Assembly: GCA_030077755.1 (NCBI GenBank)
Contig: JAQJZZ010000007.1
Location: 992,001-1,056,000, forward strand
DNA from: Filosporella fistucella
Lineage: Eukaryota; Ascomycota; Leotiomycetes; Helotiales
DNA length: 64,000 nucleotides
Reading direction: 5' to 3'
A program made the position numbers and the translations under genes. The notes beneath the pieces were generated by a model. It had not been told where the DNA came from. It worked only from the letters and a program-made list of their open reading frames with translations, and searched no databases. Positions 1 through 64,000 of this stretch are shown here, one piece after another (position 1 is the stretch's first letter; each line of letters begins with the position of its first letter).

Positions 1-1
1 G

Positions 2-133
2 GATTCGGTTGGGAATATATGCGATGTACGCAATTTTGAGGCGTTGAAACAGATTGCTCTTAACTCGTTGCAGAATCTGCGAGTGTGGGGTATATCGGGG
101 AAGTTTTATAGGACTATCAAGAACTTTAATTAA
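2..133 (+). CDS. 3' end of an unidentified gene (partial)
   Basis: A frame open from the window edge gives 43 codons ending in TAA at 131-133, with residues such as DVRNFEALKQIALNSLQ. The composition looks like ordinary protein, but too little is present to name a family. The leucine-rich tail would fit an F-box or repeat protein, which is only an impression. The upstream part lies outside the window. It is followed by about 210 nt of AT-rich sequence before the convergent dehydrogenase gene. Confidence 0.4.
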   Translation, partial: DSVGNICDVRNFEALKQIALNSLQNLRVWGISGKFYRTIKNFN

Positions 134-345
134 TTTAGCTTCATTGTATGAAATACAATAAGTATTGGAGTATGTTCTGTGTCGCCAGAAATTTGGACAT
201 GTCTTGAGCAATTCAAAATCCAATATCTATTACTAAATTTTGTAAAGCTTCACATGTTGGCACTGGTACATAGTTGAAATGTCTTCTATTCATCTTCAGT
301 TCATTCCTCCATTCTCGTCTCCCCTGAATCCATTCACTCAAATTC

Positions 346-1256
346 TCAAATAGTCCTCCCACCATCAACTTCCAAATTCACACCCGTGATAAAGCTTCCC
401 TCTTCACTCGACAAGAAAAGCGTTGCGTTCGCAATATCAATCGTCTCAGTCAGACGTCCCAGAGGTACATTTCCCAAAAACTTTTGTCTGTTCTCAGGCG
501 TGTCCGGTACACCAGCAAATGACTCAAACAGGCCTGTCCCGCTGAGAAGAGGACACACGGAATTGACTCTAATACCTTGAGGCCCGTACTCGAGTGCCAG
601 ACCTTTGGTCGCCTATAATCCTTCATCAGCACAATATTCCAACCAACCTTTCAAGAGATAGAAATTAAGGAAAAAGAAAGAAGTACTCACATTCGAAACC
701 GCCCCTTTCGAAGCATTATACCACACCAACCCCTGCCTCGGTCTATCCGCCCCACAACTCGAGATATTAACCACAACGCCCTTCTTCTTCTCAATAAACA
801 GCGGAAAGACCGCAGCAACAGAGTGAAAAACACTCATAACATTAACATCAAAACAGCGTTTATAATCCTGCTCCGTGACTTCCAACGTAGGTTTATTCTT
901 ATAACTTGTTCCTGCGTTATTCACCAGTATATCGATCGTCCCAAACGCTTTTATGGTAGAAGAGACGGCCGCATCCCAGTCCGAGCGAGAAGAGACATCC
1001 ATTTTTTGGATGAGGAGGGTGGAAGGGTGCGAGGAGAGGAGGGCTTGAGCACCGGTTAGAGAGAGGTCGCCGATGAATACTTTGGCGCCTTCGGAGAGGA
1101 AGAGGGTTGCGATTGCGAGGCCGAAGCCTGAGCTGCCTCCTAGGAGGTGTTAGTCTTGATACCAGAATGGAGTAGAGATCGGAGAAGAGGGATAGGGGGG
1201 TTACCGGTTACGATTGCGACTTTGCCTGCTAAACGGCCTTGTTGTGAAGCTGTCAT
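346..1256 (-). CDS. Short-chain dehydrogenase/reductase (SDR)
   Basis: Three exons (1256-1205, 1139-691, 612-346) join into a 255-residue classical SDR, the usual length. The nucleotide-binding turn TGGSSGFG is created exactly across the first intron. It is followed by the NNAG motif, an ISS catalytic serine region, and the YNASK active-site Tyr-x3-Lys, which lies just before the second intron. The C-terminus ends in the typical ITGVNLEVDGG strand. Both introns have GT-AG ends (1204-1140 and 690-613). The protein is an NAD(P)H-dependent oxidoreductase, probably cytosolic; the substrate cannot be read from sequence. The ATG at 1256 is chosen because it lies just before the conserved GKVAIVTG strand. 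It stands alone, convergent with the fragment at the window edge. Confidence 0.9.
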
Positions 1257-1924
1257 CTTGAATATTTGATATAATGGAGTATGGAGGGAAGAAAGCTTGG
1301 AGACAGGAAATGTGATTGATGTGAGGAGAAGAGATAGTTTAGGAATAAATGTTTTGGCGGGCATATGCATATATTTACATTCTTGCTCTTACGCAGGAGG
1401 AAATGTCAAGCTGTTTCAATATCGGACTTGGGATGGGGAACTAGTGGGGTATCACTTTTGGGATATGGGATTGGAAAGTGTGGGGTTTATCTGCTGGGGT
1501 TGGAGCTGGAGTTAGGTATGGTCATGGTCACTTTTTGGGCAATTTGAGATGAGAGTCGGGAAAATAAGGTAAGGTAGGGAGGTAGAGAAATGTTTTGTTT
1601 TGGAGGGTGAAATTTACCCCGCGGCGGGGTTGTGTGAGAGTGAGTGTGGGGAAGTATACCTGAGGTAGCAATGAAGTTTTTGACGTACCCATGAAATTTT
1701 TAGAGAGAGCTTGGCTGATTGAATATGGTGGAAGGAAGGTATTGCGAGAGACCAAATGGTTCCGGACGTTCACATGAAAAGTATTTATAGTCTCTAGATA
1801 GTAATAATTTTGCCTCTATTCGAAGCATCAAGAGTTACAATGACGAGTTTAAACCATCCAGATGTACAAGTAACAAGTTCATATGTCCTTGATATTTCAC
1901 TACTACATCCCCTACTTTATAGAT
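1257..1924. other. Intergenic, no gene seen
   Basis: 668 nt upstream of the dehydrogenase and downstream of the Dabb gene. Short open frames on both strands show no recognisable protein character. It presumably holds the dehydrogenase promoter and the Dabb 3' UTR. Confidence 0.5.
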
Positions 1925-2419
1925 TTAATACTCCAAATCATACGCTAAAGTATCCGTACACAACGATTCTCTTAAAGCATGTACCCTATTATTCTCCATT
2001 AGTAACTTTTCCCATTCCATTCCCTGCTCATCAATCACCTCTTCACCAACAAACTCACAACCAACCATCTCACCCCATCTCATTAACCACCCCCTGAAGA
2101 AAAAATAAGAAGGAAAAAAACTCACTTCAAATGTGCAGGATGTTCCCCATAAACCTTCACATCCTCCGCTTTCTCCAAAATAGCCACGAGTCCTAGATCA
2201 TATCCCTGAGACCGATGTGCTGTACTTGCTAATGGAGGACCGAAATCTAGACTTTTGAGACCGGGGATTATGCCCACCATGCTCGTTGCTGCTGTTTTGA
2301 GCTCTGCGATTTGAGATATGGAGATTGAGGGTTTGAGTTTGAATAGGACTGTTTTGGAATGTGTGAGTTTGAGGGAAAGGAGATGGGAAGGGGAAGGTAC
2401 CGATGTGGTAGATTGCCAT
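1925..2419 (-). CDS. Dabb-domain (stress-responsive A/B barrel) protein
   Basis: Three exons (2419-2401, 2348-2126, 1985-1925) give a 100-residue protein, the full length of a single Dabb domain. Splicing restores the start MAIYHIVLFKLKP, a central helix region (ISQIAELKTAATSMVGIIPG), GPPLASTAHRSQGYDLGLVA, and the typical end HPAHLKVHALRESLCTDTL followed by AYDLEY. The first intron (2400-2349) interrupts codon 7. The second (2125-1986, 140 nt) is longer than usual here and contains an open frame that could mislead a gene finder. Dabb proteins form small dimeric beta-barrels; some bind polyketide-like ligands or respond to stress. No pathway is implied by the neighbours. It shares a short divergent promoter with the reductase at 2836. 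Confidence 0.88.
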
Positions 2420-2835
2420 GATTGTAAAATTTTCCCTTCACTTTCGGTTCCAAATTTTGATAGTGTCTTTCTCGAAATTGGAGAGCTGTAATATGAATCT
2501 CTGTAGTTGCAAATGATATTTCGATATCTTCTGGAATTCGTGGAGACTTGGAAATCCACGTGATCTATCCAGCCCCGCACTTTCTCCGACCTCACCCCTC
2601 ACTCCATTGACCCTATTGTGATCAACAACCCTGCGATTTCGGAGAGTGTGATTTTTACAACTTTGATTGGCAAGGCGGATGCTTTAGAGGTATGTGTCTT
2701 GGGACTTGGGGCAAACAGAGACAAATTCCTAGCTCTCGATATGGATTGCTAAAAGTGGGATTTTCGACAATGGAGCAAAGCTAATAGAATGATAGGGCAA
2801 CGACTTGATGCTCTCTAAGCTCGAGCTAATTTGAA
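2420..2835. promoter_or_regulatory. Divergent promoter, Dabb gene / reductase
   Basis: 416 nt between two ATGs pointing away from each other. No specific sites could be assigned. Confidence 0.5.
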
Positions 2836-4182
2836 ATGAAGATAGAGTGCCGCTTCTTTCTCACTCGGATTATATCACAACCTTCAAAATTTCCATGGGC
2901 TATGAACGCTGTATCACGGGTCAGCACAATGGCACTCATCACGCCCAGCTCTCGAGCTTTCGGCACTGAGGCATTGAATGTGCCGGCAAGAGATGATACA
3001 GCTTTGACAACGAAACAAATTCATGTCTTAGGACTTGGGAGTATTGGTACTTTGACAGCTCACTCTCTGAAATGTCTTCCCTCACCTCCGCCTATCTCGT
3101 TACTTATGCATCGACCTGCAATGTATGATGATTTCGTTGCAAAGGAAGGAAAAATCATACTAAAGACCAAATCTACGGGTCTGGTAAGTGAGCTTGCCGG
3201 ATTCGATGCTGATGTTTTGGATTCAAAATCTGAAAATGGGGATCCGTATTGGAGATATTATTCCTCCTCAGAATCGGGTGACAATCGAGCCAAAACGGAG
3301 ATTCTCCCGACAAACGAAACATTCATTTCGTCTTTGATAGTTACAGTCAAAGGACCGATGACAGTAGCCGCACTTCGTGCTATAAAACATCGAGTCAACG
3401 CCGACAGCACAATATGTTTCTTCCAGAATGGTATGGGTCAAATCGACGAATTGAATCGAGAAGTTTTCACAGATGTACGAACAAGACCAACTTATGTAAT
3501 TGGAATCGTACATCATGGAGCGCACATGGCAGGTCCATTCTCCGTAAACCACGCGGGGTCAGGAACAATAATGCTTGGTGTGTCAAGGGATACAGATAGA
3601 TATCCACTTCCTCCACCACAAACGACAGAAGCAGAAGTATCAAATGAAGAAAGGAAGAAATTCTATCCCACAGAAGAAGAATTGCTTTCCAATCCATCGA
3701 CAAGCTATCTCCTTCAGACCCTGACCGAAGCACCAACACTCTCCTGTACAATCCTACCACATCTCGAGCTCCTCCAACGACAACTCGAAAAGCTCTGCTC
3801 AAATGCTATCCTCAACCCCCTCACAGCTCTCTTCGATGTCCCTAACGGGTCTATGCTCCTTCCCTCTTTCTCCACTCTGCACTCTCTCCTCTTATCCGAA
3901 ATCAGCTCCGTACTCCAAGCTCTACCTGAATTGAAAAACATAGACGGAATCAGTGAAAGATTCTCAGAAAAGAAACTAAGAGATGGGTTTATGAAATTAG
4001 CTGAAGTGACGGCGTTAAATTCGAGCAGTATGCGGGAAGATGTTAGAGCGGGGAAGGGAACGGAAATTGGGTACATTAATGGGTTTGTTGTGAAGAGGGG
4101 TGAGGAATTGGGGATCGATTGTAGCGTTAATAGGATGGTGGCTGAGTTGGTTAGGGGGAAGGGGGTGGTGTTGGAGAAGTAG
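2836..4182 (+). CDS. 2-dehydropantoate 2-reductase-like protein (ApbA/PanE family)
   Basis: A single exon of 448 codons. After an N-terminal extension of about 60 residues comes the Rossmann motif HVLGLGSIGTLTAHSL (G-x-G-x-x-G). VTVKG and FFQNGMGQIDEL follow, the latter a family signature, and then GIVHHGAHMAGPFSVNHAGS. The C-terminal helical domain has the KLCSNAILNPLTALFDV block and a late GTEIGYINGFVVKRGEELGI block, both characteristic of ketopantoate reductases. The reaction would be NADPH reduction of ketopantoate in pantothenate/CoA synthesis. Fungi carry several paralogues, so the true substrate is uncertain. The early residues could be a mitochondrial targeting segment, or the real start could be the second in-frame Met near 2902. 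Confidence 0.87.
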   Translation: MKIECRFFLTRIISQPSKFPWAMNAVSRVSTMALITPSSRAFGTEALNVPARDDTALTTKQIHVLGLGSIGTLTAHSLKCLPSPPPISLLMHRPAMYDDFVAKEGKIILKTKSTGLVSELAGFDADVLDSKSENGDPYWRYYSSSESGDNRAKTEILPTNETFISSLIVTVKGPMTVAALRAIKHRVNADSTICFFQNGMGQIDELNREVFTDVRTRPTYVIGIVHHGAHMAGPFSVNHAGSGTIMLGVSRDTDRYPLPPPQTTEAEVSNEERKKFYPTEEELLSNPSTSYLLQTLTEAPTLSCTILPHLELLQRQLEKLCSNAILNPLTALFDVPNGSMLLPSFSTLHSLLLSEISSVLQALPELKNIDGISERFSEKKLRDGFMKLAEVTALNSSSMREDVRAGKGTEIGYINGFVVKRGEELGIDCSVNRMVAELVRGKGVVLEK

Positions 4183-5397
4183 AAGTGGGAGTGGATGGTG
4201 TTTTGTATGATAAGCGTTTCTTATTCACATTTCAGCGTACCTTAGGATTATCATTGTTCTCACTGCTGCTCTCAAGATTCCCTATAGAAGAGAAGTGGGC
4301 AACCAGATAAACCTCATCTAATTATATTCACAGCAAAGTTCCATTCAGAAACAGTAAATACTACTACATGATCTATCAAGTCTTTCACTATATCTCGTGA
4401 TTGTTTCGAGCCTTTCCATTTCCAATACTTGAACAACTTGAAAGCGATAAAAGTTTAAGTTTCAAGCTTATAAATCCAGCGCATAACACCTCGCATTCCC
4501 GCCCCCACAGCGCTGAAAATTAGCGATCAGAGTTTATAATATCACTATCTCCCCTTCTCATCCTCCAGAGTCAGGAATCAACTCCACCCTATTCTCAAAG
4601 AAAAGAAGGCCAAATAACCAGCATATGATTAACTCCAATAAACCCCAAACAAAATCTATCAATCAATCAATCAACCACATTCCCCCTCCAATTCTTTCTA
4701 TACCATCTCCCCAATCAACCAGCAACCCACCCATAACAGTTCACACAGTCAGATCATCTATATTCCTGACAATGCTACCCCTGGAAGTAACGTTAGCAGG
4801 CTTAAAGTTAAGCATTAGCGAGGGGTAGCACCCTAAATTGCTCATAGTAGCCTGCTATAGTATAGTATGGGGAGCTAGACAGTGTAGAAAGGATAAACTA
4901 ATGCAAACTTGGTTATCAGGCTATTTTTACAAGGGGAATCTGTGCATTTTGCTTTGTAGGAGGCGGGGTTGTGAGGAGGTGAACGGTAGAAGTGAAAGCT
5001 TATGAGAGCCTTTTCCTCTGGAAGTCGGAACGAGCCTAATTTCTATAACCTTTATGCTTGTTATTTTCATCATCAGCGGCGCAGGGCTGAGTCCGATATC
5101 GACATATCTCACCATTTGCTAGGGGTTCGGATTCGGAGGAATTTCAAGATATATGTCTGAAGAACATGATATTAGAGAAGATGATCAGGAATCTGCTTGA
5201 AAATTGGCGTGCTAACCTTAACATTGCAATCAAGTAGTGAAGAAATGTATGGCTTTCTCGAAGGCAGTCCAGATTGTCTGGATCCCTCAAAAAGAGGGAA
5301 AGAGACCCCAGAAAGATGGTTAGAAATATGGAACAAATCAATCCATCATCATACAAAAATTTGACATTATTGTTTAACATCAGGCCATTTAACCAAC
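4183..5397. other. Intergenic, no gene seen
   Basis: 1.2 kb between the 3' ends of two convergent genes, AT-rich, with only short frames. The one notable structure is the inverted repeat at 4773-4830. Confidence 0.5.
4773..4830. repeat. Short inverted repeat with inner hairpin
   Basis: TGCTACCCCT at 4773-4782 is the exact reverse complement of AGGGGTAGCA at 4821-4830, with a 38-nt spacer. The spacer contains a smaller GCTTA/TAAGC hairpin. It could be a remnant of a tiny non-autonomous transposon or a folded 3' element. No target-site duplication is obvious. Confidence 0.5.
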
Positions 5398-6820
5398 TTA
5401 GGTTGTTGTATCATCTAAATCATCGTCATCTTCAGCAGTTTTGCCTTTCCTCTTCACAGCAGCCAGACCTTGACCTTTAATCTCAAACTCAACAGCACCA
5501 TCTAATCCCTTCCCACTCGGAGGAGCATGCGGTGCAAATACTACTTTCATCCACCTCCTCCATTTCCTCAAGACAGGCTCTCCTCTTTCATTTTCTTCAT
5601 CCGCAACTAGACCAGGCCCGTATACTGGTCTTTTGATCAGTGCTATCCGACAAGCAATTTGTGTAGTCCAGATCAAGCCCAGACTAGGTGTTTTCAAACT
5701 CTTACTCGCAAGATGTGAAGGATGAGGGTCATCACCCCACCCAGTGAACCATCTCTGTTGATGATCCAGAGACATTGGATCGACTGTTCCTCTGAAAGCT
5801 GTAGCACCCGCATTTCCTGGCAGACTGGATGATGGGCCACCTAATGAACTGGAAGGTAGAAGGCTTCCTCCACTGTTTCCACCTCGTCTAGCCAGAGGGC
5901 TGCTTTGCGTACCCCTTATAACCATTGGGCTACTTCCTCTACCGCCATGGAATCGATCAGCAACTTGATTCGCGACCACAATCGCAATGTCAAATTCCCG
6001 GGCTAAGTCTCTGAGTAATTGTCCCAATTTGACAAGCTCAGAGCTTCGTTGTGCCATATTTGCTCCACCACCTGGCCGCTCAAATTCAGCCCTGTAATTT
6101 GCCGCCACTGAATCTAAGATTATAAGCCGTATTCCATGTCGTCGAATTGCTACTGGGACTTGGAACCGGAGGATATGGTCTTGGGATTCGAGATCTGGTG
6201 TTACAATACTGATGATAGAATCGAGAGTTGGTTTGGGTGTGGCGCTTACAAGGACAGGGTGTGATTGCAGAAGCTGTGAGAGCCGCGTCGTAGGAAGAGC
6301 TGATTCCGTGGAAATATAGAGAGTACTCGCACCCAAACCTAGTGGGGAAGGCAGTTGGGCAGATAGCAGGAGAGTGAGAAGGAATTGAGTCTTGCCAGCA
6401 CCACTGCAGATTGTTAGATGATATGCACAGTGAATGAATAACTTCGCACCTTTCGCCCGTGACTTCTGTGATATATCTCGCTGGTATCCCACCGCCTAAT
6501 GCGCGATCAAGATCGTCATCGAGAGTACTGATTGTATTCCAGGCATTCAATATATCTTTCCCACTGCTTCTCAGCCGTGATCCTGTTTCCAATGCTTTAT
6601 CTTCTCCTCCGTATATCCCCAAGCTTCCCTGCACTGCTTCCAAGACCGCATTGCAGAGTCTCTTCACGTCCAAAAGAGGTACCTGAGCGCGTTTGGCTAT
6701 CTCTACGCAATCGAGGGTAAGCAGGTCTGCAGTCGTAACAAGGTTCTTCTCAAGGGATGGCAATAGCCGCACATATTGCTGAGTAGGGAAGCCTGGCAGA
6801 ACAGCTGTGAGGTCTGTCAT
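5398..6820 (-). CDS. rad57: DNA repair protein Rad57 (RecA/Rad51 paralogue)
   Basis: Two exons (6820-6450 and 6403-5398) joined over a 46-nt GT-AG intron give 458 residues, close to yeast Rad57. The N-terminal part (about 1-80) is the small helical domain. The sequence then enters the RecA core with a LGGGIPARYITEVTGE strand and a Walker A motif GESGAGKTQ formed across the intron. Walker B is LIILDSVAANYRAEF, followed by the IAIVVANQV strand. Rad57 acts in the nucleus with Rad55 to help Rad51 load on single-stranded DNA during homologous recombination. A low-complexity Ser/Gly-rich insertion (about residues 310-360) and an acidic DDDDLDD tail are lineage-specific. XRCC3 is the animal counterpart and the only serious alternative name. 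Confidence 0.9.
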
Positions 6821-7209
6821 GGAGACATTGGGATTGTTGTTGAGTGGGGTGAGATGTGGTTGAAAATAGAGGGGCAGATTTCCGCGTCGGAATCGCGACT
6901 TCTCGTGATCCTTGGCGAACTCTCCTTACGGAGGCAAGCAACTGATGCCCATTGTAATTTCTCGCGGCACATATAATTCGGTTGCTTTAGCTACACTTGA
7001 TGGCTTCCTGCAGACTGTGCTCCCCACTCTGACTAAGTAGGAAGAATGCTACTTTGATTGCTTGCTACATACAAGTGTGTTTGGAAGCTGTATCACGCAG
7101 AATTCCTATCTCCCACTGTATTGTTTTGTTACCTTCAAGGGTCAATGAGTATGCTCAACACTCATTTTGTGTCTGTTAATCGTCCATCTACCTTTTGTTG
7201 TACTGATGT
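6821..7209. other. Intergenic, promoter of rad57
   Basis: 389 nt with no gene seen. It carries the rad57 promoter and the 3' flank of the kinase-like pseudogene. Confidence 0.4.
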
Positions 7210-8244
7210 TTATTGCTGTCGCCCCTGTCCATATATGCATTCAATCATTCTTTGCAACTTTTGAAAACCACCCTCCATCGTCCAAACCTTGTCTGCATCA
7301 ACAAATTGATGAGTGTAGCTTTCCCTAAACCCGATGATCCAGACATCGCCATTTTCGTCGAGCAGCACACGGAATGGACTATCACCACCCCATATAACAC
7401 CAGCTTTGTGTAATTGATACAACGTCCTTGTCACTTGATCCACCCATTTTTGTTTGGTGGTCATCGATACTTCTAGGTATTTAGCAGCGCATATCAATAG
7501 ATCAGAGACGTTGATTAGTTCAAGAGTAATCCGAGGAAATCTCCATCTTCATTTTTAACAATTCCTTCTACGTGACAGACCCGAACATCAGGATCTGGAT
7601 TACTCTCCCAAATGCGTTTGTAAGCTGCTATTTCGCGGAGAGCACTCTTTTCTTCATTTCCTCTGAAAAACTTGAAGTAGTAAGTCTTGCCTTGGACAAT
7701 AACCTTACCAGGCGAAGTAGATACCTCCTTGGGGGACCTGGGAACAACCTTAACCTCCCTCGAGTCGAATGAAGGCCAGGAAGGGTCGAAAACCGAGTCG
7801 CCCAAATTGTGACCATCTGGTACATTGCCACATCGGTCGTCTCTCAGCACTGGTGCCATTTCACCCTTCACAGCGCGAATCTCAAAATAAAAGCATTCGG
7901 GATTTATGAAATCGTGAGTGTGGTTGCATGTTCTTGTCCTGGTGTTGGAGCTGGTGCCAATTCCTCGAAGAGAAGGAGACACGGTTTAAGTACCCAATCA
8001 TAAAGTCTTCCGGCGAGGTGTAATATTCTGGGCCTTCATCTCTCAGCCTATTTAAGTTCTCGAGATATTCCGCTTCGAGGAGAGGGGCGTCAGCGAAATT
8101 GTCAGAATGTATCGTGATATAGAAGCACTTTCCATAAAGACGCACTTCAAGTCTTACATCGTTTCCTGTCGGGTGGTAAATCCAGGTGCAATGGCAATGT
8201 GGGGGATCGAAGGAGCCGTCACCATTCTCCTTCTGGGATGCCAT
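7210..8244 (-). pseudogene. Protein-kinase-like gene, frameshifted
   Basis: Three reading frames together spell one member of the large fungal family of kinase-like proteins. They begin with the Met at 8244 (MASQKENGDG), pass to GRLYDWVLKPCLLLFEELAP near 8020-7950, then to FINPECFYFEIRAVKGEMAP, and end as the QLHKAGVIWGGDSPFRVLL segment, stopping at 7210. Moving between them requires three shifts, near 8030, 7910 and 7520. Each has the sense of one missing base, and no GT-AG intron fits at the first or third. The catalytic loop has lost the usual D-K-P-x-N residues and the DFG aspartate is Gly (WIIGF). It therefore looks like a decayed pseudogene. Assembly errors could explain the shifts but not the lost catalytic residues. 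Confidence 0.65.
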
Positions 8245-9379
8245 TTCTTTGAATTTGCAGGTGAGTGTGGAGCGGCGAGGGTGTTGTTTGTGATCGCCAA
8301 GTTGCAAAATATTTCAGGAAGTGGTGCTTCTTGGGCTGAAGAATTGTTTTCTGTTTATTTTCATTCACTCTCGGTCATCAGCTTTTGTTTGTTGGCAGAT
8401 AAACTGTTGCTACCTAATTGTCTCATGTGTCGATAAACCAATAGAAACCACAAGATCATTTTTAACACTCCGGTAAATCGTTCTTTTGCCAGTCAAAGAC
8501 TAGTTCATTCATGGATAAGATAGATACCGAGTTCGACCTTGAATAATATAATACAAATGTAAATTTTGGGTCACCTAAATCGTTATGTTATGCGGCAACA
8601 CTTATCAGCTAGAGCTTCCATACCTGTTCAACTAAGACGGGTAGACCATTGGCAACATTGTTATCATCATGTGTTGCATATCATATATCTTGGCTATCAG
8701 CGAAAATCAATGTCCAACACTCTTCAGTCACTGATAAATTCAGATGGCTGGTTAAGACATACTGGCTGGGCAGCTTACGATCTCAAACACTGTGGCTTAC
8801 TCCTCAGGACAACATGAACACTCAAAAGCACTTCACCTGATGGAGAAAATTTGTGTCATTCATGTCTTTGAAGTTTTTGACAGCATATTCTTTTCTATGA
8901 TAGAATTCAGAGTCGGCATCCACGAAAGCACACTTCAAATCTTCAACGGTGAGCTCAAAAAGCAGACAATACCCTTGAAAATCGCGGGACGTTGTCTATT
9001 TTAAAAGTGCTTGGCAGCAATTAGCTTTCGTCTCCGCTTTCTGGGGGCGGAAAAGTACACTGTCGATTGGTGCAAACATCGAAATGCACAGCCCTAAAGC
9101 CAAAGTTGGGCGTATTTCAGGGGCTAAGCATGGCCTTGGACTCCAGGCTGCGCCGCCCTTGTCACCTTAATTCTCACCTCAACCTCCTTCATCTCCTACA
9201 ACCTTGTCCGTGGTCCCAGATTCTGGTACGAAGAAGACGACCACGATGATTGGGCATGAGTTCAGAGGTTCTCTTGGCAAAGTAGCAGTAGTGTAGGATT
9301 CAGATTTCTCTTTTGTGTTGCTCCTTCGCGCCGCTCGCTGTTTCCTTCCTCCATTTTTGATCCAACTCCAACACCAACA
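8245..9379. other. Intergenic with a possible coding relic
   Basis: 1.1 kb between the kinase-like pseudogene and the first cysteine-rich gene. Apart from the open segment at 8822-8995 on the minus strand, nothing resembles a gene. Confidence 0.45.
8822..8995 (-). pseudogene. Short coding-like relic, family unknown
   Basis: A minus-strand frame of 57 codons lies between stops and reads like real protein (RDFQGYCLLFELTVEDLK, AFVDADSEFYHRKEYAVKNF). No start codon or consistent splice partner was found, and the next stretch has in-frame stops in every frame within about 60 nt. It may be a leftover exon of a decayed gene on the same strand as the kinase-like pseudogene. The call rests only on residue composition. 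Confidence 0.3.
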
Positions 9380-10852
9380 ATGTCGTTACCAAAATTGCTG
9401 GCTGCAGCAACTTTAATATTGTCCCTGTCGGATGTGCTGGCCCATAAAATACCTCGAGAAACCCAAATACATGAGCCCTTAATCACTCCTGGATGGTCAC
9501 CGCGACCGACCGAAGCGCCCAAAGTTGATTTGCGTGAAATTGCAAAACGAGATTATCTTGCGAATTCTGCCGATTATGTCTTAATAGCGCCAGACCAAAC
9601 GTGTGGATATGTTAGTGGATTGGCTGGTAGGTAGAATAAGATTTATACAAAAGCTCTAAGCTAATTATTTCCAGGCGCGGATTTTGCATGCGACAGTTTG
9701 ACTTGCGTTTTCTTTCCTTTGGCATCGACCGCGACTGGATCGACATATGGTGCGGTGGGATGTTGTAAAGATCCTTTGGATTGTGGCTTTAGGACAGCGT
9801 GCGTCGATTCTGCAGCATATTCGGCATCATGCGATGGTGGATGTCAATTGGATACATACACGATGAAATGTACGGAGTCCGCGAAGCCAAATTGTGGAAG
9901 CATCCGATATCGAATACCCCAAGCATCATTCGTGCAACAGTATTATTGTATGAGTGGAACCGCGAGTACCTGGCAGACAGCCTCAACAACTTATAGTGGG
10001 CAAACGGGCCGAGGAACGTTTACGAGTGTGAAACGTGCTGCTTTGGCATCTTCTTCCAGCTCATTGACGAGATCTAGCACAACTAGTGGATCAACCACTA
10101 CAACGACAACTTCCTCTGTCACCAGAACTTCTGCCACAAGATCTTCAACTCCGACACCATCAAAGGAAAGTAAATCCTCGACTCCGGTTGGCGCAATAGT
10201 AGGAGGACTTATTGGAGGAGCTGCGGTATTGGGTCTGATTGGAGCGGGCGCATTTTTCATATACAAAAGAACGAAGAAGACGAATGACGTTTCGCCTGTG
10301 CATACACCACTCAACAATCTCAGTGGACAGCCTCCATCTGAGCTCGGAACCTCATATCAACCAGGTCCTTTTTCACCTCATCCACAGCAAGGAGGATATT
10401 TACCTTATATGTCGAATCAGGTCCAGTATCAACCAGTACTTGCCGAAATGCCTGCAGATCACTATGCACATGAGAAACAGGCCGGAGTTCATGAGTTGAG
10501 TCCATCTCAAGGGTATGTATCAGGCACGAGCCCTTCGTTATCAGTATCACACCCTGCGTCTTCTGGAATCAGTCCCTCTTCAACGATTAACCGACACTCG
10601 ATGTATCCGGAATCTTTGCAGCAACCCGGAAGTCCTCCACCACAACATATTAATCCGTCACAACAATATATGGACAATCCCGCTCAGCAATATGCGGGTA
10701 TACAGCAGCAGCCAGGCAGCCCTCCTCAGCAGTACGCAGGTGGTCCTCAACAATACACAAACAGTCCTCCACAGCAATATGGAGCACCACCTCAACAGTA
10801 TGGGAACCCATCACAGCCCTATATGGGAAATCCCCATCAACCGCACCCGTAG
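9380..10852 (+). CDS. Cysteine-rich single-pass surface protein with QQY-repeat tail
   Basis: Exons 9380-9626 and 9675-10852 give 474 residues. A signal peptide (MSLPKLLAAATLILSLSDVLA) is followed by a cysteine-rich ectodomain (about 75-190) beginning CGYVSGLAGADFAC. A Ser/Thr-rich, probably O-glycosylated stalk comes next, then one membrane span (AIVGGLIGGAAVLGLIGAGA) with a basic stop-transfer KRTKK. The cytoplasmic tail is rich in Pro, Gln and Tyr and ends in QQY-type repeats. The layout resembles fungal wall sensors and receptor-like proteins, but the ectodomain is not a WSC domain I can recognise. The gene at 11583 has the same plan and the same first-intron position, so the two are paralogues. 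Function is unknown. Confidence 0.82.
10614..10850 (+). repeat. Coding repeat: QQY/PP units
   Basis: The last 80 codons of the preceding gene are degenerate repeats around QQY and PP (for example NPAQQYAGIQQQPGSPPQQY). Repeat-length variation between strains is likely at such a site. Confidence 0.7.
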
Positions 10853-11582
10853 ACAATGTAACGTATAACGGATAACGAAGTTATAATTCTTGATTTGGAG
10901 TGTTTGTTTCTGGCGGGAAAATGGTTTATACCTTAGGGAAGAGCATTGCAAGGCGTACGGATACCGGCAGCATCAGCGCGTTGTTTATGGGATATATACT
11001 TCACAGCAACCAGGAAATGTATGAAGGACATGAGAAATACCATTTGGAAATAGCCATAGTTTAGTAGTCTGTAAAATTACATCAGAATTCAGCAAAAGGT
11101 CACGAGTTGTCACTCGTTGTCTCATCGCCCCACTATCTCCTATTTCGTACGGTATCAGAGAGGCTGATTCAAGCGCCAATATATTCCCGTCACAGATGTC
11201 CCAGACATCTCAGATGAATATCTCCTATTTGCCGCTGAAGGAGTTGGCTGTAAGGCGCAGATATGATAGCGTATTTACCAATCAGAAAGGTCGTACTGTA
11301 GACAGGTTTTCTCGGGAGATGTGCGGGTGGAGAATTTGCTTTTTATGAGGCTGAGATTGGGATGGAAGATTGGTTGAGAGTGGGTCTTGATACATGATAT
11401 CTACGCGGGAAAAGAATGGTTTATTGGATGGTGGTGAGACATGTTTTTCGGATTGGTTCTGTCTTGAGAGTGTCTGTCGTAAGTTCAATGCAGGTACTGT
11501 TTGCTGAACGTTCTTATTTCTATCTTCTTGTCGAGTAAATTCTCCTGTTGATCTTAGTTCGCCATCAACGACGTTTTCAAAT
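10853..11582. other. Intergenic between the two cysteine-rich paralogues
   Basis: 730 nt holding the 3' UTR of the first paralogue and the promoter of the second. A minus-strand frame at 11282-11704 overlaps the second gene's start and lacks protein character. Confidence 0.5.
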
Positions 11583-12813
11583 ATGTATAACATTGTCCTA
11601 TTCCTCACTCTTCTCTCATCGGCTGTTGACGGATTAGCTTTTCGAAGTGTTCCAGCTGTAGCTACACACTGCGGGGGGTTCAAACAATTGACTCCAGAGC
11701 CCACTCCAGCCCAGAATCAGCATGAACTTGTGCGGAGACAAGCATCAACTACACAGCGTACATTACTAGCAGCAACAGATAATGTCTGTGGTTACCTAGG
11801 AGGAAAGTCCGGTACGTCTTCCAATACATTTCCAGGAGTTTTAGCTAATTAAGATAGATGCTCCATGGGGATGCACCGCAGGTGCTAATTGCATGTTTGC
11901 TACGCCCACACTTGCTGTAGCAAATAGTACACAAACTCAAGCTGCAGTTGGAAGTGTGTTGTGCTGCGATTCGAGTTCTGGATGTCCGGCTCAGCCTTCG
12001 CCGACGGCGTGTGTGGATCATGGGAGGAACGATTATAATAAGACTTGTACTGGGAATTGTCCGGATGATCCAATGACGTTAAAATGGTAGGTTCTTGTTT
12101 GTGTTCATTGAGACTTGGATGAGCCTTGCCAGGAAAGTGGGAGCAAATGTTGCCCTCATTTCAGGAAACATATCTCCCCTATCTAGCACTTTCCCTTTAC
12201 CACTCTTACATCTCTCCTTACTTCCAATTTCCAATCCAATACGTCTAAACCCCTCCCTTTAATCATGTAATCTAACAATCCCAGTACATCAGGAATCTAC
12301 ATCTACTGCAACACCCTCATCTTTCCGACCCCATCCGTCTCGGCCCTCTTCTGCAACTACCTATCAACCTACTCTCCTCTCCCGGCCATAACAGCCGCCC
12401 TAACCCCAACTCTCGCCCATTTTGCGCCTCCAATAACTTCGACTTCCTCTATTTCCTCAAAATCCCTTAGCAAAACCTCTTCTGCGACCAAATCTGCAAC
12501 TCCGAAACCTGCTACTGGTGGGGAGGAGAAGAAAGTTGGAAAAGGCGCGATTATAGGTGGGGCAGTTGGAGGTGTACTTGGTCTTGCGGTTCTGATTGGA
12601 TTGGGAGTCCTGTTGCTTAAGAGAAGGGGAGGGAAGGAGAGGGGCAAAGTCGAGGCGGTCGTGAAAGGAAAGGAGAGCGCGAGTGCGAGTGAGGAGAATG
12701 TTGCAGCTAGAGCTTCACCTACGGGTTCGATGCCTAAGAGTGTGCTAGTTGGAAGTGGGAATGGGAGTCCGAAGATCGGAGGGAGTGGGAAGAAAGTTGT
12801 TATTGTTGAATGA
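11583..12813 (+). CDS. Cysteine-rich single-pass surface protein (paralogue of 9380 gene)
   Basis: Exons 11583-11811, 11858-12086 and 12285-12813 give 328 residues. A signal peptide (MYNIVLFLTLLSSAVDGLA) leads to a cysteine-rich ectodomain starting CGYLGGKSDAPWGC, split by intron 1 at the same place and phase as in the upstream paralogue. Intron 2 (12087-12284, 198 nt) is long for this window and completes a Cys codon (TG|T). After a Ser/Thr stretch comes a membrane span (AIIGGAVGGVLGLAVLIGLG), LLLKRRGGK, and a short basic tail. The tail is much shorter than in the paralogue and lacks QQY repeats. It is likely a plasma-membrane or wall-associated protein of unknown role. Confidence 0.8.
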
Positions 12814-13140
12814 TTGAAAGGGGTGGAACTTTGGGATGAAATCAGAATTGGGAAATTGCTTGATATATTTGGGATTATGATTGTATAAGTATGCACCTAA
12901 TGAGGCAGCAATTACCGTGATGAAGGATTTTAATATGTTTACTATGAATGCTAGATGGGGCACTTGATTGTGTATTGTAAGATTTGGAGGTCTATGGAGG
13001 CAGGGAAATGAAGTGGCTGAAGAGTGAAGCAAGCTCTTGGGTTTGAAAATGAGAGTTACAAATCCTATAGACCGTTAACTATGAAACAATTGCATTTCCG
13101 CCCTTTGACTTTCGCCGATGCTCAAGACGCTTTGCATTTC
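12814..13140. other. Intergenic, convergent 3' ends
   Basis: 327 nt between the stop of the cysteine-rich gene and the stop of the hydantoinase gene. Nothing is seen in it. Confidence 0.5.
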
Positions 13141-14664
13141 CTAATTCCAATAATCCCTCTCCCCTTTCAACATCCCACCAGCCTCCTGCCCCGTCTTCCC
13201 AACCACAATCTTCCCTTTTCCCCTCTTCAAAAACAACCCATCAGTCACCTTCCCTACAATCCCACCCTCATCCCTATCCCAAACTTTCTTCCCCCTCAAA
13301 ATCGTATACCTAGGCCAATTCCTGACATTCATACCCTCATAAGGCGTATAATCAACACCATGATGCAAGTTCTTCTGCTGAATCGTAACGCCATCTTTGA
13401 GATCAGTGTCTGGGTACCAAATTACAAGATCGGCATCATATCCAGGTGCGATGTTCCCCTTTGTCCCTTCTAATCCGTATAATTTTGCTGGGTCAGAACT
13501 AGTCAACTGAACGAATCGCTGAAGAGTCAATCGAGAATCCGGTGCAGCGCCTGCGTAGCTGAATAGAAGCGGGAGTCTGGTCTCAACGCCAGGAACGCCA
13601 TTGGGTATATCTCTATACCGCATCACATCCCCTTTCAAACCCAATTTCTTGCCGCCGACATGGTTATATGTACTCGGTGCGTGATCAGAGGAGAATGTGG
13701 TGAATGTACCGTTTGCGATCCCTCTCCACATTGCGTCTAAATCTTGTGGGTCATGTCGAAGAGGTGGGCTACAGACACATTTTGCGCCTTCGAATTTGTC
13801 TTTTTGGCTCCCTTTCAGCCGTTCCGAGAGTAAGAAAAGATATTGAGGACAAGTTTCTGCGTGAATAGGAAGCATACGTGTTTGGGCTTTTCGCACGTGT
13901 TTCATTGCGATTTCAGAAGACATGTGGACAATCAGTATAGGTGTGTCTGTGAGCTCCGCTAAACTGATAATTCGATATGTAGCTTCATTTTCAGCAATTT
14001 GTGGTCTTGAGATAGCGTGGAAATAAGGATCAGTATGTCCAGCTGCTTCAAGTCTGTCGGTAATGAGAGATATGATGTCGCTGTTCTCAGCGTGGATCAT
14101 GGTCGTGAAACCCAGTGCTCGAGCAGACATGAGAACCTCAAGGAGTTGAGAATCCCCTAGTTTGAGGGGCTCGTAGGTCATGTAGAGTTTTACACTAGTG
14201 ATACCCTGGGCGATGAGTGCCGGCATCTCTTTTGCCATGATATCGGGTGTTGGATTTGAAAGAATGAGATGGAAGCCATAGTCGCAATAAGTTTGATCTT
14301 TGGCTCTCGTATGGTATTGTTCTACGCATGGGAAAACTGAAGATTCGGTTTTGAGTTGGGAGGCAAAGGCTAAGACGGTTGTTGTACCTCCCGCTATGGC
14401 GCTGCGTGAGCCAGTCGTAAAATTGTCTCCCGTTGGACTGTTGTCCTGAGCAAAATGGACGTGTGAATCGACTCCTCCGGGCGTGATATATGCTCCCTTG
14501 GCATCGATGATTTGAGTATCAGGATCTCTGGGTAATGATGTTCCCAGGCAGGAGATTTTGCCTCCTGTGATGCCAATCTCGATCGTAGGGGAGAGAATAT
14601 CACTGGCTGTGACCTTGGAGAGGTTAACAAAAAACTGGGCAAGGTTTTGAAGCCGGTCAATAGG
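13141..14664 (-). CDS. D-hydantoinase / dihydropyrimidinase-like amidohydrolase (5' end unresolved)
   Basis: The minus strand is open from an in-frame TAA at 14667-14665 to TAG at 13143, 507 codons. Cyclic-amidohydrolase landmarks appear in order: VTASDILSP, ITPGGVDSHVHF (metal-binding HxH), SVKLYMTY (the Lys that is carboxylated in the family), MIHAEN, HAETCPQYL, and SSDHAPS (metal-binding Asp). The end is GYDADLVIW and GRRGKKVWD-like strands. The reaction would be ring opening of dihydropyrimidines or 5-substituted hydantoins to N-carbamoyl acids. The core is intron-free. No ATG lies between the stop and the core, and the first in-frame ATG (14238) is past the HxH site. A short upstream exon, a non-AUG start, or loss of roughly 10-20 residues must be assumed. 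The neighbouring carbamoylase and racemase favour hydantoin over pyrimidine substrates. Confidence 0.85.
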   Translation of the reverse strand, partial: PIDRLQNLAQFFVNLSKVTASDILSPTIEIGITGGKISCLGTSLPRDPDTQIIDAKGAYITPGGVDSHVHFAQDNSPTGDNFTTGSRSAIAGGTTTVLAFASQLKTESSVFPCVEQYHTRAKDQTYCDYGFHLILSNPTPDIMAKEMPALIAQGITSVKLYMTYEPLKLGDSQLLEVLMSARALGFTTMIHAENSDIISLITDRLEAAGHTDPYFHAISRPQIAENEATYRIISLAELTDTPILIVHMSSEIAMKHVRKAQTRMLPIHAETCPQYLFLLSERLKGSQKDKFEGAKCVCSPPLRHDPQDLDAMWRGIANGTFTTFSSDHAPSTYNHVGGKKLGLKGDVMRYRDIPNGVPGVETRLPLLFSYAGAAPDSRLTLQRFVQLTSSDPAKLYGLEGTKGNIAPGYDADLVIWYPDTDLKDGVTIQQKNLHHGVDYTPYEGMNVRNWPRYTILRGKKVWDRDEGGIVGKVTDGLFLKRGKGKIVVGKTGQEAGGMLKGERDYWN

Positions 14665-14943
14665 TTAAAGACGAAAATTGAAACGGCAAAAGCATAACCA
14701 AAGAGTAAAACAGGTAGCAAAACCTCGCTAAATCTACTTCAAAATGTAAGAATGACAAAATGCTAAGTTGATATCACAATTACACAAAAACAACTGAGTG
14801 TCTGGACGAACCACAAGTTTTTCAAGAGCAATACCAACAACAAACAGATAGGCATTCAAAGTATGAACAGTAAGGAATGTAGCATGACCACAACAACATC
14901 ACAGCACTCCCCGAGAGAGCAAAAAAAGTAGTTAAAAGCAAAA

Positions 14944-15062
14944 ACATACAACAGCAGGTATTCGCTGGTGGTCACCCACCCAACTACTAATCTGCCGATC
15001 TGAGGCTTGTGTATGGCAGAGCGGACGGGATGCCCAATTCTCCTCAGTCTGTGGTCGTATGT
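14944..15062 (-). rRNA. 5S ribosomal RNA
   Basis: The minus strand reads ACATACGACC at its 5' end (15062), CATCCCGTCCGCTCTGCC in the loop B-C region, and GATTAGTAGTTGGGTGGGTG with GACCACCAGCGAA. It ends GTTGTATGT, which pairs with the start to close helix I. The length is 119 nt, normal for fungal 5S, and a run of T follows at the 3' end, as expected for RNA polymerase III termination. Internal A and C box regions are present and no truncation is seen. It is a solitary copy, matching the dispersed 5S organisation of filamentous ascomycetes, and lies between the hydantoinase and the carbamoylase. Confidence 0.93.
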
Positions 15063-15878
15063 GACAGTGGTAGGCATAAACAGTATTATGTAGGGCGGCG
15101 AAATGAGAGGGTGAGGATCAAAGCGCTATGTTCCTAATTCAGCTGCAGGATGGTATCGGCGATCAAGGACGCAAAGAAAGTGAACGCATCGATTGACCAG
15201 CACGCCTCTCTTAATTTGACAATACTCTTGATTCCATAGAAATCTAATAGCTATCGTGTCTAGACACACTTGATGCCAGAGTAGAAAGGGAACACCGAAC
15301 CACCACTGTGACGATTAGTCACGTGATATATCTAAACAGTAACGTCGAGGCGTGTTTGGTGTCATTGGAATCCTCAGATGCGCACGATCTATTCTCTCAG
15401 AATTCGGAAACTTTAAATGCAGTATCAAATGCAACCTCTCCCAGAACTAGCGGCAGAAAAGTAAGGATAAAAGCAGTTGAATCCATCTACTTGGATGGCT
15501 TTGTCCAACAAAATGATAGCACTCTAACACGCAAGCGAGAACGAAAAGGGGAAATTCAACATACAATAATGCCATTCGTCACAATCAAATCAAACCCCAT
15601 CATCTCAACCCGGTTTGCAAGTTGATGCAATCTCGATCCAACAAAATGCTCGTAAAAAGGCGCAAGCTGAACGATCAAAATATGAGAAAACACAAAAGCA
15701 GAGCCTCCTCCTAGCTCTCCATCCCATCTTTCCCAATTCCATCCTAACTAGCAATCTCGCCTTCTTCTAGCAACAAAGTTGGCCTTCGGTCGATTTGCTT
15801 GTCTCCTTTCGACACGAAGTCATCATGTTCTCCACCAACAATCACCAACAGCCATGGCAAGGATTAGGGTGTCAGAGT

Positions 15879-15891
15879 TGGCCGACGGCCA
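15879..15891. promoter_or_regulatory. CCG-N1-CGG palindrome
   Basis: TGGCCGACGGCCA is a 13-nt palindrome with everted CCG/CGG triplets, the type of half-sites read by Zn2Cys6 factors. The flanking AGTTGGCCG also occurs within the palindrome at 18583-18599 in the racemase/regulator promoter. Confidence 0.35.
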
Positions 15892-15926
15892 GCAGGGATG
15901 CTCGCCTCGTGGCGGCATATGCATCT

Positions 15927-15937
15927 CGATAAGATAG
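15927..15937 (+). promoter_or_regulatory. Pair of GATA sites
   Basis: CGATAAGATAG holds two overlapping HGATAR elements about 280 nt before the carbamoylase start, consistent with an AreA/Nit2-type nitrogen regulator. Binding is inferred. Confidence 0.35.
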
Positions 15938-16213
15938 GGAATGGGCGTATTCTAGGAGCTCAAAGGCTTCAAAGATGGGGTCGGAACAATGATTTTCTGG
16001 AACATGGAAGGCCAACTATGTTTCCGCCCCGCGTTGAGATACTAGACGGCGAATTGTAAGTGGTGGCCGATATGAAGCTCAAGTGAGGCTGTTGAAAAGT
16101 GCTGCAACCAGCTGTTGTATTTCCTCAAAACCAACGTCTAGATCTCGGTCTGAAGCTCTTCTTCTTCTGGTTGAAAGCAAGACGCTCAAATTGGAAGATA
16201 CCAGATTATAGCT

Positions 16214-17245
16214 ATGCCTCGGACACTCAAAATCGCTGCTGCTCAACTGGGCCCAATTCATCTCACGTCCAAACGAGAAGAGACTATCTCTCGCATGCTT
16301 GCTCTTCTCCAACAAGCTTCTTCTCTCGGCGCCCAAGTTGTCCTCTTCCCGGAAACAGCATTCACCACATTTTTCCCACGCCATCTCATTGCTTCGCAAG
16401 TAGATCTTGATTCGTATTTCGAACACGGAAATGATTTGCCTTCTGCAACCAACACGAAGCCTCTTTTCGACGAAGCGAAGAAGTTAGGTGTCGATATCTC
16501 TGTTGGATTCGCGGAAAGAACGAGCGAGGGACAAGGATACAATACCAGTATATATTACTCGGCCAAGAAAGGAGAGGTGATTGCGAAATATAGGAAAGTG
16601 CATCTTCCTGGCACCAAAGAGCCTTTTGAGAACCCAGATGCGGTAAATCAGCTAGAGAAGCGGTATTTTGAGCCTGGAAATCTAGGATTCAAAGCTTTTA
16701 GAGTACCAGATGTGGTACCTGGTGCTCTGAAGAAAGGAGCTGAATCAAAAGCCGGACTAGGTGATCCGATCATGGGCATGATGATCTGTAACGACAGGCG
16801 TTGGGCAGAAGGATGGCGATGTTATGGCTTACAGGGTGTAGAGATTGTGCTCTGTGGCTACAACACTGCTGGGTGGGCGCCTGATCTCTGGGGAACACGG
16901 AAACCAATGACACCTGAAGAGGCAGAAGTTGACGCAGTATTCCACCACAAACTGGTTATGCAAGGCAATTCGTACATGAACAGCTGTTTCTCAGTCAGTG
17001 CTGCAAAAGCAGGTATGGAAGATGGGAAATATGACTTGATTGGAGGAAGCTGTATCACAAGTCCAGAAGGGCATGTGTTGGCCGAGGCGAAGACTAAGGA
17101 TGATGAAATTGTGTTTGCGGAGATTGATTTGGAGGACTGTAGACAAGGGAAGGAGAAGACATTTGATTTTGACAGACATCGGAGGATTGATCAGTATGGG
17201 CCGATCACTACACAGACCGGAGTTGTTGAGCCGGAGTATCTATGA
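16214..17245 (+). CDS. N-carbamoyl-D-amino-acid hydrolase (nitrilase superfamily)
   Basis: An intronless 343-residue protein. The nitrilase-fold triad is visible: Glu in VLFPETAFTTFFPR, Lys in AKYRKVHLPG, and Cys in MMICNDRRWAEGW. LEKRYFEPGNLGF, a YNTAGWAP segment, HHKLVMQGNSYMN and SCITSPEGHVLAE complete the D-carbamoylase pattern, which strongly recalls the bacterial enzymes. Length is slightly above the bacterial norm (about 304) because of insertions near residues 130-150 and a C-terminal extension. The reaction is hydrolysis of N-carbamoyl-D-amino acids to D-amino acid, CO2 and NH3, the step after hydantoinase. It is divergent from the hydantoinase and convergent with the racemase. The strong bacterial resemblance and lack of introns suggest possible ancient transfer. 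Confidence 0.9.
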   Translation: MPRTLKIAAAQLGPIHLTSKREETISRMLALLQQASSLGAQVVLFPETAFTTFFPRHLIASQVDLDSYFEHGNDLPSATNTKPLFDEAKKLGVDISVGFAERTSEGQGYNTSIYYSAKKGEVIAKYRKVHLPGTKEPFENPDAVNQLEKRYFEPGNLGFKAFRVPDVVPGALKKGAESKAGLGDPIMGMMICNDRRWAEGWRCYGLQGVEIVLCGYNTAGWAPDLWGTRKPMTPEEAEVDAVFHHKLVMQGNSYMNSCFSVSAAKAGMEDGKYDLIGGSCITSPEGHVLAEAKTKDDEIVFAEIDLEDCRQGKEKTFDFDRHRRIDQYGPITTQTGVVEPEYL

Positions 17246-17483
17246 GCAAACCTAATATATTAAAATAGACATAGAAATCGAAGATTGAAAGCACGTGAAT
17301 AAGTCTGAGATGTTGCGAAGCAGTCAATGTGTTGTAAAAAAAAAAAAATGGACAGACCTTGCTGTTGTTGGATGTGAAGTTAACTTTCGACAAGTTTACA
17401 GAAGTGAAGCTCTTTCATGTGATTGTTGCAATTGAGATCATATAATGAAGACAAAATGGGTTTACATATTGAGATATTGAAAA

Positions 17484-18281
17484 TTATAACCAGGTCTGAC
17501 CTCTCGCTTTCCTTCCTTGTTGAGAACTTCTGAACATGCCTCCTTTCGCGGTAACATGACCCTCGCGCACCAGTCCAATCAAAATCTGTACTCCGACCCC
17601 AACCCCATCGATTACCTGTGCTGTAGCATTCTTCGAGTCAACGGCCTCTTCACATTTGATCTTCATCTCTGTCATTCCAGCACATCCAAGAGTAATGCAA
17701 TCTGCACCCTTTTCTTGCACTAATCTCCTCGCAGCTTCTCCGACTAGACCCAGTACCTTATCTCGAGGTAAAGTCTCAAGCTCCAAAACCCCCAAATTTG
17801 TTGTTTCACAGCCTACTGAAAAACCTTCGAGACCGTAATTCCTGATAGCATCCTCGTGCATGATCTTACTCCTTCCTCCTGTTGCCACAACACCGAGTCT
17901 GTTTCCTAGCATGCGAGCAGAATATAGAGCAGCTTCCATAATGCCAATAACAGGCCCAAAAAGCTCCTCTCTTAGAGCATTTATGAGAGGATGAGCGCTG
18001 AAACACGCTACTAGAAAAGCATCATAATTTGAAGCAATTGGAACCACTCCACGAATAGCTGCTGCTGCAGAGAGAACACCATCGAGGTGACCTTCAATGG
18101 CTGAAGGAGTTGGATGTGGTGATGTGAATCCTGTGACTGTACAATGGGGTGGAAGAGTAGTTTCGAGAGACCGCAGACATGCCTCCGTCATAGACGATGT
18201 GCCATTGGGATTTATGAGGAGGATATTGATAGTTTTGGTGGAAAATCCCGTTACTGATGGAAGTGATACAGACTCGGACAT
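17484..18281 (-). CDS. Asp/Glu/hydantoin racemase family protein
   Basis: An intronless 265-residue protein, a normal family length. The open frame runs back to 18548, but the ATG at 18281 is chosen because the conserved fold starts 20 residues later with NILLINPNGTSSMT. The two catalytic cysteines are visible in FLVACFSAHP and ITLGCAGMTE, and VIGIMEAAL and NRLGVVATGG mark the family. In bacteria these enzymes racemise 5-monosubstituted hydantoins; yeast Dcg1 belongs here too with unclear function. Placed beside the hydantoinase and carbamoylase, it would let both hydantoin enantiomers enter the pathway. It shares a 678-nt divergent promoter with the Zn2Cys6 regulator. Confidence 0.88.
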   Translation of the reverse strand: MSESVSLPSVTGFSTKTINILLINPNGTSSMTEACLRSLETTLPPHCTVTGFTSPHPTPSAIEGHLDGVLSAAAAIRGVVPIASNYDAFLVACFSAHPLINALREELFGPVIGIMEAALYSARMLGNRLGVVATGGRSKIMHEDAIRNYGLEGFSVGCETTNLGVLELETLPRDKVLGLVGEAARRLVQEKGADCITLGCAGMTEMKIKCEEAVDSKNATAQVIDGVGVGVQILIGLVREGHVTAKGGMFRSSQQGRKARGQTWL

Positions 18282-18582
18282 GTTGGCAGTGTAAGGAAGC
18301 CTAACAGATTCTGACAATTGAGCCCGGGTATCAGGTAGGAGGTTTCTGAAGAACAATTCAGCGACAAATAAAGGGGGAATTAGCCGAGTTGAATAGGGGC
18401 AATATCCGCGTCGAATAGACACTCTTAATTGCACAATAACAGCTGCAAAAATCGACCAACAGAAGAAACAAAATGAATCTGCCTGAAGCTCAATAAAAGT
18501 GACGTTATACGAGGCTCTGCATAGAATTGCCATCCAGCATTGGTCCAACCTCCACCATCCTCACCTCACCCACAATGTGATA

Positions 18583-18618
18583 ACGGCCAAGTTGGCCGTA
18601 AAATGGAGCGGTCCGCTC
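18583..18618. promoter_or_regulatory. Two adjacent CGG/CCG palindromes
   Basis: ACGGCCAAGTTGGCCGT (18583-18599) is a perfect 17-nt palindrome holding CGG-N9-CCG. GAGCGGTCCGCTC (18606-18618) is a 13-nt palindrome holding CGG-N1-CCG. Inverted CGG triplets are the classic target of dimeric Zn2Cys6 proteins, and one is encoded next door. Autoregulation and control of the racemase are inferred. Confidence 0.45.
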
Positions 18619-18828
18619 AGCTGCTCAGTGGCTTTCAAAGGCCCCGCATTCAATGCAACTGTTGTCTTCGGTCACGAAACAAAAAAGAATGGATTACTTT
18701 GTCTTCCCCGACAACTGTTATTCCCGTTTGAATCCACATTCTTTTTGGATAGAGATGTAATATTGCGAATAAGGGCGTCGGTGTTGCGCGAAGAAGCTTA
18801 GGATACACTACAGCACAGACGATCACCC

Positions 18829-18857
18829 CGATAAGCTCACAGCTGCGCGACGATAAG
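18829..18857 (+). promoter_or_regulatory. Two CGATAAG (GATA-factor) sites
   Basis: CGATAAG occurs at 18829-18835 and again at 18851-18857, about 100-130 nt before the regulator's ATG. Closely spaced GATA pairs are typical of nitrogen-catabolite-controlled fungal promoters. Confidence 0.4.
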
Positions 18858-18959
18858 CACAACCCCAGGCTTTGCTTTTTCTGGAGACGCAGAATCACCG
18901 CACCACAGCGGCAGCATTGCACTCTCTGTCCGACCGACCTCCCCTCGAGATCTCATCCC

Positions 18960-21295
18960 ATGGACAATTTCACAACTTCGCTATCCCCCACAGATTTCTA
19001 CCATGGAATAGGGGATTTGAACCAGCAGCTCCAGCCCGAGCCTATCCAGGCCGGTCCGCGAAGCTATAAATCGCGAAAGTATCGGCCGTGTGACTTTTGT
19101 CGAGCCCGTCAGGTTGCATGCAAGATTGAGAGTGAACCTCCTTGCGCGTTGTGTTCTAGCCATAATCACGAATGCACATTCGTCCAGCGGCCAAAGAAGA
19201 AGAGGAGACCGAATTCAACAAGCAATGGGGAGCTTAGTGGGTCGCAGATACCAGGTAGCTAGCATTCACAGATTCAATTGCTTGAGTTGTCGCTGGGGAC
19301 AAATGCTAATGCCTTTTCGTACAGCTCCCATACAACCTTACGATCCTTCGGTTCAATTGAGTCCCGCCTTTATTGCACAATACAACCATGAACAGCAGTT
19401 CAATGGCCTCAATAATCTTAATGGGCATGATCACTTAGACGCCCAATCGTCTCCGAACCAACTCCACCACCAAGATGCCTTGTATGATCCCTTTCTCCAG
19501 ATGTTACCCGGCGGAGTTCGAATACGACCATTGGATTCTCAAAGCACTAGGTCTGCGAGATTCATAGGAGAAACAGGAGAGTCGAATCCATACCTGCTAC
19601 GGCACTACCGATACGATGACAATGATGAGTGTACCGTCTCGAAATTGACATACCGTCGAATCAAAAGTTCATTAAACCAAAATATACTTCCAGGCGAGAA
19701 AGGGGAACCGCCAGTTGTGTTCATGCTAGCAGATGATTCTCTTGCTCAAAAAGGAGAGCCCAGAGTTGAGGACGATGTCCTGGCAAAGGCTCGTTCGGAC
19801 ATTGTTGGCATGTTCAATGAGCAAGAAGCATTGAGACTAATTGGCCTCTTCTTTCGCTTTGTATACCCATACTTTCCTATACTGTCCAAAAACGAGTTCT
19901 ATCACAACAACCTTGTATCACCATCCGTTCTTAGCAGTACACCTTTGAGTCTCCTGTCTGCCATGTACGCTACCAGTCTGCCCTTCATTGTGTATGATGA
20001 TCTCCTTTCAACCACACTTGTTCACTCGCCACCACCGGCCCACCAACTGTTTCGAATAGCATGGCTTTCGGTCACTCAGGAACTCCATACTCCGAGGCTG
20101 GCAACAGTACAGGCTTGTTTGCTATTACTTCAGCGTGCTCCTACCAATCGGTATACTACTGATACCCCTTGGAAGACAAGTCTTGTTGGATGGACTGTAA
20201 GCTTGGCACAAACGTTAGGTCTTACCAAGGAAGTTCGTAATTTTTTTCTTCCCATACTTCTTTCTCATGCTATATGATTTCCATTTCGACCTCACTTTCC
20301 GTGAACGATCTAACACTTTATATGATGCTGACTGTCTTTTAATAGTGTAGTGACTGGACAAGCATACCAACATGGGAAATGTCACTAAGAAAGCGAATTT
20401 GGTATGGTGTTCTTATAATGGACAAATGGGCTTCACTTGGAGCTGGTATGCCGAGTCATATACGGACAGACGACTTTGACGTTCTCCCACTGACCGACTC
20501 GGATCTTGAGCCACCATCCGTGGATCAGCACTCGAACTCAATTCCCGGTTTCCTTGAGCCAGAAGCAGACACAAATCACTTCAGACTGTTATCTGAACTT
20601 ACCATGATTTTGGGTGATATCATGGATAAATATTACTCCCTCCGAGCTACACAGCAAACATCAAAAGACTTTTCATTGTCACTGGACCTAGCACGACCCC
20701 TGAGGTCGAGGTTAAAGGCTTGGAATGATTCCTTACCTCCTGCTTTGGCACTGAGACAGCCAGAAAGATCCGATGGGAGGGGTATCACTCGACTGAGTGG
20801 GAATCCGTCCCTGTCATTAGCCTACATTGTTGCCAACATGACTCTTTACAGAGCTCTGTTGAGACCTCTGGAGAATCTAACAAGTGTTGAAGAGGAGAGT
20901 CATGGCATTGTTGGTAGTCGGTTGGCAGTGAGGGCTGGTGCTAAAGCATGCGCCAGGGAGGTGGTCGAGTTCGTCGGTATGCATTTCATTTCTTAGCGTC
21001 CCTTAGCAAGGACCTAAAGTAAATTCTCCTACTGATTATCACAGAAAACCTCCCACGAGGAAGTCCCGACGCCTTTTGGCACAGCTGGTCCCGCGCAAAC
21101 TTTGCAATCGCCTCTTCGTTCCTCGCACAACTGCTCGTGACTTCCGAGACAGAAGAGGAAAAGAGTGAGATCAAGGATCTAGTCGCAAAATGGAGATGGG
21201 CAATGCGACTTGGGAGTGGCAACACAGGAAATGGCTTAATGAGCTTGGGACTCTTGAGATTGGATGGCATGCTGTTGGAAAATGGGGCCGTATAG
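18960..21295 (+). CDS. Zn2Cys6 transcription factor, candidate cluster regulator
   Basis: Exons 18960-19254, 19325-20232, 20346-20976 and 21045-21295 give 694 residues. The binuclear zinc cluster is CDFCRARQVACKIESEPPC with ALCSSHNHEC (C-x2-C-x6-C-x7-C-x2-C-x6-C) at about residues 44-71. The basic stretch RPKKKRRP follows. The middle holds the fungal-specific factor domain, with LFFRFVYPYFPILSKNEF, VQACLLLLQRA, SLVGWTVSLAQTLGL, and RKRIWYGVLIMDKWASLGAGMPSHI. This layout is typical of GAL4-like activators of catabolic genes. Introns 2 and 3 are GT-AG; the one after LGLTKE is 113 nt. Its place between the racemase and permease, with palindromic CGG sites in its own promoter, suggests it controls the cluster. 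Confidence 0.88.
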
Positions 21296-21639
21296 GCTGT
21301 GGCTCTGTGTTGTAAAAGCGAGGAGTTGAAGGAAATTAAACACTTGGGGCGATAATGGTTGGGTGGCAATAATCATACGTTATTTTGAACGATCAAATTG
21401 AGAATGTATTGGTCGCTACTCTTCCTCCACATTCTACTTTCATGCAAGTTCGTCGTTATTGTCTTTTATAAAGCCCTATTCTGTTGCTGCCGCTCCATGC
21501 TGTAAGTTTTCACAAGTCCACTCAAAATCTCTAAAAACGCTTAATTGGCGACAGGGAAACTTATATCGAAAGTCAGTAACGGATGCAACATCCAATTGTT
21601 ATGGATAAGAATATCTATCTCCACCTCTCAATTCTTAAA
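21296..21639. other. Intergenic, convergent 3' ends
   Basis: 344 nt between the regulator's stop and the permease's stop. Nothing is seen. Confidence 0.5.
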
Positions 21640-23482
21640 CTAAAAGTTCCTCGCCTTCTCACCCCCCGCACTCTTCACAACTTCCTGATCACTCTGCTCA
21701 AAATTCGAATCACTCCTATCCACTCCATCCATAATCTGGCTCTCATCAAACTTATCTTCCATCGGCCAGATCTTGCCTAATAACGTGTACACAGCAAGAG
21801 CAACCAAAGTGCCAATCAACCAACTCAAACTATAAACATAAGATGCTCCAACGGGTACATTCTTCTTCCCCGTCGCCTTCGCCAATCCTGCAAGATTAGG
21901 CGCAATACCACAGATGAAAGCTGCAACAGCGCGAAGATTGACACCATGGAAAAAAGAATATGTATCTGGGTGACGATACAGCGAGGAGAGATTCAAATGA
22001 CGATTCCTCAAAATCCAAAAATCAGACATCATTATCCCGGCTATGGGACCAAGAAACATGGAGTAACCGCCTAAGAAAGCGGAGAAACTGGCTGCAGAAT
22101 ACTGGATATTCCATGGCGTAGCAGCAATGGAAATAATACAGCATACATAAGCGCCTCTCCTCGCATTGATCCAGGTCGGGAACCAGAGTGCGAGATCATT
22201 GGAGAAAGAGACGGAATTCGCAGAGATATTCGTCCCGATGACGGCAAATGCCCAGCAGAGAGCTGAGAAGAATTGTGCTGCCCGATTTTCCCATAGCAGA
22301 GAGACTTGTAGCGGGTTCCAGGTCGTGACGCCGTAGACGGATTGACAAGCTGATGTTACTGTTATACCGAGGATACCGCAGAGCGTGACGAGAACACAGA
22401 GACCGACTGCCTGTGTCCAGAAGACTTGACGGGGGTATTTGGCATAGCGTGTGAAGTCAGGCATGTTAAGCGCAAGTGTAGCTTTCGGTCCAATGGTGGT
22501 AGTTACGCACTGGAAGAATACAATTACGACTGGCGTTCCATCTTTGATGTTTGTTCCTTTAGAGAAAGTAGGGCCGAAGCCTTTGGCGGCTACGAGGGCC
22601 CAGATGAAAAGTGTCATGCCGAAGATGGGCATTATGATCGTTTTTACCATGAAGAGGTATCGAAGCTTAGAGACGTGGAGGTATAGGAGAGGAAGCTGGA
22701 CAATGATGAAGAGGAAAAAGCAGAGCATTTGGGCGGAAGTTACGTGTGCGCTTAAGGGTATGTGATTCCTGTTCCATGTTAAAATTCAATTCATTTCGAG
22801 ACGGAGGTGCACTTACGGAAAGTTTTTGAACGATGGCCAGATAGCTTGAAGCATAGTCTGAACACATTGTCCACCCTGGAAACTTTGTGTTCCGAACCCT
22901 GGATTTCGTTAACAATTTTGTTTTCTAGTGCAATTGGACTATAAGACTTACAGATACATGCCACGACACCTCTAACAAATACTGCAAAATAGGCTCCGTA
23001 TATTCCGAACGTTGATCGCATCAAAACAGGGAAGTTGATACCATAGATACAACCAACGTAGCCGTTCAACATCGCGGGTATACAGACAAGTAAATGCCCA
23101 ACTATGACTGCGGTGATGGCAAGTCCGGGACTGAGACCTTTTGTGATCGAGGAAGAAGCTACTTGATACACTGCAAATATGTTAACAACGTTCTCCTAAA
23201 ATCATAATTGCGGTGATGTTTGAATTTAGTGAGTGGCATGATTTAGAAGTGTCCCAATCAATTCCCATTTATCCCCAAAGCATAAAAATTCGATAACTTA
23301 CTAGAAATACTAAATGCCTCTGCAATCCAGAATCCCAGTAGAGATGGCCATGTCCACTTCCTCTCTTCTGATTCAAATGGCACAGGGTCTAGATCCCTGT
23401 TTGAAGCGATTCCATCGCTCCCTGTGGCGAATGAACCAGGTGTAGGTCTCAACCTGAGCCTTTCGACGATCCCGATTGCCAT
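21640..23482 (-). CDS. NCS1-family permease (uracil/allantoin/hydantoin class)
   Basis: Exons 23482-23302, 23170-22952, 22898-22817 and 22768-21640 give 536 residues. The N-terminus NRDLDPVPFESEERKWTWPS is the Fur-type NCS1 signature. Hydrophobic spans follow with the NCS1 landmarks GLSPGLAITAVIVGH, GINFPVLMRSTFGIYGAYFA, WFGTQSFQGGQC, GPKATLALNMPDFTRYAKYP, GTNISANSVSFSNDLA and MFLGPIAGIMMSDFWILR. About twelve membrane spans are expected at the plasma membrane. Known members carry uracil, allantoin or, in bacterial Mhp1, 5-substituted hydantoins, by cation symport. The gene order makes hydantoin import the best guess. The first intron is 131 nt; the others are near 50 nt. It shares a 1.48-kb divergent promoter with the A-T-R enzyme. 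Confidence 0.9.
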
Positions 23483-24963
23483 TATTCTTACTTTCCCGCT
23501 CGGAATATCTTCTTTGCGGTATTAAAGGTGTTTTGTTAAAATTCTGGCACGTGCCTGGCTAAAGGGAATTGAAGCTGCTAAGATAATTGACCTGGTCCCA
23601 CTCTTGCTGACTGAAGAATTTTTCATCAACGCACAGAACAAATAGCACAACTGCAAAAGGAACACAATTATTCGATGAACATTCGGGATGAAGGTAACAG
23701 AAAAGATCAAAGAGGAACATGAAAGTATACACTTATGCTTTTCGAGATGCAGTTATCAGATCATGTATTGATCATTGCTGTTAGTAGAACCAACAGTACC
23801 ATTCTTCAGGGGTGGTGTTCCCTATCTCTTGGCTAAAGTGCGAATGCTACTGAAGGGGAATTAAAAGTGGATAGCAAGGTTCCCATGTTGAGAACAAACC
23901 GACTCAATTGAGAGGGTAATCCTTATCGAATCTTATCGTGATATCAGAATGTTATCAACGGGAAAGAGAAATAGCTTCTTAGCATGACTTCGACTTGAAG
24001 CTGCCCTCGCGGCAAACAGAGCTCTCGAGTTCCCTCATATCTTGCCCTTAACGGCTGATTGAGGCGGATAAAAGGAAGAGGGGTTTGATATCGACCCATT
24101 TGAGCCCATTATTGAACGTTTTCGTAAGTGGACCAATTGATATGGGTCTTCGACAGTTGTTGGAACAAGGACTCCGGGCAACCTATCACAACCTCGATAG
24201 CAACGAGGAATGAAAGAGAAACCAACATTCTCAACTTATCAGCAAATCAGTGCATTGATGAATTGCCCGAGCCAATGTCATGTTGCCCGTAGATTAACAT
24301 GTGGCAACAAGGTTTCCAGCAAGCGATGAACCCCGTCCCAGCACAACGGACTTGCATCTTCGCATCTTGCATCGGCCCCGCACTCAAGCTCGATTTCCAA
24401 CACCCAGCGATGCCGCCCACCAAGTCGATAAGCCATCAACGACGGGGAAGATCATTAAGCCGAGCAGACCAAGTCAGACTTTACTGCATTTCAGCCCTTT
24501 GAGAAAACACACCATGATGCGCGAGCGAGCGGATAGAATAGAGCCCGCTACCATCATGGCACTCGCCGAACGGCCTAGCCTAGGCAATCATGGCGGTAAA
24601 AGGAACAATTCCAAGTGGATATTCGGCCATGCCACGACCGTCTTATCCTTCGATTCGTGGATAGGGGCGTAGGTCCACCACTATCTGCTCCCTGGAGCCT
24701 CTCCCCGTTCACAGGGTCCAGTTTGAGTTGACCGTTGGCTTGTCGGACAAGATACCAAGGTGAAGCGAGAGGTCATGGTGAGTGTGGAGATTTGCTTGGT
24801 GTTGAGGAATGTGGTTATTAGTGGCTGTAGTCTTTGTGATACCTTAGTATCTCTTCTCGAGGTGGGTTTCAGCATTTCCCTCTCAATAGGGGCTTTTATG
24901 TGTTGGTCATTTGTCTTGTCACGGACTTCATTCATGAAATAGCATCTTACACCATCCTTGACC
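23483..24963. promoter_or_regulatory. Divergent promoter, permease / A-T-R enzyme
   Basis: 1.48 kb without a convincing gene. It contains a GATA cluster about 440 nt before the permease ATG (23922-23957) and a GCCGAACGGC element (24565-24574) with everted CCG/CGG triplets about 390 nt before the A-T-R start. Confidence 0.5.
23922..23957 (-). promoter_or_regulatory. Triple GATA-site cluster
   Basis: CTTATCG, CTTATCG and GTTATCAA within 36 nt are three minus-strand HGATAR elements oriented toward the permease. Such clusters are usual targets of AreA/Nit2-type activators of nitrogen-source transporters. Binding is inferred. Confidence 0.45.
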
Positions 24964-27900
24964 ATGGCTCCGATGTTACTAGACTCACTTGATACCCCTT
25001 CGTACGACTTCAGTCCTATAAAATCTATCCCAATATGTTCTGATCCATCTGTTGTGCCGTCGGAAGCCGCATCTAAAAGCACGAAAGAACTCTGGTGGCT
25101 TCATGGCCACCCTCATTCAAAAAGATACTCGGATCCTAAACTTGTCACCTTAAGTGCGCTTTTAAGGCATGATGGGGCTGTCTATAAAGGTCAAAAGGGA
25201 TTTTTATATCCAAGAACAGCGAAGCCGTCAACTCCATACGATTCAATGACATGGGATGAATTTGATCGAGCAACAGAGTCAATTGCTTTGCTTTATGCTC
25301 AAAATCTAAGGATGGAATTGGAAGACGCCAATGTCTCTAGAAAGCAACCTACAATAGCACTTTTGGGGGGAGGAAAGACCTTGGAGTACTTTTGTACTGA
25401 ATTGGCCCTTCAGAAACTCGGTGTCAGAGTATTGCTCTTAGCCGAGTCCAATGCACCAGAAGCCCTACATCACTTACTGAAAACCTGCCACGCTTTAGCG
25501 GTTATCACGGATTCGAAGAATTCCTTTACAGGTACGAATGGCGTTCGGAAGCTGGACATGATAGAGGCTCTCCCAGAGGCTCATGATGTGAAAGCTTTTG
25601 AGAAAGTCGAGGCACTCAAATTTCAGGATTTTGGTGATTTGTGGGAGAGACATTCATTTATCATCCACTCCTCAGGCTCAACGGGCATCCCGAAGCCCAT
25701 AATACATACAAACAGAAGTATGATGCTCATTGCGAGAATGTATCGATTATTCCAGGAGTTTGATGTGAAAAATTGGTTCTTGCTGTTCCCGTTGTAAGTT
25801 TCTTCCACGTTGCCAAATGACGAAGTGACTGATATATTAGATATCACATCGCTGGAATCTCAATAGCACTCTCAAATTTACCTAACGGCCAAATTCTGTC
25901 ATTTCCACCACTTTCTTGGCCACCATCCTCATCTTCCATCTTTTCAGCATGGAAGACACTTTCTGGAATGGGTCATCCAGTTGACTGCGTCCACTGCGCA
26001 CCAACCTTGATTGAAAATATGTTCGAATATATCTCAGAGAATGGAGGAGATTTCAGTCCACTTGTTTCCTTAAAATTACTCCAACCAGGTGGAGCAGCAC
26101 TCTCTGAAAGCATAGTGTCAGCTTTGACGTCGAAAGGAGTCAACGTGAAGACCACCTACGGTAGCACCGAAATTGGCCCTCCGTTTCGCTCGATACCTCA
26201 CACAAGAGATAATCCAAAGTGCTACACATTCCGGAACCTATATCCTGATAACTCAAATCTGAAGATGGAGGAAGTGGGAGAGGGATTGTATGAATGTGTT
26301 GTGTACAAAGGATTTGAGCTTGCAGCTGAGTTGTGGGAAGGAAAGTCCGAAAATGAACCCTACCGTACAAATGATCTCTTCATCCAAGATCCTCCTGGGA
26401 GCGGCTTCTTCATCCTCCAGGGACGGAAAGATGATATTCTTGTCCATACGAATGGAGAAAACACTACGGCAGGACCGTTGCAGCTTGATATCCAAACCGC
26501 CTCGAAATTGATCAATAAAGCGGTTGCTCTGGGACACTCTAGGCCAAATGTTGGACTTCTTGTGGAATTACATGAAGAGTATGATCGTCAGGATAGTTTT
26601 GTCCAGGAAAGAGTCTGGAATGCAGTACAGGAAGTTAACGCTCGATACCCCACCCATTCACGGATTTTACGTTCTATGATATATATCTTACCGGAAGGCG
26701 AAACCCTCCCAGTAACGCCGAAAGGCAACGTCAAACGAAAAGAAGTAGAACGTATATACGCTTCTGAGATCGCGGATATGTACTCTGACCCCGTTTGCAC
26801 GAATGGCAATTCTATTCTTTCACCTACCGGCCCTTCAGCACAACCACTCTCAGAATACCTCCGAGCGCTCTTCTCGTCACTTTCCAATACGCCCGCTTCA
26901 GAAATCAAAGACTGGACAACCCTCTACGATCTAGGAATCGATTCCCGTATCGCAATTTCTCTCCGCTCATCCCTCTCATCACATCTCTCCCGCCCAGTTT
27001 CACTCAGCGCAATCTTCGAGCATCCATCCATCTCCTCTCTCTCAACCTATCTCTCACCTCAATCCTCAAATGCATCACCATCTGCCCCAACAAAACCATT
27101 TTCCCACGAGACAATAGCACGAATCCTCTCCCGTCTCCAAACAGAGATAAAATCTTGGCCTGCAAGAGAAGAAAAAACTTGGCCAGAAGCAGAGAAACAT
27201 ACTGTTCTCCTCACAGGTGCCTCTGGATCGCTAGGTACTGCTCTTCTGGAGGTACTGTCTGCATCGCCAGCAGTGGAGAAGATATACGCTATGATTCGTG
27301 GCCCGAACAATATTCAGAAACTCCGAGACTCGCTTGAGAAGAGGGGAATGAGTACAGCCATACTTGAGGGAAGTAAAATTGAGATATTGAACTTCAGTAT
27401 GCGGGATTCATTGTTGGGGGTGGATATAGAGACATATTATAAATTAGCAAAGACAGTGACGGTCGTGATAGGAAATGCGTGGAAGATGGATTTTAATCTG
27501 GGTGTAAAGGAGTTCGAGGGAGATTGTATCAGGAGTGAGTGTTCTTCCTTGAGGCTTTCCGCACAATGTGTTCTGGTCGAGCGAATGTGTACTAATGATC
27601 ATGGGTTGTAGATACCATATCTCTCCTCCGTCTTACTCAGACAGGTCGTCCCAAAATTCTAGCTTTCACATCTAGCATCTCAACATGCATGGGCACGGGT
27701 CCTCAAGCCGTCTCGGAGGAACCGATTGGAGATGATCCGTCAGTTGCTCTTTCAACGGGATACGCACAGTCAAAATATATAAGTATGTTGCCCTTTTATC
27801 GCGCCCCCCTTTCCAATACGTCTCCATCCCAAACTAACATTTCCAAGTCGAGCGCCTTCTCCAATCCTCTCCCTCCCCCACCCTCCTCCTCCGCGTCGGT

Positions 27901-28530
27901 CAACTCTGCGGACACACACGTACCTCCCACTGGAACCCCGACGAAATGTGGCCCATCCTCTTCTCATCTTCTCTCCACCCCTCAATCAATGCCTTTCCTC
28001 TCCTAAACCACAAAGCCGTCGATTGGATACCTGTTGATATTGCTGCGGGAACAATAGCAGATCTCCTGCTTCAGAGTAACAAAGAGCATGGTCGAGAGGA
28101 GAAAGCGTATGAGGTGTTTAATATAGTTAATCCGAAGAGAGTATCTTGGGAGGAAGTGCTGAAGATGGTGGGAGATGCTGCTATAGGACCACTTGCCCCT
28201 ACCTCACTTGGGGCAGAACTAGATTCCAATGTCAGCACACCACGCCTTCCATACCCCTCAACTACCACGCTCTCAGCATGGACATCTCTCCTCAACAACG
28301 CAGCACAGAACGGCATTTCTCCTACCGAGTTACCAGGCTTAAGACTCCTAGCTGTGTTTGAAGAGATGGCTGCTGCGTCTGAGCAAGGGGAAGAACCAGA
28401 AAACGAAAAGATCTTTGAGACGGCCAAAACTGAGAAGATTAGTGATTGTATGAGGGACTGTGAGGCAGTTAATAAAGGCTGGATTGAGGGAAATGTGATG
28501 GTTTGGAGGAAGATGGGCTTTATGAAGTGA
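24964..28530 (+). CDS. NRPS-like adenylation-carrier-reductase (A-T-R) enzyme
   Basis: Exons 24964-25793, 25841-27534, 27612-27782 and 27848-28530 give 1125 residues. Residues about 30-560 are an adenylation domain with IHSSGSTGIPKPIIHT, TTYGSTEIGPP, YRTNDLF, LQGRKDDILVHTNGEN and a final Lys in PVTPKGNVKR. A carrier domain follows with the phosphopantetheine serine in LYDLGIDSRIAI. The C-terminal third is a thioester-reductase domain with an NADPH motif VLLTGASGSLG and catalytic YAQSK. There is no condensation domain. Such enzymes activate a carboxylic or amino acid and release it as an aldehyde. The start at 24964 has an ideal ACCATGG context. Sharing a promoter with the permease suggests its substrate may come from the hydantoin route, which is speculative. 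Confidence 0.9.
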
Positions 28531-29424
28531 TGGTGTTTGGAATAAGAGGGCAGTGGAGGAGGTATGGAATTGGCAATAAGAGTGAGGATGAGGAGTTGCT
28601 TGAGATGATTTTCTGAATATACCTAAGCTAAATTTTGATAAAATGTCAGCCATAACCTATCTTTTGATTGACTTGTATCACCAAAGGCGTCTTCAACTAT
28701 GAAAGGTGGAGGGCCGCTGAACCCCCCTGTCATCACCACTGGGACAAAAAAGTTTGTTATGAACAGTGCTATCAGATTCTGCCAAAGGTTGAAGAAAGTA
28801 GAAGCAAGAGTTGAAGAAAGTAGGAGTAAGGATTGAACTTCTGATTGGTTAAGGTATGTGGTATGGACTCATAGAGCAGGTTGGTTTGCTGGAAGCGATT
28901 GCTGTAGGAGAAGCTGTACGGGAATCCTTTTTCGTTCACTAGGAGAACTTCGTTCCTCTCGCCTCCTTTTGTAGGTTTCAGACTTTTAAGTCAAAATCCA
29001 TGCTATCTATCAACTGCTTTTGGTATGCTATAATACATTGCTAAAATCAACGCCTCGAAAACTTTTCATAAAATCCATCTAGATAACTTTAAAAGAGTGT
29101 AAAACCAACTCAAACTCAGCGCCAAACAAACCCAGAACAAACAGAGAACCCCGTCGCAATGAATCACGCAAGATAGGTACAAGATCAGAACATAATAGTC
29201 GTCCAAAATAGTTTTGGTTTTCGAACAAAGAAACAAGGATTGCCGCCGATGTATGCTTCGCCGTGATCGCCATCAGCATGTTTCACTTTACTCCCTGCCT
29301 CTCCCAATTCCATACCCTTTGTATCTAGATGGCAATACTTATATTCTTTTAGAAGAATGCTTTCCGCATTGCAAGTGAGCCTGCTTCACATAAGCTATGA
29401 CTCCTTGAGACTATATCTAGTCAC
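28531..29424. other. Intergenic, no gene seen
   Basis: 894 nt between two convergent genes, AT-rich. No supported feature. Confidence 0.5.
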
Positions 29425-30501
29425 TTACTCTCCCTTATAAGGCATAATTATATCCTTGCCATTATGATTAAATTTATACCAGTAAGGTTGAATTGGACTG
29501 CGCTCCTCAGGATCGAAAGAAAGCCACAAGGCTGCTGGTCGTGCTATCTCCATTGACATAGCAATGGCGGGAGCGTGAGAAAGTATATCCACGACCAAAG
29601 TCTTGTCATCAATCATAGAATATGCCAGTTGATGCCCAGCTTCGCAATTTACTATTTGCATGTTATATTGTTCAGTAATTTTTTCGTCTAATTGGATGTA
29701 TAGAGGATCTTGAAGATAGATAGGGAACTTTTCGTTCATTTTTTTATTTAGATTTTGAAGAGTTTCTCGAACTAAAAGTAAAGCTGCATGTTGAATGTAA
29801 AGTCTTGTTGCAAGATCTTCGTTAGGAGGGCATAATGTATAAAGCCCAAAAGCGACTATTTTATCGATTTTGACGCCTTTAAGCTTCTCATGTACATGAA
29901 TTTCTAGGGTTTTCTTCAGTTTTGTTTTGTGGAAGGCCTTGATAGCATCGTCGAATTTTTTGGTGGCGTTGGAAAAGCTGGTTACAAATTTCATTTGTTG
30001 CTCTTGCTTATCTAAACGCCTACCATTTTCATCCTCAATCATAGGAAACATTTCATTGAGGTCCCTGACATGGTTAATACTGAATTTTCAAAGATCCATT
30101 TACATGACTAACTTCACTGGAATATCCATAGGTTCCACATTCTTGCCTGGATTTTTGATACAGCAAAATTCTTGTCCATTTCTTTCAGCATCAGTTCTGG
30201 CTTTGCTGAATTTCGTGAGGACTCTTCCAGTACTTATTGGTCCCCAAAGCTCCTGGTAGTAATTTGCACGGCAGACAATAGCGGCTGTTCGCTCTTCTTT
30301 ACTCATTGACTTAAGTTTTTTCCGGTCAAGAGGGTGCTTATCGAGGCCAAAGTCGGGCTTTGGGTTGCGAATGCCAACGTTCTTTGTGAGATCAATTCGG
30401 TTGGCCGTGGTGACCGGAGCATTGTGCTTTTTTGTCGCATCATTGTGCTGAGACTTGGTCTCCAAAGTGGTATGCTTTTCTGTAGTATTCTGGCTGGACA
30501 T
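29425..30501 (-). CDS. SRR1-like domain protein
   Basis: Exons 30501-30113 and 30064-29425 give 342 residues across a 48-nt GT-AG intron. The C-terminal half carries the SRR1-like pattern: VKIDKIVAFGLYTLCP, YIQHAALLLVRETLQ, PIYLQDPLYIQLDEKITEQY and a closing strand region with DILSHAPAIA. The N-terminal 100 residues are hydrophilic and Lys-rich. SRR1 proteins act in light/clock signalling in plants and in haem-related regulation in animals and yeast (Ber1). Fungal paralogues are numerous and mostly unstudied. The usual G-L-G-S turn is replaced by GLYTL, so any nucleotide- or haem-related activity may differ. Confidence 0.75.
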
Positions 30502-32143
30502 GATAATTTCTTAGGTACTTGAAAAAATAATTGCATTTGAAGACCGACTAGTAAGAGTCTTGTAAATAGAGTACATCTGCTTTAATGATTCTGTTCAAGA
30601 GGGTGGTATTGAGCGTGATGTATATTAGGAAGGCTTTTGTAGAGTATATTAATAGGTATTATGGATGTTTTGTTAATCTATGTTGATGTGTGTAGGGAAT
30701 GGTATGAAAAAGCAAGAGAAATGGAAGCATTTATAGGCTCTTACTTGTCTGATCTTCTGCAATTCCGTGAATCAGAACTGGAGAGGCAACATTCCATCTG
30801 ATATTCAAGGAGTGATTCAGCGGGAATCTCTAGGTAATCATGACCCCAAATGAAATTCAGTAAAGCAAGTTATTCACGAGACCTATAAGACATTTTAATT
30901 CATAGCTTAAAGCAATATCAGACTATGTGCTACATTAGAAAAACTAATATGAAAGTTTACTTCATGATTCAAAGCAAGTTCAGACTCTCGGGAAGGACTA
31001 GGAATATGAATATTCCTCTATATTTCAAGATTCAACTTTATTCATGAGCTTGGAACACTTCTTACTAGGGAAGATTCAGTATTTCGCTATACGAGAACAT
31101 GCTTTGAAAGATGAATATAGATTCCAAAATATTACATAGAGTTGATTTTCTGCTATTTCATCCTCTTCATTGCCCCAATAGACCTCTTCATCTAGCTCTT
31201 CACCATTCACACTAGAGTCTAGCCACCCTGACCAATACGGAAAACAAACTGTATGTGACGAGCATGAAGGTCATTAGAAACAACTTGATCTGGAGCGTAA
31301 CACGTGACATCCCTATCTTCCATTTCGAATCTCTTTCTTTCTCGAGTATAAACATTGCGAAAGAAGGGTTCTAAAGACAAGGCTAATAATCTAGGGGTTA
31401 AGGATAAATATCATTCACTGAAGACTCCCCTGTTTATTTGATTTGGTCTGTCTTATAAACGTCTCTCTCACTATATATGTCGAGTGAGAAATTAGTGTAT
31501 TTATAGGCTTTAAGGCCCGGTACAAAAATCACGATGTGCAACAAAATTTCGTGGTGGGCTTAATATCACTGTGCAATATTCCATCGAGAGAGAGATTAGG
31601 ACAGGATGGAGATTTGGAGAAGAGAGGGAATTCGAGTGAAAGTGAAAGTGAAGTTGATAATAGGCGTTGTGCATATTTTTCTTCCGAAGCAAGCAGATGA
31701 CAGAAATTTTCCTGGGTAGGAGGTGCTGAGTATCTTTTGGATATGTGATATTGCGTAGACATACTTGCAGGCGTGAGAGTCTATGAGAAACTTTTGTACA
31801 GAGCTATCAGTTATCATAAGTATATCACATCTCATTCCTCTGTACTGCAATATATTACAATAAAGCATTATACCAAGCTGCGCGGATCCCCAAACCGCAC
31901 CTAACTCCCAACTTGAAAAACAAGTCAGGAACTTTGCCCACCCAACTACCCATCCCTCTCATGCACCCCTTACCAAACCCCCAAATTCACAACTCAGAAA
32001 CTCCTAAAAACGCCTTCTATGCTGCCCATTTCCTGCAAAGTGGGAACTATATGCCTTCCCTTTCATATGTTCGTGTTAAGTCGTATATTATCATATCAGG
32101 ATGCCAGCCCCGTCTTTTCTGTCGTGTCCAAAACTTCTACATA
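30502..32143. other. AT-rich intergenic region
   Basis: 1.64 kb visibly richer in A and T than the flanking genes. Only short frames without protein character are present. It holds the SRR1-like gene's promoter and the 3' flank of the RING gene. Confidence 0.5.
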
Positions 32144-33801
32144 TCATGATTGAGAAGCTGCGTTCTGCGATCTGGTGCGAATGCGGAATGTATCCCTCAG
32201 TCTGCCAGTCAATCTAGCTCTCCGAGTTGGTTCCTCTGAGACTACCGAATCACCATCCTGTCGAGATTGCTCTCTCAAACGACGTAGGGCAGCGATTCTC
32301 TCATCTGGAGGAGCATGTCGGAGACGATTGAGATCCAGAAGGCGAGATACTCGTCGTCGTTGATGTGATGCTGCCTCAGTCTCCGCGGGAGTCTCTCCAG
32401 CTTCATTGGCAGAAAGTGGTGGTGGAAGATTATCGCCAGAAGCATTTGATGGCTCTCCATTTTCAGGATTTGATGTAACAGAAGTCACAGGGCGGAGATC
32501 GTGGCGACTAGACAGGTTAGTTTTGCTTAGACGAATGCGTGGACGGACATAACATACCATAATGGACAAGTGCCAGAGACGTTCAGTAGCCATGGATCGA
32601 TACAAGCCGGGTGATACTTGTGCTGACAAGGCAACACACGAACATCTTCACCAGTCTGGAAATCTTCGGTACAGATAGAGCATCCTAATTCGCCTTCCCT
32701 TGGTGCTTCGTCTCCACTTTTTACTGATTCTGCTTGAGCAGCTCCTAGACCTGATGCAACTGCCTTCGACGAATTCTCATCGGACTTCGGTCGCTCTGCT
32801 GGAGTGGCCACAGTATTTGCTGTTGTTGGCACAACCTCAGGAGTTCGAGCAGCATTGTGTCCGTCCTCCAATTCGACATCCTGTCCTGGTTTCACTGGCT
32901 CTGGATCACCAAACTTCACAATTGGTAATGTTTCCAACATAGCTCTCGCAAGACCCTTCGCCCTACTTTGTCTCGGCCTTCCCGGGAATCCATTTCTAGG
33001 TCCATATCTTTCAGGGTGTCGGTGTGCACGAATTGCTCCAGTCGCAATAATGACCAAGAACAACAAGGTTATTATACCTGTAATGCTGTAGAGGATACTC
33101 ATTGCTACTGCAGTTGTGGGAGCAGGTCCTCCCTCATTGGCTATCGTCGAAGGTTTGTTCGTAGGAGTCGTTGAATTGGCGCCAATTGCAGCATTCAATA
33201 CATTCGCACTGTTCGAATTTGTATATGCTTGGAGGACGTTCGTGAGAGCGGATGAATCTCTTTGCGAGGTCAATGTATATATGGATTGATATGTGTATGA
33301 AGATGTAAGATTACAACTCTGCGAAATTGTGCTGTACAACACAATAGCTTTTGGTGTCTTCTCTCCGGCATTCCCGACCACCTCTGACGAGTCGATATTC
33401 CCAGTGCTTGGATCGCAACTAATGAGAGCGATGTCCGAGGATGTCAAATCACCAACAGAGGAGAAATCGACGAGTCGAGGATGACCAGTAATTGAGATAG
33501 CCTAAAAGTGAACATTAGAAACGATCCCGTAGTTCCAGAGTGGGATACATACAGCAATTGTGGTCTGGCTTGCACCTTTGCCCACGCCCTCAGTCAAAGG
33601 AGCGATATTATAATTTTGTCCGGTCAACACTGCTCCTCCTGTTAACCTCAATACACTCATCGACTCGCTCTCTGAAGTTGGGAGGGTGGCATTCGTTGGT
33701 GTTACGGATTGCGCGGAAGCCATCATGGCAGATCCCAAAACGAGGGCGGCGGATAAGATAGAGGACATGGCTCTGCGACTCGCAACGATCGACGTTGCCA
33801 T
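32144..33801 (-). CDS. Transmembrane RING-H2 E3 ubiquitin ligase
   Basis: Exons 33801-33553, 33501-32558 and 32507-32144 give 518 residues. A signal peptide (about 1-30, ending MMASAQS) leads to a lumenal region resembling a protease-associated domain. One membrane span follows (SILYSITGIITLLFLVIIAT). The cytoplasmic side has a linker rich in charged residues and then the RING-H2 finger CSICTEDFQTGEDVRVLPC, QHKYHPACIDPWL and CPLCRHDL. The second intron falls inside the last finger pair and completes a Cys codon. The Arg-rich C-terminus (RRVSRLLDLNRLRHAP) is probably disordered. Related PA-TM-RING ligases sit in vacuolar/endosomal membranes and ubiquitinate membrane proteins. Substrates are unknown. 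Confidence 0.88.
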
Positions 33802-35101
33802 TGTAGGAGAAGGGAGGAAAGAAATAAAGAGAGTTTTCCTCGTTGTCTCCGATCACATATCCAGTGGGATCGTCCAAAGCGACAGCGACTGTAGGTTGGA
33901 TGGGTGAGGAGCGACGACGACTTTCAAAGTCGAGATTCTTGTCTTGTCTGATGGTGGAATTGGGTGTTAGTCGGAGTCGGTACTGTATGATGAAACCCTT
34001 GTCGAGCGAGTCTTCGTTTTGGGGGATCGCTTAGTAAACCGATTTAGTACGGCCGATTATGCGATGCGATGCGAGTGTGGAGCGGAATTCGACAATTGAC
34101 CGGGGCAGCGCTGAAGATGTGAAGTGAAGTGAGGTGAGCTGAGCTGAGCTGAGGTGGGAGTGGAGTATAGTAGAGTGTCTGTCGCACGAGACACACGATC
34201 AATATAGTAATTGTCTGATTTGATTGCCTTGGTATTTGTTTTGCAGTCTTTTTGCTTTCCTCTCAAACAAACAAAATTATATATTATAAAATATGCAGTC
34301 GTGATGGATGCACATCAATGTATGTATTAGGTGAGGGCGGTAATACTGTGTCAAAGTCAGACGTCTGCGAGTCCCCTTTTTCAATGTGTTCCAGAGCGGT
34401 ACTATATGTGTTTTCAATTCCATATGCCCTCAGAACTATCGACCAATGCGCGGGAGATTCATCAGTGATCAGCTCAGGGAAGTGTCGGCTTCTTGCAACT
34501 CCGATACGGTGCTTCCTTCTTCCTTTTCTTCTACTACCAACAGTACCCCGGAGGTAGATACACCATCCATTGCTGACACACTGTCTCAGAAGCCACCATA
34601 TATTTCTACGCGTGAGTGCGGAAGGAGAGAAGTCAAATACCTTGAGGTGGCTGTGTATTGTGCGTGTTTGATGGAGGTGAGAGGGGGCAAACCGTGCCCA
34701 GATGGGCGTGAGGGTGCATCCAGAGTGTACCAAGTCTCTTGCTATTGGACTATACAATTGAGGATATTTTCTGCCTTCTCTATTGGATTTCCAAGAGAAT
34801 GCTGTTCACCACCCAAGCAGAATAAAGCAGCCACAAAGACGCTTGTTCGCTGTTCAAGCACACATCATGAAAGGAAGTGGTCATCCATATCGATAGGAAT
34901 GCCCTAAGAGGATCTTCCATCATCGTCACCACTCTTGACTGACTTCTTGGTAAGAGCCAGCAATTCTACACAGCCCCGAGTCTTTCTCCATCCTCCCTTG
35001 TTATTTGAAATCATCAATTATCAAATTCATCTCATCTCAGATTCTCAGCATCATGATATTGACTATCTATCGCTATTTATCTGCCGAAAGTCAATCGCCA
35101 C
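33802..35101. other. Intergenic, no convincing gene
   Basis: 1.3 kb upstream of the RING gene. Overlapping frames on both strands at 34284-34907 look like chance. It includes a GAGCT microsatellite. Confidence 0.4.
34121..34160. repeat. (TGAGC)n/(GAAGT)n microsatellite
   Basis: A 40-nt purine-rich run begins GAAGTGAAGTGAGG and becomes repeated TGAGC units (34135-34152), about 330 nt upstream of the RING gene ATG. Confidence 0.7.
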
Positions 35102-35791
35102 CTAGTCACGTACTCTACCTCCGTAACCCCCGATTTGTTCATATTCCTGTGCCAGACATGTTCGGAGTATTTCAATGCCTTTGCGGTTTAGACCTGATCT
35201 CCGGCACTCAGGACATCCATGCCATTTCTTCAAAGGAGGTTCCTGACACACCCTCGCTAGACCCGTCTGACCCAATAATAGTCGTGCTTCAGGTTTAGAT
35301 AAAGCAAGCGTTTGGAATCTTTCCTCATCTTTTGGAATCATCAAAAGTTCTGACATGCAGCAAACAAGGGACGTATTTGCTCGAGCACTGGTTGCTGCGC
35401 ATGTGCATACGACGCTGCAATTCTCAACACGAACACGTCCCATGTTATTGTTTAGGTTCATCCATTCACGATCCATGAAGAACGCCGAGTCTACCGTCTT
35501 GCTTTCTGTCAAACTCGGATTCTCGGATCTCCAGCGAGCACTTTGGTGGTGGTACAGCTTATCCGCCTGCTTTCTTAAGGTTGTGTGCCCTCCGCAAATC
35601 CCGGACAGTTGCATTGCCTGATGTTTGTGTGCTCGGCGGGTGGGCGCATGACCTGGACTCGACTTGGGAATGCCATAAGTATGGCTGGGTCGTATCGTGG
35701 CCGAGGCCGAGTGCTTCGAATCCAAGAGATCTGTGCCGTTTGAAATCACCCTGTGCCGGTTTCTACTCTCGCTCTCAATTTCGCCATGCAT
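35102..35791 (-). CDS. Hypothetical ORF, doubtful
   Basis: An uninterrupted 229-codon frame with a Cys-rich centre (ENCSVVCTC, SLVCCMSEL) and a late KKWHGCPECRRSG element. I recognise no family, and composition in the first half is unlike a folded protein. Length alone is the main argument for it, so it may be a chance frame or part of a decayed gene. No intron signals were needed or found. Confidence 0.25.
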   Translation of the reverse strand: MHGEIESESRNRHRVISNGTDLLDSKHSASATIRPSHTYGIPKSSPGHAPTRRAHKHQAMQLSGICGGHTTLRKQADKLYHHQSARWRSENPSLTESKTVDSAFFMDREWMNLNNNMGRVRVENCSVVCTCAATSARANTSLVCCMSELLMIPKDEERFQTLALSKPEARLLLGQTGLARVCQEPPLKKWHGCPECRRSGLNRKGIEILRTCLAQEYEQIGGYGGRVRD

Positions 35792-36942
35792 TGCTTGTCT
35801 TTTAAAATCATCCCAAGTTTGTATCTCTCACAAACAATTCCATAATGCCATCCTATGCTCAAGCGAACATACTCACGTGACAATGTACTTGTACCTATAG
35901 GTAGTCTCGTGCTCCCTAATTTACGTTCATTTCTTCCTATATTCAGAGTTTAGGCACAACCGAGTTTATGGGATTCATGTGGTTGTACAGATTTTCAAGT
36001 TATCTAAAGCGCTAAGTTCGACCAACCCATTGTCATAGTTTTATCTATCCCCTTAAATGTACATTTATCCTATCACATCTTCAAGGTTCCGCTGTCCCTG
36101 ATTTAAAATAATCGTTGGACCAAGTACCTGGAAACTCACTTGATGTTCTTTAAAAGGTTGTTAGAAACATGATTCGACATACCATTGGAAAGTTAGGACA
36201 TGTAATACAGAAGCCAACAGCAAGATACAAAATATTCCACAAGTCAGTTCTTGAATGTTAGGTTTTCATTTATGTCTAAGTTAGCAGATCGGGCGAGCAA
36301 GTGGGCACAACATCAAGTTGAACCAAAAGGTCTTGAGGTTCCTACGATCCTTGTCGCAGGAGCCCATTGGGACCGCAACTATTGTTTCCCTTCGAGTCAC
36401 TACTATCATGCCTCAACAAGATGAAAAATACATAGATTACATCATTCTTATAAACTCACCTGAATGCAGGAGAATAACCTTTTCAAATCAGTTTTGTCCT
36501 TCTACTCTCCATCCTTCTGTCGCAAACCATCATATCTCTCCTTCCCAATACTACCACTCCTACACACAACCACATTCATCCTCTACCCACCATCCTCAAA
36601 ATCAATTCCTCTTCCCCTCTCCCTTAAATGAAAACCAACACCTCTCACACCCAAAATACGCTATGACAAAGTTTCACATCTCCAGCCCCTCTACCCCATC
36701 GCATTAACCCCCATTTAGCCTATTCACACCCACTATGAAATATGCACCTCAAGGCACTTACATCTATACACCACAGATGCAGCTATTTACCATGTTGGCG
36801 TTACCGTTGCCGTGTATTGTGCAACATAAGGGGGAGGAAAGGACCGGAGCACGACCTTTAAATGGAAGGCCTGCCAGCGTGGAAGGGGGATTTCTCATGA
36901 CGTTGTTATCATGCCATTTTTTGCGTTTTGGTAGAGGTAGAG
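35792..36942. other. Intergenic, no gene seen
   Basis: 1.15 kb with short frames only. Its last part is the promoter of the four-pass membrane protein gene. Confidence 0.45.
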
Positions 36943-37650
36943 ATGGCTCGAGCTTCTAATTATTTACGCTCTGAGAAGATTGTTTGGACGCAGGTTGCGA
37001 TAAGGGGATTGGAAGCTGTGGTTGCGGTGACGGCGATTGTGATTGCAGTTTTTATTAGGATTGTGAGGGTGCATGTGTGGTATTCGGTGTTTATATCTGT
37101 ATGTTACCATTTTTCTTTCTTTTCGTTCTTTCGCTCTTGAACTGTTTTTTTTAAACAAGTACTAATAGTATACAGACATCAATCTCATTCTCCATTTCCA
37201 TCCTAGCCATCCTCTCCATCACACTCCGTCACCGCTTTCGTATTCTTCGCCTCCATCCCCTCATCCTCATCATTCTTGATCTTCTCGCTCTTGGGCTCCT
37301 GATATGGTCTTTCTTTGTGTTGTTTCTTGACGGCTGGCTGTCTAATGAGAAGGATGCGCCGTCTGATATATATCATACGCATCCGTTTAAAGATATCGAG
37401 AGTTGGATGGCTGTTTCTTTAGGGTAAGTCTGCTCTCTTTTCTATCTCTAGTCATGGGAAGCTTTAAGTGTAGTTTATAATGTGGTTGGCTAACTTGCTT
37501 AGTGTCATACATCTTGTGATGTTAGTATTTGATTGTATCGATTGCTGTACTCAACGCTCAGCCGGACATCAGGAGAGGAGGATAAGAGGAGGCAGGCAGC
37601 GGGGACATAGTCGAGTTGGAGATGATGTTTTTGATATGGATTGGGGTTAA
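36943..37650 (+). CDS. Small four-pass membrane protein
   Basis: Exons 36943-37098, 37176-37423 and 37503-37650 join in frame to a 183-residue protein. No single open frame covers it, so it is easy to miss. Four hydrophobic spans are visible: VVAVTAIVIAVFIRIV, SISFSISILAILSITL (formed across intron 1), LILIILDLLALGLLIWSFFV, and VIHLVMLVFDCIDCC (formed across intron 2). It has short charged ends and a Gly/Arg-rich C-terminal tail ending DDVFDMDWG. The plan matches fungal MARVEL-like or plain integral membrane proteins of unknown role. The ATG at 36943 (GAGATGG) comes shortly before the first span. Confidence 0.75.
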
Positions 37651-40315
37651 GAGAGTAGGGAGCTTGGGAATCAGGAAGGATCTGGTAGCGACTCACCAAA
37701 GCCTTATCAATCCGACCTTCGGTGCTGTCTACAAACCCTAGCGTCGACCATCAACCAAATTCCCTCCATACCTACCTAACACAAACTTGTCCACGCTCCT
37801 GACTGTCACTGGCGACAAAACATCTCTTCTACCCCACGCCATACCCGAGCATGGAATAGGGATAGGACTTTGTTGCACGTCGCCCTTGGAAAGGTTTCAG
37901 TCTTGAGTCTATAATGTCGGTTTTCGGATTTCGACATGCAACAAAACTTTGTAAGATCTTTGGACCCACCATCTTGATGAAGAAATTCGAGTTTTCCAGG
38001 GAAGAGACTCGTGAGAGTTTGAGTGGTTAGTGTCACTGGAGGAGGGTTAGCTTCGGATCGACGACGCCTATTCAGCTGAGATTCTATGTTGAATGAACAG
38101 GGTGGAACCTCCTGGATCCACCCCATTGAGTAGAGGGATGAATTTCAAAGATACTATGGATCTCATTCCTCCTATCTATCACTTCTCCGATTCTTAGTCG
38201 ATTATTTTTTCCTTGGAGAGGAGAGAAAACCAAAGCCCTTCCGTGGTGTTATACGGCTCCTATTACTTCTTTAACACAATATTTATTGTTATTAAATAAT
38301 GTATTTTTGTTTTATACATGTATGTTAGGAACCAAATGGAGGGTTTGTCAATTTTCAGCGGCAGTAGATAGAATTGTGTGTTTTTAGCCCTTGCTGTCGG
38401 GGGAGTTCTCAACTGTAGAATAGTTTGTAATAATTTCCTGTCAATTTACTAATTCTTACTAAGTCCGATGATAGTCACATCCATTGCATTTCGAAACAGA
38501 ACTTCATTCTTCCAGCAGATGACTTGTCAATGAAAACGAGCAAATATACTATAATACTCCAGCGAGGTGGAGAAGTAAAACGACTTTGCCCTTGAGGGAA
38601 GTGTCGAATCTCGTCGCATATAAAGTTTATAAGGAGGTAAACACATCATTGCTATTCGGCCCCTCCTTGTTTATAGTCCTTATGCGATTCCAACAGGAGC
38701 GAAAATTAAAACTGCAGTCGCCATTTAATTTTCGAAGCCCATGAATTCCACAAGAAACTCTATAGTTTTCCAGCGACTTAGCAGAGGTACATTTCATTTT
38801 CTCGTTACAGCCTTTATTCTCAACGATCAGCGTGATAGATCAGATACCAGAATCTAGAAAGTGATTTCTTCCTTGCTATGCATACGATATTCTGGATTTC
38901 AGCGGCACAGCATTTTAACTTTTGTTGCATCTCGTAGTGTGGGCTCAAGTCCGCGGGTTTTGAACACAGCGCATTGAGTTTATGTAATGGTTAGCTATGA
39001 ACCTTCAATCGCGCTAAAGTATCTATACACCAAATTCAACTTAACCCAAACTCTCTTCTTACTTCTACTTCCAATCTCTACTCTCTTAATACATTCAAAC
39101 TCCTGTACCTCCCTCAATTCGATCATGACCACATCACCAACTCTAGCCTCATAGTCTGTACTTCAATTTAAAATCTTCAGAGTTCTATTTCACCACGATA
39201 GTTATCCTCTAACCCATCATTATATTCCGTTCTACCAAGTCTCCAAATTGCTTAATCGGGTATAGCAAGCCAGTGAAAATAATGTTAACTTCAGGACTCT
39301 AGTGGGGCCAGACCACTCGTTCTTGGCTGTTTTGGTTCGTCATGTAACTCCATGCGCGATATGCCCACATTTAAAAGAGTTGGGTTAAGGGATGTATGGA
39401 TGGGAGAGTGGACAAGGATATACAATCTGCGTTGTTCTCGGATCGGGGATCTAGGTATGGCTTGCAATGGGGAGGCAGCGTGATGCGCGTCGGCAAGAAG
39501 TCCATAGACACTTAACTTTGAACACTGAGTTAAAGTCTGCAGAAAGGTAAATGGAGTATCGCTCAGCTTCAAATCAAACTCTCTCACGATCGATCCTGTA
39601 AGTTCAAGAAGGCTGGGATGAAAGTGGTCGCCCCAGTTACCTGACGCGGGTAAAATAGAGTTTATAGTGAAACGACGATTTGGATTCCGGATTGGGCATC
39701 AAAAATTTGTCTAAAGGCGGAATAGATATGATGAAGTGATATTTATTGCGAGAGAGAGAGACAACGCATGTAAATTGATTGCTCTATGAAGAAACAAACT
39801 TGTGAGAATTGACACATGCGAGTAAACTCCAAGAAACCATGATCTGGATACCTGAGTGAGCTAGGTTCACTTTCTACATCCACACACGACAGAGCAGATT
39901 TCCACCTGTGCGTGTCTTTGACATCTGCATGATTTCCCATATTTTTCGAAGTTTAAACATCGTTGGTTCATCTGAGCGTGGGTTCGTTTCTAGATTCAAG
40001 ATTCAAGATCTTGTTCGGTCTGTGCAGACGAACGATGGGGGCTTGAACGCAGAGACTGTGCTTTCACAGCATTTGTTTCGAGTTGTGGAGATGTGCTGTC
40101 AGTTGTAGATGTTGCAGGGAAAGGGTTCTGGAAGGTTTGGTACTCGGTTTGTGAGGGCTTGGCTGCGTTTGCCGTTTTGGTGCGTGTGAGAATGTGCTGG
40201 GAGGGTCTGACAAGATTATGGGTTTGGAGGACAGTGAAAGTTCGATTTGACCATGTTGAGTGATGAATCAGTCGTGAATACTTTTATAGGTTACATTTGA
40301 AAACGATCTTTATCA
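37651..40315. other. Long AT-rich intergenic region
   Basis: 2.7 kb between two convergent genes, with no frame resembling a protein. A GA dinucleotide run lies near 39750-39762. Confidence 0.5.
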
Positions 40316-42883
40316 TCAATATAGGCCCATATCCTTCGCCGACCTCCTTTGACCCTGCACCGGACTACTTCTCTCCATCTCTCTCCCACCCGCTGTTGAC
40401 GCGGGACTTCCAACTCTATCTCTAGGAAAACTACCTAAAACCTTCTGTTCATCCCTCATAACAGCCTTCCCACTATCCCTAGGCTCAACAACCTGCTGTT
40501 GAGGTTCGGAAGGAAAATCGTCATCAGGAATCGGCACCCCAGGTAAATGTCTCATTCCCTCCTCGTCTTCCTCTTCAGAATCGTTATCTACCATGACGAT
40601 GCCGCCATCGTCTGAACTCTCGTAGCCAACTTCATTCTGCGGTTGCTGTGGGACGGAAAAGGAGTATTGGGGAGGCTCGGATATGTGGGTTGAGGAGAGG
40701 GAATGGGTTAAGGATAGGATATCTGAGTTGATATTTGCGGGTCCTGGGTCGGAAAAAGGTTGAGGTGGGAGAGTAGGGCGGATTGGTTGAGGTGGCGAGA
40801 AGGTGAGATTGGGCTGGGACATTCCCATACTTGCTATTCCGCTTGTTAATTCTTCTATTCCGCTGTTGCCATGTCTGCTCGTAGAATCATCAAGCTCGAC
40901 TCGTCCCGGGACTATCGGGTCATCCATCAAGCCGAGAAGATCCATCTGGTGAGAGACTTTCTTCTCATCCACCTTTTCTTCTGCATCTAGGAGTTGGATC
41001 TCCACCGAATCATCCTCGATAGTTGTGTTTTCCACCAAGACGCCTTCGAATCCGCTTCTCTTGAGGATTTGGCCGATGATCTCGGGGTATTTTAGGTGTC
41101 CAGAGACTTCTTTACTTAAGTTGAGATTATCAATTCCTTCCACATCACCAATTTCTTGGAGTCCAGCGACGCCGAATTGGATACTGGTTGCTCGGTATAA
41201 GAAAGCAAGGATGTAGTCATTCTCTGAGTAAACATTGATGATCCTGCCAGACACTACGCTTCGCATTACCCTCCAATTGTTGGAGTTTGACGGTACTGGG
41301 GCTCCGATGAAAACGACATTTTCGATCAGCCCAAAAGCTTTGCGTTCTGCGAGTGATTTGAGACAAGAGTAGATGACTCTTGCTCCAAGAGAATATCCGA
41401 CCAACGTCACAGGTCGCTCGCCTTGCGCCTTATTAATTAATGCATCAGCAAGAACTTCTCCTGCTTTTTCACTTCTGTTGCGAGCGACAGCGAAAGGATT
41501 GTCGATCGATGTGGCCATTTTCAACAGGTAAACCGGCCACAAAGCTGACCATAGTGTTGCTAAAACTGTCCTCTTGAGAATTTCGATCTTCACAAAAGAC
41601 CAAGCATATGACGAGACCATATTTTCCAGGCTTGTACCAAGCGCAATGAGAGCGTCCATTTCGTATCGCAAGCCAAATACTTCAGTCTCTCTCCCGAGGA
41701 CTCGCCATGGCTTGATGACATCGTCTTTGCCGTTCAGCCATCCATTAATGCCAATGGTAACTCGCAGCCTCCTACCCTCTGTAAGTGCTTCTTCATTGGT
41801 TGCAAACTCTCCCCATTCAGTAGCCACAGGTAAGAATTTGAAATCAGAGACCTCTTTCGCATAAGCGTCAACCATTTCTCCTGTCATTTTGCCTCCGAAC
41901 GCACCGAACAGACTTCCAACCAAGGCCCCATTCATAGCAAATATTCCAAGAAATGAAGCCACTCCTCCAAGTCCCACTCCTCCCATTATACCACCAATTG
42001 CACCTGCAACAATAGGAGTGGCAAGGCCACCGGTAATTCCTATCACAGCAGCGCCTGCAACAGAGGCAAGACCAACTTTCCACCGTCTTGATATCGCATT
42101 CTCAGCCTGTCTCTTTTTGGTTTCAGCATCAGCTGACAGAGCCTTTGATGCCAGAAGTAGAGTTTGAGCAATCTCAGTCTCCTCTTTCGTCAGAACACTA
42201 TTTGGAATAGCAAAGCTAGAGGTGAGGTAACAAAGTAAGACCCTCGAATGCGCAGAATAATGCCCCAGACTCAACAGCAAAAGAACCATACAACTAATTG
42301 TACAGATCCGATCTTCTTTCGAGATTGTCGTAAGCCGTGTGGGAATAGGGTGATAGAGCGATTGGAGTAATGACACATCTTTCGCTTCTGCTATTTCTCT
42401 GGCTTCGGCCTCTACTTCTGCGGCAACATCTTTCGTATCCGAATCAGGAGAATAAGGAGGCGGGGGAGGATTCCTCGCTGCATTCCACTCCTTTCTCCTC
42501 TGCTCAGATCGTGGATCTTCAGGCCCTTCGCAATTCTTCCTCAGAGCGACACGAACCTCATTGGACCAGTGATCGAAATAGAGCAGAGCATGTTTTTTCA
42601 ATTCCTGAAGCTTTGGGGTAGACAATGTCTTTTCCAGCCTAGCTTCCAGTCGTCTTTGCCGTGCTTCTTCCTCCGGATCGGAGGGGGTAGGTGACCTGGA
42701 AGAATCACGTGTGGAGGTGTCTGCGAATAGTGGCGTGTCGTTATTAGGAGATACGTTGAAGGATTGTTCGATCTGAGAGCGCATATGTTGGACAATGTCT
42801 CTTGTTAGGCTCACAAGAGCCTTCCGACGGGCTGGATTGAGTATCAACTTCAGATCCTTCGGATCGGACGCAGTTGGAGCCAT
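40316..42883 (-). CDS. DUF726 family membrane protein (TMCO4 / yeast Mil1-like)
   Basis: A single 855-codon exon. After a charged N-terminal region (1-260) comes a Gly/Ala-rich hydrophobic block (about 275-345) with ITGGLATPIVAGAIGGIMGG and SLFGAFGGKMTGEMVDAYAK. An alpha/beta-hydrolase-like domain follows, with INGWLNGKDD, a nucleophile-elbow motif TLVGYSLGARVIYSCL (G-x-S-x-G), FIGAPVPS and NVYSENDYILAFLYR. This order is the DUF726 signature. The C-terminal 250 residues are acidic and low-complexity. The yeast relative (YFL034W) interacts with the clathrin adaptor AP-1; enzyme activity is not proven for the family. The hydrolase-like serine is intact here. Transcription is away from the tubulin-cofactor gene's 3' end. 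Confidence 0.88.
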   Translation of the reverse strand: MAPTASDPKDLKLILNPARRKALVSLTRDIVQHMRSQIEQSFNVSPNNDTPLFADTSTRDSSRSPTPSDPEEEARQRRLEARLEKTLSTPKLQELKKHALLYFDHWSNEVRVALRKNCEGPEDPRSEQRRKEWNAARNPPPPPYSPDSDTKDVAAEVEAEAREIAEAKDVSLLQSLYHPIPTRLTTISKEDRICTISCMVLLLLSLGHYSAHSRVLLCYLTSSFAIPNSVLTKEETEIAQTLLLASKALSADAETKKRQAENAISRRWKVGLASVAGAAVIGITGGLATPIVAGAIGGIMGGVGLGGVASFLGIFAMNGALVGSLFGAFGGKMTGEMVDAYAKEVSDFKFLPVATEWGEFATNEEALTEGRRLRVTIGINGWLNGKDDVIKPWRVLGRETEVFGLRYEMDALIALGTSLENMVSSYAWSFVKIEILKRTVLATLWSALWPVYLLKMATSIDNPFAVARNRSEKAGEVLADALINKAQGERPVTLVGYSLGARVIYSCLKSLAERKAFGLIENVVFIGAPVPSNSNNWRVMRSVVSGRIINVYSENDYILAFLYRATSIQFGVAGLQEIGDVEGIDNLNLSKEVSGHLKYPEIIGQILKRSGFEGVLVENTTIEDDSVEIQLLDAEEKVDEKKVSHQMDLLGLMDDPIVPGRVELDDSTSRHGNSGIEELTSGIASMGMSQPNLTFSPPQPIRPTLPPQPFSDPGPANINSDILSLTHSLSSTHISEPPQYSFSVPQQPQNEVGYESSDDGGIVMVDNDSEEEDEEGMRHLPGVPIPDDDFPSEPQQQVVEPRDSGKAVMRDEQKVLGSFPRDRVGSPASTAGGREMERSSPVQGQRRSAKDMGLY

Positions 42884-43767
42884 GTTTGCTGTTGGTAATT
42901 TTGGGCTTGAAAGATCAATTTAAGTTAGGCGATCGGGTACTAATCTCATAGAGCTGTGTGGTAAAGAGAGACTTGTTGGTAGTAACAACACTGATGTCGC
43001 GTGGACACTTGGTCTGATATACTTGACTGCTTTAATGCTGGTGCCTGATCCCGAAGTAGGATTGCGGCTGGAGATATGGCGGAGGACACCAATGCGGATA
43101 GGTATAATTGCGCACAAGTTATATGTCCTATGTGCTGTGCCACAGGGCGCCAAAGATACCTTCCAGGGCCTTGCGCATCTGGATCTCGAGTCTTTGCAGT
43201 TCTCCTGTTTGTTGACATGGTCTTGATTGCGCTGCTTACGCCAAGAGTGTCGTTCGTTTCATATATTGCTTATATAATCGGCATGTCAATTGACGAGAAT
43301 TAAAACACAGTATTTGATAAACGTTTCTCGTGATAAAAACAGAGAGACTATATAAGAAATCTAAATTCTTTCCTATCGGCAGCTGAAATGAGGCTGGGAG
43401 GAATCCTAAGGCAACTGTTAGACAGTACATCACGCGCAGGTTGCAATTTGGACTTTCAGCTGTACATGATGCGTACTCTTATAAAGTCAAAAATCGAGCA
43501 CATTGCAGAGGGTCAACGTCAACACCTATCAACATTCAAGATGAACTCTCGGATTTTTTTTTAATTGCAGGTAACCATCGATTGACATCTGCAACTTGAC
43601 ATTCTGCATACGAGCCATATGAGCTAATATGACGTTGTCTGCCGCGAATATCACATTCGTATTCGCAATACACTTTCAGGACAGTGCCATCGCATCTGTC
43701 TTCTAAAGCCATGAAGGCATGGACTTATGTCTTTCCACAACGTCCAGATCATTACCCCCATAATTCG
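42884..43767. other. Intergenic: DUF726 promoter
   Basis: 884 nt containing the DUF726 promoter and the tubulin-cofactor gene's 3' flank, including a run of ten T near 43553-43562. No gene seen. Confidence 0.5.
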
Positions 43768-45024
43768 TCAGATCTCTTCCATATCGTCTAGATCATCGAT
43801 GACCGGGAACTCACCAATCTCGACCCTCTCCGGACGAACGAAGACCCCAAATTTAGGGTCGCCGTCTTTGCCCCAATATCTTTTGCCCCCAAGGCTGCCG
43901 TCATTCCGTCCAACAGGTTCGTCCAACTTGACACCAATCCATTTGCCTAACCCGCCGGGAATTTCCCCCACGTCCCCAACATACATCACTTCACCTCTCT
44001 TGGCATCGTCGCCACCGACTCTGCATCTCTTCCCCACTACAATACCTCTACTCTTGATCTCCGTATCGAGTGCTTGAAGTTTTGCTTGTTCTAGAGAAGG
44101 TGCGGAAGGATCAAAGCGACCAAGCTTTTTTGCCTTTTTCCAAGCCAGAACACTGTCAGTCTTCTGCTCGTACTCGGCAGTTGGCATTTCATATTTTGGG
44201 ACTTGGGAAGCATCAGAGAAGTTTGGTCGCATTCCTGGAGGCCGAATGTCCGTTACCTAGAATTGAAGGATTAGTCATGAACATTGTTTTGGGATGACAT
44301 GAGATTTGAATGGAGACAAGGAGGCGGATATAAGCTTTGGGGTTTGACATGGAGATTGGGGAACGGGAAATCCCCTTCATTTTTGCAACGGCGTCTGTCA
44401 GAATAGCATCCGATTGTCAAGTAGAGTTTCTTTGGAAACATCCTGAAGGCGAACATGATCGTTTTCCATGGCATAAATACACACGATATCTTGATGTGAA
44501 CATGGTGTTGCAGATCTTTCCTGCTCCACAACTTCTGGATTGATTCTGGATTGATCATCACTTGATAATGCAACTCGAACCGCAAGCAAGACTTTTCCAA
44601 GACAAGCGGCGGAAATATTCGAAGCTCGACTCAGAACAACCCTGATTCCTGTCACGAACCTAAATCTAAGCTCCGGGACAACGGTCGTGCCAGCATAGCC
44701 TCCAGCTGGACCAGGAACCCGAGTATCATAAATTGTTTCGCGAAGCGAACTATCAATAAACTCAAAACTCACGTGGATCTCCGCGTATGGCGCCAGCGGG
44801 AACGCTGACAGCTGGGTTTTCTCCTCATCGATAGCCTCAAGAGGAACGGATTGTTGGCTTCCGAGCCTCAACGTGAGCTTTTGCGACAGAGGTGGGATAC
44901 CAGTGACTGGCTCGAGCTTTGCCTTGAGCTGGCCGATAGTCCATGAGGGAGTGATGCGGCGTTCCGAGGATGAGTTCTCTGATGTGATCTGGAGGGGTAT
45001 GTCCCCTGCTGTTTGCATGCTCAT
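43768..45024 (-). CDS. alf1: Tubulin-folding cofactor B
   Basis: Exons 45024-44773 and 44256-43768 give 246 residues, the normal cofactor B length. The N-terminal half is the ubiquitin-like domain (IPLQITSENSSSERRITPSW through SAFPLAPYAEIHV). After VTDIRPPG come the linker VPKYEM and the CAP-Gly domain with VGDVGEIPGGLGKWIGVKLDEPVGRNDG split by GSLGGKRYW. The C-terminus ends in an acidic DDLDDMEEI tail that resembles tubulin's own. The protein binds alpha-tubulin after CCT and passes it on for dimer assembly in the cytosol. The intron (44772-44257) is 516 nt, far longer than any other here, and contains a misleading open frame continuing exon 1 by about 120 codons. The splice is placed by the restored AEIH-VTDIRPPG junction. 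Confidence 0.92.
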
Positions 45025-48000
45025 CTTTGCTGGCTCGCAAAGTTGAGTTGATATGATGTTATGTTTGGATATAGGAAGTGGATGTTGGATCTTAAGAGGA
45101 TCTGATAAGTTTTGATATTGACAGCTGAAGCGTTGGTGAGGAGAACTCTTTCCTCGATGCGAGTGATATGGTTGGGGAGACCTTGTATGCAGGTTGCGGA
45201 GATGAGAATAGAGTTGACTCAGATTGAAGTTCTCAATATTTTCTTTACCAGTGGCCGACGTGGTGGTGGTCGTCGTGATGATGGCTGTACCAAGTGGTGG
45301 AGGTGTTTGTTGTCAACTGTCTCGAGTTTAATTTTTGGTGGTTTCGGGCCCCACACAATAAGGTGAGATTCGCAGCGCGCCAGGGGCAAGTTCACGTCAC
45401 AACCGCAGCCAAACCACAACATCAAGGTACTTCGCTGTTGTAGTTCGAAACATGTCGTGGCAGCTGTGATATATAGGCCTCATTATTATATCAAATTGTC
45501 ATATAAAGTATGTTTGTTCATATTATATCGAATGTGCTATGAAAATCGTACTGCGAGGCTGTTATGGCGCAAGCTCCAAAATTATTTCAAGTCGTTCCCT
45601 GCGTACATCATGAGGTGAAATCTAAATAGATCACCATAGGATGACCTTTAGTATGCAGATGGGACGGTACGATTTTCTCGGATCTGGTTTAATACCAGTA
45701 TTGTCAGGTTCCATTGCCAATCCAGTCCGGTCCCAGCCACATTCTCTAGCCACATGCACCATGCACATGTAGGTACCTTCTTGTACCTTTGTACCACAAA
45801 CACCAGGCGAGGTAACTTTTTCGGTAACGACTTTGTGACCAGTCAACCACAACGACATGTCTTCTCAATCTGATAAAACTTCTTCTCCTGATTACCTTTG
45901 TTTTCGGATCCAGATGCCATCTCCCCACTAAATTCCATCCCATCCCTCCCATCTCGGAGTCTTCGCCGTTGAAAAAACAAAGCATAATTGGCCATGCGGT
46001 TTCCGCCAGCGCAGTTTCACGATTTTGGCGCTCTGACAGACCAGAGAAGGCTCTAGCCCAAGGGCTTCATTTGGATTGGTCAATCGCCGTTTGCAGATCA
46101 ATCGACTTTGCCCGCTGCGAGAGCTATTCGGGACGCAGCATGAATTCTTGGGCCCTGCAGGCATAAGGCAGACAATGGCCATCAATCGACACCAGCGGCA
46201 CCGACACACACTCACGGGTACCGGTGCGTTCCTCGAACACTTGACAGGTCGGATGCCAATGGTGCTGGGTCGAGTGGGGTGAATGAGAGGCTTAGGGAGA
46301 GGAGGGGAGCACAAAGTCAAAAGAGAAAAGCCAAAAGGGTCTCTGCGTGACGGATTCCAGAAATCGACATTTGTTCTGCCTCACCGCTCAAACAACCATG
46401 GGTCTCTTGAGACGCTGTTCCCAGTCCTCCAGCCCTGCAGCCTGGCCGATCACACGAATTGCACCTCGAAGAGTTTACTCCTCATACCATCCAGTCTACC
46501 GTACAATACAGCATAGGTCCAGGTACAGACAAACACAGTGGAGAATTGCAGTGGTCATTTTGCCCTTGCTGGCTCTTTCCGGGTTATTTCGGAAGGTACG
46601 AAGAAAATACAATATGGAGAATTGTCCCAGTATCAGGATGCCGACCACTGCCCCCACCATGAATATTAACGCCGATGCCCCCTTACTCTGATCCAGAACA
46701 GTAGCCCTCCAACTTCCACCAGTTCTCAGCCCCAGCCTCCATCACATCACAGCACAGAACAAGTCTGTAAATAACTAACGGGTCGGTTCCGGATGTCTTT
46801 GTCGATTGACGTCTTTCTCGCTCAATCGATGAGTGGGAAGGCTTAAGGCATAATATCGGCAGCGGGCAGACGACACTTGTTCTGCAAGCTAGAAACTAGA
46901 CTTGAGAACAATTGTCAATGTCGATTCCCTTTCCTTTTCCCCGATGATCACACAAGTTGCACACCGTTTCCATTGTCTTGCATCGTGTCAATTACTCCAA
47001 CCCCGACAATTCTTTATATGGATCGAACAAACGGACAGAGCCCTCGGACCAAATGCCATAGTATGGGCTTTGATGTCGTTGGCGAGGCGCGCTCGCCACT
47101 CGCCAACATGAGTAGCACGGTCATCTCCATTAATGCGGACAGCTAATGCACGGCATTAAGAAGCTAGAACGCAGAGCAAGTTGTTCTGGAGTGGAGACCG
47201 TGCAGTGCAGAGAAGAGCAAAGCGGAACAGCCAGCATAGTGGGAGAGGTAGAGTAGCAGTGCAGCGCAAATAATCAGCGTCTAACAGTCGTCTGATGATC
47301 GAGCATATATCTCGGAGGTACGGTAGAACAAAAAAGACTAAAACTAAAACTTGTCGCTCATGGCCTGAACACACCGCTGCCATGGTAGCTACTCTTTTAC
47401 CTCCGTACGGAACTACCAAGCCGTCAATTAACCCGCGGATGAGAGGGATAGGGATAGGGATAGGGTTCTTTAACGCCAAGAGATCTTTATTTTTATCTCA
47501 CGTTTCCAGAAACGCCTTCTCCGCCAAAAATCAAACAGTCAGGCTTTAGTCATTATTTGGGTTGCGATGATGCACGACTGTTCATGGATTCCCGGTCAGC
47601 CACTGCACTGCGCTTGCTCTGGAGAATGAAAGTCACTGAGTCCTGACTCGAAGTCGACACGTTCGACAACTCCTGCGAAGCCAGCTGACTGGCCCTCTTT
47701 ACACCGCCAGTCTCGCTGTAAGGACCCGATGCAAATCTATGGGAACAATAGACAAGCACATGATGAATCATGATTGTTCGAGGTCTCTTGCCTTTGTGCG
47801 ACCACGCGCGTGGGATCTGATTTACGCAGTACAACGTTATTGCCACTGCAACTGACTGCAACAGCAGGTGCCTCGCCGACGACAACCACTTGTGTACCTC
47901 ACCTCGGTCTCTTAAAAAAGGGACCCTGCCACCCATGCAAACGGAGAATATTTGTCCCTTGGATTCAGGCCCCGCTTGGGGCTTGACAACACAGCATCAT

Positions 48001-49414
48001 AATTGCTTTGTTTAGGCATCAAACTCGACGTCCTCACTTCCCTCTCCCCCTTCCGGAGACCCATCCCCAAACCGGCACATTTGCAAACAGGCATAGGGCT
48101 TGACTTCAGCCACTAACGAAGGATTTTGGTGGCTTGCCTGGTCACGAAGAGTCAAGTCTGTCGCCGACCCGGTTCAACAACGAAGATCGCAGTTCATGGC
48201 AGACAGCCCTCTTTGAGGTGCTGCAAGCCATGGAGATCACACACCTTGATCCTAGAAGCCCTGTTCTGCCACCCTTGCATCTTTGACCGCCAGTTCGTTG
48301 GCCCGGGCTGGCAATCCAAGATCTGATGTGTTTGGTCATCATGCTAACTGGACACTTGGAACGGCACCCATGGCCGACCCATGAATCTTCAGGTCGGTGG
48401 GGTCGACAAGCTTCGTCTTAAAAGAACAATCAGAGGTACAGTGCAACAATAGATGTCTGTGATGGGGAATTTACGCACAGACATCCGCCCAAAACGGTCT
48501 CGAGGGGTCGCACAGAAGTCAGAGATGTATAAGAGTTTCAACACCTCCACGGTTGGTTTCAACCGACACTGCCGTGACCAGCTGCCCCAACTGCAGTACT
48601 GCGTTACTGTTCGTTCTGCGTGGCTCAAGAGCCCAAAGGCAGGTAAGTGGCGAGCAAGCATACAATGTTCATGTTCATGCATGAATTCGTGGCCACAGTC
48701 CACACTAGCTGTTCTGCTGGACCCCTGTGGCCTCCCCCACCACGGCCTTCATGTGCAGGGAAAGGGGAGGGGATGGGTACACTCTATCTGCATCGCGCAT
48801 CTTCCCGAGAGTCCGTATAGCTCACAACCATGCCTGGACTGGGAGATCATCAGTTCGAACAAGTTCCTTGTACGCTCAAAGCTCATTAAGCACATCTTGA
48901 CGTATTGTTCCGTTGGCGCTGGCTTTTTCTTCTCTCTCGTCTCATCTTTTGCGATTGGCCAGACCTCAGACGTGCTTTTGCCAATCATGTTGATGGCTGT
49001 CACGATCTACGCGAGCCACGCACATTCTCTGTGAAGCCCTGAAATAGGAACGCTGTCCTCGTCGGAAGTGCCTCGTCTCAAGATTTTCTCTACCCTATGC
49101 CCTGAGCCATCAAGTCGGACAAACTCATTTTCTTGTTTCACGTCACTGACCTTTATCCCATCTGTCAAGACGTTCTTTTCGGATTCTTCTTCTTGCTTTT
49201 GATACCTTTCTCCCTCTCTCTTGCACAAGACGGATAAAGTGGTAGTCAGTCAGCTTCAGCACACCCTCGTTCAACCAGCCTTCTACTATCGACAAGGTTT
49301 CTACCTACAAGTCTAGATCTTTCGTCGGCAAAATAGATCTTTTAAGACTGCACAGTATATTTATCGCATATGATCCGTCGGCCTTGACGGCATTGGCGAT
49401 TTTATACCGTCACC
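45025..49414. other. Very long gene-free stretch before the Myb gene
   Basis: 4.4 kb with many medium open frames on both strands, none with recognisable domains, hydrophobic plan or convincing splice series. It is noticeably more GC-balanced than other intergenic regions. It probably combines the cofactor B promoter with a long promoter or 5' leader of the Myb gene, as is usual for fungal developmental regulators. A small non-coding RNA cannot be excluded. Confidence 0.45.
47445..47465 (+). repeat. (GGGATA)n short tandem repeat
   Basis: Three GGGATA units and a final GGG. It resembles telomeric repeat only loosely. Confidence 0.8.
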
Positions 49415-50550
49415 GTGGATATCTCCCTTCTTCTCAAGGCTCCCGACTCAAATGAGTCTGCATCCTCATCGCCCACACACAGACACCATACGCGGTCCTC
49501 TTCTGTGCCATCTACTAGCGGACAACAGGATCCTCCCTCCTATGCCATCGCCACTCCTGGCGCCGGCGGCAAGCGTAGCATGCCTCCCCACCCAGCAGAA
49601 TCTCCAGCTAAGAAGCAGAGCAAGTGGTCAGCGGAAGAAGATGCTCTAATCATTGATCTGAGAGGGGGAGGTATGAAGTGGGAGGATATTTCGAAGAGGC
49701 TTCCAGGACGCAGCGCAATTAGTTGTCGGTTGCATTATCAAAATTACCTGGAACGACGAAGTGAATGGGATGAGGAGCGCAAGAACAAGCTTGCAAGACT
49801 TTACGAGAGGTAGTATTCTTTTACTGTCAACTTTTCAAGCAGGAAAATTCTTCAGCTTGAGCCTCAGCCTTGTACCACCTTCCTGCAAGCCACACACACT
49901 AACTCCCATCTAGATTTAAGCCAGAAATGTGGTCCAAAGTAGCAGAAGAGATGGCTGTTCCATGGCGCGCAGCAGAAGCGATGCATTGGCAACTGGGGGA
50001 GCAAGACATGGCCCGGCGTGCTGGCGTTGTCCCATTTTCTCTCTCTTCCGTTACCCTCGATGCACCTCCACCTGGTCATCGCAACTCTCCTGGAAGAGGC
50101 CACTCACATTCGCAATCCCAATCTTCTGTAATGAGCAACCCGCAAGGTCAACGGTACAGCAGACCAACTACTGCTGGAGGCATGAAAGGGAATCCTCCCT
50201 CTGGCGGCGGCTCGGCGAGAACTATTGCGGCGAGGAGGGAGAGCACTCCTAGATCTGTACCACCTGCTAGCCCTAGTGATGGGATTGCATTGGCGGCTAT
50301 TGGTAGTGGAATGGGAATGGGTATGGGGAGAGGCAATCAGTATCTACCTTCTGTCGCAGAGATGACGACAGGAGTAAGCCCCTATACTACACCAGCTTAT
50401 GCGATGAGTCTACCGATGAGTGGTGGTTATAGCAGTCCCGGACCAATATTGCCAGGTATTGGGATGGTAGGTCAAATGGGACGGGGAGATGGAAAGCGCA
50501 ACAGAAGTCCTGGAGAAAGCGGGAGAGAAGGGTCGAGAAGACGACAATAG
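49415..50550 (+). CDS. Myb/SANT-domain DNA-binding protein
   Basis: Exons 49415-49809 and 49914-50550 give 343 codons. A Myb/SANT repeat lies at about residues 68-115 (SKWSAEEDALIIDLRGGG, KWEDISKRLPGRSAISC, HYQNYLE). A second, divergent repeat spans the intron (WDEERKNKLARLYERFKPEM through WSKVAEEM). The rest is Gly/Ser/Pro-rich and ends in a basic SGREGSRRRQ. The two-repeat plan is that of fungal developmental Myb regulators. Protein-like sequence (DISLLLKAPDSNESASSS) extends back to a GTG at 49415 in the context CACCGTGG, with an in-frame stop at 49385 and no ATG between. The first in-frame ATG is 49580, just ahead of the Myb domain. The start is therefore either a non-AUG codon, a mutated ATG, or 49580. 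Confidence 0.82.
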
Positions 50551-52526
50551 CCACATTTTTTGGGTTTATGGAAAGGGACCGGGAGCAGAGACAGAAATCA
50601 AAGGGGGATAGAAAAGGAGGAGGAATAGGCGTATGGTTGGGTAATGGTTTTGGATTCTGGTACTTCGCTTTCGTTCGAAAACGAGAGCGACTTTTTGGAA
50701 TTGCGCGCGGCATGAGCATTGCATGGCATTTCATGGTACGATAAGATATCCCTTGGTGAATGGTCCTGCTGCATATTACTTTGCATGGGTGTTTCTGGAG
50801 CATTATTTTAATACCCAGCCCCGATATTGGTGTTTTAGGAGAATTGGTTTTGGTATGGTTTTGGCTTTTGGAAGGAAGGAGGTTTGGGGCAGGGTTGATA
50901 TGGAAACATGGAGTTGGAAGGAGAGGAGGGGATGGGGAAAGGCTTTCTTTGCTTCTAGATCTTGTATTAGGTATGAAGATGTATTGTAGCACTACGGAAG
51001 CCTGTGGGATTGAAACTGTATGGAAAATTATTCAAGTCTCTCAAAAATGTGACTACCCTCTATTACCAACTACCCATGCTGGGTTTGGATCGGACTTACA
51101 ATTTGCCATCCCAGACCTGTACTTACCTACTAGTTCTACCACTTGACCAATGCCATCACATTCTGCAAACCCCAACTTCTCATCACCCATCACCACAAAT
51201 CAAAAACACATCCACATCACTCCGCTGTCCAACTCACATTGCCACTCACCTACCAACCAACCGATCACCCCCTCCCAGACAAACAACGCACCCAATTTTC
51301 ACGATCCGGAATCAAACTGCCGACCCAACACGGCATACGCGCATCGGGCAAAAAAATGCAGTACATTAGGGTAGGTCAGGTACCTCCACATTACTCAAGC
51401 CCGCCAAGCACAAACGGTGAAGAAGGCTCTTTGCGCTGTCTTCCCCACCATAAAGAGCGAATATGGTAGCTTGATTGGATTCAATTCCGCTTGAGTGCTA
51501 ATGGGATGTAGGAAGGGATCATTAGGATAGGCTTGACCGCCGGTATAGACGAATAGGAACGGTGTGAAAATGTTTTAGGATATGTACGGTAAAGGGAGGG
51601 GAGGTTAGGGCGGGATTTGCACGCGGCTGTGTAGATCTCGGTATACTACCATGCTGCGTATAGGGATAGGAGGGAAATAAAGTTTTGGGAGAGCGTTTGA
51701 ATTTTGGAGGCGATTCTTGGGTATATGAGGTATGATATATAGCGCTTGAAACATTTGAATCCTAACAAGCAGGAGACTTAGTCGAGAGGAAACACTTTTC
51801 CAGGGCTATTTGCTGATCTGAACTCTCTTGTTTCAATCGGATGTGCACTTTGCCACTTGTTCACTGTGCCAAGTATCTTTTCATAGTAAAAGGATTTTTC
51901 TTTCCTCGCAACGATTTGCACTTTTAATGTCTGACCTAGTGGAGCTGGAACACTTTTCGCAAGCCACGAAGATGAACCCGGGGACATTTATATAAATTTG
52001 AATCCATGACGAAATACCTATTTTGGGATCATCGGATTCTACCTGCCAATTCGGTCAGAATTGCGCATCGACCTTGTCTGAAACTTGACGTTGACTATTT
52101 CAAGATCCTTGTCCACTATCCTGGCGGCACCATAGGTTATCGAGAAGATATATTACTGGGGATAGTCAAATTTGGCTTTCATTTTCGACATCCGTTCGCA
52201 AGAGAGTATCTGACTCGATCCTTCGGGAACCGGGAGAGCATTCCAGAGGAGGAGAAGGAATTGTGAGGAAGCTTTGAGGAGATATTCTAAGGTACACTTC
52301 ATGTCGACCAGGAACAATATCTCATCGAGTAGTCTCCGGAACTGGAAATCCCCTTGCATTTCGAGAAAGTCTTTGCAAGTTAGTTTTTACCGTCCCCCTC
52401 GTAAGCGATGCAAGAAAGCTCTATCTCGCGGTGACAATGCCGCGACTTTTGGAAATTCCCGATTTGCACTTCGCGATAACCAAGAACAGCGTTTCATTAA
52501 ATATGTTCAAGAAACGGACAGCTTTT
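50551..52526. other. Intergenic with ambiguous coding-like segments
   Basis: 2 kb. The first 1.2 kb shows nothing. Between about 51778 and 52526 both strands hold short protein-like frames: minus 51987-51778 (VPAPLGQTLKVQIVARKEKS), minus 52359-52153, and plus 52006-52266. They do not join into one spliced model by eye, so no gene is called. Confidence 0.35.
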
Positions 52527-53225
52527 TTAATCCCGAGAAAGCCGCTGGCAAATGACCCACCAATTGTCCTTCTCGTAACCAGCTTCAATCACCTTTCCTC
52601 CTGCTGCCACAACATCCTCCTCCAACTCTCCTGATCGGTAGAGGTGGTAATATCTTTGGAAAGTCTTCTCGTTATGCCCATCTTCATTCTGATTTTTCTT
52701 CCCAGATTTCATAACCCATGGAACCATAACATCTTGTTCATGACCTTCATCCCAACCTCGCCGACTGTTCTTTTGCTCCAATGCCCAAACATAAACCATT
52801 GCCTTCCCACCATCGTTCAAAGTTTCCAGGATTGACTTGATAGCTTCTCTTCTCCTCAATGGAGTGGAAAGATGATGAACAACTGCAATACTAATTGCAA
52901 AATCAAATCTCCCGACCTGGTGCGGCAAGGATAAGGAATCGGCGACGACGGCAGCATGAGGTTGATGCTGTGCAGCGATCTTCACCAGGTTTGAAGATCG
53001 ATCACTGCCGACAATAAAGATGTCTTTGTTGACAATCAAATACTTCCCATTCCCACAACCAATGTCTAGTCCAACAGATCCCGAATTCAGAGACTGCAGA
53101 AATGATTCAACAATTGGCCAAGGCTTGTACCTTGTCGATGAAAAATGAGATGCAATCTGCTCATAAACTTCGTGCACATGTTGCTCCTCGTACTTTTCCG
53201 GCGCAACAACTAGATCGGATGCCAT
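52527..53225 (-). CDS. trm9: tRNA methyltransferase Trm9
   Basis: A single exon of 232 residues, matching the size of fungal Trm9. The N-terminus has YEEQHVHEVYEQIASHFSST and RYKPWPIVESFL, which are Trm9 hallmarks. The SAM-binding motif VGLDIGCGNGKYL follows, then IVGSDRSSNLV, VVADSLSLPH, FDFAISIAVVHHL, REAIKSILETLNDGG and YVWALEQ. The C-terminal strand is NWWVICQRL. The enzyme, with Trm112, methylates the carboxymethyl group on wobble uridines of some arginine and glutamate tRNAs. The ATG at 53225 is preferred; another lies four codons upstream at 53237. Confidence 0.93.
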   Translation of the reverse strand: MASDLVVAPEKYEEQHVHEVYEQIASHFSSTRYKPWPIVESFLQSLNSGSVGLDIGCGNGKYLIVNKDIFIVGSDRSSNLVKIAAQHQPHAAVVADSLSLPHQVGRFDFAISIAVVHHLSTPLRRREAIKSILETLNDGGKAMVYVWALEQKNSRRGWDEGHEQDVMVPWVMKSGKKNQNEDGHNEKTFQRYYHLYRSGELEEDVVAAGGKVIEAGYEKDNWWVICQRLSRD

Positions 53226-54097
53226 GTTCTTATGCACTTGCGGGAGATGTCGTCAAAAGAAGCATCTCATTGTTGCTCTCAGACATTCGGTGGCTTCCCG
53301 AGACAGGAAAGAGATCAGGCACGAATGAACACGAAGCCGAAAGAGGAAGTGCCAAAGGTGGAAAATTTGGTGGTTGAGCTAGTCCGTAAGGGGCAAAGCC
53401 GACGACTCGGACCCGAAAATCCGGAGCTACGTTGATTGGTGCCGAGAATTGACAGCCGCCAAGAAAAAAAAAGATGAACCTCAGACAAAACTTCATGACC
53501 GCTTTTCGACCTCTCTTCACAAAGCTATTCTGACCACCACAATACTTACCAATTACAACAAGAGTAGCACACAATACCTTTTCATCCACGGATATCTAAG
53601 TATCACGTGTCTGGAAGTTACCTATCAAAGACTGTTGTCTGCTCATTTAATTCCCACATCACTATTCGCCTCGATGCCATTTTATTCAGATATATTTCAG
53701 GTTGAATTATTGCATGAGCTCCACAAGGGGCATAAATTTATTCTGATTTATATACCGTCATTTGTTACGAGATTTGGTGCTAGTTGAGACTTAGTCAGGA
53801 GCTAGTTGCTCCATTTCAAGTGGCATTTTTGTGCCAAAGGTCGTGGTCGAATCAGCGTCACATTCGAACTCGGACAATAGGAGGTCGACATCTTTCAATT
53901 GAAAAAAAATCCAACAATTTATTGTCAAAAAGGTTACTCAATTGGCTCAAGTCTCTTCTACTCTGAGTTCTGACACAGCCGTCTCCCGATTCCTCCACAA
54001 TAGCAATTCCTATTGTCGACCGAGAAAATTGGTCAGGTCGACACAACCATTGTTGGCACTGTTGTCCTCCAGCATACACAATACAACCGCATTCACA
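53226..54097. promoter_or_regulatory. Divergent promoter, trm9 / deubiquitinase
   Basis: 872 nt between head-to-head genes. No specific sites are assigned. Confidence 0.45.
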
Positions 54098-55716
54098 ATG
54101 GCACCAACAACCGCAAAGATGGCACGCAAATATTTAATCTCTCCTTCTCTTCCCCGCGCGGGGAACCTTTCTTCTCCTACAACCTCAAGAAAGTCCTTGC
54201 CGTACCCGCGTCCACGATCTCGAAAAACTGTCACTCAGCGCTTTCAAAAAATCCCGCCTTCTACTCTTTACAAGCCTCCACCTCATCGCCAACCTAAGAA
54301 GCTCAAGCACATCAAGCTTCCGCTCCGCATCCGCGTCAAGAAGATGTCTCCACCTCTCGTTGTCTCCACCAAACCACTCAAGCGTGCTCGCTCCAGCAGT
54401 GTCGCAGCTCTTACGCCACCAAAGAAACGGGTCAGATTGACCAGTGAGCCAAGGGACATCCACTCCTCAGTCAACTCGCCAACTTTCAAGGTCAATGTTG
54501 ACCGAAAGGAAGAAGCAATCGCCGGCCAGGAGCCTTTCGGGGTCTTCCTTGACCCACCAGAGTATGTCGATGCAACGAATGCAACATACAAGAGCAAGGA
54601 CGACTACGAAAAGCGAAAGTACGCAACTCCACCAACTCCCTGGGTCAACAACGACCATGTACTAGCTTCTACCAAGGTCAATCAAAGCTGGAAAGAGATG
54701 CCTGCCTCCGCCCAGCAGGGCTTTCACAACCCTCACATTTTGTGTTACCGAAACTCGCTGGCTCAGGCCATTCTACACCACCCGGAGCTGGTGGGCTTTT
54801 TGAAAGTTCATCATGCCCAAGAGAAGTGTGTTTGGAAGAAGACTCCCTGCGTTGCCTGCGCGCTTCGTAAAGTCGCCGTCAAGTACTGGGCTGGTGAGTC
54901 GGTGGTAGAACCAATGAAGCACTTGGACCAAGTTTGCAAGAAGCTTCAGTTCGGGCCGGCATTGAGCAGAGAGCAGGCCGATCCAGAGGAACAATACAAT
55001 TGGATTGTATCCAAACTGGAGGAGCAATTGGATGAGGAGTAAGTTTTCCAGCCTTTGCTGTACAATCCCAGGACGTTTAATGCTAACAATACTCCAGATC
55101 ATTTATGACTTTCTCAGCAACTGTACAGCCTGTGCTCTGTATCAGGAGAATTTGCTCCAAATGTGGAGCCAAATCATTGAACACTGGGAACGTCGAAGGC
55201 ATGCTTTCTGTCGATTTGAAGCCTCGTGTTGCTCAAGGTGACGTTCTGGGTTACCTGAAGGAGCACATGAAAGAGACAATCACGGGCTTCAAATGCGACA
55301 GCAAGAAATGCAACAGACGAGAGGCCGAGCAAACCCGTACCAAGCTCTTCGAGCATTCTCCAGCGGTGTTGACAGTCCAGCTGAAGCGTTACACCAACCA
55401 AGTCGTCAGGAACAGGGTGCAATTGGTCAAAGATTTTCACCCTGTGAAAATCAACCCTACGCTGAACTTGGATTCGTACCGAACGACTTTCAATACCACG
55501 CCTTCTGTCTACGACTTGTCGGCCGTAATCTACCACTCTGGAACGCTGAAGTATGGCCACTATGTCTGCGCAGCTAAAGATGGTGAAGAGAAATGGCACC
55601 TATTCAACGACAACAGTGTCAAGGACGTCAAGCTGAAGGATGTACTGAGCCCCGCTGGCCCAATGGCCAAGGACAAGTCGACTTCATACCTATTATTCTA
55701 TTCTCGAAGAGTTTAG
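54098..55716 (+). CDS. USP-type ubiquitin C-terminal hydrolase (C19 family)
   Basis: Exons 54098-55038 and 55098-55716 give 519 residues over a 59-nt intron. The first 150 residues are basic and Pro/Ser-rich, probably disordered and possibly nuclear. The Cys box is GFHNPHILCYRNSLAQAIL. The CxxC zinc-ribbon pair is ICSKCGAKS and FKCDSKKC. AVLTVQLKRY, a USP strand, precedes the His box YDLSAVIYHSGTLKYGHYVC and WHLFNDNSVKDV, and it ends STSYLLFYSRR. The usual N-x-G-N-T before the catalytic Cys is altered to NPHIL, so oxyanion stabilisation may differ. The ATG at 54098 is the first in frame; the frame's earlier opening at 53942 lacks one. Confidence 0.85.
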
Positions 55717-55720
55717 ATGT

Positions 55721-55870
55721 TTATAATTGTCTGGCATTGGCCATGACTCATTACTGTTCGTCACTATACCAGGCTTTCGGGAAGTTTATCGTTCGTTTAA
55801 ATTATCTGGCATTGGCCACGACTAAATACCACTCTTCGCGATCCCAGGCTTCCGAGAACTTTATTGTTGG
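55721..55870. repeat. Imperfect 75-nt tandem duplication in the 3' flank
   Basis: Two adjacent units share CTGGCATTGGCCA (first bases 55731 and 55806, period 75), then CCAGGCTT, CGGGAA/CGAGAA and TTTAT-GTT at matching spacing. Units are 55721-55795 and 55796-55870, just after the deubiquitinase stop. They have diverged at many sites, so the duplication is not recent. Confidence 0.75.
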
Positions 55871-56186
55871 TGTTACGATACCGGTCGATATTCAAAAGGC
55901 ATCACATAGTTGATCGTCCTACCTTACTTCACAATTACTTGATACGTTGATTGTTCATACCTCGCTGGTCTGTTCAGTTCTTCTAAATTGACTTAGGAGG
56001 TTCGGCAGATTGAATACATAATACTTGTCTCATGGCTCAGGTGTACATTTGGGATTTGATCACTGTTCCTTGCTTTGATGGTGATGGTGTTCTGGCGTTT
56101 GGAGCTGGAAAAGATACCATAGAGATCGATTTTCTGGGAAATAGATCATGTTCCTGGTTCTGCATTATGTCTAAATTGCTGTGACT
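55871..56186. other. Intergenic, convergent 3' ends
   Basis: 316 nt, nothing seen. Confidence 0.5.
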
Positions 56187-57417
56187 TTATTTTCCTCCAT
56201 TCAATGGACTCTTCTCATCATATACATCTGAGGAAATCAGTTCTGGATACTCCAATCCTCCTTGTCTGCGGATCTCATCCATTGTTTCCATGATCACTAG
56301 ACTTTCCTCCCAGCCCATACCATCACTCTGTTTCTTGCCGTCTCTCAGACATCGAGCTGCCTCGTCTGCTTCCCAGAACATGCCATGTCCCCAATCTCTT
56401 GCCTTATCTTTTGGAATGGGACATGAGACCTTTTCTACGACTCCCCTCTCACCACCTTTCATAATGACTCTGTATTCCTGGGGTCTATACAGAGGACCGA
56501 TAATTTGAATCTCTCCCTTGGAGCCCTGAATCCTGCAGGCAGGTCCAGCGGTCGCACTACCCTCTCCGTCGGGGGTAGTAGCAACTCTCAAACTCGTGGT
56601 TGCAATACCTAGAGTCTTTTGTCCCTTCCACTGCAACAACACACTCGTACTCTCATCTGCACCCGTGACATATTTCTCCATCGCCGCTAACACAGTTGGA
56701 GCTTCCTTCTTCTCTTGTGGCTGGCAATGATACAGAATCTGGAAAACCCAAGTCAAGCTGTAAATACCCAAATCTAGTAGAGCACCTCCTGCGAGGTCAA
56801 GATTGACCATCCTGTGCTCGGGCGCAAATTCAAGGCTTCCATCCTCTTTAGCGCTCCCGAATGATAAATCAGCAGATACACGCTGGACCTTCCCAATAGC
56901 TCCAGATGTAACCAGTTCTCTAACCTTGATACTGAGTGGGAAATATCTAGTCCAAACAGCCTCCATCAAGAAGAGATTCTTTTCCCTAGCCGTTTCAACC
57001 AATTTCTTTGCTTGTGCCGCATTGACTGTAAACGCTTTCTCGCATAACACGTTCTTGCCTGCGTTCAGAGCTAGCATCACATTTTGGAAATGATGGGAGT
57101 GCGGTGTAGCGACGTAGATGATGTCTATATTGGGATCGTTGACAAGTTCGAGGTAGGACCCGTATGCTTTGGCGGCGGATGGAGCTCCGACTGAGGTTAA
57201 GAATTCTTGAGCGCGGGTCGCGGATGAGGAAGATGCTGCTGCTACGATGATGTGTTCGATATCGTTAACTTCGCGGCTGGCGGGATTGGTGAGGAGATCT
57301 TTGCTGAAGGCTGTAATTATTAGAATTGCATCAATTGATAGGAAGTACAGGAATTGTACCCGTTGCGATTCCTCCAGTAGCCAGGATACCCCATTTTACA
57401 GCATATGGTTTTGACAT
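56187..57417 (-). CDS. Gfo/Idh/MocA-family dehydrogenase (D-xylose/dihydrodiol dehydrogenase-like)
   Basis: Exons 57417-57360 and 57310-56187 give 393 residues. The nucleotide-binding turn WGILATGGIATGAFSKDLL is formed across the 49-nt intron. It is followed by IIVAAASSS, NIDIIYVATPHSHHFQNVM and NVLCEKAFTVNAAQAKKLVE, the E-K motif of the family (the usual Pro after Lys is Ala). The C-terminal sheet domain has FLMEAVWTRYFPLS and GGALLDLGIYSLTWVF, typical of NADP D-xylose 1-dehydrogenase and dimeric dihydrodiol dehydrogenase. It would oxidise an aldose to its lactone in the cytosol. It is divergent from an aldo-keto reductase, and a GH5 glycosidase lies nearby, which supports a sugar role. Confidence 0.88.
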
Positions 57418-57791
57418 TGTGCTTTTGATATTTGAAGTTTCGAAGGGTTGTGCGGAGAATTTGAGATTGCAGATGGCCCAATATTTGATGGAGAACGAGA
57501 GTATATATGGCTGATTGATGCTGAATGAGTAATACCAAAAACAATGTTGTTGTCATCATAAAAGAGAAACTACCCCTCCTCCGCCAATGGTGGGGCAGCA
57601 TCAACACGGATTGAAACTTCCACATTGAGCCTGAATTGTCGCATCTGCTCTGCCGAAAACCCGACACCCCGACACCACGATAGTACGGGATTGTGACTGC
57701 CTCTAGGTATCTACCACCGAAATCACACTTGGCGTATGCATATTGATGACAATTTGATACGTCTGGATCAAAGTCAGGCCGTCATCCCTCA
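57418..57791. promoter_or_regulatory. Divergent promoter, dehydrogenase / aldo-keto reductase
   Basis: 374 nt between two ATGs facing apart. Co-expression is plausible. Confidence 0.5.
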
Positions 57792-58844
57792 ATGAACCCC
57801 TATCTCCGAGCTTCTCGCCGAATATCAGGAACCGTTTCCACACAGCAAGCCAGAACCATGGCATCGGGATCGAGCGTTCCAGCTTTAATGACCCCATTCT
57901 CACTTAAGACAAATCCAAGTATAAAGCTTCCTAAATTCATATACGGTACAGCTTGGAAGAAAGATCGTACTGCGACACTAGTCTATCAAGCTCTGAAAGC
58001 GGGTTTCAGGGCTATCGACACAGCTGCTCAACCGCGTCACTATAATGAGAAACAAGTGGGGGAAGGAGTCGCTAAGGCAATTTCGGAGGGGATTGTGAAG
58101 AGAGAGGATATATATGTTTGTCCTACTACTCTGAAAATGAGCTAAGAAATTGATGAAGCCCAGATACAAACCAAGTTTACCCCTCCATCAGGTCAAGATC
58201 CCATAAACATGCCGTATCGTGCAGACCAGAGTATAATGGACCAAGTACATACCTCCGTCGCCTCCTCGCTTTCTCACATGACATTCCCCAATTCAGGGGA
58301 ACCATACATTGATTGTCTTGTTCTGCACTCACCTTACCGCGACTTAGAAAACACAATACTGGCTTGGAAAACATTCTCGACCTATGTCCCGAACAACATC
58401 CGTTCGTTAGGTATCTCAAACACAACCCTACCAGTTCTTCAAAGTCTAGTGGGAGAAGAAACTCCTCCTTCGGTAGTCCAGAATCGGTTTTATCCTGACA
58501 CTAGATGGGAGAACGACTTGAGAAGATGGTGTCGTGAGAATGAGATTATATTCCAATCTTTCTGGACTCTGACTGGAAATCCGAAGTTGATGCAAAGTAG
58601 AGCTGTGGGTGAGGTAGCGGAAGCATTGAAGGCTAAGGAAGTCAAAGATGAGAAGGCTGTGGCCATGTATGGACTAGTTCTAGGACTGAAGGGCGTGACT
58701 GTCTTATGTGGAACGACGAATGAGGAGAGGATGAGAAGCAACCTGAACGGTCTGAGGGAGCTAGGCGGGTTCATTGAGGGGGACTGGAAAGACGAATGGG
58801 CAGGATGGTTGGGAGACTTTAAAGACTCGATTGGTGATGTCTAA
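57792..58844 (+). CDS. Aldo-keto reductase
   Basis: Exons 57792-58115 and 58164-58844 give 334 residues. The catalytic tetrad can be read: Asp in FRAIDTAAQ, Tyr in RHYNEKQVGE, Lys in IQTKFTPP (right after the intron), and His in CLVLHSPYRD. NIRSLGISNTTLPVL and SVVQNRFYP follow, then NEIIFQSFWTL and a late VLGLKGVTVLCGTTN cofactor-loop region. It reduces carbonyls or aldoses with NADPH in a TIM-barrel fold. The first 22 residues (LRASRRISGTVSTQQART) could be a mitochondrial presequence. The alternative Met at residue 23 would give a cytosolic form. It shares its promoter with the Gfo/Idh dehydrogenase. Confidence 0.88.
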
Positions 58845-58969
58845 AGATCAGATTCACTGAGGCTGCTTGGTCATTCTGGTGAAAGTGCAGGTATGTAAAG
58901 GAACACGAAAAAATCATTGATGATTGCTCTACTACTTTATGTACAAGTACAAGCAGACTCCTTATCTAA

Positions 58970-60274
58970 TCACTTGCGCAGAACTCCTTCAACCATCGGC
59001 CTCTGGTAGTTATTTATGACCTCTACATTTCTCCAACCCGACCAGTCATGATTACCAATCGCCCACCAATCATCGAAATCTTGAATGCCTTCTCGAATAT
59101 AGTATGACCCACCAATTGTCCATTCAAGCCAGCCTATTCCTCCCTTGATGCGAGCTGCCTCAGCCAGACGGTTTTCACCCGTCACAAACTGTTTGATACA
59201 TTGCGCATACACGCCCTGATAATCACTTCCATTCTGCGCAAAGCCAAATTCGGTGAAAAGAACCGGTGCATGGATCCTAGCCGTTGATTCGAGAGAGGTA
59301 TCGAGGGTGTTAAAGCCACGGTCATAAAGAGTTGATTGAAAATAGGTGCAATTTGTCATCCAATTGTCGTAAGTGTGCAATTCAAACACGATTTTATCAG
59401 CATACTTGAAATCGCTCAGTTTAAACACTCGGTCGTCGGTGTCGCTCAAGGGCTGCCCAGCTGTGATAGGGTTGAGCTCGTGGTCATAGTTGAGTCCAGA
59501 GAAGAAAATTAGAGCATCAGGATTGACAGCGTTAACATCGCCAGCAGCGGCTGTCATTTCATCGTACCATCTTGGCCAGCCATATGTCGCGTTCGCTGCT
59601 TCATTGGTCGTTACCCGGAGCTCATTGCGGAGGGAAAGCGCGGTTGCTGCTGGCCAATTTTTCTTTGCGTATTTGGCCATGTACTTCAGACTTCGCCTCC
59701 ATTTCGCAACATCGAAGTAGTTATCATCGAACCAGCCATTGCCGTCTGTTGAGCTGCAGCACCAGATTGCCTTTGACACATGATTGTTGAAAATCATGTG
59801 AAGCTGTTGACGTTGCAGCTCTGCAGCCACTTCGTCCCAGACCTGGAGACGAGTCGTCGTCGCTGAGAAACACGGATTGTGCTTAATAATCTGAGAAAGA
59901 ATAACTGACGCATTTTGGGCACCAAGTGACTTTTCCAACGCAGCGGCGATGGTCACGTCGCCTCCACTGTCGAGAATATCATCAATCATCTCCGTAGCCC
60001 AACCCATGCGTACGGAGTTCATCCCAAGACTCTTGATCCTGGATACTACATTTGCGATTGACGTGTACTGAAGACCTTCTGGAATCATCACCTCCCCCTC
60101 ACCAGGCCAATTCATGCCTACATACACGAAGGGCTTGCCGAACGGATCAATGATCTGTGTACCCTTTGTTGTGAACGGTCCGTACGGCCATTGCTTATGA
60201 TTGTTTAGGTTCGCTGCTGAGATCGATGAAATGAAGCTGAGAGCCACACAGAAGTGTGGTAGAGAGAAAAACAT
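58970..60274 (-). CDS. Secreted GH5-family glycoside hydrolase
   Basis: A single exon of 434 residues from the ATG at 60274, chosen because it opens the signal peptide MFFSLPHFCVALSFISSISA; the frame itself extends 17 codons further. The GH5 fold shows GKPFVYVGMNWPGEGE, NSVRMGWATEM, LHMIFNNHVSKAIW, the acid/base pair ALSLRNELR, FFSGLNYDHEL, FELHTYDNW, the nucleophile in VLFTEFGFAQNG, and GWLEWTIGGSYYIREG. Several N-glycosylation sites are present (NATY, NCTY, NGSD). It probably cleaves a beta-glucan or mannan outside the cell; the exact substrate needs subfamily comparison. It shares a 0.9-kb divergent region with the Zn2Cys6 factor at 61177. Confidence 0.88.
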   Translation of the reverse strand: MFFSLPHFCVALSFISSISAANLNNHKQWPYGPFTTKGTQIIDPFGKPFVYVGMNWPGEGEVMIPEGLQYTSIANVVSRIKSLGMNSVRMGWATEMIDDILDSGGDVTIAAALEKSLGAQNASVILSQIIKHNPCFSATTTRLQVWDEVAAELQRQQLHMIFNNHVSKAIWCCSSTDGNGWFDDNYFDVAKWRRSLKYMAKYAKKNWPAATALSLRNELRVTTNEAANATYGWPRWYDEMTAAAGDVNAVNPDALIFFSGLNYDHELNPITAGQPLSDTDDRVFKLSDFKYADKIVFELHTYDNWMTNCTYFQSTLYDRGFNTLDTSLESTARIHAPVLFTEFGFAQNGSDYQGVYAQCIKQFVTGENRLAEAARIKGGIGWLEWTIGGSYYIREGIQDFDDWWAIGNHDWSGWRNVEVINNYQRPMVEGVLRK

Positions 60275-61176
60275 GGTGGAAATGTGAAGTATATGTCTTT
60301 CAGGTGTACAGACTGAGGATCCCATGAAATGAGTAACCCAGATTTTGGTTGAAACTTCTGTACTTTATATATAACGAAGGTGTGAAGATCTCATGTTCGC
60401 CATGGCTCTTGCTCCTTAAGAGATATTTGGTCTTGCCACTCGACGACTCGTTCGAGATTCGTCCGTCAGACTCTATGGGTTGGGCCCTGGCAAAGCAACC
60501 AGCTGCGGGAAAAGAATCAAATGGACCGGGGATGAATAGCGACTAGCTAGTCAGGATATATCCGGCATCCGATACCCCCGGGAAATTGACAGCAATTCTG
60601 GTATCTCTGATGACATTTCCAAGTCCTCCTCTCGATTCTTGGAGCGGTGTTGAAAAGGCTAGCTGGGTCAACCATCTCCTCTGTGTGCAAAGGAAATTAT
60701 GCAGGGACTTGCACGGCAGCTATGTCGCTAATGGTAATACAGTATCATCAACTAGTCTGCTTATGGGGTGGAAATTGAAGAGAGTCCAAGTCAGAGCGTT
60801 TATGTTCATCCCAAAGCCGTCGGCGGGGATGCGGGGATTCCAAGAGTGGGATGAATAGACAGAATAGGCATGGCATGTCTTTGGCTCCTAGAAGTTCTTC
60901 TCCTCGACACATATGGATACATGGTGAGCTGCACAACACGATATGACCAGCATTGTCCTAGTTCAAAGTAAACTCACCCTCATATTGCGGAGTGCGGGGT
61001 GGTGGAGCGGGAGTTGCAAATGCATGTCATACTAGTGCAGCTTATCTTCTTCAAAAGGAAAATTATGCCCGCTCGATGATCCATTTCCCTTACACAGTAT
61101 ACACCCACATAATCCATCGGTACCAATGTTCCATTGACAGCGCTCAAGTTGTCCATTATTTTCCGTTTCGCTCAGA
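60275..61176. promoter_or_regulatory. Divergent promoter, GH5 / Zn2Cys6 factor
   Basis: 902 nt with no gene seen. Control of the hydrolase by the adjacent factor is possible but unproven. Confidence 0.4.
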
Positions 61177-63053
61177 ATGGCAGACACGGCAATGACCCCT
61201 CTTAACAATGCACTTATGAGACCTCGAGCTTGGCAAGTTGCCTCGGACTCGCATTCAGTGCGATCCATATCGAATTACAGCTAAGCAAAGTCCAGTGACG
61301 AGTGTCGTCAGCTGCACCGCAAATGTAAAATCATCGGTCTCTACGGACTCATTCGCTCCTCGCTGACATGACTCTGCGACATAGGTGATCTTGCCCAGCC
61401 TAAGTGCGGCTTGTGCAATCAGAGTGGGCATGCCTGCCATCGCAATTCTTCGAAAAAGCTGCGCTTTAAGCAGGAAATGCAGGGAAATGCCTTTCCGCAT
61501 ATGGTACCTCGGAAAAGGTCAGATATCTCAAAGAATGGTAAGCAATCCGATTGTCTATTTCCACGAATGATAACAGATAATTAAAGCTCGAATAGTTCAG
61601 TTCGTTGATGAGACTACTGAGGTCATTCGATCTTACAGCAGAGCTGAGCCTTCGGTGTCCAGGTCCGATCCAAGTTCTGCTTCCCCCGCTGTGTCATCAA
61701 GCCACGATGTGAAAGACAATCTAAACCAACTGATAATTGGGAAATCCTTTGACCGCCGGTGGAGACTGGCAGATGCTACAGAAATCTTACTGTTTGAACA
61801 CTTCACACGAAAGCTCTCGAAATTTGTAAGTATCAGATGAACCGGACATCTCACGTTTGTCATAATGGCAAGCTGCTAACGGGTACCTTAGTTTGACTTC
61901 TGTGATAGAGGACGCCATTTTGAAATCGATGTACCAAACCGCGCAAGAACCTGTCGGCCTCTACTAGATGCCATTTTTGCGGTATCCGCCCGTCACCTAG
62001 GCATGATTCGGAAAGACTTCGATCCATATATTGCCGACTTCTTCTACCAAAGGTGTCTCCAAAACCTAATTCCAGAACTTGACAAGGAGGGATCGAACTG
62101 TAACGATGACCTCCTTGCGGCAACGGTTATTTTACGCTTACTAGAAGAGCTTAATGTGCCGCTTGCTGGATTAGATCACTGTCACCACTCCCTCGGTACG
62201 CGTGCATTTCTGCGTAGTCAGAAAGCTCAGGTTCCCAGTACTGGGTTACATCAAGCCGCTGCCTGGGCCGGAGTTCGGCAGGAGATCTATGCGTCCTTGA
62301 GCATGCGGCGGCCACCCGTGGTTAGAGCAACCACGGGCATGCTAGCTTCACTTTCCCCTGATGATGATTGTACATGGGCGAATCGAGCTGTCAACCATTG
62401 CTCGGAGGTTCTTGACTTCTGTTTTGCAGACACTAGGGGAACGACGGTTCGTTACGACAGTCTACTGCAAGACAATTTACAGTGGGATAGCAAACGTCCT
62501 GAGTCTTATGACCCCGTTTGCTTTGCTAAATCAGAGGACTCTAGGTCAAGTCCACTTTGGGATGTGCGGTTACATGCTGACTGGCATGGTAAATGCCCTT
62601 AAATTTGATCTTGAGTTTTATGCTGATGGGCATAGTGATGGGCTGGCAATACATGTCCCTGGCCCGCATTATTCTAATAATTCATGATACACAAACTACT
62701 CACATCCGACCTGGTCAACAGAGTTCACAAAATACAATTAATGTAGGTGTTTAGTCTTGATTTTAGTCAACTACTTTACTTATTTCTATGAGGAGCGAGC
62801 AATATCTGCCCTAAAAATACTTTGTAGCATTGCAGTATCGAACCCATCCACTCCGGCTGCGATAGTAGTAGCGTGTATGGGAATCAAAATATGTGGTCAT
62901 CTAGTGGAGGTAGAGCAAGAGCAACGAGCGTTGATTGATGTCCTCACCCAGTCAGAAAGAGATCATGGCTGGCCGACAAGAGATTTGCAGCTAAGGCTGC
63001 AAGATATTTGGGCTAATAGGAGATCGGGAATGTCAGATAGCTCAACCCCATAA
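61177..63053 (+). CDS. Zn2Cys6 transcription factor with a GC-AG first intron
   Basis: Seven exons (61177-61232, 61296-61336, 61385-61537, 61596-61825, 61892-62588, 62636-62742, 62793-63053) give 514 residues. The zinc cluster is RACDECRQLHRKCKIIGD with AQPKCGLCNQSGHAC. Its first Cys codon is completed only if intron 1 starts at GC (TG|GCAAGT...CCAG|T). LRF and VQFVDETTEVIRSYS follow, as in the fungal_trans_2 group. The regulatory domain shows LLDAIFAVSARHLG, DDLLAATVILRLLEEL, AWAGVRQEIYASL and DWHVMGWQYMSLARIILII, the last formed across intron 5. The other introns are GT-AG, 47-66 nt. The final acceptor could also be at 62795. It may regulate the neighbouring GH5 gene. The start could be the Met at 61192 or 61216. 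Confidence 0.82.
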
Positions 63054-64000
63054 AAGAAATATCAATACCGAGATATCTCCAGAGTCCAAGCTCTATGGCT
63101 TCTATTTGAGATACTGATTTCCTTGATTAGCGGCGTGATGGAGAGGGTTCAATTCTAGAGACTGTGGCGGAGAACCCTAGTAATAATTGCCCCTACTTTG
63201 TGTATAGCTCGTAATAGATTTGTGTAAGCAGGAATGTCATTGTTTCGGGCGTTGTGGCACACTAGCACTCGGGGACATAATTGATAGCTACCACATTACC
63301 ATTCTCGCCACTTCGTTCCTATCACTCTAAATCTCGTTTCCATGGGCTTGGTTTCCGAGAAGTACGAGCTACTGTAAGCTCGTACCGCGTCCCGTCTCTG
63401 TCTCTAGCACATATAAGATCTCTGCAGTCTGCTTGTGGCGCGGGACATTTACCGAGTAGGTAAGTTGATGAAAGGTGGGGTGGATGCGGGGAGATGAGAT
63501 GACTGCAACCCACGACCAAGGAACTCGGGACATCATCGTGTGGAGGTCAAAAAATACAGGCACCACCTTCCCCGACTTCCCCGCCAGAGGTCTCATCTCT
63601 CGACACGGCATGAGCGGTAGGTAAAACTAACATGTCAGAGACGATCATGAAGTATAGATTAAGCTTACCCAGAATCTTTTGCTTCCTAACGGCATTGCGC
63701 CGAATTATTACCTCTTACGGAGAAATATTGCGGCGAAATATCTCCTTTCTGGTCGTTGGTTCCAATGATCTGGGAAGGGTCTTGACAGTTTATACCTGCA
63801 TGACAGGCAAGTTCGATACCAATTTAGAGATACTACTCCGTACCACTATCCCTAGTACCCGCATCCGATTTGAGCGCCAGAGAACCAAAGTAACTTGATA
63901 AGCTCGATCACATGGCGTTCCCTGCAGAATGCATATTTCAATGATGTGGTGAAATCATATCTTACTACCCCTCCAAAAGTTTTATGAAGCACTCGCTCAC
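63054..64000. other. Intergenic to window end, no gene seen
   Basis: 0.95 kb with short frames only. It contains the hairpin at 63362-63385. Confidence 0.45.
63362..63385. repeat. Perfect 9-bp hairpin
   Basis: GTACGAGCT and AGCTCGTAC flank a six-base loop, ACTGTA. It may be a terminator-like fold or a chance palindrome. Confidence 0.5.

Follow-up and report, generated by a model that had tools for sequence, protein, structure and literature searches.

A candidate gene cluster for the catabolism of hydantoins or related cyclic ureides, with a resident Zn2Cys6 regulator, in Filosporella fistucella

A five-gene cluster and its proposed pathway

The balance of the evidence tips slightly toward reading five adjacent genes of the fungus Filosporella fistucella as a regulated cluster that serves to break down 5-substituted hydantoins or cyclic ureides very close to them. 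The genes occupy positions 13141-23482 of the window, the 64,000-nt stretch that was analysed (GCA_030077755.1, contig JAQJZZ010000007.1, 992,001-1,056,000, forward strand), and they alternate in orientation: a hydantoinase/dihydropyrimidinase-family gene (HYD, minus strand), an N-carbamoyl-D-amino-acid hydrolase-family gene (DCASE, plus), an Asp/Glu/hydantoin racemase-family gene (RAC, minus), a Zn2Cys6 regulator gene (TF, plus) and an NCS1 permease gene (minus). All five frames are intact once their introns are placed, and each has its family match, as the first-pass annotation had it when it set this group side by side. Its boundaries also hold (13141 is the HYD stop codon and 23482 the permease start codon), and no unrelated protein gene was recognised within them, the family scan having covered all but the short intervening ORFs.

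The degradation of hydantoins is best known from bacteria, whose hyu systems consist of a D-hydantoinase, a D-carbamoylase, a hydantoin racemase and an Mhp1-type permease. By family, the same arrangement is present here, with hydantoinase, carbamoylase and racemase genes adjoining and a transport gene besides; the assertion that every hyu role is matched is right at that level. To our knowledge, no fungal counterpart with the full set and a regulator of its own has been characterised. That it came together by chance is unlikely, since the genome (45.8 Mb, the search space for all copy and site counts given here) holds no second full-length DCASE, and the nearest paralogues of RAC and HYD lie on other contigs.

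The route that we infer, in its substrates, order of steps and stereochemistry, would run as follows. The NCS1 permease would import the ring compound, RAC would interconvert its stereoisomers by two-cysteine chemistry, and HYD, a metal-dependent enzyme, would open the ring to the N-carbamoyl amino acid. DCASE, a cysteine amidase of the D-carbamoylase type, would then remove the carbamoyl group to yield the free amino acid, probably in the D form, together with ammonia and CO2, and thereby furnish a nitrogen source. The family calls and the notion of one shared pathway, both put forward at first pass, draw support from sequence, from catalytic residues, from the separate location of pyrimidine-type and allantoin genes, from some bacterial gene neighbourhoods and from a promoter element. 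The companion proposal, that D-amino acids are the output from racemic hydantoins, remains unproven because the HYD family includes dihydropyrimidinases, RAC is nearest to allantoin racemases, and DCASE has a Gln in place of a His (see below). If the pathway is as proposed, racemic hydantoins can sustain the fungus through a dedicated and regulated route like the bacterial one, and the stereoselective hydantoinases, carbamoylases and racemases used in the manufacture of D-amino acids would gain a eukaryotic source. The cluster would also provide a test case for convergent versus transferred gene clustering, and one would have to ask what hydantoins fungi encounter in nature.

The enzymes and the permease

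HYD (13141..15603, minus strand; 503 aa) begins at the start codon at 15603 in a short first exon (15603-15565), which a GT-AG intron of 951 nt (15564-14614) separates from the second (14613-13141). A broken gene, with a long frame devoid of a start codon, was also considered, but the discovery of the short first exon, which has a GTATGT donor, disposed of that idea. The intron harbours a 5S rRNA gene (14943..15062, minus strand; RF00001, 72.8 bits), which belongs to a dispersed set of at least 27 genomic copies. Scored on exon 2 together with the 17 codons that precede it in its open frame, HYD passes TIGR02033, the D-hydantoinase/dihydropyrimidinase model (417.6 bits, cut-off 393.25). It falls below the cut-off of the PRK13404 (NF009941) subfamily (548.4 against 647 bits); two bacterial relatives, from loci L122 and L119, pass the latter with 772.8 and 784.2 bits. 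Among solved structures the first sequence match is yeast dihydropyrimidinase (2fty, 364 bits) and the next is D-hydantoinase 1nfg (320 bits). H64, H66, K155, H187, H243 and D323 are in place and aligned with both; these we take to be the metal ligands, K155 as the carboxylated Lys. Y160, S295 and N351, presumably substrate contacts, are also located. HYD is 48% identical to bacterial proteins and 50% identical to its own paralogue in the genome. (Hydantoinase_A is a different hydantoinase/oxoprolinase family.)

DCASE (16214..17245, plus strand; 343 aa, intronless) scores above the cut-off for CN hydrolase PF00795 and keeps E47, K128 and C192, which we take to be the catalytic Glu-Lys-Cys residues, as well as the Asn-Asp-Arg-Arg motif N193-R196. 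Its best solved-structure sequence match is an N-carbamoyl-D-amino-acid hydrolase (E 8.1e-73), and the eleven best solved relatives are D-carbamoylases, all of them. Gln146 stands where D-carbamoylase 6le2 has His143, presumably a contact to substrate, so the substrate of DCASE may differ; Gln likewise occupies this position in 80 of 80 aligned bacterial relatives (the best 80 of 185). On sequence, DCASE is best regarded as a carbamoylase-family relative rather than as a proven D-carbamoylase.

RAC (17484..18281, minus strand; 265 aa, intronless) matches PF01177 above its cut-off, with 176.1 bits (E 1.1e-51), and its best solved-structure sequence match is a hydantoin/allantoin racemase (E 2.3e-21). 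An alignment of 8 sequences has 16 invariant columns, two of which hold Cys93 and Cys200, the presumed active-site cysteines. Predicted structures of RAC and DCASE, of modest pLDDT (65.5 and 79.0), repeat the sequence evidence only: allantoin racemases are nearest to the first (ranks 1-5, at 29-30% identity) and D-carbamoylases to the second (ranks 1-19).

The NCS1 permease gene (21640..23482, minus strand; 536 aa; exons 23482-23302, 23170-22952, 22898-22817 and 22768-21640) matches PF02133 above its cut-off, with 357.2 bits over profile positions 2-440 of 440, and the two solved-structure sequences listed for it are both of the Mhp1 hydantoin permease (E 1.2e-17). W134, Q138, N341 and N345 align with Mhp1 Trp117, Gln121, Asn314 and Asn318, presumably its ligand residues, in a distant match whose second Trp region is aligned poorly; other NCS1 transporters also keep Trp, Gln, Asn and Asn residues of the Mhp1 type. 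NCBI models of allantoin permease also match the exons, with scores below their cut-offs.

The regulator and the divergent promoters

TF (18960..21295, plus strand; 694 aa) is encoded in exons 18960-19254, 19325-20232, 20346-20976 and 21045-21295, the second intron having the uncommon donor GTTCGT. Fungal_trans PF04082 is above cut-off. Zn_clus PF00172 is unlisted for the full-length protein at E 0.001, but exon 1 by itself scores 23.5, which exceeds the cut-off of 21; residues 44-72 read CX2CX6CX7CX2CX6C, which fits the Zn2Cys6 pattern CX2CX6CX5-12CX2CX6-8C.

HYD and DCASE diverge from a promoter of 610 bp (15604..16213), and RAC and TF from one of 678 bp (18282..18959), both measured between start codons. 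The HYD/DCASE promoter contains two copies of an element, AAGTTGGCCTTCGGTC (15776..15791, plus strand) and GAGTTGGCCGACGGCC (15875..15890, plus strand), and a third AGTTGGCC core (16010..16017, minus strand). The RAC/TF promoter contains a 17-bp palindrome, ACGGCCAAGTTGGCCGT (18583..18599), that includes the same AGTTGGCC core. The consensus RAGTTGGCCKWCGGYC, built from the first two copies, matches the 45.8 Mb exactly twice, at those copies, and its reversed-pattern control nowhere. AGTTGGCC occurs four times in the window, each time inside one of the two divergent promoters; four matches are unremarkable per se (10 of 100 shuffles have at least as many), the rarity being one of placement only, and the promoter patterns were picked after the sites had been seen. 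Some 8-mer is shared as exclusively by 158 of 4881 random region pairs, which were not restricted to promoters. The shorter TTGGCCG has ten matches in the window, three of them in the cluster promoters (7 of 100 shuffles reach ten), and the joint pattern, when up to 3 mismatches are allowed, is not commoner than chance (8 found, 10.86 expected). The 15-bp core of the palindrome has two genomic sites; the other one, on contig C18, sits upstream of a gene for an EamA transporter, which has no evident connection with the cluster.

In the proposed scheme TF would bind the AGTTGGCC-type element of both divergent promoters and, if its sign is positive, activate its own gene and, at a minimum, HYD, DCASE and RAC. 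A more ambitious version, that of a complete eukaryotic hyu regulon, would have five adjacent genes that cover import, racemisation, ring opening and decarbamoylation and are controlled by the Zn2Cys6 protein among them, acting on a dedicated operator of the AGTTGGCC type, with extended forms that are almost unique in the genome, and a Gln-type carbamoylase yielding D-amino acids; this version is possible, though less likely than not.

Other readings of the cluster

The alternative that survives best, though it is rather unlikely, is a catabolic cluster of DAL-like build for another cyclic ureide, allantoin-like or an unnamed heterocycle, in which the carbamoylase-type amidase would have some other ureido acid as its substrate. 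The proximity of RAC to allantoin racemases, the sub-threshold matches of the permease exons to allantoin permease models and Gln146 of DCASE all point that way, as does a bacterial locus (L062) in which a DCASE relative is found together with a dihydroorotase-like gene and with a gene of the polysaccharide-deacetylase family that matches PuuE weakly. However, HYD scores only 222.4 bits with the allantoinase model, little more than half its score with the D-hydantoinase model, the best solved relatives of DCASE argue for a carbamoylase, and the allantoinase and allantoicase genes of this genome are on contigs other than that of the cluster. The yeast DAL (allantoin) cluster, which comprises an amidohydrolase, an NCS1 permease, a hydantoin-racemase-family gene, allantoicase and malate synthase, resembles the fungal cluster in grouping the first three of these, but the latter has a D-carbamoylase-type gene in place of allantoicase and malate synthase.

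Breakdown of pyrimidines or beta-ureido acids, with HYD as a second dihydropyrimidinase and DCASE cleaving products of the N-carbamoyl-beta-alanine type, is improbable. TIGR02033 is common to D-hydantoinases and dihydropyrimidinases, and a yeast dihydropyrimidinase is the best solved match of HYD. This reading is nevertheless weakened by another dihydropyrimidinase-type gene, on contig C9, which some 4-5 kb separate from a relative of beta-alanine synthase whose best match among solved structures is 1r3n. The scores of DCASE, up to 249 bits with D-carbamoylases and 59.1 bits with the top entry that bears the name beta-ureidopropionase, also place it far nearer to the former, and dihydrouracil, which is achiral, has no use for a racemase. 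Yeast PYD2 and PYD3 are the dihydropyrimidinase and beta-alanine synthase; HYD is a distant homologue of 2fty, but the PYD-type pair of this genome is the one on contig C9, and the carbamoylase in the window is nitrilase-type, not peptidase-M20-type as we take the PYD3-type enzyme to be.

Slightly less probable again is that the five are neighbours with no common pathway: exact AGTTGGCC is absent upstream of the NCS1 permease gene, but the enzymatic roles match, the promoter element is common to the two divergent promoters, and relatives of the genes co-localise in some bacteria. Least probable is a natural-product cluster in which these enzymes would trim an intermediate of the ureido or hydantoin kind: an NRPS-like gene (about 24966-28530), with AMP-binding, carrier and reductase domains, directly adjoins the permease, and ketopantoate-reductase-family and short-chain-dehydrogenase frames lie 9-12 kb to the left, but a Rad51-family frame separates these from the cluster, to the right the long frames that were scanned belong to SRR1, RING finger and DUF726, and exact AGTTGGCC is absent upstream of the NRPS-like gene. 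The flank scan covered long frames at 1-11000 and 27000-42000 of the window; besides the NRPS-like gene, these frames are mixed housekeeping-type genes and the reductase and dehydrogenase frames just named.

Bacterial relatives and their neighbourhoods

The hydantoin-type cluster favoured here shares its enzyme families and its NCS1 permease family with the bacterial hyu systems; it differs in being eukaryotic, in the alternating orientation of its five genes, in its Zn2Cys6 regulator and in the Gln-for-His143 carbamoylase. Identity to the bacterial relatives that were compared is about 27-55% for HYD, DCASE and RAC. Among the best 80 of 185 bacterial DCASE relatives, 54 have a racemase match nearby and 13 a full-length cyclic amidohydrolase; all 13 are only 25-29% identical to HYD, and the one that was typed, in L062, is dihydroorotase-like. 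An NCS1 or TF match was found at none of these 80 loci and in none of the four regions around bacterial HYD relatives, three of which are missing the full enzyme set. At one Bradyrhizobium locus (L122), relatives of HYD, DCASE and RAC all lie in 4 kb, and the carbamoylase relative retains His at 6le2 position 143.

Gene organization

The five genes lie on contig C6, one of the 19 contigs of a 45.8-Mb genome, and are likely to constitute one regulated catabolic unit. Models built from stop-to-stop frames and the sequence, with predicted splice sites that we assigned, have intact frames in all five cases, and their introns are GT-AG; together with the family matches, they confirm the side-by-side arrangement that the first-pass annotation had claimed. 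The hydantoinase/dihydropyrimidinase-family gene (15603-13141, minus strand, two exons, 503 amino acids) diverges across a 610-bp promoter from the N-carbamoyl-D-amino-acid hydrolase-family (carbamoylase) gene (16214-17245, plus strand, 343 amino acids). A 678-bp promoter separates the divergent genes for the Asp/Glu/hydantoin racemase-family protein (18281-17484, minus strand, 265 amino acids) and the regulator (18960-21295, plus strand, four exons, 694 amino acids), and the NCS1-family permease gene follows (23482-21640, minus strand, four exons, 536 amino acids). Beside the permease gene stands an NRPS-like gene (24943-28530) with AMP-binding, carrier and NAD-binding reductase domains. The long hydantoinase frame lacks a start codon, and a first exon 951 nt upstream of it restores an N-terminus like that of its relatives. 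Within this 951-nt first intron, on the same strand, is a 5S rRNA gene (14943-15062), one of at least 27 copies dispersed in the genome.

Family assignments and active sites

The hydantoinase passes the cut-off of TIGR02033 (417.6 bits; cut-off 393.25), a model that spans D-hydantoinases and dihydropyrimidinases alike; it falls far short of the allantoinase model (222.4 bits; cut-off 357.85) and does not reach the PRK13404 subfamily cut-off of 647 (548.4). Among solved structures it is closest to yeast dihydropyrimidinase 2fty (364 bits), followed by D-hydantoinase 1nfg (320 bits), and it retains the family's metal-ligand residues. N-carbamoyl-D-amino-acid hydrolases account for all of the 11 best solved relatives of the carbamoylase (236-249 bits); the next entry down, labeled nitrilase or beta-ureidopropionase, scores 59.1 bits. 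A predicted structure (pLDDT 65.5, 20 sequences) is likewise most like D-carbamoylases. Glu47, Lys128, Cys192 and an Asn-Asp-Arg-Arg stretch are retained. Gln146, present also in all 80 aligned bacterial relatives (the best 80 of 185), replaces His143 of D-carbamoylase 6le2, which we take to be a substrate contact, so the family match alone does not fix the exact substrate.

The racemase retains both cysteines and matches solved structures entered as putative hydantoin racemase and allantoin racemase. Its predicted structure (pLDDT 79.0, 8 sequences) is most like allantoin racemases, with OpaE (9qbx), an atypical fungal family member, at rank six and 15% identity. The regulator combines a Zn_clus domain with a Fungal_trans domain. 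The only solved relatives listed for the permease are Mhp1 hydantoin permease entries, which are too distant to fix its specificity.

Competing pathways

A pathway like the bacterial hydantoin-utilisation (hyu) systems is the best single account of the five genes, and one that we hold with slightly better than even confidence. Its main rival, a different cyclic ureide as substrate class, is rather improbable in our estimation. Competing pathways have genes elsewhere in this genome. Contig C9 carries a hydantoinase paralogue (53% identity over 414 amino acids); an intron interrupts its metal-binding HxH, which is present by predicted splicing. Some 4-5 kb from it, on the same strand, is a relative of beta-alanine synthase that matches 1r3n best among solved structures (255.5 bits). 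The two together resemble the pyrimidine/beta-ureido gene pair of other fungi. Hemerythrin-like and P450 genes lie between them; around the pair (L024:8804-10000 and L025:4614-5618, regions of C9) there is also an FAD monooxygenase gene. For each of the two exons of a third hydantoinase relative, on C3, the best-scoring model is allantoinase (176.2 and 262.1 bits), and C17 has two adjoining allantoicase matches.

C9 also holds a second beta-alanine synthase relative; PF01180 matches at least two genes, on C9 and C14, the former of which looks by eye like dihydroorotate dehydrogenase; as a lower bound, this count leaves room for a dihydropyrimidine dehydrogenase. The genome yielded no second full-length carbamoylase match, only a single weak partial one. 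The racemase has one distant paralogue (C9, 35%), and the permease has many (closest 40% identical).

Bacterial counterparts

A scan of species genomes with the carbamoylase found 185 relatives; the analysis used the best 80, mostly from Bradyrhizobium, at tblastn identities of 46-51%. A racemase match occurs in the flanks of 54 of these 80 loci (up to 8 kb, some partial), any hydantoinase match in 23 and a full-length one, at 25-29% identity, in 13; owing to redundancy within the set, the counts do not represent independent events. Two carbamoylase-family genes lie close together in nine loci, none titled Bradyrhizobium (L035, L039, L043, L049, L091, L092, L094, L099 and L104). In a Bradyrhizobium locus (L062:8001-15134), a carbamoylase relative of the Gln type stands in a row with genes for an amino-acid ABC importer, a polysaccharide-deacetylase-family protein, a racemase and an amidohydrolase. 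The last types as dihydroorotase-like (679.4 bits; cut-off 482) and not as D-hydantoinase.

The genomes of eight of the 80 loci all contain hydantoinase matches (best 51%). Four regions around top matches, from three of these genomes, were inspected. In L122, genes for a carbamoylase, a racemase and a hydantoinase fall inside 4 kb, together with a flavin reductase gene, and the carbamoylase relative there keeps the His at the Gln146 position; another region (L120) has a racemase and no carbamoylase; L119 and L121 have neither. The fungal permease and regulator proteins found no match in any of the 84 bacterial loci examined.

Promoter elements

The 64-kb window contains four copies of the 8-mer AGTTGGCC, every one of them inside a divergent promoter: three in one of the two and one in the other. 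It is the placement of these sites, not their number, that stands out: 1.85 are expected, and four or more were reached in 10 of 100 shuffles. Several results detract from the promoter evidence. The patterns were picked after the sites had been seen, and in a random control 158 of 4881 region pairs shared an 8-mer equally exclusively. Just three of the 10 window matches to TTGGCCG are inside the two promoters, and a looser joint pattern is no commoner than chance expectation. Membership of the permease gene has the least support from these data: its promoter has no exact AGTTGGCC site and one single-mismatch site (24725), among 19 such sites against 12.0 expected.

The two sites from which RAGTTGGCCKWCGGYC was derived are its only matches genome-wide. 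The palindrome CGGCCAASTTGGCCG has two genomic sites, one inside the racemase/regulator promoter. The other (L108:4973, at G000:C18:813472 in the same genome) precedes, by approximately 400 bp, an EamA-family transporter gene whose start codon was placed by eye.
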